Source: Branchiostoma floridae
Lineage: Eukaryota > Chordata > Leptocardii > Amphioxiformes > Branchiostomatidae
Length of the DNA: 64,000 nucleotides
Assembly (NCBI RefSeq): GCF_000003815.2
Contig: NC_049988.1
Coordinates: forward strand, 1,513,150-1,577,149
Direction of reading: 5' to 3'
In this document: positions 1 to 64,000 of the stretch, in pieces
How positions within the stretch are numbered: the stretch's first letter is position 1
Layout: the number at the start of each line of letters is the position of its first letter
The notes under the pieces: model-generated
What the model was told of the DNA's origin: nothing
Seen by the model: only the letters and a program-made list of their open reading frames with translations
Databases searched by the model: none
Program-made: the position numbers and the translations under genes

Positions 1-381
1 ACCATAAACGTCGTAACAAGAGTTTAAGTGACAAAACATGGTAGCACTGACAACAAATCATTCATTCCTGTCTTCAAGAAGTGAACTTGTGTTGTTAAAG
101 TGACACTATTGTGGTAGACTGGTATTACTTACCAAGTTGCCAACTACACTCGTGACTTCCATAGTGGTGCCACTTTTACAGCTATTCAGCTGGTTTCGCT
201 TCTATAACTACAGACATCATAGGCTACCTCGCTAGTGTGACTTCTACAAGTACAATCATTAGGCTAAAACACAACATACTGTCCCATTTTGGTACTTTTT
301 TGTCATGTTGATCATGTACAAGGAAGAAAAAAATTCTTGTCATCCATAAAATTTACTTGTTGTGGCTTAATATGTAACCAC

Positions 382-837
382 TAGGGGGTGGGATGGGGGG
401 GGGGGGGGGGGGAGGTGGTACCGGTACAGAATATTCAGTTCCAGGTCGTTCAGGTCCAGGTCCGGACCTCGACCTGGACCTGATTCTGTATGTGGGAACT
501 TGTAAAAGGGCGATAGTCAAAACAATGATCCATTTCGCTACAAGGTAAGCTGTTATGTGAAGTATTCGACTCCCACTGGTGTTTCATAATCTAACTGCCT
601 TCGTACGATAGACTGTAAAACTTGATAGAAATGACTATACATTCTATGCTACTTCGGTCTTGTTATTTTCCTCGACCGGTAAGCCCCATAACGTGTGAAT
701 CCCTGATCATATAATCTGTTCATTTTCCAATAGGTCCAACATCCTGTCACCGAATTTTGTCAGGTCCGCTTTTTCTGGACCGGTCCAATAAGAAAAATCG
801 GTTTTGTACCGGTACACCGTATCGGTACATAGCCCCA
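382..837. mobile_element. hAT-type non-autonomous element (MITE), copy 1
   Basis: The 456-bp element starts TAGGGGGTGGG and ends near TAGCCCCA. It is flanked on both sides by the same 8-bp direct repeat GTAACCAC (374-381 and 838-845). Its interior is rich in GGTCC/GGACC and ends in an ACCGGTAC-type motif shared with copies at 9213, 10018 and 34029. An 8-bp target duplication and a TAGGG terminus are hallmarks of hAT transposons. There is no transposase ORF. A poly-G run lies just inside the left end. Confidence 0.8.
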
Positions 838-845
838 GTAACCAC

Positions 846-2725
846 AGTATAGAAAACGTGTAAGAAAAAGGCTGCCAAATGTCACCTGCCTAAGGTTTAG
901 TCGATGAAAAATTGTAGTCTGACTTCTTCATTGTCCACCTATAGAGCACATCAGCCGACACTCAACAGAGACGGGGGCCGATATCGTCTGCCAGGCATTT
1001 GTGATTCGTTACTCGAATCACGTGTCTCTAAGTCACGTGATCAGAGTAACTGAATCGTCACTCCTGAAGAAGGTCGACGGAAGTGCGACTGAAAATTCGA
1101 GGTGAGAATAATTTGTGTTGTATGACAGTTGAAAAATTTCAATATAAAAATCTGTTACCTCCTATAACTGAACAACGTAGAATTCACCGTCTGTCTATTC
1201 TTACGAAAATATAAGCAGATTTCTATTTTAAGGTAGTTAACTCATCTCTTCACACCACCATTTTGTCGCCCACATGATTATTTAAAAAAAAAGAATGATT
1301 TGAAGTACAATAACATCAGCAGTTAGTTGTAATAAATACTTATAATTGTAGAACCGAAAAATGTATCTGGGAATTTCTAACGATATGTAGCAAACTGTCA
1401 TTAACGTTACGACTGGTTTTGAAACAAAAATGTACAGTAGTATATCAAAATAATGATTTTATGTAACCTAGAGCATAATACAGACATCCAGTAGGCATTT
1501 GTCTGTAAATATGCATTATCCATACTTATTTCTTATTTCATACTTATTTTTTTTGTATAATTTGTATACTTCCTTGTTATTTCTGGCAACGTTAACTTTC
1601 AATTTATACTCATATCCATTTATTATTTCCTAAGTTACGTTTAATTATTTTGAGTAATATATTTTCCATTCCATTGTGTCCGATAATTATTATTCATACT
1701 TATCTAGGTTAGGTTGAATTGAATTGAGATAATATAGGAAGGCCTTCTTATAAGCTCTATGCTTTTGGCCTACCTTGCACTATTCATGTATAAGAATTCA
1801 CTCATCTGTACTTTTTATTTGTTTTAAAGTGCGAACAAATGAACAAATAAAAAAAAAATACTGTGGTACGGAATAAGACAGGCATGTACGAAGAGTAATT
1901 TACATATCCTATTCCAATATTTTAGAATTAACCATGATCTCAAAGTTGCGAGCGTGCATATGCTGTGGTGATGTGGTCAGTAATCGCCTTGTGCGGCCAT
2001 AGGTTTCTAACCTTTAACTCATTGCCAAACGCAGAAAAAAGGAATTGGTTAAAAGGAAGAATGAATAAATCTACGAATGGATATATCGATGAATGAATAA
2101 ATCAATGAATGAGCAAATGAACGAATACATAAGAAAGAAAGAATAAGAAAGGTAATAACTATAAAAAAGAAGGAAGAAAAGAAAGAGAAACAAGATAACG
2201 AAATGGAAAGAAAAGTAAAAGAAAAAAAGGAAAAAGACAGACGAAAATCCAAAAAGGCAGTCACACCATGGTTCTGAGGACAAATTTCTATCATGTAATC
2301 TGCCTATTATATACAGATAGAAATATTGGGTACCTCACCAATAGTGTAGGCGGAACGTACTGAACAATAATGGGTAAGCAGGAGTCGAATGACCTTTCAC
2401 CCTACAGTGTCCGTCATTTTTGACCGCCTGCTGCTGCTCCAGACAGACGCTTGCAGGAGGATTGTGCGAAGGTAATAATCAACACCGGAAGCAGGTAAGA
2501 ACAAGATATACATACAACATGACTGCATTATTATGAAGTATAGGGGTTAGAGGTCATTTGTATGGTATGCGGGCGACATTAGGCAGAAATGTAAGACTTT
2601 TCGGGGTGACGAAAATAGTGGTGGTGGGGAGGGGGGCATTTTTACCTTCATGGAATTCCGGAAACAAAGGGGAAAAAAAAAACAGTCCTCCATTTCTTCT
2701 ACTTACCATTGTCCTTTTTTTCGAA
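846..2725. other. Intergenic, no gene recognised
   Basis: AT-rich sequence with no convincing exon. Positions 2041-2275 are a purine-rich low-complexity tract (GAAT/AAAG-like); the phenylalanine/serine-rich frames on its complement are composition artefacts. Confidence 0.6.
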
Positions 2726-2900
2726 ACAAATAATGAACTGGTCAGACCGCTATCATCATGGTTACAGGAGGTGTAGCAAGCATCCTGTAATGTACGGTTA
2801 CATGTAGCAAGTATCAGGAGAAAGCTCGAGGGGCTAGATTATGACTGTGTTTGTGTAAGACCAAACAGATCTTGTCTACCCGACAGGCGACCGATAAGTG
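2726..2900. repeat. Dispersed repeat family, copy 1
   Basis: The block running from ACAAATAATGAACTGG through CATGGTTACAGGAGG, GGTTACATGTAGCAA and AAAGCTCGAGGGGCTAGATT recurs at 22892-23062. Parts recur near 23141-23220 and around 49286-49735. No coding potential; element type unknown. Confidence 0.65.
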
Positions 2901-3286
2901 TACTGAAGATGCCGCTGGGGTCATTGAGGTCGTTGGGAGAGTCTACTGTAAAATGGGTGGCGCTTTCATGACGGGTGATTTGTTATGAGCTGTAGCTAAT
3001 CACAAAAGGCCTGGAGCTAAAATGACCGAACTGTACTTTTTTTGCGCAAGAAAAGGAAAAACAAAATACTACTTTTGGAAATGAATTGGTATCATCTTTA
3101 TGGCTGCAATTACACCAGATATTATTATTATTATCACTTCCTGTCACTTAAGGTGAAGGTAACTAGTATATCGGAAACAAATGCATTTTAAGAAAATAAA
3201 ACAAAACCTAATTGTAAATAGCTTGTTAGGCTTGATAATATAAAGGTTAACATTATTTGTTTGCTTGAAACTAGTTTAAATGGGGC

Positions 3287-3579
3287 TATTTCTTCTTTTC
3301 TTATATTTTCTATTGCACTAGGTTCAACATATTTCCTCTTTTCTTTTATTTTCTATTGCATTAGGTTCAACATATTTCTTCTTTTCTGATATTTTCTATT
3401 GCATTAGGCTCAACATATTTCTTCTTTTCTTATATTTTCTATTGTCAACATATTTCTTCTTTTCTGATATTTTCTATTCCATTAGGTTCAACATATTTCT
3501 TCTTTTCTGATATTTTCTATTCCATTAGGTTCAACATATTTCTTCTTTTCTGATATTTTCTATTCCATTAGGTTCAACA
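3287..3579 (+). repeat. 43-bp tandem array of splice-acceptor-like units
   Basis: Seven tandem units of 43 bp, each a pyrimidine-rich stretch followed by an ATTAG/GTTCAACA junction. AG dinucleotides fall at 3321, 3364, 3407, 3485, 3528 and 3571 (last base), exactly 43 bp apart except where one unit lost 8 bp around 3444, including its AG. The last unit runs into the ATG at 3579. The same acceptor-plus-leader context (CCATTAG then GTTCGAC then ATG) precedes the related gene at 30345 and the pseudogene at 21962. The array therefore looks like a duplicated 3' splice site of the zinc-finger coding exon. Confidence 0.8.
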
Positions 3580-4427
3580 TGGCAGAGGCAGGTAAATGGT
3601 CTCTTACTGCTGCTTCCAAGAACCTCGGTGATGGGTCTCCTACAGGATTTCTAGGTGACCGGAATGAAAGTAAAACCAAAGACCAGCCAACAGTGAGCAC
3701 AACCATAGCGGTCAGTCAACCGAAACCAAACACTGATGAGAAACCCTACATGTGTGGGGAGTGTGGATACACGGCAGCATGTCAGTCTCACGTATCCCAA
3801 CATATGAGAACACACACAGGAGAAAAACCATTCAAGTGTGACCAGTGTGACTATTCTGCTGCACGAAAATACAGTTTGAAACAGCATCTAGCCAAACACA
3901 CAGGTAATAAACCCTACATGTGTGGGGAGTGTGGGTATAGAGCAACTCAAAAGTGTCACTTATCCAAACATATGAGAACTCATACCGGCGACAAACCATT
4001 CAAGTGTGACCAGTGTGACCATTCTTCTGCACATAAGTCCAACTTGAACCAACATTTAGCCATGCACACTGGCTATAAGCCCTACATGTGTGGGGAGTGT
4101 GGGTACAGGACAGCTCTGAAATCTGATTTATCCAAACATATGAGAACTCATACTGGTGAAAAACCATTCAAGTGTGACCAGTGTGACTATTCTGCTGCAC
4201 ATAAGTCCAACTTGAACCAACATCTAGCCATGCACACTGGTGATAAGCCCTACATGTGTGGGGAGTGTGGGTACCGGACAACTCAGAAGTCTCATTTAGT
4301 GGAACATATGAGGACTCATACAGCTGAAAAACCCTACAAGTGTGATCATTGTGACTTTTCTACTGCACATAAGTCCAACTTGAACCGACATTTAGCCATA
4401 CACACCGGTGAGAAGCCATACATGTAG
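3579..4427 (+). CDS. C2H2 zinc-finger protein, eight fingers, probably 3'-truncated
   Basis: The 282-residue ORF is a candidate nuclear DNA-binding protein. Residues 1-55 are a low-complexity leader (starts MAEAGKW), followed by eight C-x2-C-x12-H-x3-H fingers joined by TGEKP-type linkers. Fingers alternate between a YMCGECGY type and an FKCDQCDY type, so the repeat unit is a two-finger, roughly 56-residue module. The start at 3579 is supported by its position just after an AG acceptor and by the same leader in the 30345 gene. The frame stops just as a ninth finger begins (YM then stop), where TGTGTGGGG-type sequence has become TGTAGGG. Recognisable finger DNA continues beyond the stop, so this is either a shortened protein or a recent pseudogene. 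No KRAB, SCAN or BTB domain is seen. The DNA target is unknown. Confidence 0.8.
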
Positions 4428-4640
4428 GGAGTGCTGGTACAGGACATCTTACAAGTCTCACTTATCCCAACACATGAGAACTCATACTGGTGAAAACCCC
4501 GACAAATCTGGGCAATTCGGCTATTCTGCTGCACTGAGATCTACATTGGACAACCCTGGTAAAACACACCTGTAAAAACACTACAAGTGTGATTTCGGGA
4601 CATATAAAAAGACTCCCTTATCCGAACTGGTAGCTTACCA
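4428..4640 (+). pseudogene. Decayed zinc-finger tail
   Basis: Beyond the stop, the DNA still carries remnants such as CACATGAGAACTCATACTGG and CTATTCTGCTGCAC, with indels and substitutions that break the frame. Two to three further fingers once existed. Confidence 0.75.
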
Positions 4641-4884
4641 GTTTTTATGTTATCTAGCTATAGTAAAAAACAAATGTACAACAGAGGTCATCTACTTGTA
4701 GCAAATATATCATGTTGTGTATGCATTATGCAACAGTCATGTAAGAAGAACACTTAACGTGTCCTATTCCAATATTGAGAATAAGCCTCCTTACAGTTAC
4801 GACCTTACATATGCTGTAATGATGTCACGTATTTTTAAAGTTCTGTATCCTTTTCTTCTTTCTATTGAGGCGAGTGCATATGGC

Positions 4885-5610
4885 GGGAGTGGGTAAAAGT
4901 GCCCGCGTCTACTTTGACGTCCTATAGCTCCCAAACAGCTGGTGCTAGAACAACCAAACTTGGTGACTTTAGCTGGCAACAATTTACAAAAAACAGCGTT
5001 AGTTTATGATTTTTTGTGTTTCCATGGCAACGGGTTTCTAAAAGGCAAATTTTACAAAAATCACTAATTTTGGTTTAAACAATGGGAGTTTTAGATTTTC
5101 TTGCTAAACTATACTTCTTTTTATATATCTTTCATATTTTAGTGTGACATTTATAATTAGATATTCACAGATTATGCTAATGCGATGACGTAATCGGTAA
5201 AAGTCCAAGATGGCCGACAATATCATGATGAAAAATATAACCAGCTTATTTTCACTCGGATTTCATCACTACTTGTTATTTTCTTACAGAAAACATTCAT
5301 GTGAACGTTTTAAATCCATCTTCAAGGCATTTTAGAATTATATGTTGAAAAGATGTATCTTAAGACATTTAAAGTTGATAATCCAAGATGGCGGATAGCT
5401 AAAAACAGAGGACGTCATTTTATAACGTCATATTTGACGTCGTTGCGTCGGCTTTTGACAGAAGAAGTCTTATAAGACCTAAATATTGATACAAAACCTT
5501 TATTGTTAACTTTTGGTTTGAAATATTTAGGTATTATGAGAATTCCGCGTTTCAGACAAAAATTCATAACGTCATAATTACGTCATATTACGTCATAATG
5601 ATAGAAAAAT
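4885..5610. repeat. Dispersed repeat related to the piggyBac-like MITE at 31303
   Basis: Shares CTTTGACGTCCTATA, AACCAAACTTGGTGAC, GGCAACGGGTTTCT and CCAAGATGGC blocks with 42565-43085, and weaker blocks with 31303-32047. Terminal repeats are not recognisable here. The 3' part (5400-5600) contains several GACGTCA/ACGTCAT motifs. Confidence 0.55.
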
Positions 5611-5984
5611 AAAATAAAGGTACAGACAGGCATAGTCTTAGCTTAAATGAAGCTATCAACAAGCCCAACATCTTATCAATGCATAGCGATAACGTGAGAA
5701 GAATTAGTATACTCTGTCAGCCAGACCGGTGCTACCTTACTAAAAGATTGCAAAAACTCCTTGTGATCAATACCGAACTGAAACACAACTTAACGGCAGG
5801 AAAAAATCAACAGATCATTACTGTCTGATCATTACAAATATTGTTACTGGTTATCTGTATGTATAAAAAAAGATAATCCTTCCATCGAAAGGAATGGTGA
5901 TTGCATCCTTACCGCTTCGTTATTTGGGTAATCAGTGCGTGTCTACCTACCCTTTGACCCTGGGGTCATGCCATCATCATCAAC
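5611..5984. other. 5' flank of first KLHL gene
   Basis: No obvious TATA box. The last ~45 bp (an ACCCTTTGACCCT block and a GTCAACATGG-like start context) align with the flank of the second KLHL gene at 11460-11509. The duplication therefore includes upstream leader sequence. Confidence 0.5.
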
Positions 5985-8852
5985 ATGGCTGCCGCAGACC
6001 AAGAACCCCACGTCAGCGCAGTTCGTCCTCGTTCCTACCAAAACGAGAGCTATCTACACGGGTTTCTTGGAACTGTGGGTGACCTACAGACGGCTGGGGT
6101 ACTGCAGGATGTCGTCCTTGAAGTCGAGGACCGGCGGTTTCCCTGCCATCGGCTTGTTCTGTCCGCGGCCAGCCCCTACTTCAGGGCCATGTTTACAAGT
6201 GACATGGCGGAAAGTCGTCAGAAGACGGTTGTTTTACAGGTAGGGTTGGCGTGACGTGCCTGTAGAATAGAGCGAATGACGAATATTTCAAAGATGCTAC
6301 GTATCATAGAGAGCATGTAAAACAGGTGTGATTAGTTGTTCCCGCACTATGCCCCCTCCCCACTTACGTCTTTGGCGTTAGGGGTTAAATGTCAACTTCG
6401 TGAGCCACATATTATCATTGTGCCTCTATTTTTAGCTATAAGAAATATTTTACAGTGATTAGAAACATATAACTATATGAACAATAGCAAATTGATATGA
6501 TTCAATAGCAAATTGGCATGGAAATTTTAACTTTTTTTAAAGAAATAAAGACAGTTGTGATATATATTTACCCTGTATATAACATTACATGAATGAATCA
6601 TGATATTAATAACATTACATGAATGAATCATGATATTAATAGTAATAATATGTAATGTGGTAAATGTTTTTGTTAACGTTATATTGTTTAACAGGGTTTG
6701 GATGCAGGCATGTTTGGGGAGATCCTGACTTACATCTACTCTGGAACCCTCCATGTGTCCCTGGACAAAGTGCAGCCCCTGTACCAGGCAGCCGACCTCC
6801 TCCAACTGGACTATGTGAGAGACACCTGCAGCGGCTACATGGCCATGAATGTGAATCACTCCAACTGTGTGGACCTATACAAGTTTGCTGATGTTTTCTC
6901 TGTGGACAGTGTTCTCAAATGTTGTCTGCAGTGGATCGATAGAAATTTTGCTGAGGTGGGTCTGATCATGATGTTTTGATATTAGTTTACTTCCTGACTT
7001 TCTAGTCCCACTGTTCTCCGTCCCATGCAAGAGTGACCACAAAGTGTCATGAATTCTAGAAAAATAACTTTTTCTTTTAGGAAGATAATGCCAAACATTT
7101 ATTATGTATTATTTAACAGATATTGTGTAAATTACAGTTCTTTGCATTTCTTGTAAGTAGAGAGACTATCACATTAAATGATGTTATCTACAAATTTAGA
7201 TTTAGATTATTAACCTCCATAGTTGTCCTATTAATGATATAAAGGAATGGCATCCACTATTCATTGGAAATTGTTAATTTTCAATATGCCTTTGCCAAAA
7301 GAAGGCTGTTTTCCACACTACCTTTCATGTGCATGTACTCTACATCTGAACAGGTTGCCTCCAGTGAGACGTTTTGCAGCCTGAGTGTGAATCAGCTGAC
7401 TGAAATCATCAGCCACGATGAGCTGGATGTTAAAGAGGAGACAACAGTGTGGGAGGCTGTGGTGAGATGGGTACAACACTGTAGGGAGGACAGGTGGGTA
7501 TGACTATGAATGTTCTGCAACTAAATAGTGTGGTTTTAGCAATAAGCATAGAAATAAAAGATGCTGCATTACAAAGAAATCAGTTGAATCAACCCCTGCC
7601 CTCTACCCTACAGACTGCATCAGCTACCCAGCATCCTCCCTCACATCCGCTACAACCTGCTGACCTCAGATGACACGGCAGCCATCATGGAACACCCCCT
7701 AGTCAGGGAGGAACCTGGGAGTTCTGAGGTCATCAGGAATGTGGTGCAGAGAGGTGCCTCCAACATGAAGCCAAGATTTGGGACGGGTGCAGAGGAAATG
7801 GCCCTTTTCTTTGAAACCAGGTCTGAACCTAGCTAACTGAAGCATTATATGGAGGATATACTCGGGTATTTCTTATTGCATTTGTGGACCAATCTGGTAA
7901 CTGGTAACGTACGATGTTGGTTGTGAGTGACCTCAATCTTATTTATTCCCCATATAAGAATGAAGCTAGATTTGTGCATTAAGTAAAGCAAGTTTCTGTC
8001 TTTTCCAGTCCCAACAACATGCAGGGGATAAATCCAAGATTAGGGAAGTTCTTCCGCTGCAGTTTCTCTGAAATCCCTCCTATCGTCAGTGCTACGGTCA
8101 CCAGTGACAACGACATCTACGTCCTGGCTGAGGAATCAGAGGTTCAGATGTCCCTCCTGTTCTATAATCAAATGAAGGCTGTCTGGGAACGTAAGTCGTT
8201 AGTTAAAAAGCTTCCAAGGCCACCAACAGACGAGCATCTTTTGGCTGTTGATGGAAATCTTTATTACCTTGCTTGTCATTGGAACCATCCGTTACAATCA
8301 CAGACCATTACACTGATGAAGCATGACTGGAACACAAAGGAATGGCATGACTGTTCCCCGCTGAAAGATGACATTTCTCGCATGGAACCATCAGTGTCAA
8401 ATGGTTGCCTCTATTTGTTAAGCACAGAAGAACTGCACTGTTACAGCCCAAAGAAGGACTGCTGGTTCATGGCAGCCTCACCAACTTTTCTTATCGATGA
8501 GTTCTGGACCAGTATTGCCCTGGGTACTGAGATCTTCTGCTCGGACATAGACTTTACTTCTGTGTCAGTGTACGATACCGAGGCAGACAGGTGGCAGCAG
8601 CTTCCAGTTTGGGAAAATCCAGAAGCGGAGAATAGAGATTATAGTACGTATTTCTTTGTACTTGAGAACCAGCTGCATGTGTATCTAGATACGGAAGAGC
8701 TGGAATATCGGCAAGTACATCTGTATGACAGGTGTGAGGGTGTTTGGAGAGAAATAGATGTCACCCTGGCTGATGACTTGGTATGGACATGTACCCCTAT
8801 TGTTGCACGTGTCTACCTGCCAGGTGTGCAGGACAGGTGTGCTAACACATAG
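5985..8852 (+). CDS. Kelch-like BTB-BACK-Kelch protein, gene A (five exons)
   Basis: Five exons join in phase: 5985-6239, 6695-6955, 7354-7493, 7614-7820 and 8009-8852, giving 568 residues, usual for the KLHL family. All introns are GT/AG. Exon 1 and the start of exon 2 encode a BTB fold ([27 protein letters not shown]). Exons 2-4 carry the BACK domain ([16 protein letters not shown], then HPLVRE). Exon 5 encodes degenerate kelch blades with repeated Trp positions (VWERK, EWHDC, CWFMA, RWQQL, VWREI). By family, such proteins bind Cullin-3 through BTB/BACK and recruit substrates through the kelch propeller; this role is inferred. The ATG at 5985 has a good context (CAACATGG) and is conserved in the downstream paralogue. 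The kelch repeats lack clear paired glycines, so the propeller is divergent. The family member cannot be named. Confidence 0.88.
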
Positions 8853-8980
8853 AATACTACAGATGCAGGGGGCACACGTGTTTGATTATTTATTACCAGT
8901 GCTTCTGTTGGCTTTTGCTGCAAAGCAATAATTATATTAGCCCTTACTTTTGCAGCCAACAAGTGAACCCTTGTTCCTTA

Positions 8981-9838
8981 GGCCATGTTGATTTGATTAT
9001 ATGAATGACATCCGCGCTCGCTTTTCGGCCGTTTCAAAAAAAAAAGTTTTTAACCACACAATAAATTGTGCAAGGCAGCACAAAATGAGCACAAATATGC
9101 CGTAGATTGAAAAAAAGTATCAGAAAACATAACTTATGGCATAGAATGCCAAAATAAATCTAAAGTCAAAGAATAAGATGTGAAAGTACAAAAGAAAAAA
9201 ATCTATTGTCTGTAGGGGGAGGTACCAGTTCAGAAAATTCAGGTATAGCTCCCGTTCAGTTCCAGAGGATCATTTCCAGGTCCGGACCTGAACCTGATTG
9301 TGGAAACTTGAGAACTGGCAATTCGCAAAACAATGGTAATTGGTCAATTTTGCTACAAAGGAATCTGTTTGATGGATTATTGGACTCCCACTGGCATTTT
9401 GAAATCCCATCTCCATGTAATAACTGTCTCTGTACCTTTGACTGTAGAAACTTGGTACAATTGACTATGAACTCTACTTGACTTCGCTCTTGTTGTCTTC
9501 TTGGCCCCGGTAAGACCCCAAATGCATGCCGACATAGTGTGTCCATTTTGTAATTGGCAAAACCTGTTCCTCTAATTTTTTTTCAGATCTTTTTTTTTTT
9601 TCGGATTGGTCCAAGAAGAAAAAAAAAATGTTTGCACCGGTATGTTGTACTGGTCCCTACACCTAACTGTTGGTATACCATACTATGTGTGTTTAGTCAT
9701 ATGTTCAACCTTCCTGGCCACTTTGAGTTCATACTGAAGGCATTTTTTTTTTTGGCCAAACTTTTTTTTATTCGCTCGCTCGCATCAGTTTTTGGAGTTC
9801 CCAGAGGATGTCATCCATATAATCAAATCAACATGGCC
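8981..9838. mobile_element. PIF/Harbinger-like MITE with 33-bp TIRs
   Basis: Terminal inverted repeats of 33 bp (8981-9013 and 9806-9838) begin GGCCATGTTGATTTG and differ at one position. They are flanked by TTA on both sides (8978-8980 and 9839-9841), fitting the 3-bp TWA duplication of PIF/Harbinger elements. An hAT-type MITE is nested at 9213-9665. Related ends lie near 50405-50440 and 55692. No transposase ORF. Confidence 0.75.
9213..9665. mobile_element. hAT-type MITE, copy 2, nested in the Harbinger-like MITE
   Basis: Starts TAGGGGGAGGTACC and contains the family blocks TCCAGGTCCGGACCTGAACC and GGTCCAAGAAGAAAA. It ends near ACACCTA. Flanking 8-mers (ATTGTCTG and ACTGTTGG) match at 5 of 8 positions, consistent with an old insertion. 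Confidence 0.65.
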
Positions 9839-10017
9839 TTATGGAGAGAATGAACACTTGTGTATGTGTAGCACTGTTAGTCATCGGGCATGACATCATA
9901 TCACACACACATGTACAAAAATACTCTGTACTCTCCCGTATTTCAATAATATATGATTCAAATTGCATCTGTTTTTAATTTCTAGATAGTGTTCTTATTA
10001 TTTATATTGTTACTGGA

Positions 10018-10290
10018 TAGGGTTGGGTACCGGTACAGGAAATTCAGGTCAAGTTCAGGTCCAGAGGATCAGGTCGAGGTCCGCACCTGAACCTGGACCT
10101 AATTTAGTATATTATAACTTGTGAACGAGTGATACTCAAACATTCCATTTCGCTACAAAGAAATCTGTCTTGTGGAGTATTCGACTCCCATTGGCGGTTT
10201 GGAACCCTGCAAGTCTGACTGCCTCTGTACGATTGACTGTAAAACTTGGTAGAACTGACTATAGACTCTATTCTACTTTCTTCATCTATT
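10018..10290. mobile_element. hAT-type MITE, copy 3, right end missing
   Basis: Starts TAGGGTTGGGTACCGGTACA and follows the family sequence (GGAAATTCAGGTC, GACTGTAAAACTTGGTAGAA) to about 10290. The right TIR and the GGACCGGTCC block are absent. Confidence 0.7.
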
Positions 10291-10496
10291 TCTCATTGTT
10301 ACAATAAATGCATCCATAACTTCTTGACTGATTCTGTTTGATTTACTGACCAACGAACAGCTATTTTCAACAGATCTAGCGTTGCTGAGTATTAAATGAC
10401 CAAGCACAGACAGAACAGTTAAGGTTAATGTGACGTTTGCCCAATATCTAATTTCTAGACAGCGTTACATATATATATAAATTTATATATAACTTT

Positions 10497-10745
10497 GCGT
10501 GCAGTTCGCCTAGAGGTCTCGAGTTCGAATACGGCTGCCGTGTTACCGATCTTGTGCCCTTGAGAAAGGCACTTTACACGGCTTTCATCACTTTACTCAG
10601 GTGAAAATGAGTACCTAGCTTCGGCAAGGGCCGTCCCTAGGAGGTTCCATGTATGGAGAGACCCATACCATATGCACGTTAAAAAAAAAAACCACACGTG
10701 CGATTGTGTGGTGTGCGATGGAGCAAACTATACTGTCTGGAGTTG
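10497..10745 (+). repeat. tRNA-derived SINE-like element
   Basis: A B-box-like GAGTTCGAATACGG lies near the 5' side (10519-10532). It is followed by a central block (TTGAGAAAGGCACTTTACAC and GTGAAAATGAGTACCTAGCT) of a kind I associate with deuterostome SINEs from memory. An A-rich stretch at 10680-10690 and CACACGTGCGAT follow. No clear A box, so it may be 5'-truncated. Confidence 0.55.
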
Positions 10746-11509
10746 GTGACTCACTACAAATCACCCAGATGAAGGCCTGGCGAACCTCTCTCTTGTATCA
10801 ACCATACGGTGTTTAACATCACTCACCCGGACGGGAGACCTGGCACATCCCGTCTTGTATTCAGCTATTCGAAAGGGTATATCACTCCGTAAACCCCGTG
10901 GTGTGCAAGCACGTCGACCGATGATGATGAACATACAACTGTATATATATATACTTTATTGCACAACAATTGTTCAAGGTACAAAGTATGGCATCTACAT
11001 TACTACAGTTCTATAGCTTAACTTAAGGCTTATCTAACTAATACATGAGTATGCAGTATGGGTTAAGGTTTCTTACAAACATTGTAGGCTTTGAAAATCA
11101 TTTCAGAAATTTCTTACGTCTAGACATTCTTTAATATATTTTCATATATCTGCCATGAAAGGATTGTTACATGTCATGATTTATTTGAATTTGCACTTAA
11201 GGTCCATTGAGATAAATTATTGTTACATATACTGAAATCAAACAAATCCACTGACATACAACAAAATCTATCATATATTGTGTTGTGGGCACATGTTCCT
11301 TAGAAATAAACTCAGACGTTAATATTTTGCAAAACAAAAACATGCTGCTAGTGGTACAGATATCCATATCGGTTATTCACATTGTTAGATAGGCATTTTT
11401 CCTCTTTTAAAGAGGTTATACTGGCTCTTGTACTGCTACATTATGTGTGTAATCAATGTTCGTCAGGCCTGCCCACCCTTTGACCCTCAGGTTATGCATC
11501 ATCGTCAAC
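10746..11509. other. Intergenic between the KLHL genes
   Basis: AT-rich with no exon recognised. The final ~50 bp are the duplicated leader of gene B. Confidence 0.5.
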
Positions 11510-14500
11510 ATGGCTGCTGCAGACCAAGAACCCCACGTCAGCGCAGTTCGTCCTCGTTCCTACCAAGACGAGAGCTATCTGCACGGGTTTCTTGGAACTG
11601 TGGGTGACTTACAGAAGGCTGGGGTACTGCAGGATGTCGTCCTTGAAGTCGAGGGCCGGCGGTTTCCCTGCCATCGGCTTGTTCTGTCCGCGGCCAGCCC
11701 CTACTTCAGGGCCATGTTTACAAGTGACATGGCGGAAAGTCGTCAGAAGACAGTTGTTTTACAGGTAGGGTTGGCTGACGGCAGGTTAGAGAGTGAAACG
11801 AGGAATTTTCAAATATGATACGCATCATAGAGAATATGTGTAACGGGAAACCCATTGTTGCCAAAACATATGTTCCTTTAATGTGTCCCTCGCTATGCCC
11901 CCCCTCCCCACTTACTGACCTCTTTGGAATTTATGGTCAAAGGTCAAGTCAGAAGATAGAATAGCCGAATAGGTTTTGTGATATATTTGTGATATATTCT
12001 GCTATATACAACAAGACAGTGATACTCAAAATTACGTCATCGCCGAGTGACGAAGAAAGTTCGTCTCTTGTTTCCCAGTGATGAATTGCTTTTTTTCTGT
12101 GATCTCAATCTTAATCAATCTCATTTGATGTGCTTATATGCATACTGTTCATTTGCATATATGGAACAAAACTATACTCTCGTTACTGCATAACGTTACC
12201 CGAAGGTCGCCTACTCAGTGATCTTTAGAGACCAAGGAGCTTTTATGTTAGCTCCTTGTTAGAGACGTAGTTTATTTTGCTGGCGTTTTGTGATAGAGTA
12301 ATTGGGCTTGCTCTGAAAAGGGCCAGTTGTTTGAGAAGGCAGTGTATAACAATAACGGCAGCCTAACACATGGTGTGTCCTATGCCCAGCAGTTGGTTTC
12401 TCGGAGTGCGGAAATATTTGTGGTCACTGGTTTACCAGTGGGGAATGTTTCCAGTGCTAATTCCGGTAAACCGGTGCTGAAGTTTCCTCATAACTGGAAA
12501 ACTAGTGACGATAAGTATTCCCCACTGGTAAGCCAGTGACAACGTGACCTTCATCACTGGAAAACTAGCGACGATAAGTATTCCCCACTGGTAAGCCAGT
12601 GACAACGTGACCGTCATCACTGGAAAACTAGTGACGATAAATATTCACCACTGGTAAGCCAGTGACAACGTGACCTTCATCACTGGAAAACTAGTGACGA
12701 TAAATATTCCCCACTGGTAAGCCAGTGACAACGTGACCTTCTTCACTGGAAAATTAGTGACGATAAATATTCACCACTGGTAAGCCAGTGACAACGTGAC
12801 CTTCATCACTGGAAAACTAGTGACGATAAGTATTCCCCACTGGTAAGCCAGTGACGACTTCATCATTGGATACCGAGTGATCAGAAATTTACCCATGACC
12901 TCGGTAGCTTTGCGACACTCTAAGGTGAAAGGATAGTAGAGTTTTCTTTTACACAACGAATTGCGTGTAATCTCTTTACACAACCGATTGATCTCACATG
13001 CTGACATTTCAGGGCCTGTTAAAAGATGTCAAAAGAAGCATTAGAATGTCAGCAGGTGAGACAAATTGGTTGTGAAAAGGAAACTCCACTATCCTATGAT
13101 CTACCAAACTGAGGATTTTTTTTCATATGTGGTGAAAGTTTGAACATTATTACGTTTTGTTGTTTTTCAGGACTTGGATGCAGGCATGTTTGGGGAGATC
13201 CTGAGTTACATCTACTCGGGGACCCTCTATGTGTCCCTGGACAAAGTGCAGCCCCTGTACCAGGCAGCCGACCTCCTCCAACTGGACTATGTGAGAGACA
13301 CCTGCAGCAGCTACATGGCCATGAACGTGGAGCGCTCCACCTGTGTAGACCTGTACAAGTTTGCTGATGTCTTCTCTGTGGACATTGTTCTGAAGAGTTG
13401 TTGGCAGTGGATTGCCAAACACTTTACTGAGGTTAGCCTTTATATTTGTCGATGTAACATAGGGAATAAAAGCAGCAGTAACGAGACATGATTATGTAAT
13501 ATTTGAAGGAAAATAGACCTTTCATAACAAAATGGTATTGTAAAAAGCTTAAGATAAATTAAAATGTTCAAAATCAATGGCACCATTTTTAAAATCAATT
13601 TTGGTATGTAAAGGTTAAGTTTGACCAATCATTCAGTCTAATATAACCAGCTGCTGCTATGCAGTGTGCTTGTGGAACTGATCTGCTACACTGATATTGG
13701 CTATACATGTACATATAGTAGAGCATTTTGTTGCTTTTATCATTAGTATATTATAGCACATATAGATTCTTTTATTTCAGAGCAAGATTAAGTCACATTC
13801 TTCTTGTACTCCACACTTCACAGGTTGTGTCCAGTGTTGACTTTTTCAGCCTGAGTGTGGATCAGCTGACTGAAATCATCAGCCATGATGAGCTGGATGA
13901 TAAAGAGGAGACAACAGTGTGGGAAGCTGTGGTGAGATGGGTGCAGCACAGCAAGGAGGACAGGTGGGTGTTATAGAATTGTTCACACCTTGTGTCTACT
14001 TAATTGGACGTGTACCTATAGAAGCCAGTCTGTCCATATTTTCTGTAGTAATGTAAAAAAAGTTTAACTATGTCAAGTTGTACCCAACAGATTGCACCAC
14101 CTGCCCAGCATCCTCCCTCACATCCGCTTCAACCTGCTGACCTCAGATGACACGGCAGCCATCTTGGATCATCCCCTGGTCAGGGAGGATCCTGGGAGCT
14201 GTGAGGTCATCAAGACTGTGGTACAGAAAAGGAACTCTAATCTAAAAGCGAGGCTTGGGATGACTACAGAAATGGTTATGCTGTCCCATGTAGAGTCAGT
14301 ATACTACTTTGTTTGGCTTTGTAGGTTTAAAAGCTTTGTACAAAATTATTCCTCTTTTGCAGTACACATTTCTTTTTGATAGTCTAACCTCATTCTATCT
14401 TTTAATAAATCCCATTTCTCATGCATGCATGCAAGGCTAGATTTGAAAGATTTGCATGCTGTGATTTTGGCTTAATTTCTTAGGAAGAGTTACGAGTTTC

Positions 14501-15422
14501 CATTCCATTTTCATAACATTTTGCTATGTATTTTATCATCTCCAGTTCGAAAGAGCTCCTCTTTATGAACCCTCGGGAAGGGAAATACATCAGCTGCAGT
14601 TACAAGTCAGAAGACCTCCCTAGTTTCACAGATGTGACAGTCACCAGTGATAACAACATCTACGTCCTGACTCGTGATCGAGAGAGGAACAATGAATTGT
14701 CCGTGTTTAAGTACAACCATGCTGCAAATGTGTGGGAACATGCTGGCATGTCCTCAGTATCTAAGTGGCTACAACAGGAAAATGGTTTTAGATACTACAA
14801 TGAGCGTCTTGTTGAAGTTGATGGGGTTTTATTCTATCTTGCTGGCGGTAAAGTTGAAGACAGTGGCTTGGTATGGATGAGGAAGTACAACTGTCACACA
14901 GATCAGTGGCAGGAATGTTCACAGCTGAAACTTGACTATAATTCACACTACCAAAGTGCAGCATTGTCCTGCAGTTCACACCTCTATTTTATCGCAAGTA
15001 TGGAAGTGCATCGCTACGACCCAAAGCAGGACTGTTGGTGCAAGCGAGCCACACCGATCGACATTGCTGAAGTCTGTTCAGCAGTTGTCATGGGAACAGA
15101 GATTTTCTGCACAGATGGTGACTTCAGTCAGACTCTGGTGTACGACACAGAGTCAGACTGCTGGCAGGAACTGGAAGGCTGGCCCAACACAGAAAACCTT
15201 GGTATTGATATAGTTCCCAGTCTTTTTGTACTGGATAACCGAATGCATGTATTGTTAAACTGTACTAGTGAATCCGAGGAAGCATACATATATCTCCTAA
15301 ACGTGTATGACAGGTCTGCTGACACCTGGAGTGACGTGAAGGCCAGTCTGCCTTATAAGAGATATTATGGGCAGTGTTCTCCTGTGGCACGTATATACCT
15401 ACCATATCTTAAGGGGGCATGA
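11510..15422 (+). CDS. Kelch-like BTB-BACK-Kelch protein, gene B (five exons)
   Basis: Tandem paralogue of the gene at 5985 with the same architecture: exons 11510-11764, 13171-13431, 13824-13963, 14091-14294 and 14546-15422, giving 578 residues. Exons 1-3 have the same lengths as in gene A (255, 261 and 140 bp) and all phases match. BTB is in exons 1-2 ([19 protein letters not shown]), BACK in exons 2-4 ([23 protein letters not shown]) and kelch blades in exon 5 ([31 protein letters not shown]). The exon 4 donor was set at GTCAGT (14295) to keep phase. The upstream frame is open to 11456, but the conserved ATG at 11510 is preferred. Exon 1 differs from gene A at seven of 255 bases, whereas exon 5 proteins are roughly half identical by eye. 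Predicted Cullin-3 adaptor; substrate unknown. Confidence 0.88.
12425..12865. repeat. 63-bp tandem repeat in intron 1 of KLHL gene B
   Basis: Six units start at 12492, 12555, 12618, 12681, 12744 and 12807, exactly 63 bp apart, with a degenerate unit upstream. Each contains the self-complementary CACTGGTAAGCCAGTG. Because 63 is divisible by three, an antisense frame stays open with a 21-residue period. It sits wholly in an intron and is not considered coding. Confidence 0.85.
12931..13094. mobile_element. Foldback (inverted-repeat) element in intron 1 of KLHL gene B
   Basis: Two arms are inverted copies: left with GGATAGTAGAG, CACAACCGATTG, CTCACATGCTGACATT; right with AATGTCAGCAGGTGAG, ATTGGTTGTG, CTCCACTATCC. 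The loop is around 13010-13045. Probably a short foldback MITE; no target duplication resolved. Confidence 0.6.
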
Positions 15423-16506
15423 AAACTTGTCTGCGTTGATGCACAGTTTAAGGAAATATAGAGTACCAACAGGGCTCATAAGATTTTGTTTAGTTTTTTT
15501 TTTGTTTACTGGTTTCGCTGTATTACTCCACAATAGGGTGGATCTTCTGGTACTTGATTTTTATAGTTAAATAGAAAACTTATAGAAACGCTTTCTCATT
15601 TCGTATAGGTAAGGGACTGTTTAAGTAAGCACACCCTAAGCTTTATACAGCTTTTACCATTATTTAACGTTTAATCCAAATTGTATGTTACATGCATTTT
15701 CCCTTGGTGTCATTAACATTATATTTGTTTGTAGGCACATTGTGTGTTATTTGTTAGGTCACACCAATTTTATTTCTTGCTTCTCGGGATTTTTTCAGAT
15801 ACAAGTTAGACCGGAAGGTCGAAAAAAAAAATAATGTTTTTTAAATGTCTGGCGTGAAGAGATATGGCTTTAATAACAAAAAAACTGAAGAGTTTAATGG
15901 CACGTTTTATAGAGTCGATTCCATGACACCATGCGGGTTTTTCAACTATATTTGTAATGCTTTAGAATTAATGTCATATAATTATAAATTGTTATTAATA
16001 TTCATAAATATTTTGAAAAAAGGAAATACAGAAATACCATGTTTTAGAATTAGTTTTGATAGCTTGCATTTCTAAAGTTACCATCGAAAGATATCATTTT
16101 TAAGCATAAATTACAATTATAAAATTGTTTGTTTCAACTTTAGAAATATTTCGAAATAAAGAATGCCCCCTGTAACGAACGCTAATCCTCCCAATGTCTG
16201 TTTTGGTCGGGCAGTGGACCGCCGACAGGGCAGGAAGTCACTCTGGCGTGACGCCAGGCCAGAGTTCACTAACAGGCGTGCGACAAGTTACAAAGATAAA
16301 AACAATTTTTTTTTTCTGCACAAAAAGGGCCAACAAATATTGCAAACAATCAGGAAGTGACAACAGCAAGAACGAAAAGTTACAACATTAGTTTAATCCA
16401 TGCCAAACTAGCACAAAATTTGACACAGTTCAGCGGGTATATCATCTGTCAAATCGCACAAGTTTGGCATCAAAGGGAGGCATTTGGCTTCTAATACGCA
16501 GTTCTT
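15423..16506. other. Intergenic; MITE-end fragment near 15757
   Basis: Nothing coding recognised. TTA followed by GGTCACACCAATTTTATTTC (15757 on) and TTCTCGGGATTTTTTCAG resembles sequence at 51170 (TAA, then GGCCATACCAATTTAATTT and TTCTCGGATTTTTTCAG). Both look like left ends of one Harbinger-like MITE family. Confidence 0.45.
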
Positions 16507-16735
16507 TTGTATTGTATTGTATTGTTTGGGCCGGCTACTCTCTCTTCGCAGCCAGGGGCTGAATTGCGAGGAGCTTACAATAGGCGGGGCTAAGCCGCAA
16601 GGGTCTGAAATGGCAGCCTGTATACAGCGCCTAATGACCTCAATACGACAGTAATTGCCCCATGTGCGGCCAGGGACTGTAGGTTTTTGAACCACTCACA
16701 CCGCACCATCGCACATGTGGCGGGTTCTTTAAACG
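16507..16735 (-). repeat. SINE-like element, minus strand
   Basis: On the minus strand it carries GAACCCGCCACATGTGCGATGG, comparable to the CCACACGTGCGAT block of the SINE at 10497. It ends after CAGCCCCTGGCTGCGAAGAG with an (ATACA)n-like tail, seen on the plus strand as TTGTATTGTATTGTATTG near 16508-16528. Confidence 0.5.
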
Positions 16736-17120
16736 GAAAGCTGGACTATATATTCTATAGAACATAGTACAGCGTAAAAGAGCGCGCCGCTTCCGGGTCC
16801 GCTCAGTTGTGCTCGGGACGCCGTGAGAGACGGACGCACGGCAAATGCGCTCCCGCAAGTCCGTTATCACACTCTTTGATTGATATATGTCACCCACCAT
16901 ACACTTTGAGCGACTATCTTATGGTGAAATCATTATGATCAGTGCTAAATAAAGGACTAATTTCTCCATGTCATACATGCACCTGGTATCATAGTAGACT
17001 ATATGGAGTAGATAACTATACACGATATACATTGAGTATGACATACAAGGATGAAATCTGAAAAATATCAGACGGGCACTTTCTCCAAAGACTATTTCAC
17101 TGTTAGGAGCAACCTGACAA

Positions 17121-17171
17121 ATGCCCAGCGGCAGACCACGGAGACCCGGAAAGGCGAAAGTCAGCGCATCG
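17121..17171 (+). CDS. Candidate first coding exon, AT-hook-like, gene unknown
   Basis: An ATG in AAATGC context opens a 17-codon frame containing GRPRRPG, an AT-hook-like core. It is followed directly by the near-ideal donor GTAAGT (17172). No second exon was recognised downstream, so support is only a start, an open frame, a motif and a donor. It could be a chance match. Confidence 0.25.
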
Positions 17172-20100
17172 GTAAGTTTCTTTGTTTGTTTAGTAAGCCG
17201 TGTTTGTAATCAAAGGTACCCTAGGTTTGACAGTATAGCATAAGTTGTGAAAATTAGTTAATATAGGTAAAGTAACTGCTTAGCTTTTAATTAAAAAAAA
17301 ATAGGTCTAGCTAACTAAAACGCTATGACTGCAGTTTGTGGATATGATAGATCACATGGGGTGAAGGTGCAAGGGTCACAGTGCACGTCCTTGCAACAGC
17401 TGACGGCAATTTCGTAGGGCAACCTATGCATGCTGGTAGAGAAGTCCACGGCACTTCAATTCTCAGGCTCTGCATTAGGTCGAAAGAACACATCATAGTA
17501 ACAATCAACCGATTTCACTCAAAGTTAGGCGACTTCACAACGTACTCGGATTTTTCTGCCAAATAGTTGTGTCTGTGAACGGGGTAGCGATTATCAACGT
17601 TGCTGACTTTCGGATTGCGTGTATCATCGATGATTGAGGTAATTCTAAGCTAAATTGCTATAAAAGCGTGGATGGTGGCTGTATTTACATCAGAGTGAAT
17701 TGTAGTTGCTGTTTAGTGTCCCTAAACTGTTAACTTCAAGACTACAGTCGAACTGAACGGGCTATGATCTAACTTTATATGTATGACACGTAGCTATCGT
17801 GCAACACTTCTTACCCGCATTTGATCTCCTCAGACCCAGAGGTAACGTTATAAAGATGATAGTACATTTTTTGTCCATGGAAGTAACATACATGCATGCG
17901 AGAATTGTAGTGTATGAGACATGGAAATCAATACATAGAAAATACAAACACTAGCAAAATACCGATCAATGCTAGGGAAAAAAGAAACTTATGCCCATAG
18001 TGAAAACATTATGCCCATAGTGAAAACATGATTATGCCCATAGTGAAAACATTATGCCCATAGTGAAAACTTATGCCTATAATGAAAACCTATGCCCATA
18101 GTGAAAACTCAATTATTTGAACACACATGTCAACAAGGAGCTATAATTGTTCCACTACTGCAAGTGCAAAGACACTTTACAAATGAATATTCATGTACAC
18201 TCTGGAGATATGACATATGATGACAGAAGTTAAAACTTGCAATAACTTGTTCAAGTTCCAATAACAAATGTAAAAAAAAAACCTATGTCATATATAATGT
18301 ACAGCAATAATTGTCTAAATAAAGATTATCTCAGTCAACTTTGCTGTTAGGAAATTTCTCATACTTGTATACTGAGTAAAAATAGAGGCACTTGAACAAG
18401 CTAACTTCTCCAAAAAGGTAACTGTTTTGTACAATTGCTTTCAACTATCAAGTTTACTGGTATCATTATGGCAAGGATGGACGATGAATTTGACTATAAA
18501 CAAGCACCATTCATACCTAACTTGATAATGAAAATTGCAGACATGGACAGTGAGTTGATCAACCGCTCAAAACTTCTACCTCTATATAGAGAGTGAAGAA
18601 ATAGAGGGCTGAAAAATATTTGTGGTGACTTGTGCCTTCAACTGTGTTTACTGGAGTATTTGTTGTGTTCATGTATTTATCCAGAAATATGCTGTTGATA
18701 TCTTTTCTTCAGACAATATGTCATTAGTCAAACAAAGTCACAGAAGCATTTTACTTGCAAATAATGTTACCAGTGCAACATACAGGTGTGTATTTATTAC
18801 ATATCCTGGCATATGATGTTGTTGATAACTTCAGACAGTATATCATTGTTTTATCATTATGATTCCAGAGAGAAAGGGAGAGAAAGTAGCCGAAGAATTT
18901 TACTCACAGAACCAGTCTCACTGTGATTTTTTTCTCCACACAGAACACAAGTATTCTGAGTGTCACAGAAACCTATTGCTGACAAGTCCATCAGAACATT
19001 CTGGGGAAAAGAACAATTACATCTTCAATCAAGTTGCCTAGACCACCTCCTTGCTTGCAAAGCCTTCTCTCAGGGACAGTACTGTGTTTAACACACCATT
19101 TTATATCGAATTATGGACAGTAACAATCAAGGAAAATATAGTCATCAGGACCAGCAGCCAGATGTGTTGAAGCCTGTTGGATATGCATGATAGTATGTAG
19201 TTGTCCACTCCTTACAATATGAACATAATGTACAAAATGAGCCATGTTTGGGTCTTTAAGGTGCAGTGTATCATATCATATTTTCTTCAGGATGAAGTCA
19301 AAATGGTTTTGCACTTGTAACATTAGGGGACATTACATGTTGTAATGAGTTTGTTAGTTGATGTTGCAATGTACTGAAAGTAAAACAAGATCAATGTCAA
19401 TTGCCCTCAGAACATTTTGTTTTATTTTTGATGTTGAAATGTGTATTCTGTCAATCTAGCAACTTGAAATGTTTAAGTTTTGATTAAATGGTTGTCAGTT
19501 GGGAATGCTTTCCTATTTTATCATGTACAATGATAATAAAATACTCAACTTTAGAGACGCATTGCCATCTTTGTGTCACAAAATAGGCATTAGATACCAG
19601 CATTGTGATGAAAACCCTATTAGTTTGTCAAAACTGTTCTGTTCAAAAAGCAACTGTTCATCAAGTTGCTTACATCGTAAATCACCTTACCAATCATAGC
19701 TGGTATAAATGTCTTTCCTCAGGTATGCCCTTCGGCCCACTCCTTCCCGGTTTTGTTGTTGTGTGTCCATTTAGGTGTCATATATCGGGCCAAGTGTGCG
19801 ACATAACCGGGGGATTACGTTACCAATGCTGCATGTGGCGGATCTCGATAGCAAAATACACTGTAGTTGACTTCAGCAGCATTAGGGTACGTTATATTGA
19901 TTTTATATTGATTTTATGTGAGCTCAGATTTATGTGAAATTAGTCGACAAATAGTCCCAGTCAGCGCTCCGTGTGAAGCTGTTTTCTTACCGTAACAAAT
20001 TCGAATTACTGTTCACCTCCCCTCCCCAAAACCATTACTCTACTCGTGAAATCGACATTTTCTTCTCATGGATAGGATTTAGAATCCGGTGAAGAAATGT

Positions 20101-21735
20101 GAAATGACCAGGGTACAACATACACACAGTGTCCTTGTTCCTTATTGTGTCTATGACGCCGAGTTCTCTGTTTCTGCCCGACGTCCCTTTCCTGACCTTG
20201 CCACTGTTGCCTGGGAGTCACTACTGAACATGTTTGCGATTTCATGTCGGACCAAAAAAAAAAAAAAATCAACACTTGTATTTTCTAAACTAAGGGGCAA
20301 ATCTTTCGTTCAACAAGTCTGAAGCAAGTTACGTACACCCAAGGATAAGATTGTGTGATCGGCAACAAACGATAGTTTGTTTTCTTGTCATGTGATATAA
20401 CGTTATCGGGAGGGAGTTCGGCTTGTACACAGTGAAATGTACTGTATGTAACGCTACGGACTGTATGTAACTGAAGGGCACGAGTCAGAAATTTATATTC
20501 TTAGTTACTGCAACTCTGAGTCACGTACTTACGTACTTACACACACACTGCTACAGTTGTACGGACTACAGGTACATGTTACTGGTCAGTAATGGACGTG
20601 AGTAGGCGTAAACCGCTGCGGTACATGTATACAAGTACCACAGTTGCAGTGTTGTGTCTATTTATTGTGTCGCCAATTTGTAACCTAAAACGACTGACAT
20701 TTGCGGCGGCTTGTTTTACCGCGGGAGCATATCACTTGTACGTCTGCCCACCAAGACGGTCAGCGTCAAAATGAGATGTTACCCTTCTGGCAGGAAGGTT
20801 TAGGATATATATAGTATTCTGAGCCGCGGCCGTTGGCGCGGCGTTCCACCCGCAGAAGTTTGGAAGGGTTCCGCCTTCTATAGCGAACTTTTGCGTTTAA
20901 AGTTACCAACAGGAACTGTGGCTCCAGTTGTCTTACTGAGGGGTGACTGTGGTGAGAAAGATGTCGGTTAGCGTGAGGATCAGTCCGCTCCATATATGAT
21001 GATTTCTCCATCGTTTCAACGCTAACCATTAAAATGTTGTACCCAAAACTGTGTTCCACTCATGGCGTCTTTCTCTAAACCAAGGCAGCCCGGACACACG
21101 TCCTGTTTTAGAACAAATCCTTCATTCTTGTTCTTCCAACTGGAGGTTGCTTAGTTTAGCTTAAAAGATGTTGTACAAAAACTCCAGCCCAGCAAACGGC
21201 TCCCCCCGCTGGCCAAGGTTATATTGCACCATTAGGTAATCCCCACACTTGACAGCATTTTGACATGAAAATAGAATCTACGAATAGACAAGCAATTAAA
21301 ACACAATTGCATTTATTCAACGTTTCATTTTTTTTCAAAAACTTTAACCGGTCTGTGTGACAAACTAAATTGATAAAATAGCAGGGTGATAAAAATTTCA
21401 CCCTGTAATTTTTATCAATTGAATGACCGACCCGAACATTGTGTCACGATGGAAATAAAAAAAAACAACAACAACTAATCTCTTCTTGGGAATAAATTGC
21501 TTATCGCATCATTTGTAATTTATCACTTTCTGTGACCGTATGTAGTGAACATTACTAGTACATTAGAAACACACATATATATATATTGTAATTGCAAAAA
21601 CACAGCGAACAGAAAAAGAAAACAAAACCTTTACATAAATAGTGTATTTAGGCTAGACCGTGTATTTTGGGTAAACATTATTTTTTGCTTGCAATAATCT
21701 GGTTTTTATTGGTCTATTCCTTCCTTTCTAATAGG
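17172..21735. other. Intergenic, no gene recognised
   Basis: Apart from a short tandem array at 17999-18110, no domain or phase-consistent exon series was found. Several 60-110 codon frames lack homology I can recognise and have no splice context. Confidence 0.5.
17999..18110. repeat. ~21-bp tandem repeat (TTATGCCCATAGTGAAAACA)
   Basis: Six slightly variable direct copies lie head to tail, with two extra bases once. There are no unique spacers, so this is a minisatellite. Confidence 0.85.
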
Positions 21736-21962
21736 CCTTGAAACGGATAAATGAAACTTTTGAGCTGCCCTGTACCCACACTCCCCACACATGTAGGGTT
21801 CCTCCCCAGTGGTTGACTTCGGTTCACAGCTCAAACTGGTTTGGCTCGTTGTTGGCTGGTCTTTGGTTTTAATTGCATCCCGGTCACCTAAAATCCAGTA
21901 GGAGACCCACCACGGAAGTTCTTGGGAACAGCAGTAGAAGACCCAATACCTGCCTCTGCCAT
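21736..21962 (-). pseudogene. Zinc-finger gene relic (5' coding exon), minus strand
   Basis: The complement reads CCATTAG, GTTCGAC, ATG (start at 21962), then a leader homologous to the genes at 3579 and 30345 (MAEAG, TAVPKNF, GGSPTGF). A one-base deletion relative to the 3579 copy, at the GGATTTTAGGTGACC site, shifts the frame into a stop. The first finger (YMCGECGYR type) follows in another frame and is cut off after about 20 residues. This is a dead third member of the local family in the opposite orientation. Confidence 0.8.
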
Positions 21963-22891
21963 GTCGAACCTAATGGAATAAAACAAGAAATGCTTTTAAA
22001 AAAAGCTGTGCCTTGCCGCGTGGTATGGATATCGTCAGGAAAAAGTAGGTCGGCACTTCAAGCCCGGCAAGGCAAAATGCTGTGCCTTGGCGTGCAGGAG
22101 GGATAATTTGCTAGTCTGTTAAATACGTATTATGCGAATGCACAGTCTGCACGGTGGCATGGGTTGGAAGATTTAGTGCAAAAGCACAGTCTGCACAATG
22201 GCAAGGATTGGTAACAAGTGATTCAGACTTTGTCTACTTGATGGCGTATTTCATTCAATATTCACTTTGGCTTCAACACGGCTCTGGTCTGTGCTGTGAA
22301 GAAATCTGCAATCGAAGACTGAAAGAGAAGGAAAACAATTTCTTGTGTCAACATTAAAACCAACTGAAAGAGCATATGCATATTTAATTAATAGAATACT
22401 AGTGGTTTCTAAACATATGACAAAGGAGGTTTAAATAGACCTTGACATGACTAAAGGGTAGCCAATTCCATGGCATTCTTCAATATTTGTTGTAGAGAGG
22501 ATCTGCTCCCCTCCTCCACCGACAGCATAAATCTTTTTAAAAAATGGGACCATAATGAAGGCAATACTATAGAAACAGTCCTGAGAAGACACTTAATCCT
22601 CAAGCACCCGACCTTTTTTTGCGACTAAAATGACCGAGTGGGGTCCAAACGGACCCCAAAATGAATGTTCATAAAATCCCCGTTCTAATTCTTATCGGTA
22701 ATCATTGTACATAAATAGCTGCGTCAATGTAAGAGGAATATTTTGACATGATAAAGTGTAGCTTATTCCAGCTCATTATCATAATTTATGCAAAAGATCA
22801 GAAGGACCACGTTTTGCACTAAACCTATTTTGACCAGAGATGGGAATTTTGAGGCTCTCAACAAGCTTTATGTCTCATAACTAAAAAATGC

Positions 22892-23062
22892 ACCAGACAG
22901 CTGTCACCATGGTTACTGGAGGTGTTGCAGACACCCTGTGGTGTTAGGTTACATGTAGCAAATTTCAGAACAAAGCTCGAGGGGCTAGATTATGAATGTG
23001 TTTGTGTAAGAGTAAACAGATCTCCTTTGAAATTGCAAGTCTACCGACGGGTGACCGATAAA
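22892..23062. repeat. Dispersed repeat family, copy 2
   Basis: Matches 2726-2900 through CATGGTTACTGGAGGTGTTG, GGTTACATGTAGCAA, AAAGCTCGAGGGGCTAGATT and GTGACCGATAA. A partial further copy lies at 23141-23220. No coding potential. Confidence 0.65.
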
Positions 23063-23698
23063 TGGTATTTACCCTCGCGGAACAAAGTTATAGTTTGCTT
23101 ATACTGTTTTTTTGCTACCTTTCTTTTATTTTATTTTTCAAACAAGTAAGGTTAATGAACTGGGTAGTCACTATCGTTACCGGAAGTGTAAAAGACACAT
23201 TTTGGTGTTTGGTTACATAATAAGTTATTCCAAAAAAAATGAATGTGCAAATTCAGGTTGGTCCCTACCTCAGTTTCAGTCCAGAAATGGCTCAAGCCCT
23301 ACCCTATACTATTATATAGACTTATTTATTTTTGCAATTTTGATTTATATTTAGTATTGATCATAGCGTTCAAATTTCCTCTTATAAATTCAAAGAATCA
23401 TTTTTCTTCACATGCGTGATCTAACTCCTGATTCATTTAGATAGCTACTGCTGTGGTTTCAACTCATTTCTTTTGGTGATTTTGTTTAGTTTAGATTATG
23501 TGCGTTCATAACATCCAGTTTCTAGGGTAGGCCCACGAAAAGGTTTCTCCCCCCCCCCCCCCCCCCCTGAATGTATCTGCCTATGTCGATCAATTTACAT
23601 ACAGCTCTTTTAATACCCGAGACAATATCATACTGTCATGAAGCAGCACATAACGCTAGCCTGGTTGTTTATACTACTACCATTCGTACAATAGATTA

Positions 23699-23906
23699 CT
23701 GTAAATGCAGAAATGTTCGCGGTGGATTAATGTTCGCGATTTTCGCGGTGGCCACTTTACCGCGAACTTAAAACCACCGCGAACATTTTTCTATAACGGT
23801 AATAGACTGCAGACTATGGTGTTACCGCGAGATCAAAACCACCGCGAAAGGTCCTCTTTCAAGCTACCGCGAAATTAAATCCCCGCGAACTTAAATGTAT
23901 TTACAG
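23699..23906. mobile_element. Tc1/mariner-like MITE with TA duplication
   Basis: The 208-bp element begins CTGTAAATGCAGAAATGTTCG and ends CGAACTTAAATGTATTTACAG. The imperfect inverted repeats are ~24 bp, flanked by TA (23697-23698 and 23907-23908). The interior has many CpG-rich CCGCGAAC / GTTCGCGG repeats in both orientations. Confidence 0.75.
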
Positions 23907-24101
23907 TAGTTCCATATATTTTAAGATATTAGCAACTCATGTAGTTAAACTGTTCTGTATACGTATTGTATGTACAAGTTGCCACACATTGTATCCTTTA
24001 CAGTTGTCGTACAATAAAGTTCTATTCTTCTATTCTGTATTACATGTACCGTATTGTTAACTGCATATTATGCAGTATTACATTAAATATATTATATTAT
24101 T

Positions 24102-25758
24102 ATATTTCAGCCATACCATAGGTATGGTGAAATATATTGTATTCGTAATGTTTCTTTCTCCTGTCAAATCTTCAGAACACGGTATCTCCCTTGTTCCTCA
24201 ACCGAATGACTTGAAATTTGGCACAAGGGTAGAGTGGGCCAATACCCTCGGACGTTTTTTTTCATTTTTTCCATATCTGTCTCTTAAATGATTTTATTAA
24301 GGTTTTTTGGTCATCTTAAGACCAAAACTGTATATTTGGGCCCCCTGTACCCTGGTATTATAACCGAATGATCTGAAATTTGGCACAGATGTGCCTTGAT
24401 AAGTCCCCCATATAGATTCAATATCAGTTTTGGTGTTCAGTATAACAAAATGCTTATTTTTGCGATTTTTTGGTCATTTTTTTACCAAAAAAGGACACTT
24501 TTGGCTCCTGTACCTTGGTTTTAGAACCAGATGACCTGAAATTTAGTATAGGAGTGCCCTAGACATATGCGCACATGGATTCAATAACACTTGAGGTATA
24601 CAGTACAACAAAATGCTTAATTTTGCGATTATTTGGCCATTTTATGACCAAAAAGTACACTTTTGGCTCTTGTGCTCTGGTTTTAAAACCAAATGACCTA
24701 AATTTTGGTAAAAGGGTGCACTAGATATTTATTCAAATGACACATGTATAGTTTTTGTCATAGACTACGTCAAAATGATATATTTGGGGATTGTTTTGTC
24801 ATTTTCCAATAGCCAGAGGGGTCAATGACCTTAAGGTCATTGACCCCCAGCTGCAGATTGCACCTACTTGGCATATATGTCTATTTAATCTAATCAGATA
24901 GGTAACCAATCACTTAGCCTGAATCTATATCCTAAAGAGGGGGGGTGGCAGCCAATCAGCGAGCCCGGTGTTATCTGGAAGAGTCCATTCTTACACGGAG
25001 GGGTTCATTTTTTTTTTATTCATCATTGCACTGGTGAAGTCTTTCAGTGGATGTATTTTTGGACAGGTCTATTTTGCAATTTTACAGAATGTGTGCTGGA
25101 AGAGTCTATTCTCGCACGGAGGGGGGATTTGTCAAAATTCATATTTTGGACTTTGGTGACTTCTAGTTTGTCAAAGTCTTTCAGTAGGGTTATTTTTGGA
25201 CTGGTCTAATTTGCAATTTTACTTGGGTGTTCTGGAAGAGTCCATTCTTGCATGGAGGGGGCTTTTTTAAAAATCCATTTTTTGGACTTCAGTGATTATG
25301 TCAAAGTCCTATTTTAGCGGATGTATTTTTGGACTGCCCTACTTTACATGGGAGAGTCCATTTTTGCACACGGAAGGGGGACTTTTTCAAATTCAGTTTT
25401 GAACGGGTCATGATTCAAAATTCAATTTTTAGTGGAAGTGTTTTTAGACTGGTTTATTATACCTTTTCATGCACTGGGACCTTCTTTGCTAAATTCAATT
25501 TTGGATTTGGTTTCTTATTCAAAAGGCCAAGGTTTCAGCGGGAGAATTTCTGGACTGGTCTATTGTGCAAATTCACATAGGGTGCACTGGAGTCCATTCT
25601 TGAATGGGGGAATTTTGTAAGATTCATTTTTGGGTTAAACCGTCATTAGTAAAAGTGATTTTTCAAATGGGTGATTTTGAAATAGCCTATTGTTGCATGG
25701 GGAGGGAGATGGCTGAAATATGCTGTATTTGCTCTCAAGCAAATGTCGGCCTTTCTAG
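24102..25758 (+). mobile_element. Helitron-like non-autonomous element, copy I (subfamily A)
   Basis: The 3' end has the Helitron pattern: stem-loop ATTTGCT-CTCA-AGCAAAT (25727-25744), fourteen bases to CTAG (25755-25758), then T. The 5' side has a palindrome (24102-24135) whose left arm ATATTTCAGCCAT is the exact complement of ATGGCTGAAATAT (25709-25721) just before the 3' hairpin. The interior has AAATTTGGTAC-type monomers, then ~125-bp repeats containing CTGGAAGAGTCCATT. No Rep/helicase ORF. The exact 5' base is uncertain. Confidence 0.65.
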
Positions 25759-27395
25759 TTATATTGCAATCCATACATAGTATGGGATTGCAATATATTG
25801 TTATATTGCAATCCATACATAGTATGGGATTGCAATATATTGTTTTTCCTGAGTTTCTCCTGTCAAAATCTTCAAATGGATTCAACTTTTTCATTTTTGG
25901 GCCAAATGAGCTGAAATTTGGCAGGGTGGTAGAAATAGCAAATACCCCCAGACGTTTTTTTCACTTTCTTGATAGAGGCCTTAGAATTTGTTATATTTAG
26001 GGTTTTTGGTCATTTTTAGACAAAATATGTATATTTTGGGCCCCTGTGCCCTGGTATTACAAGCTAATGACCTGAAATTTGGTACAGAGGTGCATTGGAC
26101 ATATGAGCACAGAAAACCATCGACACCTTCTTCATAGATCACTTCAAAAATTAGTTATTTTAGGGTTTTTGGCCATTTTTGACTAAAAATGTATATTTAT
26201 GGCTCCTATGCCCTTGTATTAAAACCAAATGACCTGAAATTTGGTACATAGGTGCGTTTGACATATGACCACAGAACCCCATCAACGCTTTATTAATTGT
26301 TTACTCCAAAAAATCCCATACTATGTATGGATTGCAATATATTGTTTTTCCTGAGTTTCTCCTGTCAAAATCTTCAAATGGATTCAACTTTTTCATTTTT
26401 GGGCCAAATGAGCTGAAATTTGGCAGGGTGGTAGAAATAGCAAATACCCCCAGACGTTTTTTTCACTTTCTTGATAGAGGCCTTAGAATTTGTTATATTT
26501 AGGGTTTTTGGTCATTTTTAGACAAAATATGTATATTTTGGGCCCCTGTGCCCTGGTATTACAAGCTAATGACCTGAAATTTGGTACAGAGGTGCATTGG
26601 ACATATGAGCACAGAAAACCATCGACACCTTCTTCATAGATCACTTCAAAAATTAGTTATTTTAGGGTTTTTGGCCATTTTTGACTAAAAATGTATATTT
26701 ATGGCTCCTATGCCCTTGTATTAAAACCAAATGACCTGAAATTTGGTACATAGGTGCGTTTGACATATGACCACAGAACCCCATCAACGCTTTATTAATT
26801 GTTTACTCCAAAAATGAGTTATTTTAGGGTTTTGGGCCATTTTTTACTAAAAATGTATATTTTTTGCTCCTATGCCCTTGTATAGAAACCAAATGACCTG
26901 AAATTTGGTACAGAGGTGCATTGAACATATGCTCACAGGACCCCATTGACACTTTCTTCATAGATCACTTGAAAAATGAGTTATTTTGGGGTTTTCAGTC
27001 ATTTTTGACCAAAAATGTATATTTTTGGCTTCTATGCCCTTGTATGTAAACCAAATGACCTGAAATTTGGTACAAAGGTAAATTGGACATATGACAACAG
27101 GACCCCATCAACACTTTCTTCATAGAGCACTTATTAAATGAGTTATTTTGGGATTTTTAGCCATTTTTAACTAAAAAATGTATATTTTTGGCTCCTATGC
27201 CCTTATATTGAAACCAAATGACCTAAAATTCGGCATGAAGGTGTGTAGGACAAGTGCCCACAGTACTTCATTTTCCCTTTGAGCAAACATTACTTCAAAC
27301 ATTACTTCAAATTGTTAAATTTAGGGATTTTTTCAAGGATGAAGATGGATTGCAATATGCTGTATTTGCTCCCAAGCAAATGTCGGCCTTTCTAG
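25759..27395 (+). mobile_element. Helitron-like elements, copies IIa and IIb (subfamily B)
   Basis: Starts with two 42-bp palindromic units (25759-25800 and 25801-25842; arm ATATTGCAATCCAT). The arm is the exact complement of ATGGATTGCAATAT (27345-27358) before the 3' hairpin (27364-27381) and CTAG end at 27395. A second half-palindrome at ~26312-26340 followed by the same downstream sequence (502-bp shift) shows that a 5' part copy (IIa) is followed by a fuller copy (IIb). Monomers containing GACCTGAAATTTGG recur every 162 bp (26571, 26733, 26895, 27057). Confidence 0.65.
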
Positions 27396-28594
27396 TTTTT
27401 TCTTTGTCTCTCCTGTCAAATCTTCAAATGGGAATAACTTTTTTATTTTTTGACCAAATGACCTGAAATTTGGCAGGGTGGTAGAAATAGCAAATACCCC
27501 CAGACGTTTTTTTCACTTTATTGATAGAGGCCTTAGAATTTATGATATTTAGGGTTTTTGGTCATTTTTAGACAAAATATGTATATTTTGGGCCCCTGTG
27601 CCCTGGTATTACAAGCTAATGACCTGAAATTTGGTACAGAGCTGCATTGGACATATGAGTACAGAAAACCATTTACACTTTCTTCATAGATCACTTCAAA
27701 AATTAGTTATTTTAGGGTTTTTGGCCATTTTTGACTAAAAATGTATATTTTTGGCTCCTATGCCCTTGTATTAAAACCAAATGACCTGAAATTTGGTACA
27801 GAGGTGCATTAAACATATGAGCACAGAAAAAAATCAACACTTTCTTCATAGATTGCTTAAAAAATGAGTTATTTTAGGGTTTTTGGCCATTTTTGACTAA
27901 AAATGTATATTTTTGGCTCCTATGCCCTTGTATTAAAACCAAATGACATGAAATTTGGTACATAGGTGCGTTTGACATATAACCACAGAACCCCATCAAT
28001 GCTTTATTCATTGTCTACTCCAAAACTGAGTTATTTTAGAGTTTTTGGCCATTTTTGACAAAAAATGTATATTTTTGGCTCCTATACCCTTGTATGAAAA
28101 CCTAATGACCTGAAATTTGGTACAGTAGTGCATTGAACATATGCTCACAGGACCCCATTGACACTTTCTTCATAGATGACTTCAAAAATTAGTTATTTTG
28201 GGGTTTTCAGCCATTTTTGACTAAAAATGTATATTTTTGGCTTCTATGGCCTTGTATGTAAACCAAATGACCTGAAATTTGGTACAAAGGTAAATTGGAC
28301 AAATGACAACAGGACCCCATCAACACTTTCTTCATAGAGCCCTTATAAAATGAGTTATTTTGGGATTTTTAGCCATTTTTAACTAAAAAATGTATATTTT
28401 TGGCTCCTTTGCCCTTATATTGAAACCACATGACCTAAAATTAGGCATGAAGGTGTGTAGGACAAGTGCCCACAGTACTTCATTTTCCCTTTGAGCAAAC
28501 ATTACTTCAAATTGTTGAATTTTGGGATTTTTCAAGGATGAAGATGGATTGCAATATGCTGTATTTGCTCCTAAGCAAATGTCGGCCTTTCTAG
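27396..28594 (+). mobile_element. Helitron-like element, copy III (subfamily B, lacks 5' palindrome)
   Basis: Begins with CTCTCCTGTCAAATCTTC close after the preceding CTAG end and repeats the monomer array. It ends with the ATGGATTGCAATAT box, hairpin 28563-28580 and CTAG at 28591-28594, followed by T. Confidence 0.6.
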
Positions 28595-30226
28595 TGTTTC
28601 TTTCTTTCTTTCTTTCTTTCTTTCTCCTGTCAAATCTTCAGAACACGGTATCTCCCTTGTTCCTCAACCGAATGACTTGAAATTTGGCACAAGGGTAGAG
28701 TGGGCCAATACCCTCGGACGTTTTTTTCATTTTTTCCATATCTGTCTCTTAAATGATTTTATTAAGGTTTTTTGGTCATCTTAAGACCAAAACTGTATAT
28801 TTGGGCCCCCTGTACCCTGGTATTATAACCGAATGAGCTGAAATTTGGTACAGATGTGCCTTGATAAGTCCCCCATATAGATTCAATATCAGTTTTGGTG
28901 TACAGTATAACGAAATACTTATTTTTGCGATTTTTTGGTCATTTTTTTTACCATAAAAGGACACTTTTGGCTCCTGTACCTTGGTTTTAGAACCGGATGA
29001 CCTGAAATTTAGTATAGGAGTGCCCTAGACATATGCGCACATGGATTCAATAACACTTGAGGCATACGGTACAATAAAATGCTCAATTTTGCGATTATTT
29101 GGCCATTTTATGACCAAAAAGTACACTTTTGGCTATTGTGCTCTGGTTTTAAAACCAAATGACCTAAATTTTGGTAAAAGGGTGCACTAGATATTTATTC
29201 AAATGACACTTGTATAATTTTTGTCATAGACTACGTCAAAATGATATATTTGGGGATTTTTTTTGTCATTTTCCAATAGCCAGAGGGGTCAATGACCTTA
29301 AGGTCGTTGACCCCCAGCTGCAGATTGGACCTACTGGCATATATGTCTATTTAATCTAATTAGATAGGTAACCAATCACTTAGCCTGAATCTATATCCTA
29401 AAGAGGGGGGGTGGCAGCCAATCAGCGAGCCCGGTGTTATCTGGAAGAGTCTATTCTTACACGGAGGGGTTCGTTTTTTTTTTAAATTCATCATTGGACT
29501 GGTGAAGTCTTTCAGTGGATGCATTTTTGGACAGGTCTATTTTGCAATTTTACAGAATGTGTGCTGGAAGAGTCTATTCTCGCACGGAGGGGGGATTTTT
29601 CAAAATTCATATTTTGGACTTTGGTGACTTCTAGTTTGTCAAAGTCTTTCAGTAGGGTTATTTTTGGACTGGTCTAATTTGCAATTTTACATGGGTGTTC
29701 TGGAAGAGTCCATTCTTGCATAGAGGGGGCTTTTTTTTAAATCCATTTTTTGGACTTCAGTTATTATGTCAAAGTCCTATTTTAGCGGATGTATTTTTGG
29801 ACTGCTCTACTTTACATGGAAGAGTCCATTTTTTGCACACGGAAGGGGGATTTTTTCAAATTCAGTTTTGAACGGGTGATGATTCAAAATTCAATTTTAG
29901 TGGAAGTGTTTTTAGACTGGTCTATTATACCTTTTTATGCACTGGGACCTTTTTTGCTAAATTCAATTTTGGATTTGGTTTCTTATTCAAAAGGCCAAGG
30001 TTTCAGTGGGAGTATTTCTGGACTGGTCTATTGTGCAAATTCACATAGGGTGCACTGGAGTCCATTCTTGAACGGGGGAATTTTGTAAGACTCATTTTTG
30101 GGTTAAACCGTCATTAGTAAAAGTGATTTTTCAAATGAGTAATTTTGAAATAGCCTATTGTTGCATGGGGAGGGAGATGGCTGAAATATGCTGTATTTGC
30201 TCTCAAGCAAATGTCGGCCTTTCTAG
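28595..30226 (+). mobile_element. Helitron-like element, copy IV (subfamily A)
   Basis: Nearly base-for-base repeat of copy I from CTCCTGTCAAATCTTCAGAA onward, with scattered substitutions. It has the hairpin at 30195-30212 and CTAG at 30223-30226 followed by T. A (TTTC)n microsatellite at ~28599-28622 replaces the 5' palindrome. It ends ~120 bp upstream of the zinc-finger coding exon at 30345. Confidence 0.65.
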
Positions 30227-30344
30227 TATTATATCATATTATATTGCATATACATTATGCATTTGCTTTCAATTGTTACGTACCTACTGCAATCTAGCTT
30301 TGATTTGTTTCATCTTTTCAAATGTCTTGTCCATTAGGTTCGAC

Positions 30345-31187
30345 ATGGCAGAGGGAAGTAATGGGTCTCCTACTGCTGTTCCTCAGAACTTCGGTGATGG
30401 ATCTCCTATTGATGTTTTATGCGACCGGGATATACGTACAACAAAAGAACAGTCCACAGCAAGCAAAACCAGTTTGGTCAGTCAACCGGAAGAAAACACT
30501 AATGAGAAGCCCTACATGTGTAGGGAGTGTGGGTACAGGACAGCTAAGAAATCTCATTTATCCGACCATATGAGAATTCATACCGGTGAAAAACCCTACA
30601 AGTGTGACCAATGTAACTATTCTGCAGGAAGGAAATCCCATTTGTATTATCATCTAGCCAAACACACTGGTGACAAACCCTACATGTGTGGGGAGTGTGG
30701 GTACAGGACGGCTCAGAGGTCTCACTTATCCCGACACATGCGAACACACACAGGGCAAAAACCCTTCAAGTGTGACCTTCGTGACTATTCTGCAGCAAGG
30801 AAATGCCATTTGGACCGACATCTAGCCAAACATACTGGTGACAAGTCCTACATGTGTGGGGAGTGTGGGTACAGGACAGCTCAAAAGTCACATTTATTCC
30901 GACATATGAGAACTCATACCGGTGAAAAACCCTACAAGTGTGACCACTGTGACTATTCTGCTGCACAGACGTCCACCTTAAAACAACACCTAGCCATGCA
31001 CACTGGTGAAAGGCCCTACATATGTGGGGAGTGTGTGTACAGGACAACTCGGAAGTCGCATTTATACGAACACATGAGTACTCATACAGGTTATAAACCC
31101 CACAAGTGTGACCACTGTGACTATTCTTCGGCAACAAAGTTCAATTTGGACAGACATGTATCTAAACACACCGGTGATAAGCCTTAG
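30345..31187 (+). CDS. C2H2 zinc-finger protein, eight finger units (one defective)
   Basis: The 280-residue ORF is homologous to the gene at 3579. The frame is open further upstream (to 30123) through Helitron-derived DNA, but the ATG at 30345 is chosen because it follows an AG acceptor (CCATTAG, 30331-30337) and begins the conserved leader (MAEGSNG). Residues 1-56 are leader; eight alternating YMCGECGYR / YKCDQCNYS-type units follow with TGEKP/TGDKP linkers. In unit 4 the second zinc cysteine is replaced by arginine (CDLRDY), so that finger should not fold. The ORF ends at TGDKP then stop, where a further finger starts in degraded form. Candidate DNA-binding regulator of unknown target; possibly a decaying gene. 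Confidence 0.78.
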   Translation: MAEGSNGSPTAVPQNFGDGSPIDVLCDRDIRTTKEQSTASKTSLVSQPEENTNEKPYMCRECGYRTAKKSHLSDHMRIHTGEKPYKCDQCNYSAGRKSHLYYHLAKHTGDKPYMCGECGYRTAQRSHLSRHMRTHTGQKPFKCDLRDYSAARKCHLDRHLAKHTGDKSYMCGECGYRTAQKSHLFRHMRTHTGEKPYKCDHCDYSAAQTSTLKQHLAMHTGERPYICGECVYRTTRKSHLYEHMSTHTGYKPHKCDHCDYSSATKFNLDRHVSKHTGDKP

Positions 31188-32290
31188 TCTTACATGTGTT
31201 TGGGGTGTGGGTACAGACAGCTAAAAAGTCTGGCTTAGCGAAACATATGAGAACTCATGCTGGTAAATAAACCTACAAATGTGGCCAGTGTGACTAAATT
31301 AACCCTATTCAGACGGGGGGGGGGGGCTTTTGAAGCCTGCGCCAACTTTGATGTCCTATAACGCCAGAACGGCTTACGCTAGAGCCACCAAATTTAGTGA
31401 GTTTTTCTAAAATATTGTTAGCAACAATTTGATGTCGTTATTAGCCCCAAATCCAAGATGGCGGACCGTATGGCCAGATCAAGAATAACAAGCTAATTGT
31501 CCCTTAAAATCTGTAATTACCTGGTATTTTTGCATCAAAAAACATCTAAATGAATGAATTTAGTCTATTTCCATTGCCATTTGTGATTATTTGTTGCAAA
31601 AAAAGTATTTTTAAAAATCCAAGGTGGTGAATATAATATGGCGGAGCCCAACACGTATCTTAGATGTGCATGACGTCATTTTATGACGTAATTTTGACGT
31701 CCTTTTTATTGCTAATGGCAACGCAAGTCGTAATAAACATTATTATCCTGTTATCTGCACTTGTTGTTACATTTTTGTAGCATAACTTGAAGTTTTCTGA
31801 GAATACTCTTTTTTCATGGGTCCGGCCAATATAACAATTTGATGACGTCATAATGACATCATCTTACGGCAGTGTAACGTCAAACGTCAAATACACGTCA
31901 GATATTATGTCGACATCATGTCCTGAAAATTTGGTGGTCCTACAGCACGTCGTGTTAGAGTTACAGGACTTAGAAGTGGAGGGCCTCAAAAGCCCCCCCC
32001 CCCCCCCCCCGTCCAGGGATGACCAAAAAAGCCCGGTCTGAATAGGGTTAAGCTTGACTCAACTCACATTTGTAGCTTATCTATCTTAAAATATGAAGAC
32101 TCACAAATGTAAAAAAAAACTTCCAGTGTGACCAGTGTGACTATTCTGCAGCAAAGAAGTGTAATTTCTATCGAAATCTAAGCTAACACTGTCACACACA
32201 CACTGATGGCGTACCCTAAATATATGGGGAGTGTGGATAAAGTACGACCGAACACACGAGAATTCATAGTGGAATAAAACCCTTTAATAT
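31188..32290 (+). pseudogene. Decayed zinc-finger tail, split by a MITE
   Basis: Finger remnants occur at 31188-31298 (TACATGTGTTTGGGGTGTGG, ACATATGAGAACTCATGC). They resume at about 32075-32290 (GTGTGACCAGTGTGACTATT, ATATGGGGAGTGTGG) on the other side of the 31303-32047 element. Frames are broken throughout. Confidence 0.75.
31303..32047. mobile_element. piggyBac-like MITE flanked by TTAA
   Basis: Perfect 12-bp inverted ends (CCCTATTCAGAC / GTCTGAATAGGG) are flanked by TTAA at 31299-31302 and 32048-32051, the piggyBac target duplication. The interior holds a G run near the left end and a C run near the right end, CCAAGATGGCGG, and several GACGTCA motifs. No transposase. Relatives lie at 4885-5610 and 42565-43085. 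Confidence 0.8.
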
Positions 32291-33738
32291 CTTCTTTGGT
32301 CAAGCATTGTAAAGCACAACCACTACATTATTTAACATTGGGATTTCGAGAAATCTAAGAAAACCCGTTTTTATCCAAACGGATACCATATCAGTGTTGT
32401 ATGCCATCTAGCTCTAGTAAACACTAATGGAAAAATCTGAATGCGAAGGGAATGGAAGAAGAATTATACAACAGTAATTATATAATTGTATCTGAAATAT
32501 CGTATGTAAATGCAGGAAGAACAATGCAATGTTGTGCTGGCCCGTTTGTCTATCCCAGATGTGCACCATCGCAGAAACGCCATTGTTTAGGCCGAGGTTT
32601 CCATATGAGTTGGCGCTCAGTCTCTCAGTCACTGGAAAAGGCACTTATCAACATGACACCACAGGATTATGTACAGTTGCGGCCCATCTCGTGCAGGGCG
32701 TCCTGTTTCCGCATAGCGGCGCAATAGGTACGCGACACTCTCCAGGGCTAAGTACGCCGCACTCGGAGCGTTTTACTGTATGCTGGGCCGATTTGAAGTA
32801 GAGGCGGTACACGGGAATTGGACACAGCATGGCAAAGAGTAGAACAGAAACTACCAGGATTGATGTACTTAATTTTATCATAAAGATGAAGATCTCTTTA
32901 CAAATCAAGCTGTTGGAATAATTATCAAATGTCATCTTGTAGGCTTGTATTAAAACAAAAGAACAGTCAACTTGATACTGCCACCTAAGAAAAGTGCAAT
33001 GTTTGTTGTGTCTATGCTTTTATGTTGTTTATAGATATATTCGACTTTTTTTCTAAGGGCCAGTTGTTATACGTCAACATGAAGTAAAGAACTAAGAAGA
33101 CTATATTGTGAATGACTGACATAAAAAAATCACTACACATATGACTACAACTCTTTCCTAAATACTATATATGCCTTAAATTGTTGCTAAACTCAATGCA
33201 CATACAGGCAAACGCACCTGTCCATGTGTCGAAGTAATTGACATGTTCCTGCTACTGAAAACATTTCACACACAATCTAGCACACAGGCCTATGAACACT
33301 ATTCCCAGGCTAGTAAAAACATAAGGTACTAAACACCATCCACACACAGGTAAACAGTCTGCTCCCGGTGCCAAAAAAATCCAATCTAAGGTCAACACAT
33401 CTTTTACTGGATATACATCGATTTTTAAGCCGCCGCCATTTTGCTTGTTCGCGCAGATTCCAGCGATGTTTCCCTCACGGTCCGCGCGGATCGAACATTT
33501 TATTAGAAAACCGTGTGGAATTAGACGAACAAATCTAAATTTTGTGGAGCAGGCATGTGGTAAAGACGCTAAGACTGTTCTTATCGTAAACAGGCATATC
33601 GCTGACCAGTACGAACAATAAAAGAGTCTCACGGTCATTTGGCAAGGTGCATTTAGACCGTTACGTGAAACGCGTACTTTTGTTACTCAAATGGTAACTT
33701 ATCCTCTATAGATTTGTTTTTGTTTTTCTTTCTTTTAG
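32291..33738. other. Intergenic, no established gene
   Basis: Contains the speculative minus-strand ORF listed separately and a GC-rich patch around 33425-33490 with GCCGCCATTTTGC, resembling a YY1-type site. No exon series recognised. Confidence 0.4.
32648..32881 (-). CDS. Candidate small secreted cysteine-rich peptide ORF
   Basis: On the minus strand, starting at an internal ATG (32881), the 77-residue frame opens with a hydrophobic, signal-like segment (LSTSILVVSVLLFAMLC). A KR pair follows, then a segment with five cysteines and one NRT sequon, ending at TGA. Signal, dibasic site and cysteines fit a secreted peptide. No homologue or splice structure is recognised and the codons could be chance. 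An upstream in-frame ATG at 32935 is less attractive because it would bury the signal. Confidence 0.2.
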   Translation of the reverse strand: MIKLSTSILVVSVLLFAMLCPIPVYRLYFKSAQHTVKRSECGVLSPGECRVPIAPLCGNRTPCTRWAATVHNPVVSC

Positions 33739-33948
33739 TCCCTTCCCGCCATGCGTGATCAACTTTGCACTTGATATGTCTGTTGAAGCGTTTTCACAAC
33801 AAGTCTGGATATCAGGTAACTTCTGTGTTGTATGTAATTACAAACGTCTTATTTCGTTCCAAGTAGTTGTTTTCCACTTACGTACGAATCCACCTGTTGA
33901 TTCTAACTGGTTGATTTGTTAGGAAGATCTACACTTCACCTTCACCAG
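33739..33948 (+). CDS. Two weak exon candidates, possibly 5' part of the lectin gene
   Basis: 33739-33815 follows a good pyrimidine tract and AG, is open in one frame, and ends at GTAACT. 33923-33948 (26 bp) lies between AG and GTATGT. Their phases (enter 2, exit 1; enter 1, exit 0) lead into the phase-0 exon at 36874. Nothing in the ~33 residues is recognisable and no signal peptide is seen. Confidence 0.2.
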
Positions 33949-34028
33949 GTATGTGCGACTCAGATATCGCTTCTATAACAAGTAACTATACGTAGGCTCT
34001 CAGTAAATAACACCGTATGGGTATGCAC

Positions 34029-34461
34029 TAGGGGTGGGTACCGGTACAGGAAATTCAGGTCCAGGTCCGGTTCAGGTCCAGAGGATCAGGTCCAGGTTCG
34101 GACCTGAACCTGGACCTGATTCAGTATGACTCATGCCAATGGTTCATTTCACTACAAAGAAATCTGTTTGGTGGAGTATTAGACTCGCACTGGCGTTTTA
34201 AAATCCTACAACGCTAACTGCACCTGTACGATTGGCTGTAAAACTTGGTACAAATGACTATAAACTCTTCTCTACTTCACTCTTGTTATTTTCTTCCACT
34301 TGCAAGCGCCAAAACGTGGGAACGCCTCATAAAATAATCTGTTAATTTCCTTATAGGTCCAACATCCGGTTCACCTAATTTTTTCAGGTCCGGTTTTTCT
34401 GGACCGGTCCAATGAGAAAAACCGGTTTTGTACCGGTACGCTGTACCGATACCCAGCCCTA
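34029..34461. mobile_element. hAT-type MITE, copy 4, intact
   Basis: The 433-bp element has ~20-bp inverted ends (TAGGGGTGGGTACCGGTACA at left; right end complement TAGGGCTGGGTATCGGTACA). It is flanked by the perfect 8-bp direct repeat GTATGCAC (34021-34028 and 34462-34469). It carries the full family interior (GGTCC/GGACC-rich left end; GGTTTTTCTGGACCGGTCCA at right). Best-preserved copy in the window. Confidence 0.88.
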
Positions 34462-34469
34462 GTATGCAC

Positions 34470-36873
34470 TTTACGTGAGGCAGCTTTGTGTGTTGTACAC
34501 TTACACAAAAAATGCACGGCGCTGCCAGATGCTTCCATTTTAACCGGACTGGTAGAGAACACTAACGAAAAGTTAAAGTGTTTTAAAATGAACTATGGGA
34601 TCTCTGATATATTCTTTGTTCGAAATACACGGAAAAATGGGCTTAGTGAGTTAATCCTATCGCCCAGTCCTTTTAACGTGAATTTACCATTCCTTGTCTT
34701 GAATCATCACACGCTTTTGTCCCAATGTTATGCATACGTTTATATTATCGGTGACTAGGGGGAAGGGTCAGCCCTTAATAATCAATTTAGCAAGATCACT
34801 TATACTTGATACGTGACGATTGAGACAAAGTCGTTTTTCTTGCAATGAGTCTTCACCAGTTTAAAATTTAGTATTTTACAAGTTTACATGCCTTTCCTGA
34901 CTGGTGCGGACGTGACAGCCACTACAGTTGGGTATTCCGCAACAGGCTAGAGACCAATTTGACCTAGCCCTGAGCCCCAGCCCCTAGTTCCGACCAGTTT
35001 GTGTTATATGGGGGGAATTTTATGTAAATATACAAGCATGTGTTCATGGCTATGGTATGTTTTTTTGTTAACTAAACGTTCTGAAGACCCGTGAAGTTGG
35101 CTTTCCCTCAACAAATTTACTTTTGAAAGACTTTGGTAGTTGCGTTAGCCGTACTGTTTACAGTAACCATGGTGATGAATAAGGGCACGTAGCAAAAGAA
35201 AATACGCATGGGAATTACCCCTTTGTGATCACCTAAGAATATTTCCCATCTTCAGCCCTATTATTGTCAGTGATTGGTAAGTATTTTGGGAAGAGTCACA
35301 CTTTGCTTCAACCAAACAGGTAGGGACTTCAATTAGTTTTTGTAACTCTATCAGTTAAACTGAAGTAACTTCAGACTTTAGTATTCGTCGTTACTGAGCT
35401 TTGTGTCTTGATCTATCCAAAAAGCGGTCACCTAGGCACGTACCTTGAAGGTTCTAAGCAATTTTAGTTCCTGACACAATATCTAAGCTTCAGTCTTTGC
35501 AGAATTTTCTCGTCGTGTGCGGTCAATGCTATTAGCAAAATAGTTTGTCTGTCTTGTTTTCGAAAGCATAATTCTAGAGGCTATTGATAGATACTGATTA
35601 TGTTTTGTAGTTGGGTGGGGCTCGGAAAAACGAGAAAAAAAAAGTTCGATGCTGGGCCCCTAGCCTTATAATTCAATACTGCTAAATGATGCAATTTTCA
35701 CGCCTCCGTAATTTTGAATCAAAGTAAAACAAAGATATAAATCATGCCATTGAGTGTAACATAGCTTATAAGGAAATGCTAAAACAGTCCTTGGATCTTA
35801 ATGAAGCATGCATTCATCTTGGAAAGCGGGCGTTACTTTATTTTTAAGCGTGCATTCCCTAGAAAACGGTACAGTCCTCCGAGGAAGCGAAGATGGGGAG
35901 ATTTTCTGGACCCCCCCCCCCCCTAGGCCCAACCCCACAAAGCATTTTCTAGGCAATCTAAATATCCATGTGCTTGTGTGTGTGTTTGTATAATACCAGC
36001 AAGACTTGGGAATTTTTAAATGGATTGTATTGATAATTGGTATGTAAGTATTTATGAGACCTGGAAATGATTAGATTTGGTGCCGCCTAGCAACTCGTTA
36101 CGGTACTGCTTTAGAACTTCCTGCTTTGATATCTCAAGTTCTAGACATGTTGTGGTCGTGATATTTGAGCGGTAGATAGCAATTGAGACTGGGAGTATAT
36201 ATATAAGTGGTGTCTGGGCCCCCTAGCGGATTTTTGAAACTGAAGGGTCTGGTTTAGTGTCAGACTCTGAAAGGGATAAGATGGAGTTGACCGTTCGTCG
36301 AGATATTTGGTAGGTAGATAGCTTACGTGATGCTTCATATGATTTCATTTTGCATAATTAATGAGCAAAACGTATTTCCCCGCTTCGTTCCATTATAGGA
36401 ATATTGCAAGATGTCGCATTGGTAATTGAGAAAGAGAAGAATGTTGAGAGATAAATATTATACAAATGCGGGCCCGATTTGCATAATAAGTGAGAAAACG
36501 TCAAATCTCATGTAAATGACAAAATTTCTTACTTGTGGCATTTGGAAGTTATGTAAAGATAAAGGTCATTAAGCGTTAATTATGCAAATTACCTTATTTC
36601 ATAAATTCTGAGGGATGCAATGAGTGCCTTTTGTCTTACCATAGATTCTGTACATCTGTTCTTTGAGTGGATTAGATGATCAACTAATATGATTTATGTA
36701 AATAAGGACAACATTTGCATAATTAGTGACCAACATAATTAAAACACCAGTTGTACAGGTTGAAAATATTTGGAAAAGGTATGGGGTCGTGACAGTGACA
36801 ACGGTGACAGACTGCACGAAGGCCAGAACTGTTGATTATTCCATTATGTTAATTGGATTTCAATCTGCTCTAG
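34470..36873. other. Intergenic or intronic, no gene recognised
   Basis: Includes a C run near 35910 and AT-rich sequence at 36340-36740 with repeated TTGCATAATTAATGA-like motifs that recur near 44930 and 56500. No exon supported. Confidence 0.45.
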
Positions 36874-39800
36874 GGCTCTAACGTACCCGACACTGGTGGT
36901 TTCTGTCATGTGGGCAACAATGACGTCATCCTATGTTATCCGGTTGACGGTGGTGCTTTTGCTAGCTGGACAAGGTATTTCTTTTTACAATTATGTCATA
37001 ATACTAAATCCAGGTTGTATTTTATTGTTGTAATTCAAATGAATTTACTCATAATATTCATTGGTCGATACGAATGGGAACCATCATTAAGTGATAGTTC
37101 CCGTTCACAACTTTTTTTCTTTGTTGCTTTTGGACAGACGAGGACAATATGGCACTGCACTCATGTTTCATGGTAACTTATATAAACAGTGCCATGTACA
37201 AGGTAGAGACAGATGGTAAATGTAGTCTTTTACCTCCCCGACTAAATTCAGCTGGTATCCATTTATATACCTGGTTTAAATGAGGAAGGTCGTGTAAAAT
37301 GGCTTTCCCAATGGCATAACTTTGGGGGCACGGCGGGCCCGACGCTCATTTACAACTTCAGTTTTAAAATATTATTTTGGTAAATAGGAGGAATATGAAA
37401 TGACCTTGTTGTGTAAGGCTATGACTTTTCTTTAGGTATGACTTGTGTATAAATCCCAGGGGATTTTCCTTTAATCCACATCTCAGCTTATGGCGATGTA
37501 ACGCGAGAACTTAATGGCTACCGCTACATGGCGATTACAAGCTCCCGCCGCAACTGGGACCAGGCAGAAGCAAGGTGTGTGTCATACGGGCCTTACGGCG
37601 GGCACCTCGCACGCATTACATCATCAACTCAGCAGCACCTTCTCACAGATATGGCATTGGGACATTCTGGAACACACTATTGGATTGGATGTACTGACCG
37701 ACAGGTATGGGTCATATATGAATTCAAAAGGGTCATTCCACTCCAGAAGGGGGTAGTGTTTTCCTATAGATAATGTGTCAATGAATACATAATCAGCCGA
37801 ATTTTCTGGAATTCACCTTTGGATGAATTGCACGATTTGTGTTTTGTAAAACAATATGACACTCACTAGACCCATGCAGACCATACCAATGCATTTCTTA
37901 TACGCAGAGACACTTGTTTATCGTGCATATTTCCGGAATAATTGAGGATCGCTAAGCACACCGAGAAGGCAAATTGCTCATTAGATAGCAAAGGACACAT
38001 AACAACACGAGATTTCTTAGCGATCCTGAAATTAGTTTTGTAACCTTACCTAAAAGTTATGCATTGTATTCAGCCATGGGATTAATTCAATAAGAGGGTA
38101 CTTGGGGAGTTTAGTAGAAGACTGAATGCCTTTGAGGCACGTGGAGCAATTGGGTACTTTATCGTATAATGTGAATGCATTTATTACTTCATGAAATTGA
38201 TACCTTGAAAATAACACTCCCTTGTGGAGTGGAATGCCCCTTTAATGAATTTTTACTTATTACACCGGTGTTAAGATATAGTTAGTTTATTTTTTAACAA
38301 TTTTTTATGGACACAAAACTCTTTTTATACCATTATTACCCGATGATTATTACCTTCTTTGTTCCTTCAGATTGAAGGCATATGGCGATGGTCCGATGGG
38401 TCAAGTCTCAGCTACACAAACTGGGCTCCAACACAACCAGACAACGCTGATGGCATCCAGGACTGCGGAATTCTGTACAGCATATATGGATATGCACAAT
38501 GGGATGATACGGAATGCAGTACTCCATACTTCTTTATTTGCCAAACAGGTAAATAATTTTATTGAATACTTACTTTCAAAGGATTTTTAGACGAAATTGT
38601 TAGGGTAAAGTGTGTAGAATCCTTGTTTTTGATATCAAATAATGACAATGATCTCAATTAGGGAAAGCGATAGTTATTTTATGTTCGAACATCCAAATTA
38701 AAATTAGCGTCACCAAGTCTTTATTAGATGCATTCGTTTTATTTACGAAGTGTTCTTGTAGCAAAATCATGGTGATATTTATACCTGGTAGTCCAAAAGA
38801 GACCAGTGTAGACTGGGGCTCTGTAGTATTGCACAAGTTGTATCTGGGTCAAATCATCTCTGAGACACACTTCCAGACAGACCACAAAGACCGTAATAAC
38901 AAAGGAGGGGGTGTTGTCATGTACATAAAAAACAATATTCCGTATAAAAGACGGTTTGACTTGGAAACCCCCGAAATTGAACTTATCTGGGCGCAAATAC
39001 ACATTCGACACACACAGCCAATCTTGGTAGGATGCCTATACAGGCCTCCAAGTGCCAAGTTGGACTACCTCAACAGAATCATACAGGCATTTGATTTGGC
39101 GACAAATACAGAACAGGAAGTATTAATACTAGGTGATTTTAATATAAACTGGACAAACATGACCTGTACCTTAAGAGACAAACTTTACCTAGAGTCGACT
39201 GCATTGAATATTAAACAAATGGTTAATCAAGCAACTAGAATAGTCAAGACTTCCAAAGGTCCAGTAAACTCTTCTTGTATAGATCTAATTTTTTCAAACA
39301 GGCCTGAAAACTAACAAGCACACAGTCCGCCCCTCTAGGATGTTCAGACCACAATCTTATACACANNNNNNNNNNNNNNNNNNNNNNNNNNNNNNNNNNN
39401 NNNNNNNNNNNNNNNNNNNNNNNNNNNNNNNNNNNNNNNNNNNNNNNNNNNNNNNNNNNNNNNNNTACAAAAACGTTCGTATAACGATTCACCTAGATGA
39501 ATTCCTGTTAGATATCTTGTCTGTTCCATGGCACCTAGTGCAAAATGAAGAATGTGTAGATGACGCTTTGGAGTGTTTCATGGCTCTTTTCACAGAGATA
39601 TGCGACAAACACGCTCCTGTCAGAAAGTGTTCAGTAAGGGCGTCGCCCGCCCAGAGGGTAGACGGCGACCTTAGAGAACTCATGGCACAGCGTGACAACG
39701 CAAAGCGTGAAGCACAGGTGTCGGGAATGGAATCAGACCACAAGATCTACAAAAGACTCAGGAATTTAGTAGTAAATGAAAACAGAAAGAGGAAGAAAGC

Positions 39801-42800
39801 CTTCTACAAGGAACAAATTGAATTATGCAGTAGCACTAAAGACAGCAAGCAACTCTGGAAAGTTGTTAACGGAATGTTAGGTAAAAACAATTCAAGTGCA
39901 CCGAATTCCATTGAAGTGGACGGACAATTCTGACAAAACCAGCTGAAATCGCTGAATATTTCAACGAATATTTCATTGAAAAAATACAAAAACTCTCCAA
40001 AGATGATAACCCGGACATACCGAACTCAGTAGCACCCATAGAAGAATATATCATGGCTAATAAGAACTGTTCCTTCTCCTTTCAATATGTAACTGTCGAG
40101 CAGGTGCACGCTTTGTTGAAAGCACTGCCCCCAGGTAATGCTATTGGCCACGACAATGTTGACAACACTTTGTTGAAACTTTGCGCCGATCACATTGCTC
40201 CTCCATTATGTCACATATTTAACTGTTCCATCAGGCAAGGCATCTTCCCTTCACAATGGAAGATAGCAAAGGTTCTACCACTTATAAAGAATAAATCCGC
40301 CCCGCTTAGCGGACCTAACAGTCGCCCCATCAGCCTGTTACCAGCAATTAGTAAGGTCATGGAAAGGATATGCCAGAAACAAATTCAAACTTACCTTGTT
40401 TCCAATGACGTAATTTCCGAAAACCAACATGCGTATAGAAAATCACACTCTACAGCTAGTGCCCTTATACAAATGTCTGACTACTGGTTGGGGGAGATAG
40501 ATCTTGGTGCATGCTGGTTGGCGCCGTTNNNNNNNNNNNNNNNNNNNNNNNNNNNNNNNNNNNNNNNNNNNNNNNNNNNNNNNNNNNNNNNNNNNNNNNN
40601 NNNNNNNNNNNNNNNNNNNNNNNNNNNNGGCATGTGATGTCATTAACCACGATATTTGTTTAGCCAAGCTTAAGAGCTATGGTTTTGAGGAATCGGCGAT
40701 CAAGTGGGTACAGAGTTATCTTGGCAACAGGAAACAAGCTGTATTCGTTAACGGTAGTTTTTCCTCTTATAAAGAATCCAGGTGTGGCGTTCCCCAAGGC
40801 AGCTGCCTGGGTCCATTGCTTTTCTCTATATTTGTCAATGATCTCCCCGCAGTTACAAATAGTATAGTAGTCATGTACGCTGATGATTCAACGCCCTCAG
40901 CATCGGCTCCCACCGTCGCAAAATTGAAATACAAATTGCAGACTGACTTGGAGCGAATCTGGGATTGGGTACAAACTAATCATCTTGTTCTCAATATCGG
41001 AAAAACTAAATCAATCATGATGGGTACGCAACAAAAACTAAAACGTAATCCCAAATTAGAACTAAGAATAGATGGAACAGACATTACACATGTAGAACAG
41101 GCTGAACTGTTAGGTCTCACTATAGACCAACGTCTCACATGGGGATCGCATATTGACAAAACGAAGAATAAAATAGCAGGCATACTAGCCACAATAAGAC
41201 GACACAGGAAGTACTTCACAAAAAGTATATTGAGATCTGTTATTCAGGCTCTGGTTTTGTCACACATTGACTACGGCTCAGTGCTGCTATCCTCTGCACC
41301 ACAGACACACATAGATGGTCTTCAGGTGGTCCAGAATCGCGCTGCTCGCCTGGCCACAAACAAACCCTTTGACACCAACCTGGAAGACCTACACATGCAG
41401 TTAAAGAGGCAAACCGTCAAAGAAAGACTCTTCACAAATACTCTATGTACATTCCACAAAATTGTTAAGGAAAGGCAACCCCAATGCATCTTCAAGCAAT
41501 TACAAACAATTCAATCCACACATGAGCATCACACGAGGCTGTCTACTAGAGGAGCATTCACTCAATCAAAACCCAAAACAAACGCTAAAACAAGGACGTT
41601 TGGCTACAGATGCATCAAAACCTATAACACATTGCCAAACACAACGACATCATACAACAACATTGAGTTCAAATCTAGGATAAAAGAGCTTGCGAAAACA
41701 CGAGACAAAAGACAACCCCTGAGCACATGGTGGTAATGATTATTATATTTCAGTACATCTAAGTTATACATTTATGTTGTGTTATTAGTACACTTTTGAT
41801 TGGATTGTGTTTCAATCAATTAAGTTAACTTCTTCTGCTATTCATTATTCGTTATGTATGATCACTTCTTTATTTTGACCTCTGACCTCTGTTTATTATT
41901 TTGCTTATTATTTTACGCTAATTATCCGCTTTTGATGTTAAGTTGTTTCTTTTTCATTTCATGTATTTCATTTATTCTTACTATTATGACTCCAGGAAGA
42001 GTAGTGGCATGATTTTATGATGTACACTAATGGAGATCGCAATTAAACAAACAAACAAACAAACAAACAGACAGACCATAGCCAGCTATGCTTTAGAACT
42101 TTTGTAAGCTGTGAAGATGTGAGCTTGTGAGGCTACTTTAAATTGTGTGTAGCCATACGTCAATTACTTCTGTTCAAGACTATTGACTTATGTGCATTCC
42201 AAACAGTTTTAAAGAGTAAATCCAATTTACTTGCTAATCTGCTTACACTTAGGTGAACACCACGGTGGTTGGAACCAGACTGAGGGCTGGTAGTTTACAC
42301 TAGCCAAATTTATTGGCTGATTTTATAGTAAACCTAGGTCTTTCAGCAATGTTCTTTTCATCTGTTCACTTAGATATTAACGAATGCTCCAATGATAACG
42401 GAGGCTGCAGCCACAACTGTGAGAACACTGACGGTAGTTACCGTTGTATCTGTCAGGACGGGTACCAGCTGTCCGGGTTAACGGACTGTAGGGGTCAGTG
42501 AAGTAGTGCATGGTTAATTTTATGCTTCGGGTGCCTTTTATAAGTTTATTCCCTATAAGTACTACCCTATCAAGACGAAGGGGTGACAAAAATGGCCGCA
42601 CCAACTTTGACGTCTTATAACTCCCAAACAGCTTGTGCTAGGACAACCAAACTTGGTGACATTCCTAAAATATTGTTGGCAGCAATTTCCGATTTTTTGG
42701 GTTGTCATTGCAACGGGTTTCTGAAAGGCATGTTTTCCGAAATTCACTCATGTTGGTGTGAACAATGTGATTTTAAGATATTCATGCTAAGCTACATTAG

Positions 42801-44435
42801 TTTTAATATATCTTTAATAGCTAACATATCTTAATGTAATATTCCTAATGCCAATGTGATGACTTAACTGTCCAAAATCCAAGATGGCTGACCAAATCAT
42901 GATGCTAAGTATAACCAGCTTATTTTTACTAGGATTTTGTCACTACTTAAGTATTTTATGACACAAAAAAAGTTATAAGAACATTTTCATTTCAGTCCGT
43001 TTTCATGGGAGTTCAGAATTATATATTAAAAAAAAATATATTAATGATCCAAGATGGCGGATTGAAAGCTGTAGCTAAAACACAGTTTGAAGTCATTGTG
43101 GTGTCCTTTGACTTGCATAACTAGTTTATCGTCTCTCGAAAATAAACGGCCTCGAGTTTTAAAAGTCGCTGCTAAACTCCTCAAGTTTTCGGCATTTTTT
43201 ATCTTCCACCCGTTCTCAGATTCATACAAGATGCTTAATGTGAGTAAATCAACTTGGTATTCATCTTGCCAAAACAATTCGTTATAAAACAAGCCCTATT
43301 CGATATTTTGTAGCCTTTTTTAACAAGCAGCCAAGTTAACCACGTCAGCTACCCCCTTGCTTTCATTTGTCGTCATCTGAAACGTCGTTCGGTTGTTTAT
43401 CATCTCTATTGTCGTATGGTTGATAATTAGTTAAATAAGCCCAATGTTTGTGTTATGTGATATGAATTGTACTTCTTATAAAATGTTTGTTTTGTTGTTT
43501 TTACATGTTAAGTTTTTAATGCCTTTGCAAAGTGTGTTTTTATGCCTAAATATGCAATTAGCGTCCTACGGTGCTACAATACATTTAGGCATAAACAATG
43601 ATTATTATCTGTATCGAAATACTAATTTTCATGATTGGAATAATAATAATGTTTTATTGCAAATTCATGCCCATTGGGCTAATTGCAAGAGAAGAAATGA
43701 TGTACACACGTTCTTGGCCGTATAGTTTGTTTTTAATTAGCGACAAAGAGCTACAATTTTCTCCACTCAGATATTAACGAATGCTCCAATGATAACGGAG
43801 GCTGCAGCCACAACTGTAAGAACACTGACGGTAGTTACCGCTGTATCTGTCAGGATGGGTACCAGCTGTCCGGGTTAACGGACTGTAGGGGTGAGTGTGA
43901 TCATACAAAAGTGGTTTCAGGTCCTCTGATTCATTATATCCTCTTGTCATTATATTTGTTTTCAATTTATTGTATGTCTATGAGCCGTTTTTTATAACGC
44001 ACAGTAGAAACAATTAGGTAGTAATAAAGATAGGTATGTTTTTACATACTGTCTATCTAGATTTTCATTTTGCCATGCACTGTACTACTACATTGATGCG
44101 ATTTTGCGTTTCAATTTAAATGTTTTTATAGCGTTTGGCAGAGATGTAAAAGAAATTAATTATTTTGGCTACCTTTGGAAAAAAAAGGGACAATCAATCC
44201 AAACGTTGCAAACTTACTGTTAAATCATCCAACGTTTACAGATGAAGACGACAAAACACCGGGGACCCTTGAAAATATACTTTCTTCAGTTGTGCCTCCC
44301 ATCACCACCATCGTCGTCGTTATCCTCATTGTCATTGCTATCATATTTGCCATCAGCAAGTACAAGAATAAGACAACTCCAGACAACTCCAATTCTCCAC
44401 CACCTCCCTACAGCCAAAGGATGGCCTGGAAATAA
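36874..44435 (+). CDS. C-type lectin / EGF / transmembrane receptor (seven exons seen, 5' incomplete)
   Basis: Exons 36874-36974, 37138-37172, 37487-37704, 38371-38548, 42374-42493, 43771-43890 and 44242-44435 join in phase through to a TAA. The first two encode a short stretch with an Ig-like Cys...Trp spacing (ILCYP to FASWT); its identity is unsure. Exons 3-4 encode one C-type lectin domain: [40 protein letters not shown], then QPDN and QWDD...C...FFICQ. QPD is the galactose-type calcium-site motif. Exons 5-6 each encode one EGF module ([12 protein letters not shown]). The last exon has an acidic stalk, a ~20-residue hydrophobic helix ([17 protein letters not shown]), a basic stop-transfer KYKNK and a short tail with PPPY, a WW-domain ligand. 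Predicted type I surface recognition receptor. The signal peptide exon was not found. Confidence 0.8.
37487..38548 (+). CDS. C-type lectin domain exons of the receptor
   Basis: Two exons (37487-37704 and 38371-38548) are separated by a phase-0 intron placed just after the WIGCTD motif. Together they encode ~130 residues with the C-type lectin cysteines and the QPD sugar-specificity triplet. The second calcium-site triplet reads WDD where many sugar binders have WND, so calcium-dependent galactose binding is plausible but not certain. Confidence 0.82.
38769..39314 (+). pseudogene. Retrotransposon endonuclease fragment
   Basis: Encodes the C-terminal half of an APE-type endonuclease: [10 protein letters not shown], then [10 protein letters not shown], then [10 protein letters not shown] (the GDFN active-site region). 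The N-terminal part with the first catalytic residues is missing. The frame ends at a stop (39312-39314) shortly before the first N gap. Confidence 0.75.
39366..39465. other. Assembly gap (100 N)
   Basis: Exactly 100 N bases inside the retrotransposon; the true length is unknown. Confidence 0.99.
39466..41736 (+). pseudogene. Retrotransposon reverse transcriptase region
   Basis: After the gap, a linker region (39466-39933) ends at a TGA created by an apparent one-base loss near 39930; the reading continues in another frame to 40528. That part contains RT N-terminal motifs ([31 protein letters not shown]). Beyond the second gap, 40629-41736 has [28 protein letters not shown] and the catalytic YADD, then the thumb and C-terminal region ([25 protein letters not shown]) to a TAA. 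The YADD box is intact but the whole ORF is not. Confidence 0.78.
40529..40628. other. Assembly gap (100 N)
   Basis: Second block of exactly 100 N bases, falling inside the reverse transcriptase between the SHSTASAL region and motif A. Confidence 0.99.
42374..42493 (+). CDS. EGF-like exon 1 of the lectin receptor
   Basis: A 120-bp phase 1-1 exon encoding one EGF module with six cysteines, starting DINEC (calcium-binding type) and containing [14 protein letters not shown]. Acceptor CACTTAG; donor GTCAGT is weaker than that of the second copy. Confidence 0.82.
42565..43085. repeat. piggyBac-MITE-related repeat between the EGF exons
   Basis: Begins near TACCCTATCAAGACGAAGGGG, a degraded form of the CCCTATTCAGAC end at 31303. 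It shares CCAACTTTGACGTC, AACCAAACTTGGTGACATT, GCAACGGGTTTCTGAAAGGC and CCAAGATGGC with the copy at 4885. The right end is not found. Confidence 0.55.
43771..43890 (+). CDS. EGF-like exon 2 of the lectin receptor (near-duplicate)
   Basis: A 120-bp phase 1-1 exon almost identical to 42374-42493, with a few substitutions; its donor is GTGAGT. The encoded module again starts [12 protein letters not shown]. It arose by exon duplication and splices in phase both before and after. Confidence 0.82.
44242..44435 (+). CDS. Transmembrane and cytoplasmic-tail exon of the lectin receptor
   Basis: Enters in phase 1 after TTTACAG and encodes an acidic stalk (DEDDKTPG), one membrane helix ([17 protein letters not shown]), a basic KYKNK anchor, and a tail with SPPPPYSQR. 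It ends at TAA. No ITAM or ITIM tyrosine motif is present; PPPY could bind WW domains such as those of NEDD4-type ligases. Confidence 0.8.
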
Positions 44436-47400
44436 AACTGACGTGTATTCATTTAATCAGCCTTGTAACCTCCATGAAGTATGCCACAGAGGACATATTT
44501 TAGCAATTGTTGTCTAACTAGCTATAGTTTATATTTTCACTAGCGTTTGTCTGACTGTCTGCTGTTTTAACAAGAGAAAGGCTGGATTGATTAATTTCAT
44601 AATCAGTGTTGGTAGTATGTGACAAAAACTTGAAATATTTGATTTGGGGCCTCCTTACCGCCACCTTTGTTAATGCAGCAGAAGTGCTGGTTTTGAAATC
44701 TCACGTTCCGTACAAGATATGTCAACGTTAGATAGCTCGTTCGCTCAGAAAGAAGTGACATAAATTTTGACCCCCTTACAGCGAGTTTTGGAGTAGCAGG
44801 GCCCATTTGTCAAAGATATTCTAAGAATTGAAAGTGATAAGAAATTTTCATTATTTTTGGTTTCGAGCTAGCATAGAAAATGATGTACAAAACGTAATAT
44901 GCAAATACGATTACATTTTCATTGTTACTGGGAATATTCGTACTATTATGCATATGGATGCTTAATTTGCATAACCCATGCAAAAACTTTAAAATCACAT
45001 CATTTCCTATACCTGGACTTAAATAAAATTAACATATGTTATTCATGACAGGTAGGAAATAAACAGATACTTATATTGATTACTAATACAAATATGGCAA
45101 AGCCGCTTAATGTTAAGTGATGGGAACATCACAGGACATAAAATCTACTTTATAAAGATATGGAGTCGCCGAAATGAAGTCTGACGATCCTGTGAAACAT
45201 GAGAGCTCTGAGTTGGATACATGTCCTATTCTGAGCAAAATCAGAATGTTGATGTGGTGTGGTGTGATGTTATCATACTAAAGAACGCCTCAACAGAAAA
45301 AAATATATATTGTAAAATCTTGTCATCAATCAACATTTTATACAGCATAAGTTAATAATACACATACACTAAATAGTGATATTTACGGTATAATATTGAC
45401 TTTTTTTGTCGTTGGAGTGCTTTTAAATATATGAGAGATCTTTTCTTTGCATATTCCTGCCCAGATGGGCTAAATGTAGTAATTCAGTAGTGTTGTTTGA
45501 AGTACTAAAGATTGAATGCTATTATCAGTGTAACAACTGAACAATTCGATGAACGTAGTATGTATCTGGAGGTATGATATTATTTGAACAATTGTTCACA
45601 TGCCTCTTCCGCCTCATTCAAACAGGTGTATACGAACTCACGTAGTGTTTTTATATTGCTGTCATTGACTGTCATTATATATACAAATAGTTTGTTGTTG
45701 TTTAACAGTTTTATTACACCGTGTGTCTACATTGAGAGAACGTCTAAAAGAATTATGCATGTCACTGTATGAAGAACACTGATAAAAATAGACGTTTGGA
45801 ATTACAGAGTGTTCAAAGTCTGTCACTTGGAGCATCATTTTGATCCTCGGCCTTGTAACCAGTGGACTGTGCCCTTGCTGTTGTCGTTGTCATCACGTCG
45901 CTTCATTTTTGGTCGTCACTGAAGTTTTCTGGTGTAGCAATGCAAAGAAAAATCACTGCATAGAATATGTACTAATTCTAAATTCATATAGAATTAACAA
46001 AATCAACGGACTCAAATCATATAGCAGCCATTGCTATTATGTAGTCTGTACTATTATGTATGTAAACTTGTGTACATAAACTTGTAAGACCCATCAGGAC
46101 TTCAAACAATCGATACTTTGTACGGCGCGTTAACGTTTAAAACATCACAATTCCAATCTCAATACCAAAAGCCATCGGGTTGTTTTCTATTGTAAACAGG
46201 AATATCATAAACGCAAGACCAGCTACTGAAGGGTTAACTATATGATTTCATACGTAAGAAGAAATTAGCAAAGCTGTGAAGAATCAAATAAGTATACAGT
46301 CAAACATGCCACTTTGCATACCCAAATGGCCATTGCGGTCAAATTTGTCGGTCCCTTTGATTGTTTTCCTTTGACCTAAAAAGCGTCCAACGCGACCACG
46401 ACAACACGATTTCTAGTCCCGTGGATACAGAAACAATGCCTAATGTGACCATAAATTGGCCGTTTGTCACCCAGCGCCGAGTTTTAAATTATAGTTTGCG
46501 AGGATATGGAATTTCCTACGTGTCATTTCGCGAAAGCAGAAGGTACGCGTGTCTTAACTGTAAAAGTACAAGTCTCTGTCGGAGAATTTACCAACATTCC
46601 GCATGGCAATGTCAATCATTTTTGGTAGATTTGACTTTGGCAGTGTCAGTTGAATTTTGAGACGATGGAGAAAATGTTAATTTATTGGTACTGAAATCAT
46701 GTGTAGCTTATGCTCGGTCGATTGATCAGCCTTGTCTGTTTAGTGGCCATATTTCTCCAGTCTATTGAGTGGCCGCTATAGACAAGTTGGCTGTACGCCC
46801 AAAAAACCTTGACTTATCTATGACATAATCTTATCTCTAAACCTAACGCAGCTCAACCGAATATTACATAAAGCTTTTCCAACAAATGTTTTGCGATTCT
46901 CAGTTATCATGAAACAAATAAAAATGACTTTAATCCGCGTGAGAAAAGTAAAACTATGTAAAATCAAGATTGCCTGCTTAGCTCTGTGCTTTTAAGCGTT
47001 CTGCGTCATTATGTTTCAGGCATATCTGACGCGTAAGTCTTGGATTGGTTGAACAGATAATAGGAATACGTGTTAAGCAACTGAGACACGGTCCCCCGAA
47101 ACATAATTTTAAAGCTATTATTATCAGCGCTACTTATCATTCATTGTCATTTGTAAATCCATTTTAATGTTACAGCGGTTGTTCTAAATGTTTATATGAT
47201 TACAGGTTTACTTTAGTTTTTAGCTCAACGAAAGAGTCCTCCACCACAAAAGTCTAACTTTGCAATTTACTACAATGGCCTGTTATAATCTATGGGAATC
47301 ATAAAAGTACCGTCCTATTTGGGAGTTACAGGCTAACGTCCTATTTTCTGGTTTCACGATAGGTTAAAAAAGCCATTGGTTGAATAGTAGCGAAACACCA

Positions 47401-49285
47401 ACACGGTGAGTTTGTCAAAGGGGAGCTGTATTGCGCGATTATCCGCTAAGTTTGCTTCTGCTCGGTCTAAAAAAACTTAGGGTTGAGGCGGCACCAAGGA
47501 TGACGGGAAATACTCGCGCTAAGGATGACGGGAGCATCTGACGAGGTACTTCCGGATAGGCGGTACACGGCGCACTCAATGTTACCGCGGCAGACAGCGC
47601 GCGCGGCAGGGTTCCTGTTACTGAACAAAAACTCATTGGCCTACCGCCCATGGTTATGATCGAATATGAATCTTGAAATCAGTGCCCACAGGTAGACTGA
47701 CAGGAAGGTCACATTGTCATAATGGTCTTTTGATGTGATGAATCATTTGATAGAAAAGAAAAATGAAACTGCAGTATGTGAAATGCACTAAAGACTTCTT
47801 GTTAACCTTAGAAAAACAAGCCGTTGTAAATATGAATTCATGTAAACAAGATGAAGCTTTGTTCTTCTAGCTTTGGTATAGTGTTAAAAGTCATAACTAG
47901 AAAACATCACCTTATTACTACTGGTATCTTCCATATATTTCGGAAGCACTCTGCGCATGTAAATGTTTTAGCGCACTGCGTGATTATACCTCAAATACGT
48001 ATGACAGGTATATCTTGTATGGGTTCTCCAGATAAAGGCTATGTGGGTCCGGTAAGTGATTAAATAATTATAGGGTGTGTTCAATGTTCCGTTACATAAC
48101 ATAGCAGAGATGCCACCATTAGTGTCATTGTCGGCCCTCTCCTACATTGAGAGATTGTCTTTAAAAATTATGGATAAAAGTATATTGTATAGATTCAGAC
48201 TGACATTAAAGGTCATTGGTTAATAACAAATTTTATCACATATAAAAGACGCCAACATTTGCCTTACACTGAATGAAACGTAGTATCAGTAAAACAAGGA
48301 AAATCATGTAGCAAAAGTTTGATAAGGGCAGTAATACGTTAATCAGGTGCTAATTTAAATAATCAATAAAAAATAAAAAGCTAGTTACTGTAATGCCGAG
48401 TAAAACCTATTTCAGGACACTTGCTAAACTCATGTAGGTTAGGAAAGCAAACAGATGTACAAATGTATGCCAAGTAAACAGATCGTGTAAACATCAATAA
48501 GGTTGTAAAATATCGCTGCATTGCATCGTTGTGTAGGATCATTTTTTTTGGTCAATTTCAAACAACAATCATCCGCGTCCAGATTATAACAATCAAAACA
48601 GCCTGCATGTTAACCGCCTAAAGTAACTGAGCAAGCCTGTGTGGATTGACGAATACATCTTGCGTTTTTATATTTTTGACCACAAAACTTTAGCTTGAGC
48701 CGTTTTTGCGTAACATGAAGTAGACACGGGCCCAGTAAGCCACTCCCAATATGAATAGAGATAGTATTATGATATACTATTTGATTTGTCTGCTGCAAAA
48801 GAAACTGATAACATTGTGGGCGTACAGAACTGATCAAGTTGACTTGTCTTTTTTTTTCTTCTGAATAACGACGAAGGTGCAGATTTCATAACTATATTCA
48901 TTTCATACAATTGGTCTGCCGAAAGAATTTGGGTTTATATTCATTCTTAAAGTTTCGGTTGAAGTACATTGTCTTAGCTTACTTCAAGTAGAGATTCAAG
49001 TGATATGATTTAATGATAGCTGTTATCAGAGCAGTCAGAATAACAAGTCATATTTGAATCACTTTATGACGGCAGCAACTATAAAACGATATTAGCCGAA
49101 AGGCTTTGGTTGTGGGAATATGATTTTCATAACTCGAGAATGCAGTGATATGAAAACAAACACGGCTCTCTTCTGCATAATAAGACAAAGTAAAACTCGT
49201 TCTAAGTTATGGTACCGTCTAAGTTATGGGACCCTCCGTTAAATATACTGTTTTTGCTCTGCAAGCTCTGTTTCCTCTTCTCCAA
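44436..49285. other. Intergenic, no gene recognised
   Basis: AT-rich and largely unique-looking. Donor-like GTAAGT at 48053 follows a short open stretch, but no partner exon was found. A GC-rich patch at ~47500-47640 (GCGCGCGGCAGG) might be promoter-like; there is no further support. Confidence 0.45.
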
Positions 49286-49370
49286 ACAAATAAGGTCAAT
49301 GACCTGGACCAGACAGATGTCACTATGGTCACTAAGTAAGCAGACACCATGTGGTGTTCGGTTACATAAT

Positions 49371-49710
49371 CATGGCCTGAAATACTTTTTTTCTGCATTC
49401 CTGCACTGGTGCAGAAACACTGAAAACCACCTGCACCAGACAAATTTTACCTGCACCACTCTGAACTGAGAAAGTATGGATCATACTAAAATTGTTCAGG
49501 AACCATTGCTATTTTTTCTTCTATACTTTATAGGTGGTAACAGTCAATGCAACTAATAACAATCCACATACACCTACATCATATGACATTTATGTAGAAA
49601 ACCCAGTACATGGACCAGTGCAGGTTAGGTGCAGGTAGACACCAGAATACCTGCACAGCTCCAATTTTACCTGCACTAACCTGCATATGCAGGTGGTATT
49701 TCGAGCCCTG
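49371..49710. mobile_element. MITE inserted inside a dispersed repeat
   Basis: Ends are inverted (CATGGCCTGAAATAC at left; complement of the right end CAGGGCTCGAAATAC). The interior is rich in CCTGCAC/TGCAGGT. The ATAAT at each side (49366-49370 and 49711-49715) looks like the target duplication. Flanks resemble the GGTTACAT...GTAGCAAAT string of the repeat copies at 2726 and 22892. The CAGGGCTCGAAATA end resembles hAT termini, but the duplication seen is 5 rather than 8 bp. Confidence 0.6.
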
Positions 49711-50183
49711 ATAATGTAGCAAATGGCTTACAGTTAGCTTAGCACAGACCTTGAGTGGAGGGGTTCAGTTCACTTTAATATAATTGTTTTGGAGTAAGAA
49801 TAAAACATAACTGTAGTCACTGTTTAGGCCATGTGAAAATGTGAATCTGTGAAGGTAGACATTATATTTGCTTGGGAAGTTGCAAATGTCGTGTTTCTAG
49901 TTTTCATAACTTTGTGTTATGTTGCACTCGCCCTTAGAATAGATACATATATTTTGAAGTCTTGTAATTTCAAAACACTGAAATTATAGAGTTTCCTAGT
50001 TGATGATGGAAATTTCCATAATTCATATCTAGCAATGTTCTTCTCTTTCTAAATTCTAAATGTTGTATCTTTAAATAGTCATGGAAGGCTTTAGGTATGT
50101 AATATTTATTACAAAACTTTTGTCATGATTTGAATGATTATCATCTAATAGATTTAATTACGTCAATCATCGGGTGACCTGAA

Positions 50184-50314
50184 GCCCGTCAGATTAACCA
50201 ACGACATGCCCAGGCCTCAGCCATCCTGCAGTCCCTATGGAAACCACTCTGGCGACATCGTCACATCTCCCTACAGACCTAACAACAAGTCTACAACTCC
50301 TCTGTTATGTCAGT
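50184..50314 (+). pseudogene. Non-LTR retrotransposon C-terminal fragment
   Basis: One frame reads INQRHAQASAILQSLWKPLW, then HRHISLQT, a stop, QQVYNSSVMSV, typical of the region after the RT thumb in non-LTR elements. Short, with an internal stop. Confidence 0.45.
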
Positions 50315-50404
50315 GAGTACTCATCATAAACTTTCTCCATACCATTCAGATGTTTTGTAAGGGAAACATTTTTTTAGGGAAACAATGAAATTTGACGTGT
50401 GTGT

Positions 50405-50443
50405 AGATGTCATCCATATAATCCAGTCAACCTGGCCTTATAT
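50405..50443. repeat. Harbinger-like MITE terminal fragment
   Basis: GATGTCATCCATATAATCCA and CAACCTGGCC followed by TTA match the right end of the element at 8981-9838. No matching left end nearby. Confidence 0.5.
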
Positions 50444-51001
50444 CCCCCAGCTGTACAATGGAGGATCCACCTGTCTTCATTTTGGCACATTAGTTTTGCA
50501 AGCCTATTCCCAAAGGACCTAAAAATTCAGGTACTAACAGATGGAAAATCATATCATGTGGTGACACTTTTCTGCCTTAAGTCCTCACTGCACATTTTAT
50601 ATTTGTTACGGGCAAATTGTTTACGCGCATGTGCAAATCTTTCATGCGCAGATAACCTGTTCCCATTTTTTTCTGACATAGGCCAAACTGTCTTGATTTT
50701 ATGGATGGCATGGGCATGCACATTACTAATTTTGCTTGTTAAAAAAAAAAAAGTGCTTTTAAAAAAGCTGGCATTTTGCCAAGGTTTGCGTGTGTGAATG
50801 TTTTTTTTTCTAGTTATTAGAATGTCATATAAATAGAACCGAATAAAAAACCTGATATGGGCGCATGGAGAGATTCACAAATATGCAAATGAGTTATGTC
50901 TTGGAATATGAAAATGAATATGTTTCGTGAAACTTTTTGTTATCCAGTATGCAGTTATTTTCGAGAAAATCAGTTTGTTCTTGTGTAATTCTGTGATATA
51001 G

Positions 51002-54000
51002 ATGTTGTATGGGCATTTTATGGAATGTTAGAAAGAAACATATACGCAGAGTATCGCACGTCTCACGGTTCGTTCATTCAAACATCCCAACTGCGGAAAA
51101 ATGCAGTAGAACAGATGCAAAGGTGAGTTTTAATGTTCTGTACAAAAGTATTGTTCATTAGTATTTTAAGGCCATACCAATTTAATTTGTTGGTTCTCGG
51201 ATTTTTTCAGAAAAAAGTTGAAGCGACAGGGCGAAAAAAAAAAAAACTTGGAACAACTCTGGGTTCAGTCAGGTCCAAAGTTTCAGGTTCGTAATTCCAG
51301 ACTTGAACCAATGGTATATAATGATAATAATAGTAATCTGGTGTATACATGTATGTGTGGTAGATCCAGTTACACTTACATGCAAAATTTGCATTTTGTC
51401 ATACACTTTACGTGGAATTTTAGCAATACAAATGGAAAATTATGTGCAATCAGTATTGCTTAAGTATTCACAGTAATATTGCTGTAATAATGCTTAGTAA
51501 TAAAGACAAAAACATAGAGTATTTCAACACACACAACTTTTAAAAACCTTTAAGAAGGTTGAAAAACTTCTTCAGCATAGTATAATGTCTAATGTAGCAA
51601 CAAGAACAATAAATTGACTTAATTTCACCCCAAAGAATAGATAGTGCCTGAAACATCATTGTATTCTCTTTGTGAAAGCTGCAGTTTGAATAAAAATCGC
51701 TTGAGGGCGTTAGTGTACTCATTCCATATTAATGAAGCCATTTCCAAATATGGCAGCATTGGCCAAGCCATTTCCAAATTTGGCAGCATTGGCCAAGCCA
51801 TTTCCAAATATGGCAGCTGCCATTTTGTTTGTCCCACTGCAACATTTTCGTCTTTTTCAAGCACAAATTTAACGATCTATGGGTGCTTTTCGATGATTTA
51901 CAACATAAAGGAGAACATAAGCAGGTGATAGTTATTTTGCAAGTCCAGTACTAGTTTCAGAAGTTCTTTTATTTTCAACTAAACCAAAGTTTGTTTCAAG
52001 TCAAGTTTCAAGTTCAAACTTTTCTCAATATCATGCACAGTCCTTGGAGCCATAGACCTTCTAAATGTACTTCTTTGATTGTTCTTGTCAATATATTACA
52101 TAATGATTACTTCAGCTGAGTCTGCTAAGAATTGAACAAGACAACTGATGTTCTGTGTTCACTGTGTTCTTTGGTTCAATTCGCTATATAGTCCAGTGAT
52201 TTAGAAGCATCCTGTGGTGTACAGATTTTTGCTGGATTTTTTTTCACCTTCTCGCATTAGATTCAGCGTCTCCAGAAGGTGTCATCTATAGGATTAAGTC
52301 AGTGTGACCATATGTGTGCCAAAATGTATGAAGAGAACAAAATGAGCAGCTGGCTTTAGGAAAAATATTAGTCTTAAAATATTCTTTCCCTGAAACTTGA
52401 AGAAAGTTGGTAAGGTGTGAGTAAAAGGGCACACAGTCACTTTCCCCTCAGAGGGTCAGACGTTGTGTTCATGTTGATCTTCCAGTTCTGAAGTTTGTTT
52501 CTATATATATGAACAAACTGAATTCGGTAATTACTAATGAATTATAGAAAGCTGTTATTTGTATGTATTTATTACTCCAGGAATAAGGGTCACCATCTGA
52601 AGGAGTATTAAGATTGGTTGGGTTACCACTGTTAACAGCTGTTTCTCTATGTTCCATTTGCTGCTTTTATGTATTTTGGCATGTCGTCTGCTGGTCATAG
52701 CTGCATGATGATGCATATGTTGTTGTTGTTGCCTCCATGAAGATAGAGGTATTCTTGCCATACTATATTCACTCTGGAAGTTAATATATCTCAAGAACTG
52801 CAGAAAGGTTTGCAATGGTTTTCGGTAGGTGGGTAGGTATGGGATGGTGATGGTGCAGGTCTATTTTGGGCCTTTTGGTGGTTGACCTTGGTACTGCAGC
52901 AGCACGTTTTGTGTCAAATTTTTGAACCTGGACTTGCCACATGGTGTTGATTCTTATCTGGTCTTATAAGTCTAATGTGTATCAGTAGATGCTTATTTGG
53001 TGCTAATTCAGCCTTCTAGCTGTTTGCTTTGGATCTACAGGGTTGTTTGTTTTGTAGATTTTTATGTGCCTGGAGATTATCTTAAGATATGTCTGGATGT
53101 GTTGCGATGATATTTCTAACTTGGTTAGGTGTTCTGATCTTGGTGATGCACTTTTTGGCCTCCTGGTGGCTGACTATGGTACTTCTAAAGGTGTTTTATT
53201 TTTGTGTTTTAAGTAAACTTTTGTGAAGAACCTCAGGATGTATTGCAATGATTTATGAGTTGCTAAATAATTCTTGTGCTCTGGAAGAAGTTTTGGCCTC
53301 TAAGCGTCTAGTTTTGGAATCGAGGGGGCATTTTTGTCAAAAACGTCCAAGGAGTATAACTCAAGAAAGGAATATTGGCTTGTCATGATTTTTGGTATGT
53401 AGGTACGTTAGACAAAGATGTACAAAATGAAATATAAATTATGCAAGATAGGGGAAAATTTAATTAGTTTAAAGCTTTATTAATGAGGATATTCTGTGAT
53501 GCCATTGTGTCTCATTATATTAGTTTGACTCTGAGGCATTACATTGAATTGTGCATGTGAAGGCCACAGGGCACCAGGGATGTCTCAATTGTTAATTAGT
53601 ACCCTGGCCATATCATATGTGCCAGCTCAGAGTTGTGTCATGATGGGGTCAGCTAATACAGAGGAGGTAATCTCCAAGAAGATGTGAGGCAGTAATCTCC
53701 TAGCAAATGTTAGGAGGTAATTTCCACATAATGTCCAAGCAGATGTTCGGAGGTAATCTCCAAGCAGATGTGAGGTTATCTCCAAGCAGATGTAAGGAAG
53801 TAATCTCCTAGCAAATGTTAGAAGGTAATTTCCACATAATGTCCAAGCAGATGTTAGGAGGTAATCTCCAAGCAGATGTGAGGTTATCTCCAAGCAGATG
53901 TGAGAAAGTAATCTTCATGCGGATGTTAGGAGATAATATCCACATAATGTCCAAGCAGATGTTAGGAGATAATGTTCAAACAGATGTTAGGAGGTAATCT

Positions 54001-55568
54001 TCAAGCAGATTATTTATTGTGTTGCTGGAGGGATTGTGATGGTTTTTGGTAGGTGGGTGTTTGTTGAACTTGGTGGTGAAACAACATGTTTTGTATTGTA
54101 TCTTTGAATCTGGACTTGCTATAATGTTGATTTAAAGTGATGGGACTACAGCACGTGTGTCTTGAGCACACCATGATACTCAGTGCAATGTGTAGCATGT
54201 ACATCTAAGAGTTAAAAACAGATAAGGGGGTAGCTGGCTAGCAGATAAGGGAGTACAAAACACTTACTAATAACAATATTCTCACCCTGATGAACAACAT
54301 TCATTCTTTAAAGTTAACTCTTACCAACATTGCTCTTCCTTCCTTCTTTCATAAACTATTTATTATCCATGTCACACCCCAAAACCCAGCCATAACCCCC
54401 CCCCCCCCCACACACACACACACCCTCAAACACTGAATATTTCCTGGAGATATAATTATAAGGTCTACGAACACTTGTCTGGGGTTTTGTCTTCGCACCT
54501 ATATATAAATCGAGATCCTTTTGATGGATCAGTCTGACATTTGACAAACACCTCAGCCACATCTACTGCAAAAACTGTCTATAACTACTTCATGGAGGAT
54601 TGTGTGCTACAGACTTTTGTTGTGTATAGAACAATCAGCATGTTTTCTTGTTTGTATTTCTTTTCTGTTGTATTGAAGTTTTTCAACTGTAGTACAACAC
54701 AAATTATTCTCACCTCGATTTTTCAGTCGCACTTCCGTCGACCTTCTTCAGGAGTGACGATTCAGTTACGAATCATAAAAGTCTTTTCTGTTGTGTTGAG
54801 CACGAAAACTGGAACTTCTTAATAATATGTGTTGTTTATATTTGCATGATATGTTGTTTGTTGCAGATGGAAAGAAAAAAGCCAGTCCAAGTCATTTGAA
54901 GCTCCTCAAGATGCTGGAACAGGGCAACCCTTTTGCAAGGTCAGTAACCCACAGGCAAATCTTAGTCTACTTGGCTTCTTGGTTTGAACCTTAATTTATT
55001 CATGAAAGCTCAAATCGTCCTGCTTTACATGAAGAAAGAGGCAAGCTGGAGCTGGGCATGAATTTTTATGTTCTGACCATTTCATTTATCTTTGTCCATG
55101 GAGCCAGAAAGAATTTTTTGGATAAAGAAAAGGAAAATTCTACAGGACTGGTTGAAAATTCTGTATTGTGAATCTGGGGAAGTAAAATGAAGAAGGATGA
55201 CATCAGTGCATGCATTGAATACTCTCTGATGAAAGGAAACCTCCGACAAAGTATTGTTGTTAGTGGATGTGATGAGTGTTCACATGTTCCGTTTGCCGCA
55301 TTCGTATGTAGTTAGGAATGTCGTGTGCACTCAGTCGCGCGATGATGCACTTTTTTACGCGGTACCTGTTGTTACATAATCGATGTAATAATTTTAGATA
55401 TCACCCATACCTTCCTAGTATTGTGGAACAGGCCATGTGGTTTTTAGGTTTAGTAGGTAACTTATCTCCAAGCAGATATGGGGGTTTATGTAATGTCTAA
55501 TGTGCAGAACAGCTGTCGCAATAGAGAAATCCCGATGTTTGTCTCTGGCTTCCTGGAACATTGCATGG
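51002..55568 (+). CDS. Partial gene of unknown function (three phase-compatible exons)
   Basis: Candidate exons 51002-51122, 54867-54939 and 55508-55568 each lie between AG and GT (donors GTGAGT, GTCAGT and GTCAGT). They chain without stops: enter phase 1, exit 2; enter 2, exit 0; enter 0, exit 1. The joined ~85 residues read VVWAFYGMLERNIY, SHGSFIQTSQLRKNAVEQMQ, then WKEKSQSKSFEAPQDAG, then IPMFVSGFLEHC. The composition looks like a soluble, partly helical protein. I do not recognise the family, and no first or last exon was found. The introns hold minisatellites and repeats. Phase agreement is the main support; chance remains possible. Confidence 0.4.
51740..51825. repeat. 30-bp tandem repeat
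   Basis: About three head-to-tail copies of a 30-bp unit containing CCATTTCCAAATATGGCAGC and ATTGGCCAAG. Confidence 0.8.
52670..53640. repeat. Degenerate repeat region
   Basis: Phrases such as AATGGTTTTCGGTAGGTGGG, TTTGAACCTGGACTTGC and GGTGGTTGACCTTGGTAC recur in altered form downstream (54030-54125) and within the block. No coding exon seen. Confidence 0.4.
53640..54012. repeat. Minisatellite based on CAAGCAGATGTTAGGAGGTAATCT
   Basis: Over a dozen variable units of roughly 20-30 bp containing AGCAGATGT and GTAATCTCC. A stray unit lies at ~55463 (ATCTCCAAGCAGATATG). Confidence 0.8.
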
Positions 55569-55691
55569 GTCAGTGCCAGTGTTATGATAAACTATACTTG
55601 ACCTGGTAAGCTACCAGTAATATAAGGGCTTCATTTCTTTCCTGTTTGTCACTATTTGTCTGTCTGTGACTGTACATATCATCTGCATAAG

Positions 55692-55800
55692 GCCATGTTG
55701 ATTTGATTATATGGAGGACATCTGCGCTCGCACCAATTTCGGCCATTTCGAAACAAAAAAAATGTTTTCGACTACACAATAAATTGTGCAAAGCAGCTGT
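55692..55800. repeat. Harbinger-like MITE left-end fragment
   Basis: TAA followed by GGCCATGTTGATTTGATTAT, then CTACACAATAAATTGTGCAA, matches the left ~110 bp of the 8981 element. The right end is missing; it runs into the 152-bp array. Confidence 0.6.
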
Positions 55801-56290
55801 AAACAAGGGAGCAGTTTCACAGGGACTGCCTTACCCAAGACAAAAGGAGAGCGAAGCATTGTATGTGCAGAAGTAAGCATGGAGCTTACTCTCTCTCCAG
55901 GCATACCGGCTGTTTCCCTATGACGGCATTGGTCTCGCCTTACATGGGGGACATTGCTAACAAGGGAGCAGTTAGGACTGCCTTACACAAGACAAAAGGA
56001 GAGCGAAGCATTGTATGTGCAGAAGTAAGCATGGAGCTTACTCTCTCTCCAGGCACACCGGCTGTTTCCCTATGACGGCATTGGTCTCGCCTTACATGGG
56101 GGACATTGCTAACAAGGGAGCAGTTAGGACTGCCTTACACAAGACAAAAGGAGAGCGAAAGATTGTATGTGCAGAAGTAAGCATGGAGCTTACTCTCTCT
56201 CCAGGCATACCGGCTGTTTCCCTATGACGGCATTGGTCTCGCCTTCCATGGGGGACATTGCTAACAAGGGACCAGTTTCACAGGGACTGC
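55800..56290. repeat. 152-bp tandem repeat, about three units
   Basis: GTATGTGCAGAAGTAAGC begins at 55861, 56013 and 56165, exactly 152 bp apart. Units contain GGCTGTTTCCCTATGACGGC and GACATTGCTAACAAGGGA. The similar 70-residue frames that result are not considered coding. Confidence 0.85.
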
Positions 56291-57149
56291 CTGACACCAA
56301 AGTGTGAAGCATTATATATGCAAAGTAAGCAATATATTGTGGCTTGCTGAAGTTACATGAAAGTGATCCATGTTAGGTATGAATATTGGCAATCAGACAT
56401 AGAAATTGGAGCATTGCCTTTTTTTTGATACAACATTATTGTATTCTCAGTTTGGCGTTAGGAGATAATCAACTTATTGAATAAATGCAACTGTGGACCT
56501 TATTTGCATAATTAATGGTAACATAATATGTCAGTAGTAAAGAATGAAAACATTTTGTGAATGTTTGTTGTCAAGGAACTTTAGTTAAAACATGAAACTT
56601 AATAGTTTTCCATCTGTTGGAAGGTAAATGGTTTTGACAATCCATTGAATTTCAAGATTTTGAATTTCTCTTATCTGTGGCTGCCTATGTCTTCAAGCTT
56701 TGTCAGCTGTTAATTTTGTCGAGGATTAGCATTATCCTTGGAAGCAAAGAAACAGCGATAACATCAGTATGTTGTGCAAATACTTAAATGTGTAATATTT
56801 TGGGTTTGGTTATTGTATATGTTGATTTATAATGTATTTCCTTCAATAGTGTTACACAACACCTTTTAGGAATTGTGTTTTCCACTGTATTGACTGGCCA
56901 ATCATTCTGTATCTTGCAATTTGTCAACTTCATCAGCATTGGTCATCTATGTTCACCATGTGCAATTTGTTTGATGATTTAATCCAATGCTCAATCTTAC
57001 CATATTTTGCCATTTGTCAACTATATCATCTTTTGTCATCTATATACATCATGTACAGGTAGATGATTTTGTCCTTACATGTAGTTCCATCACATGTTAT
57101 TCCTTTTTAAAGTTTAAAATGATATAATGATGTGTTCTTTTTCTTGCCT

Positions 57150-57735
57150 GTATGCCCCTTACTTGGGGACATGCTCTGTGCTGGTGGCGGATGTGAGCTT
57201 GCAGTCACTACCAGATCCTGTGTTGCCTGGGGTAAATTCAAGAACCTCCTGTCCAAACTTACGTCCAGGCACCTGCCTTTCAAAACCCGTGGCAAGGTGT
57301 TTGACTCCTGTGTGCGTGCAGCCATGCTCCACGGGGGTGAAACCTGGGCCCCTACTGGCTTGGATCTACAGCAGTTGTGCTTCAGTGACCGTGCCATGAT
57401 CGATGGATTTGCAGTGTCGAACCCCAGGGTGAGACTCCATCATCCAGTCTACTTTAACAAACTTGGCATCTCAGACATCACCTCAATGTTGCAGTCTCGC
57501 CGTATCAGGTGGTTTGGTCATGTAGAAAGATCAAGTGTTTGTATTAACTTAAGACCATCACCAAACTGAAAGTGTCAGGCAACAGGGTTCGTGGTAGACA
57601 GAGAAAAACTTGGATGGAGTGTGTTAGGAAGGACATGAATGTGTGCGGTCTCACAGGGATCGACCCAGAGGACAGAGCTGCATGGAAGCGTGGTGTGAAG
57701 ACCCCTGCGTCATGGACTCCAACAGCAGTATAATC
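57150..57735 (+). pseudogene. 3' fragment of a non-LTR retrotransposon RT protein
   Basis: Reads LGDMLCAGGGCELAV, CVAWGKFKNLLSKL, RAAMLHGGETWAP, then LGISDITSMLQSRRIRWFGH, the usual C-terminal region of these polyproteins. A frameshift near 57545 moves the reading into the frame with TWMECVRKDMNVCGLTGIDP and RAAWKRGVKTPASWTPTAV, then stop. 5'-truncated and inactive. It belongs to a lineage different from the 38769 and 59563 elements. Confidence 0.7.
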
Positions 57736-59562
57736 AAACAATGGATAGTGAGTGATGACTTATGACATACCGGTAACTATATACTCAAATGATGTTCAAT
57801 TTTTTTTTGTTTCTTTCACTTTTCATCACTCTGCTGTAAGTAGTTCAGTGCATTTCCGATTCCCGTTCTCTGCCAGGAAATACTAGTTTCAAGCATTTGA
57901 CATAAAATTCCCTTTCTGCATTAACACATTGTGTGTTTGAGTTGTACACTGCTTGAATGTTTATTTTGTAGAGCAGGTGATGGGAGAGGAGAAAAGGAAG
58001 ACCAAGCCTTAGGGCTGAATATTCATTCGAGGCCATTCCAGCCACGATCATACCACAGAATAATTTTTCTTGTTGATCGTTTAATTTCAGTACGAAATCT
58101 CTGAGAAGAGACAATATATTTCTACATCAGACTTTGGAATACATCACAGTACTTTCCCTATTTTTTGGCCAACTTTATTTAATTTTTTGGAGGGTTGCAT
58201 AGCTGGCAATTTAGTCAGTTTGATTTGTTCTTTTTCAATTGGAGTCTTAATATGTGTCGACCATTGTTACAGTAGTTATTGTATATACAGTGGAAGAAAT
58301 TCAATGATGGTATCCATTAAATTCCATGCCGTAACTGAAACTGAACTGAGTATGGTGTTTTACTGTGTCTGCATCTTGTGGGCGGTGGGGGTAGTTTGAT
58401 GCACCTGAACAAGTATAGTGTAAGTTTTTGCTGTTTTTACATCTTGGGGAGGGAGGTACGAGGTCGTTTGATGCACCTGAACAGAGTATGGTGTTTTACT
58501 GTTTTTACATCTTGGAAAGGGAGGTACAATGTCGTTTGATGCACCTGAACAGAGTATGGTGTAAGTTTTACTGTTTTTACATATTGGGGAGGTAGGTACG
58601 AGGTAGTTTGATTCACCTGAACAGAGTATTTTTTTTTACTGTGTTTGCATCTGGCGGAGGGAGGTACAAGGTAGTTTGATGCATCTGAACAGAGTATGAT
58701 GTTTAACTGTGTCTGCATCTCGGGAGGGAGGTACGAGGTAGTTTGATGCACCTGAACAGAGTATGGTGTTTTACTGTGTTTGCATCTTGGGAGCGGAGGT
58801 ATGAGGTAGTTTGATGCACCTGAACAGTGTAAGGTGTTTTGCTGTGTTTGCATCTTGGGAGGGGAGTAATGAGGTAGTTCATCACTCTGCTGTGATGTTT
58901 TACTGTGTTTGCATCTTGGGGAGGGAGGTACGAGGTAGTTTGATGTACCTGAACAGAGTCTGGTGGTTTACTGTGTTTGCATCTTGCGAAGGGAGGCACG
59001 AGGTAGTTTGATGCATCTGAACAGAGTATAATGTTTTACTGTGTTTGCATCTTGGGCAGGGAGGTACAAGGTAGTTTGATGCACCTGAACAGAGTAAGGT
59101 GTTTTACTGTGTTTGCATCTTGCGGACGGAGGCACGAGGTAGTTTGATGCACCTGAACAGAGTATGGTGTTTTACTGTGTTTGCATCTTGCGGACGGAGG
59201 CACGAGGTAGTTTGATGCACCTGAACAGAGTATGGTGTTTTACTGTGTTTGCATCTTGGGGAGGGAGGCACGAGGTAGTTTGATGCACCTGAACAGAGTA
59301 TGGTGTTTTACTGTGTTTGCATCTTGCGGACGGAGGCACGAGGTAGTTTGATGCACCTGAACAGAGTATGGTGTTTTACTGTGTTTGCATCTTGGGGAGG
59401 GAGGTACGAGGTAGTTTGATGCACCTGAACAGAGTATGGTGTTTTACTGTGTTTGCATCTTGGGGAGGGAGGCACGGGGTAGTTTGATGCACCTGAACAG
59501 AGTATGGTGTTTTACTGTGTTTGCATCTTGGGGAGGGAGGCACGAGGTAGTTTGATGCACCT

Positions 59563-61328
59563 TTTTGAACTGGTTTATTTATTGAACGCACACAAAATCA
59601 AGTACAAGCTGGTAGTCCGGAGACTAAATTGCCTCGTACTAAGTACACAAGAGAGTATAATGGAAATCCCTGCATATGTGCAGTAATCAAATTATTCTAA
59701 TCGCAATTCGCACTCAGCTGTACAATGTAAAAGTGTGGATCTACACACACATAGTAGATATATATATGTCAGTAATAAAATCTCATTTCAATCTAAAACA
59801 TCACTATTAAGGAATATTAAAAAGTGACATCTGAAGTCTAACATGAATTTAAAAGGTCGACACAGTATGGGAGCGTAGTGTTCCTAAAGCGAGCCGTTCT
59901 ACACTTAAACTGAGTGAAGTTGTCAGCGTTTCTGAGGTCTCTACCATGTGCCTCAGAGCGGCGTGGTGGTAGCCAGTTGAATACCTCAGAATTAACAAGT
60001 GATCTAGCAAACCTCAGGCAGTGAGCCTTACGTCTTACATGCAAATGTTCCAGATCACACACCTGCAGTGCCGAACTGTAGGAACAGTAGGAGCGACCAA
60101 GGATAATCTTACAGGCTCTAACCTGGATACGCTCTATCATACGTGATTGTTCTACTGTAAGACCAGGGTGCCAAACCTGGCAGGCGTATTCCAGGGTGGG
60201 GCGGACAAACCCTATGTACACAAGTACTAAGTCGCTAGTGCTCAGACCGTGTTTCTTCAAACACCTAATCATGTAAAGGCGGCGGTTAGCTTTGCCCACA
60301 ATCATTACTACATGTGCAGTCCACTTCAAGTTTGCTTGTAGTATTACACCCAGGACCTTGGCCATGTGCACAACTTCGAGTTCAGATGTGCCAACAAACA
60401 GTTTGGGAGTTTCAGGCGGTCTTCGCAGGAAGCAAATGTACATCACCTTGCATTTAGTTGGGTTAAGCTGCATGTAGTTCTTGTCAGTCCAGCTGACAAG
60501 ATTGTCCAGATCGGTTTGAACTTTGGAAGGTTGTGTTGCAAGACTGGCCTCAGCGAGCGACATGTCGTCGACATATTTCCAGGCCTCTGCTGAGGTAACT
60601 TCCTGGGGGACTGCATCATTAATGAGGACAAGAAAGATCAGGGGACCAAGCTTCGTACCTTGGGGTACTCCACAGGTAAGGGTTTCCCAGTCAGAAAAAG
60701 TCCCTTTGTAGGTGACTCGCTGCTGTCTGTGTGAAAGAAAATCGCAGATCCAAGGGAGGATAGAACGACGAACACCAAGTTCAAGGAGTTTCTTCATCGC
60801 AGTCAGGTGATGAACACGGTCAAACGCACGCGTAAAGTCCGTGAGTACCAAGGTGCTGGTATGACCGGGTTTGTCGGTAGTGCTGGCCAGACTATGAACA
60901 AGACTTGTCAGGCAGTGTGTCGTGGACCTACCCTTAAGTGAACCAAACTGACGGTTGTCTATGTAGGGAAGAATGTCCTGTAGGCACCACTTGGCGACGA
61001 AATCTTCACAAATCTTAGCGAAGATTGAGGTTAAAGAGATTGGTCGCAACTTTTCAAGGCGCGGTGGGTTCTCCTTGGGAATGGGGACAACGTTGGCTTT
61101 TTTCCACATAGATGGCACGGATCCTGCAGCCAGCGAGGTGTTAAAAATGTCGCACAAAGGCAAGCTCAGCTCGAAGGCGAACTCTCTCACCAGGCGGGGA
61201 GAGACATCATCTACACCTGCAGCTTTGCCTAGCTTCACTTTGCGAAGTTGGTGATACATGTCCCACACTGTAACCTTGGGAGGAGGGTTACAAGCAGGCA
61301 GGAAGGACGGAAGTTCATCTAAGGAGTT
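59563..61328 (-). mobile_element. 5'-truncated non-LTR retrotransposon inside the 68-bp satellite
   Basis: Both edges show the satellite pentamer CACCT (59558-59562 and 61329-61333), which occurs once in an uninterrupted unit. This gives a 5-bp target duplication. On the minus strand the element enters mid-ORF at 61328 and ends with a short A run (TTTT on the plus strand at 59562-59565). The satellite predates the insertion. Confidence 0.8.
59838..61328 (-). CDS. Retrotransposon reverse transcriptase, long intact ORF (5'-truncated)
   Basis: About 496 codons without a stop encode RT and the C-terminal region of a CR1/Jockey-like non-LTR element. Motifs in order: KLGKAAGVDDVSPRLV, LRPISLTSIFAKICEDFVAK, DNRQFGSLKGRSTTHCL, TDFTRAFDRVHH (motif A), GVPQGTKLGPLIFLVLIND (motif B), KYVDDMSLAE (catalytic motif C), then LGVILQANLKWTAHV and RPTLEYACQVWHPGL. 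The endonuclease half is missing. The apparent GTG start at 61329-61331 lies in the duplicated satellite, so it is not a real start. The catalytic box is intact, indicating a fairly young insertion, but a truncated copy cannot mobilise itself. Confidence 0.85.
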   Translation of the reverse strand, partial: NSLDELPSFLPACNPPPKVTVWDMYHQLRKVKLGKAAGVDDVSPRLVREFAFELSLPLCDIFNTSLAAGSVPSMWKKANVVPIPKENPPRLEKLRPISLTSIFAKICEDFVAKWCLQDILPYIDNRQFGSLKGRSTTHCLTSLVHSLASTTDKPGHTSTLVLTDFTRAFDRVHHLTAMKKLLELGVRRSILPWICDFLSHRQQRVTYKGTFSDWETLTCGVPQGTKLGPLIFLVLINDAVPQEVTSAEAWKYVDDMSLAEASLATQPSKVQTDLDNLVSWTDKNYMQLNPTKCKVMYICFLRRPPETPKLFVGTSELEVVHMAKVLGVILQANLKWTAHVVMIVGKANRRLYMIRCLKKHGLSTSDLVLVYIGFVRPTLEYACQVWHPGLTVEQSRMIERIQVRACKIILGRSYCSYSSALQVCDLEHLHVRRKAHCLRFARSLVNSEVFNWLPPRRSEAHGRDLRNADNFTQFKCRTARFRNTTLPYCVDLLNSC

Positions 61329-62439
61329 CACCTGAACAGAGTAAGGTGTTTTACTGTGTTTACATCTTGGGGAGGGAGGTACGAGGTAGTTTGATGCACC
61401 TGAACAGAGTAAGGTGTTTTACTGTGTTTGCATCTTGGGGAGGGAGGCACGAGGTAGTTTGATGTACCTGAACAGAGTCCGGTGGTTTACTGTGTTTGCA
61501 TCTTGCGAAGGGAGGCACGAGGTAGTTTGATGCACCTGAACAGAGTAAGATGTTTTGCTGTGTTTGCATCTTGCGGACGGAGGCACGAGGTAGTTTGATG
61601 CACCTGAACAGAGTATGGTGTTTTACTGTGTTTGCATCTTGGGGAGGGAGGTACGAGGTAGTTTGATGCACCTGAACAGAGTAAGGTGTTTTACTGTGTT
61701 TGCATCTTGGGGAGGGAGGTACGAGGTAGTTTGATACACCTGAACAGAGTATGATGTTTTACTGTGTTTGCATCTTGGGGAGGGAGGCACGAGGTAGTTT
61801 GATGCACCTGAACAGAGTATGGTGTTTTACTGTGTTTACATCTTGGGGAGGGAGGCACGAGGTAGTTTGATGCACCTGAACAGAGTATAATGCTTTACTG
61901 TGTTTACATCTTGGGAGGGAAGGAACGAGGTAGTTTGATGCACCTGAACAAAGTATGGTGTAAGTTTTACTGTGTTTGCATCTAGGGAAGGTAGGTACGA
62001 GGTAGTTTGATGCACCTGAAAAGAGTTGGTGTAAGTTTTACTGTGTTTATATCTTGGGAGAGAGGTACGAGGTACATGTAGTTTGATGCACCTGAACAGA
62101 GTAAGGTGTTTTACTGTGTTTGCATCTTGGGAGGGGAGGTACTTAAAGCACCTGGACATGTATAGTGTAAGCTTTACTGTGTTTGGGGAGGGAGGTACGA
62201 GGTAGTCTGATTCACCTGAACAGAGTATGGTGTTTTACAGTGTTTGCATCTTGGGAAGGGAGGTAAGGGGTAGTTTGATGCAGAAAGATCAACGTTTTGT
62301 TATATATAAAAGATCTTCTGTTTGAGCCGCATAGACCCTAAGCATAACCTGTCATTTAAGGTGTCATATTTAAGGTCATTTGTATCTAAAATGACAGGGA
62401 CTGCCTGACACAATCAGATCCTGTAAGCCTGTCTGTCTG

Positions 62440-64000
62440 CAACTCTGGCTGGTTTTCTTTTTGTCTGTCTACCTCTCTGTCTGTCTGCAAGCCCATCTGT
62501 CTACCTCTCTATCTGTCTGCAAACGTTTCTGTCTGTACCCTTGTCTGCCTTCCTCTTTGTCTGTCTACCTATCTGTCTGTCTGCAAGCCTCTTTGTCTGA
62601 CTATCTGTCTGCAACCCTGCCTGGCTTCCTCTTTGTCTGACTATCTGTCTGCAACCCTGCCTGGCTTCCTCTTTGTCTGACTACCTCTCTATCTGTCTGC
62701 AAGCCTGTCGTTCTGCCTCTCTGTCGGCAACCCTGTCTGACTTTCTCTTTGTCTGCCTATCTATCTGTCTGCAGGCCTGTCTGTCTTTCTGTGTTTCGGG
62801 CTGCAACCCTTTCTGTCTGTACCCTTGTCTGCCTTCCTCTTTGTCTACCTCTCTGTCTGTCTGCAAGCCTGTCTGTCAGCAACCCAGTCAACCCTGTCCG
62901 GCTTCGGCTTTGTCTGTCTGCCTCTTCGTCTACCTGCAACCCTTTCTGGCTGTACCCTTGTCTGCCTTTCTCTTTGTCTGTCTACCTCTCAATCTATCTG
63001 TAAGCCCGTCTGTCTGCCTCTCTGTCTGCGACTCTGTCTGGCTTCCTCTTTGTCTGTCTACCTCTCTATCTGTATGCAAGCCTGCCTGTCTGCCTCTCTA
63101 GCTCTGTCTGTCTGCAAGCCTGCCTGGCTTCCTCTTTGTCTGTCTGCATCTCCGTCTGTCTCCAACCCTGTCTGGCTTCGTCTTTGCCTCTCTGCGTCTC
63201 TGTTTGTCTCCAAGCCCGTGTGTTTGCCTTTCTGTCTGTCTGCAACTCTTGTCTGACTTCATCTTTGTCTGTCCGCCTCTCTATCTGTCTGGAAGCCTGT
63301 CTGTCTACCTCTCCGTCTGTCTTCGACTCTGTCTGGCTTCCTTTTTGTCTGTCTACCTCTCTATCTGTCTGCAAGCCTGTCTGGCTTGATCTTTGTCTGT
63401 CTGCATCTCCGTCTGTCTCCAAACCTGTCTTGCTTCGTCTTTGCCTGTCTGCATCTCCGTCTGTCTCCAAACCTGTCTGGCTTGTTTTTTGTCTGTCTGC
63501 ATCTCCGTCTGTCTCCAAACCTGTCTGGCTTCGTCTTTGCCTGTCTGCCTCTCTGTCTCCAAGCCCGTCTGTCTGCCTCTCTGTTTGTCAGCGACTCTTG
63601 TCTGATTTCATCTTTGTCTGTCCGCCTCTCTATCCGTCTGGAAGCCTGTCTGTCTACCTATCCGTCTGTCTGCAAGCCTGTCTGGCTTCATTTTTGTCTG
63701 TCTGCATCTCCGTCTGTCTCCAAGCCTGTCTGGCTTTCTCTTTGCCTGTCTGCCTCTCTGTCTGTCTCCAAGCCCGTCTGTCTGCCTCTATGTCTGTCAG
63801 CGACTCTGTCTGGCTTCCTCCTTGTCTGTCTACCTCTCTATCTGTCTGCAAGCCTGTCTGTCTGCCTTTCTGTCTGTCTGTAACTCTTGTCTGACTTCAT
63901 CTTTGTCTGTCCGCTCTCCATCTGTCTGGAAGCCTGTTTGTCTACCTCTCTGTCTAGTGCAACCCTGTCTGGCTTCGTCTTTGTCTGTCTGCCTATCTGT
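62440..64000. repeat. CTGT-rich minisatellite, continues past window end
   Basis: Pyrimidine-rich array of GTCTGTCTGCCTCTCTGTCTG-like steps interspersed with CAAGCCTGTCTGGCTTC. A 48-bp higher-order period is visible in 63395-63540. Long frames rich in Leu/Ser/Val/Cys and their complements are by-products of the 4-bp step (12 bp codes 4 codons). Confidence 0.88.

Follow-up and report, generated by a model that had tools for sequence, protein, structure and literature searches.

Several described groups of Helitron-like elements come close to the array considered here. HINE/DINE-1 elements (PMC4067079, PMC2374699) have subTIRs of 11-15 bp, an IR beside the 5' subTIR, a microsatellite, central tandem repeats, a 3' palindrome and no ORF. 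In D. willistoni, the ends of DINE-1 types 1-3 differ between subtypes and match within each (PMC4067079, PMC2374699). According to the accessible parts of the DINE-1/HINE papers, it could not be told how Ts are shared at the ends. Helitron2 (PMC3627910) carries a 5' ATIR inside a 5' hairpin and a 3' ATIR upstream of a 3' hairpin. Compensatory changes were described there in two related Culex elements, and the ATIRs were proposed to pair and thereby to determine where the element ends. In the Pacific oyster, Cg_HINE (PMC7492417) has 5' and 3' subTIRs, an IR, a microsatellite, tandem repeats and a palindrome, with element-specific changes in the subTIR, IR and stems. FoHeli (PMC5148889), a Fusarium oxysporum element that its authors group with Helitron2, has ATIRs and multiple 5' termini explained by self-insertion; its target TNAT|A becomes TNA|T if the element starts one T earlier, a point left open by the authors. 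Nested maize Helitrons (PMC3288121) prefer sites near or inside other Helitrons, and the nesting leads to multiple termini. The proto-Helentron of Phytophthora (PMC4067079) starts with TT, ends with CTAG and makes no target duplication.

The non-autonomous Helentrons (HINEs) at positions 24100-30226 of the window (the whole stretch of Branchiostoma floridae DNA analysed, 64,000 nucleotides) belong to two families, A and B, which resemble each of these systems in the traits just named. Unlike HINE/DINE-1, A and B have 5'TT/3'CTAG termini and the target TWD|T, and their nests lie at a single spot behind the hairpin. In contrast to Helitron2, the partner of A carries an endonuclease, and hairpin-adjacent self-targeting was not found described for Helitron2 in the accessible text of PMC3627910. 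Cg_HINE elements differ from A and B in being satellite carriers, and no nesting rule was found for them in the accessible text of PMC7492417. For FoHeli there are few cases, and the accessible text of PMC5148889 yielded no genome-wide hotspot or count. The maize Helitrons, unlike A and B, have canonical 5'TC/3'CTRR termini and multiple 3' termini (PMC3288121), whereas the Phytophthora proto-Helentron has no endonuclease and inserts into A|T (PMC4067079).

Layout of the array and its matched ends

A complete element consists of 5'-TT, a hairpin formed by the 5' subTIR and the IR arm, a T-rich leader, a body, the 3' subTIR, a 3' hairpin and CTAG-3'. The leader contains (TTTC)n. The 5' ends examined start with TT, with two exceptions (L004, L026). 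As the sequence-only reading had noticed, the four 3' ends of the array, at 25758, 27395, 28594 and 30226, share the stem ATTTGCT/AGCAAAT and CTAG, and T is the next base in all four; moreover, only the first copies have 5' palindromes, the third and fourth bodies having none. The features are collected in Table 1.

Table 1. Features of the array (positions in the window)
Feature	Positions	Strand	Basis or remark
A1, complete non-autonomous A element, TTATATTTC...CTAG, 1659 nt	24100..25758	+	anatomy as in 28 single A elements
A 5' hairpin: 5' subTIR ATATTTCAGCCAT 24102-24114 and IR right arm 24122-24137	24102..24137	+	
A1 3' end: subTIR box ATGGCTGAAATAT (complement of the A arm) 25709-25721, hairpin 25727-25744, CTAG 25755-25758	25709..25758	+	
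First B 5' hairpin with TT; arm ATATTGCAATCCAT 25761-25774	25759..25799	+	joined flanks
Second B 5' hairpin, arm ATATTGCAATCCAT 25803-25816, and start of B2 body (469 nt, duplicated stretch)	25801..26311	+	
Inverted, truncated B 5' hairpin copy at duplication joint	26312..26341	-	
B2 body, 162-nt central repeats, 3' end: box (complement of the B arm) 27345-27358, CTAG 27392-27395	26342..27395	+	
B3 body without hairpin, starting with T-tract right after B2 CTAG; 3' box (complement of the B arm) 28544-28557	27396..28594	+	
A2 body without hairpin, starting TGTTTC right after B3 CTAG; 3' box ATGGCTGAAATAT 30177-30189	28595..30226	+	
Target T after outermost 3' end	30227..30227	+	T also follows 1953/1962 exact tails genome-wide

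The two B palindromes are consecutive (25759-25841). Because of the stack order, the first is probably the 5' end of B3, separated from the B3 body when B2 inserted later. The 469-nt piece of B is present twice with 100% identity (25843-26311 and 26345-26813). A further complement of the B arm, absent from the earlier list, lies at 26327-26340 within the inverted hairpin copy. Over ungapped columns, A1 and A2 are 97.3% identical, and B2 and B3 are 95.4% identical.

The exact complementarity of 5' arm and 3' box noted earlier in both families holds: the longest complementary match between the ends is 13 nt in A and 14 nt in B. None of 1000 dinucleotide shuffles attained the observed length (mean match 6.0 and 6.2, maximum 10 for both). 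Crossed ends match over 6 nt (A 5' and B 3') and 5 nt (B 5' and A 3'), within chance. When folded as DNA, the 5' palindromes reach -11.3 and -12.3 kcal/mol (z -7.4 and -5.5; matched by none of 200 shuffles) and the 3' hairpin -6.2 kcal/mol (z about -3.5; matched by 2 and 0 of 200 shuffles). The IR arm of the 5' hairpin, read directly from the sequence, tracks both other sites at two of the three positions that differ between A and B.

The ends also change together, as had been proposed: a search for independent variation of 5' arm and 3' box gave no mixed elements. Single elements at the sampled loci, typed by sequence, comprised 28 A-A, 3 B-B and 0 mixed, together with 2 single 3' ends that had no 5' hairpin in the stretch examined. 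By coordinates, all 62 simple pairs on contig C1 are matched (56 A-A, 6 B-B, 0 mixed two-event groups); this count omits unpartnered single places (14 a, 3 A, 1 B) and three A 5' places past the last listed tail, and overlaps with the sequence-based set. Among the 28 A elements, there is hardly any variation in the arms, boxes, hairpin stem and tail, whereas the loop and bodies are variable.

We favour the explanation that the 5' and 3' subTIRs have to pair, or to be recognised by a single protein, when rolling-circle replication ends. Pairing of subTIRs at the end of replication is an earlier proposal of Bao and Jurka (2013), and matched change of ends, judging from the accessible text, has already been described for Helitron2/Helentron/DINE-1 (PMC3627910, PMC2374699). 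A less probable origin of the matched ends is the copying of one arm onto the other, by template switch or gene conversion between inverted repeats, with no selection on pairing or recognition. Only two end types occur, with no intermediates among 75 boxes even when up to 3 mismatches are allowed, and one copying step would give the same. However, the invariance of arms, boxes, stem and tail beside variable loops and bodies points to function, an argument that leaves the origin of B unaddressed.

Class, target site and autonomous partner

The Helitron-superfamily identity of the elements, suggested earlier, is supported, and the autonomous Rep-helicase element with the same ends that was to be sought exists for A. 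This 13-kb Helentron (C1:5959314-5972316) encodes Rep (PF14214), a PIF1 helicase and Exo_endo_phos. Its A hairpin is at C1:5959314, its leader is 89% identical to A elements over 254 columns, and its last 121 nt are 90-91% identical to theirs. For B, there is a candidate 5' side only, at C4:13091804 (L054), with no exact B 3' end downstream among the listed B 3' ends. Two Reps near right junctions on C3 were considered as nested autonomous copies; C3:9164647 was dropped, as a B 3' end is situated there, and C3:30348252 is tentatively retained. The Rep domains recorded number 79. The exact 3' tail patterns tried had no match in IMG/VR viral contigs or prokaryote genome contigs.

Three features of Helentrons and HINEs are present: the subTIRs near the two ends are identical over at least 11 bp, in A as in B; an IR of the DINE-1 type lies beside the 5' subTIR and a palindrome between the 3' subTIR and the 3' end; and, for A, there is an autonomous partner that has the same ends and encodes Rep, helicase and endonuclease. 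ATIRs and hairpins at both ends are shared with Helitron2, but the Rep of that group has no endonuclease, and the A partner contains Exo_endo_phos. The same endonuclease sets A apart from proto-Helentrons, with which it shares the 5'TT/3'CTAG termini. Canonical Helitrons (Helitron1) have 5' TC and no TIRs and insert into A|T, whereas A and B have 5' TT and subTIRs and are often preceded by other bases than A.

Indeed, the expected insertion into A|T did not hold: in 31 single insertions, the preceding base is A in 15, G in 10 and T in 6. The context is always T-N-N|T and nearly always TWD|T, with T at +1 in 31/31 and at -1 in 6/31. Helentrons and HINEs insert into TT with no duplication of the target. 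If TT is counted as the element start here, there is no target duplication and the target is TWD|T; if one T is counted as flank, the site is T|T by definition. The target motif coincides with the element's own 3' end, TAG|T. Some leader breakpoints depart from it (TGT|T in L045, TTC|T in L033). CTAG is the element boundary, as anticipated, since T follows almost all exact tails (Table 1) and nested copies restore the empty site.

Probable nested insertion and the site behind the resident hairpin

The sequence-only reading had left a choice between rolling-circle concatemers and nested insertion, and it is the second that fits. The array very probably consists of nested insertions of HINEs from both families, with Rep-PIF1-endonuclease Helentrons as the mobilising elements. 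New copies would enter in the same orientation and mostly in the roughly 20 nt that follow the 5' hairpin of a resident A or B copy. At several loci, removal of the insert restores the leader of the older copy exactly, with no target duplication. When the flanks of nested inserts are joined, the resident sequence continues without a break in the window, where the empty site is restored for B2 in B3, and in L019, L043, L045, L049 and L033 (in L033 for leader and body). In L003, nine bases of an A leader lie between two inserts, the hairpin of that leader being outside the stretch examined. The six elements of L033 form a balanced nest in which the types match; 1855 of 200000 random orders balance.

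Missed termination at CTAG, giving head-to-tail multimers inserted together, would also explain the head-to-tail order, and tandem Helitron arrays of bat and silkworm were attributed to bypass of the termination signal in the accessible text of PMC4067079. However, in a concatemer each joint should carry a 5' hairpin and all units should belong to the same family, whereas the B3 and A2 bodies have no hairpin, the families alternate and hairpins are stacked in front. Together with the restored resident leaders and 53 matched pairs of left and right junctions, this contradicts concatemers in the nests examined and makes them very improbable.

Under nested insertion, a copy entering behind a resident hairpin would shift the resident body downstream and leave the hairpin upstream; repeated entry would stack hairpins in front and close the array with hairpin-less bodies in reverse order. 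In the window, A2 would be the earliest, followed by B3 entering the A2 leader, B2 entering the B3 leader, and A1 entering the same place in A2. One A hairpin would have been lost later, probably by deletion between adjacent hairpins, and one Rep presumably serves both families. The presence of one A hairpin with two A bodies counts against nesting, as do 8 unbalanced groups among the 16 multi-event groups on C1 (8 are balanced, exact matches only); some of the unbalanced groups are short of a hairpin (a A A, twice), some have an extra one, and some groups are cut. The double B hairpin taken alone was dropped as proof of nesting, as hairpin stacks exceed bodies in L031 and L004.

Across the genome, a single step behind the A hairpin accounts for 92 left junctions and 69 right ones, all exact. 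Left partners exist for 53 of the right junctions, and the other 16 have none within 15 kb; these unpaired junctions and the surplus of left over right ones count against nesting. Left junctions behind either hairpin number 170 (86 distinct among the first 100), stacked hairpins being included in the 170 and, at a few places, in the 92. The expectation by chance is 0.014 for a B element behind an A hairpin and 0.07 for A behind A. Behind other, mainly B, hairpins there are 78 left junctions, compared with 1 at the matched-motif step in B bodies.

L001, L002 and L027 were excluded as duplicate stretches. Among 40 consecutive clusters (a spurious flank match in L014 was removed), 13 of 52 3' ends are followed by another element, in 12 cases within its first 60 nt, four of them at position 1 (the next hairpin). 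Leader steps constitute 3.1% of the elements' TWD|T steps, and the enrichment has P from 4e-10 (8/12) to 1e-15 (12/16) with events treated as independent. All 12 leader inserts have the orientation of the resident, and B is over-represented among the hotspot entries (59/371 B versus 33/1812 A 5' ends, P 4e-25).

A mere preference for T-rich or microsatellite DNA, with the hairpin irrelevant, is improbable. It would agree with the T-rich, (TTTC)n-containing leader and with the T-N-N|T context of single insertions. However, 97% of the elements' TWD|T steps are outside the leader and received few insertions, and none of the 31 14-nt flanks of single sites is microsatellite-like by eye. The repeated B body step ATGAGTTA|T, the matched-motif control (TTA|T), which applies to B bodies only (0-3 steps per B element, none in A), took 1 exact insertion genome-wide. 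A CTG|T control took 0, but it is not a valid target given TWD|T, and the TTA|T control was used instead.

Another explanation, somewhat doubtful, is composite transposition, in which some hairpin stacks and nests move ready-made from the outermost 5' end to a later 3' end and the repeated junctions are copies of few events. This was proposed by Chellapan et al. for multiple 5' termini (PMC5148889, accessible text). B hairpins outnumber B bodies in L031 and in the examined part of L004, and B 5' ends outnumber B 3' ends (371 versus 346). A length of 1084-1091 nt recurs in 16 of the 53 paired inserts, so that some nests may descend from a single nest that was transposed as a whole, and the 53 pairs are not a count of independent events. 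On the other hand, the paired inserts (about 810-9228 nt) fall into 29 length classes, both A and B occur as the first element, leader breakpoints vary (38-42, 47, 50, 55), and one leader received two inserts (L003).

Upstream of single insertions, hairpins are not enriched (mean rank 0.51, n=31); therefore, hairpins in general are not the target. For the hotspot we infer tethering of the transposase: the Helentron Rep would bind the 5' hairpin and, when held by a resident one, cut the adjoining TWD|T. A bolder scheme, which we regard as speculative and rather unlikely, makes the 5' hairpin a homing mark, so that the Rep starting transposition there would also direct integration to TWD|T beside any hairpin of the group. 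B would then be a specialist parasite, possibly of autonomous elements too, placed between the A start signal and the A body or genes, its 3' end stopping replication begun at the A hairpin.

Implications for target choice

Sharp hairpin-adjacent self-targeting and the A/B bias were not found in the literature searched, a collection with few subscription papers and some texts accessible in part. The array bears on target choice of Helentrons and Helitron2 and on the role of the 5' hairpin. Exact empty sites provided by nested copies in the genome fix the rule, 5'TT...CTAG3' into TWD|T, and the same copies reveal a single-nucleotide hotspot beside the hairpin. Hairpin-directed targeting thereby becomes directly testable, and nesting offers an alternative explanation for clusters and tandem arrays ascribed to missed termination.

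Matched ends of the A and B families

The row of head-to-tail repeats at window positions 24100-30226 (the window is part of contig C10; genome 513 Mb) consists of two non-autonomous Helentron (HINE) families, A and B. The array letters and coordinates of the sequence-only reading were correct on re-check. The 5' and 3' ends match far above chance within A and within B, with no cross-match between them. The 22-nt 3' tail has 1962 exact copies in the genome (reversed control, 0 matches), and only 9 lack a following T. Exact matches number 1812 for the A 5' end, 371 for the B 5' end and 346 for the B 3' box. The first 100 tails of the listing, every one on contig C1, form 81 clusters; the fetched sample comprises 40 of these, taken in order, and three further clusters picked for holding several tails. 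The 75 3' boxes found with at most three mismatches (window and loci L003-L008 counted, duplicates removed) are exactly A in 44 cases and exactly B in 31, and T directly follows the element in all 75 copies.

The proposal that 5' arm and 3' box change together holds across copies: both are always of the same family, with 28 A-A, 3 B-B and no mixed single elements by sequence. Two single elements have no 5' hairpin inside the fetched stretch; one of them, L021, is the autonomous element, and its hairpin sits farther upstream. By coordinates, two-event groups on C1, data that overlap with the former, are 56 A-A, 6 B-B and 0 mixed. In the 28 aligned A elements, for which the exact tail was a selection criterion and the box was not, there is essentially no variation in arms, box, stem and tail; loop, microsatellite and body are variable. 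These data demonstrate constraint on the ends, not their pairing. They fit the proposal made for Helitron2 that the likewise matched 5' and 3' repeats pair as a replication round ends. At window positions 25843-26341, the B element B2 carries a 469-nt stretch twice; the two copies are 100% identical, and an inverted truncated hairpin lies where they meet. This pattern suggests that the template was recently switched at the hairpin, or else an artefact of the assembly.

A profile search with PF14214 (Helitron_like_N) gave 79 matches in the genome. The Rep-helicase element with the same ends that had been sought was found for A (see table). Its 1775-residue frame contains PF14214, PIF1 helicase and Exo_endo_phos, the Helentron set; its leader, the T-rich stretch behind the 5' hairpin, agrees at 89% over 254 columns with that of the 3.3-kb A elements, and over the last 121 nt its identity to A elements is 90-91%. 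Since this Rep-PIF1-endonuclease element has matching leader and 3' end, the A elements form a HINE family that has its own Helentron. For B the search yielded candidates only: B hairpins lie 7.5-8 kb upstream of Rep at C4:13091804, the first inside an A leader (L054), and the genome listing of the B 3' box has no exact B 3' end downstream of this Rep. A second Rep class among the PF14214 matches (profile positions 47-185, 21 copies, identical score of 84.1 bits) is probably another Helitron family. The Rep at C3:30354768 (minus strand) possibly belongs to an autonomous copy itself inserted behind an A hairpin: a 3' end 6.5 kb downstream of this Rep is located in an A leader.

Autonomous A element and features surrounding the array
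Feature	Location	Strand	Remark
Autonomous A element	C1:5959314-5972316	all one strand	A hairpin 5959314, Rep 5965403, A 3' end 5972316
C2H2 zinc-finger ORF	window 3579-4424		
ORF with Kelch-repeat matches	window 8019-8849		
ORF with Kelch-repeat matches	window 14526-15419		
MITE-like inverted and direct repeats with many CCACCGCGAA motifs	window 23711-23910		just upstream of array
C2H2 zinc-finger ORF	window 30345-31184		start ~120 nt behind array
Non-LTR retrotransposon piece (endonuclease, RVT_1)	window 38769-41733		N runs at 39366-39465, 40529-40628
Non-LTR retrotransposon piece (endonuclease, RVT_1)	window 59841-61331	(-)	
Long overlapping frames, low-complexity CTGTCTG-rich repeat	window 62600-63998	both	

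Nesting and target motif

Arrays can be read as brackets, with hairpins (lower case) opening and bodies with 3' ends (upper case) closing. The orders a b B A (L019, L049), b b B B (L043) and a b b B b a A B b B B A (L033) are balanced with types matched; when the L033 letters are put in random order, 1855 of 200000 arrangements balance. Joining the flanks of an insert restores the resident (older) sequence: ATATATTG^TATTCGTAATG in L019 and L049, TTCGTAA^TG in L045, and GAGTTA^TTTTGGG in a B element body of L033. Zero bases are duplicated, provided that the element starts with TT. One A leader (L003) holds two inserts with nine resident bases between them. In L026, an A element lies in opposite orientation within the body of another. 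With exact matches only, 8 of 16 multi-event groups on C1 balance. One A hairpin is missing in the window and in L028, one B hairpin is in excess in L031, and L050 has a B hairpin without a 3' end. Two processes would explain these unbalanced arrays: units being lost or gained in the stacked 40-nt direct repeats, and composite transposition of the kind proposed for Fusarium elements.

The target motif is TWD|T: in 31 single insertions, T at -3, A, G or T at -1 and T at +1 are found in 31/31, and A or T at -2 in 29/31. Two leader breakpoints in a microsatellite (L045, L033) are outside it. The 3' end, TAG|T, conforms to the motif, and thus a second element may enter directly behind CTAG. In IS91 and IS608, the HUH nuclease uses the same letters at the 3' cleavage site and the target; by analogy, the motif would suit such a nuclease here.

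Insertions behind the 5' hairpin

The 40 consecutive clusters contain 52 3' ends after removal of one duplicate stretch. Right flanks match an element in 14; the L014 match was discarded as spurious. Of the remaining 13 flanks, 12 start no farther than 60 nt into another element, including four at position 1, that is, the next hairpin, and one starts in a body. Counting also left-flank and opposite-orientation inserts gives 16 nested inserts, 12 of them in leaders, which hold 3.1% of the TWD|T steps in 34 elements (P = 4e-10 for 8/12, chains set aside; 1e-15 for 12/16; events treated as independent). All 12 leader inserts have the orientation of the resident, versus two same and two opposite in bodies (Fisher P 0.05).

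Genome-wide, a hairpin followed by a new 5' end exactly at ATATTG^TT occurs 170 times, 92 behind A hairpins and therefore 78 behind others, mainly B. The right junction CTAG^TATTCGTAATG occurs 69 times, and for 53 of these the left junction is present farther upstream, on the same strand. That the repeated junctions are copies of a few nests is kept as a rival explanation; 86 of the first 100 ATATTG^TT junctions are distinct, and the paired inserts, ~810 to 9228 nt long, form 29 length classes. Sixteen of the 53 are of B element size (1084-1091 nt), three of double that size (2168-2172 nt) and three of the size of long A elements (3336-3343 nt).

B elements use the site more often. Of their 5' ends, 59/371 lie at the step behind the A hairpin, versus 33/1812 for A (P 4e-25; the counts take in a few stacked hairpins), and their 3' ends in the fetched sample are in leaders in 8/13 versus 4/39 cases (P 0.0005; 0.036 without L033; 0.02 by locus).

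The most probable mechanism is that the Rep, which would recognise the 5' hairpin when transposition begins, is also retained by the hairpins of resident elements and attaches the new strand to a suitable step close by. Hairpins are not enriched upstream of the 31 single insertions, and thus the element's own hairpin matters, not hairpins generally. A hotspot due to the T-rich leader alone is kept as a rival; in the matched-motif control, which covers B bodies only, a body step with the right motif has 1 insertion (at most three such steps per B element, none in A elements).

Relation to published elements

The literature already describes the ATIR/subTIR anatomy with matched change between subtypes, the partnership of HINEs with Helentrons, Helitrons nested in one another and elements with several 5' termini. 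In the papers searched we found neither a hotspot confined to one step behind the 5' hairpin, nor its strong family bias, nor a target motif that equals the element's own 3' end. The A and B elements are of a known type, and their targeting behaviour looks new.
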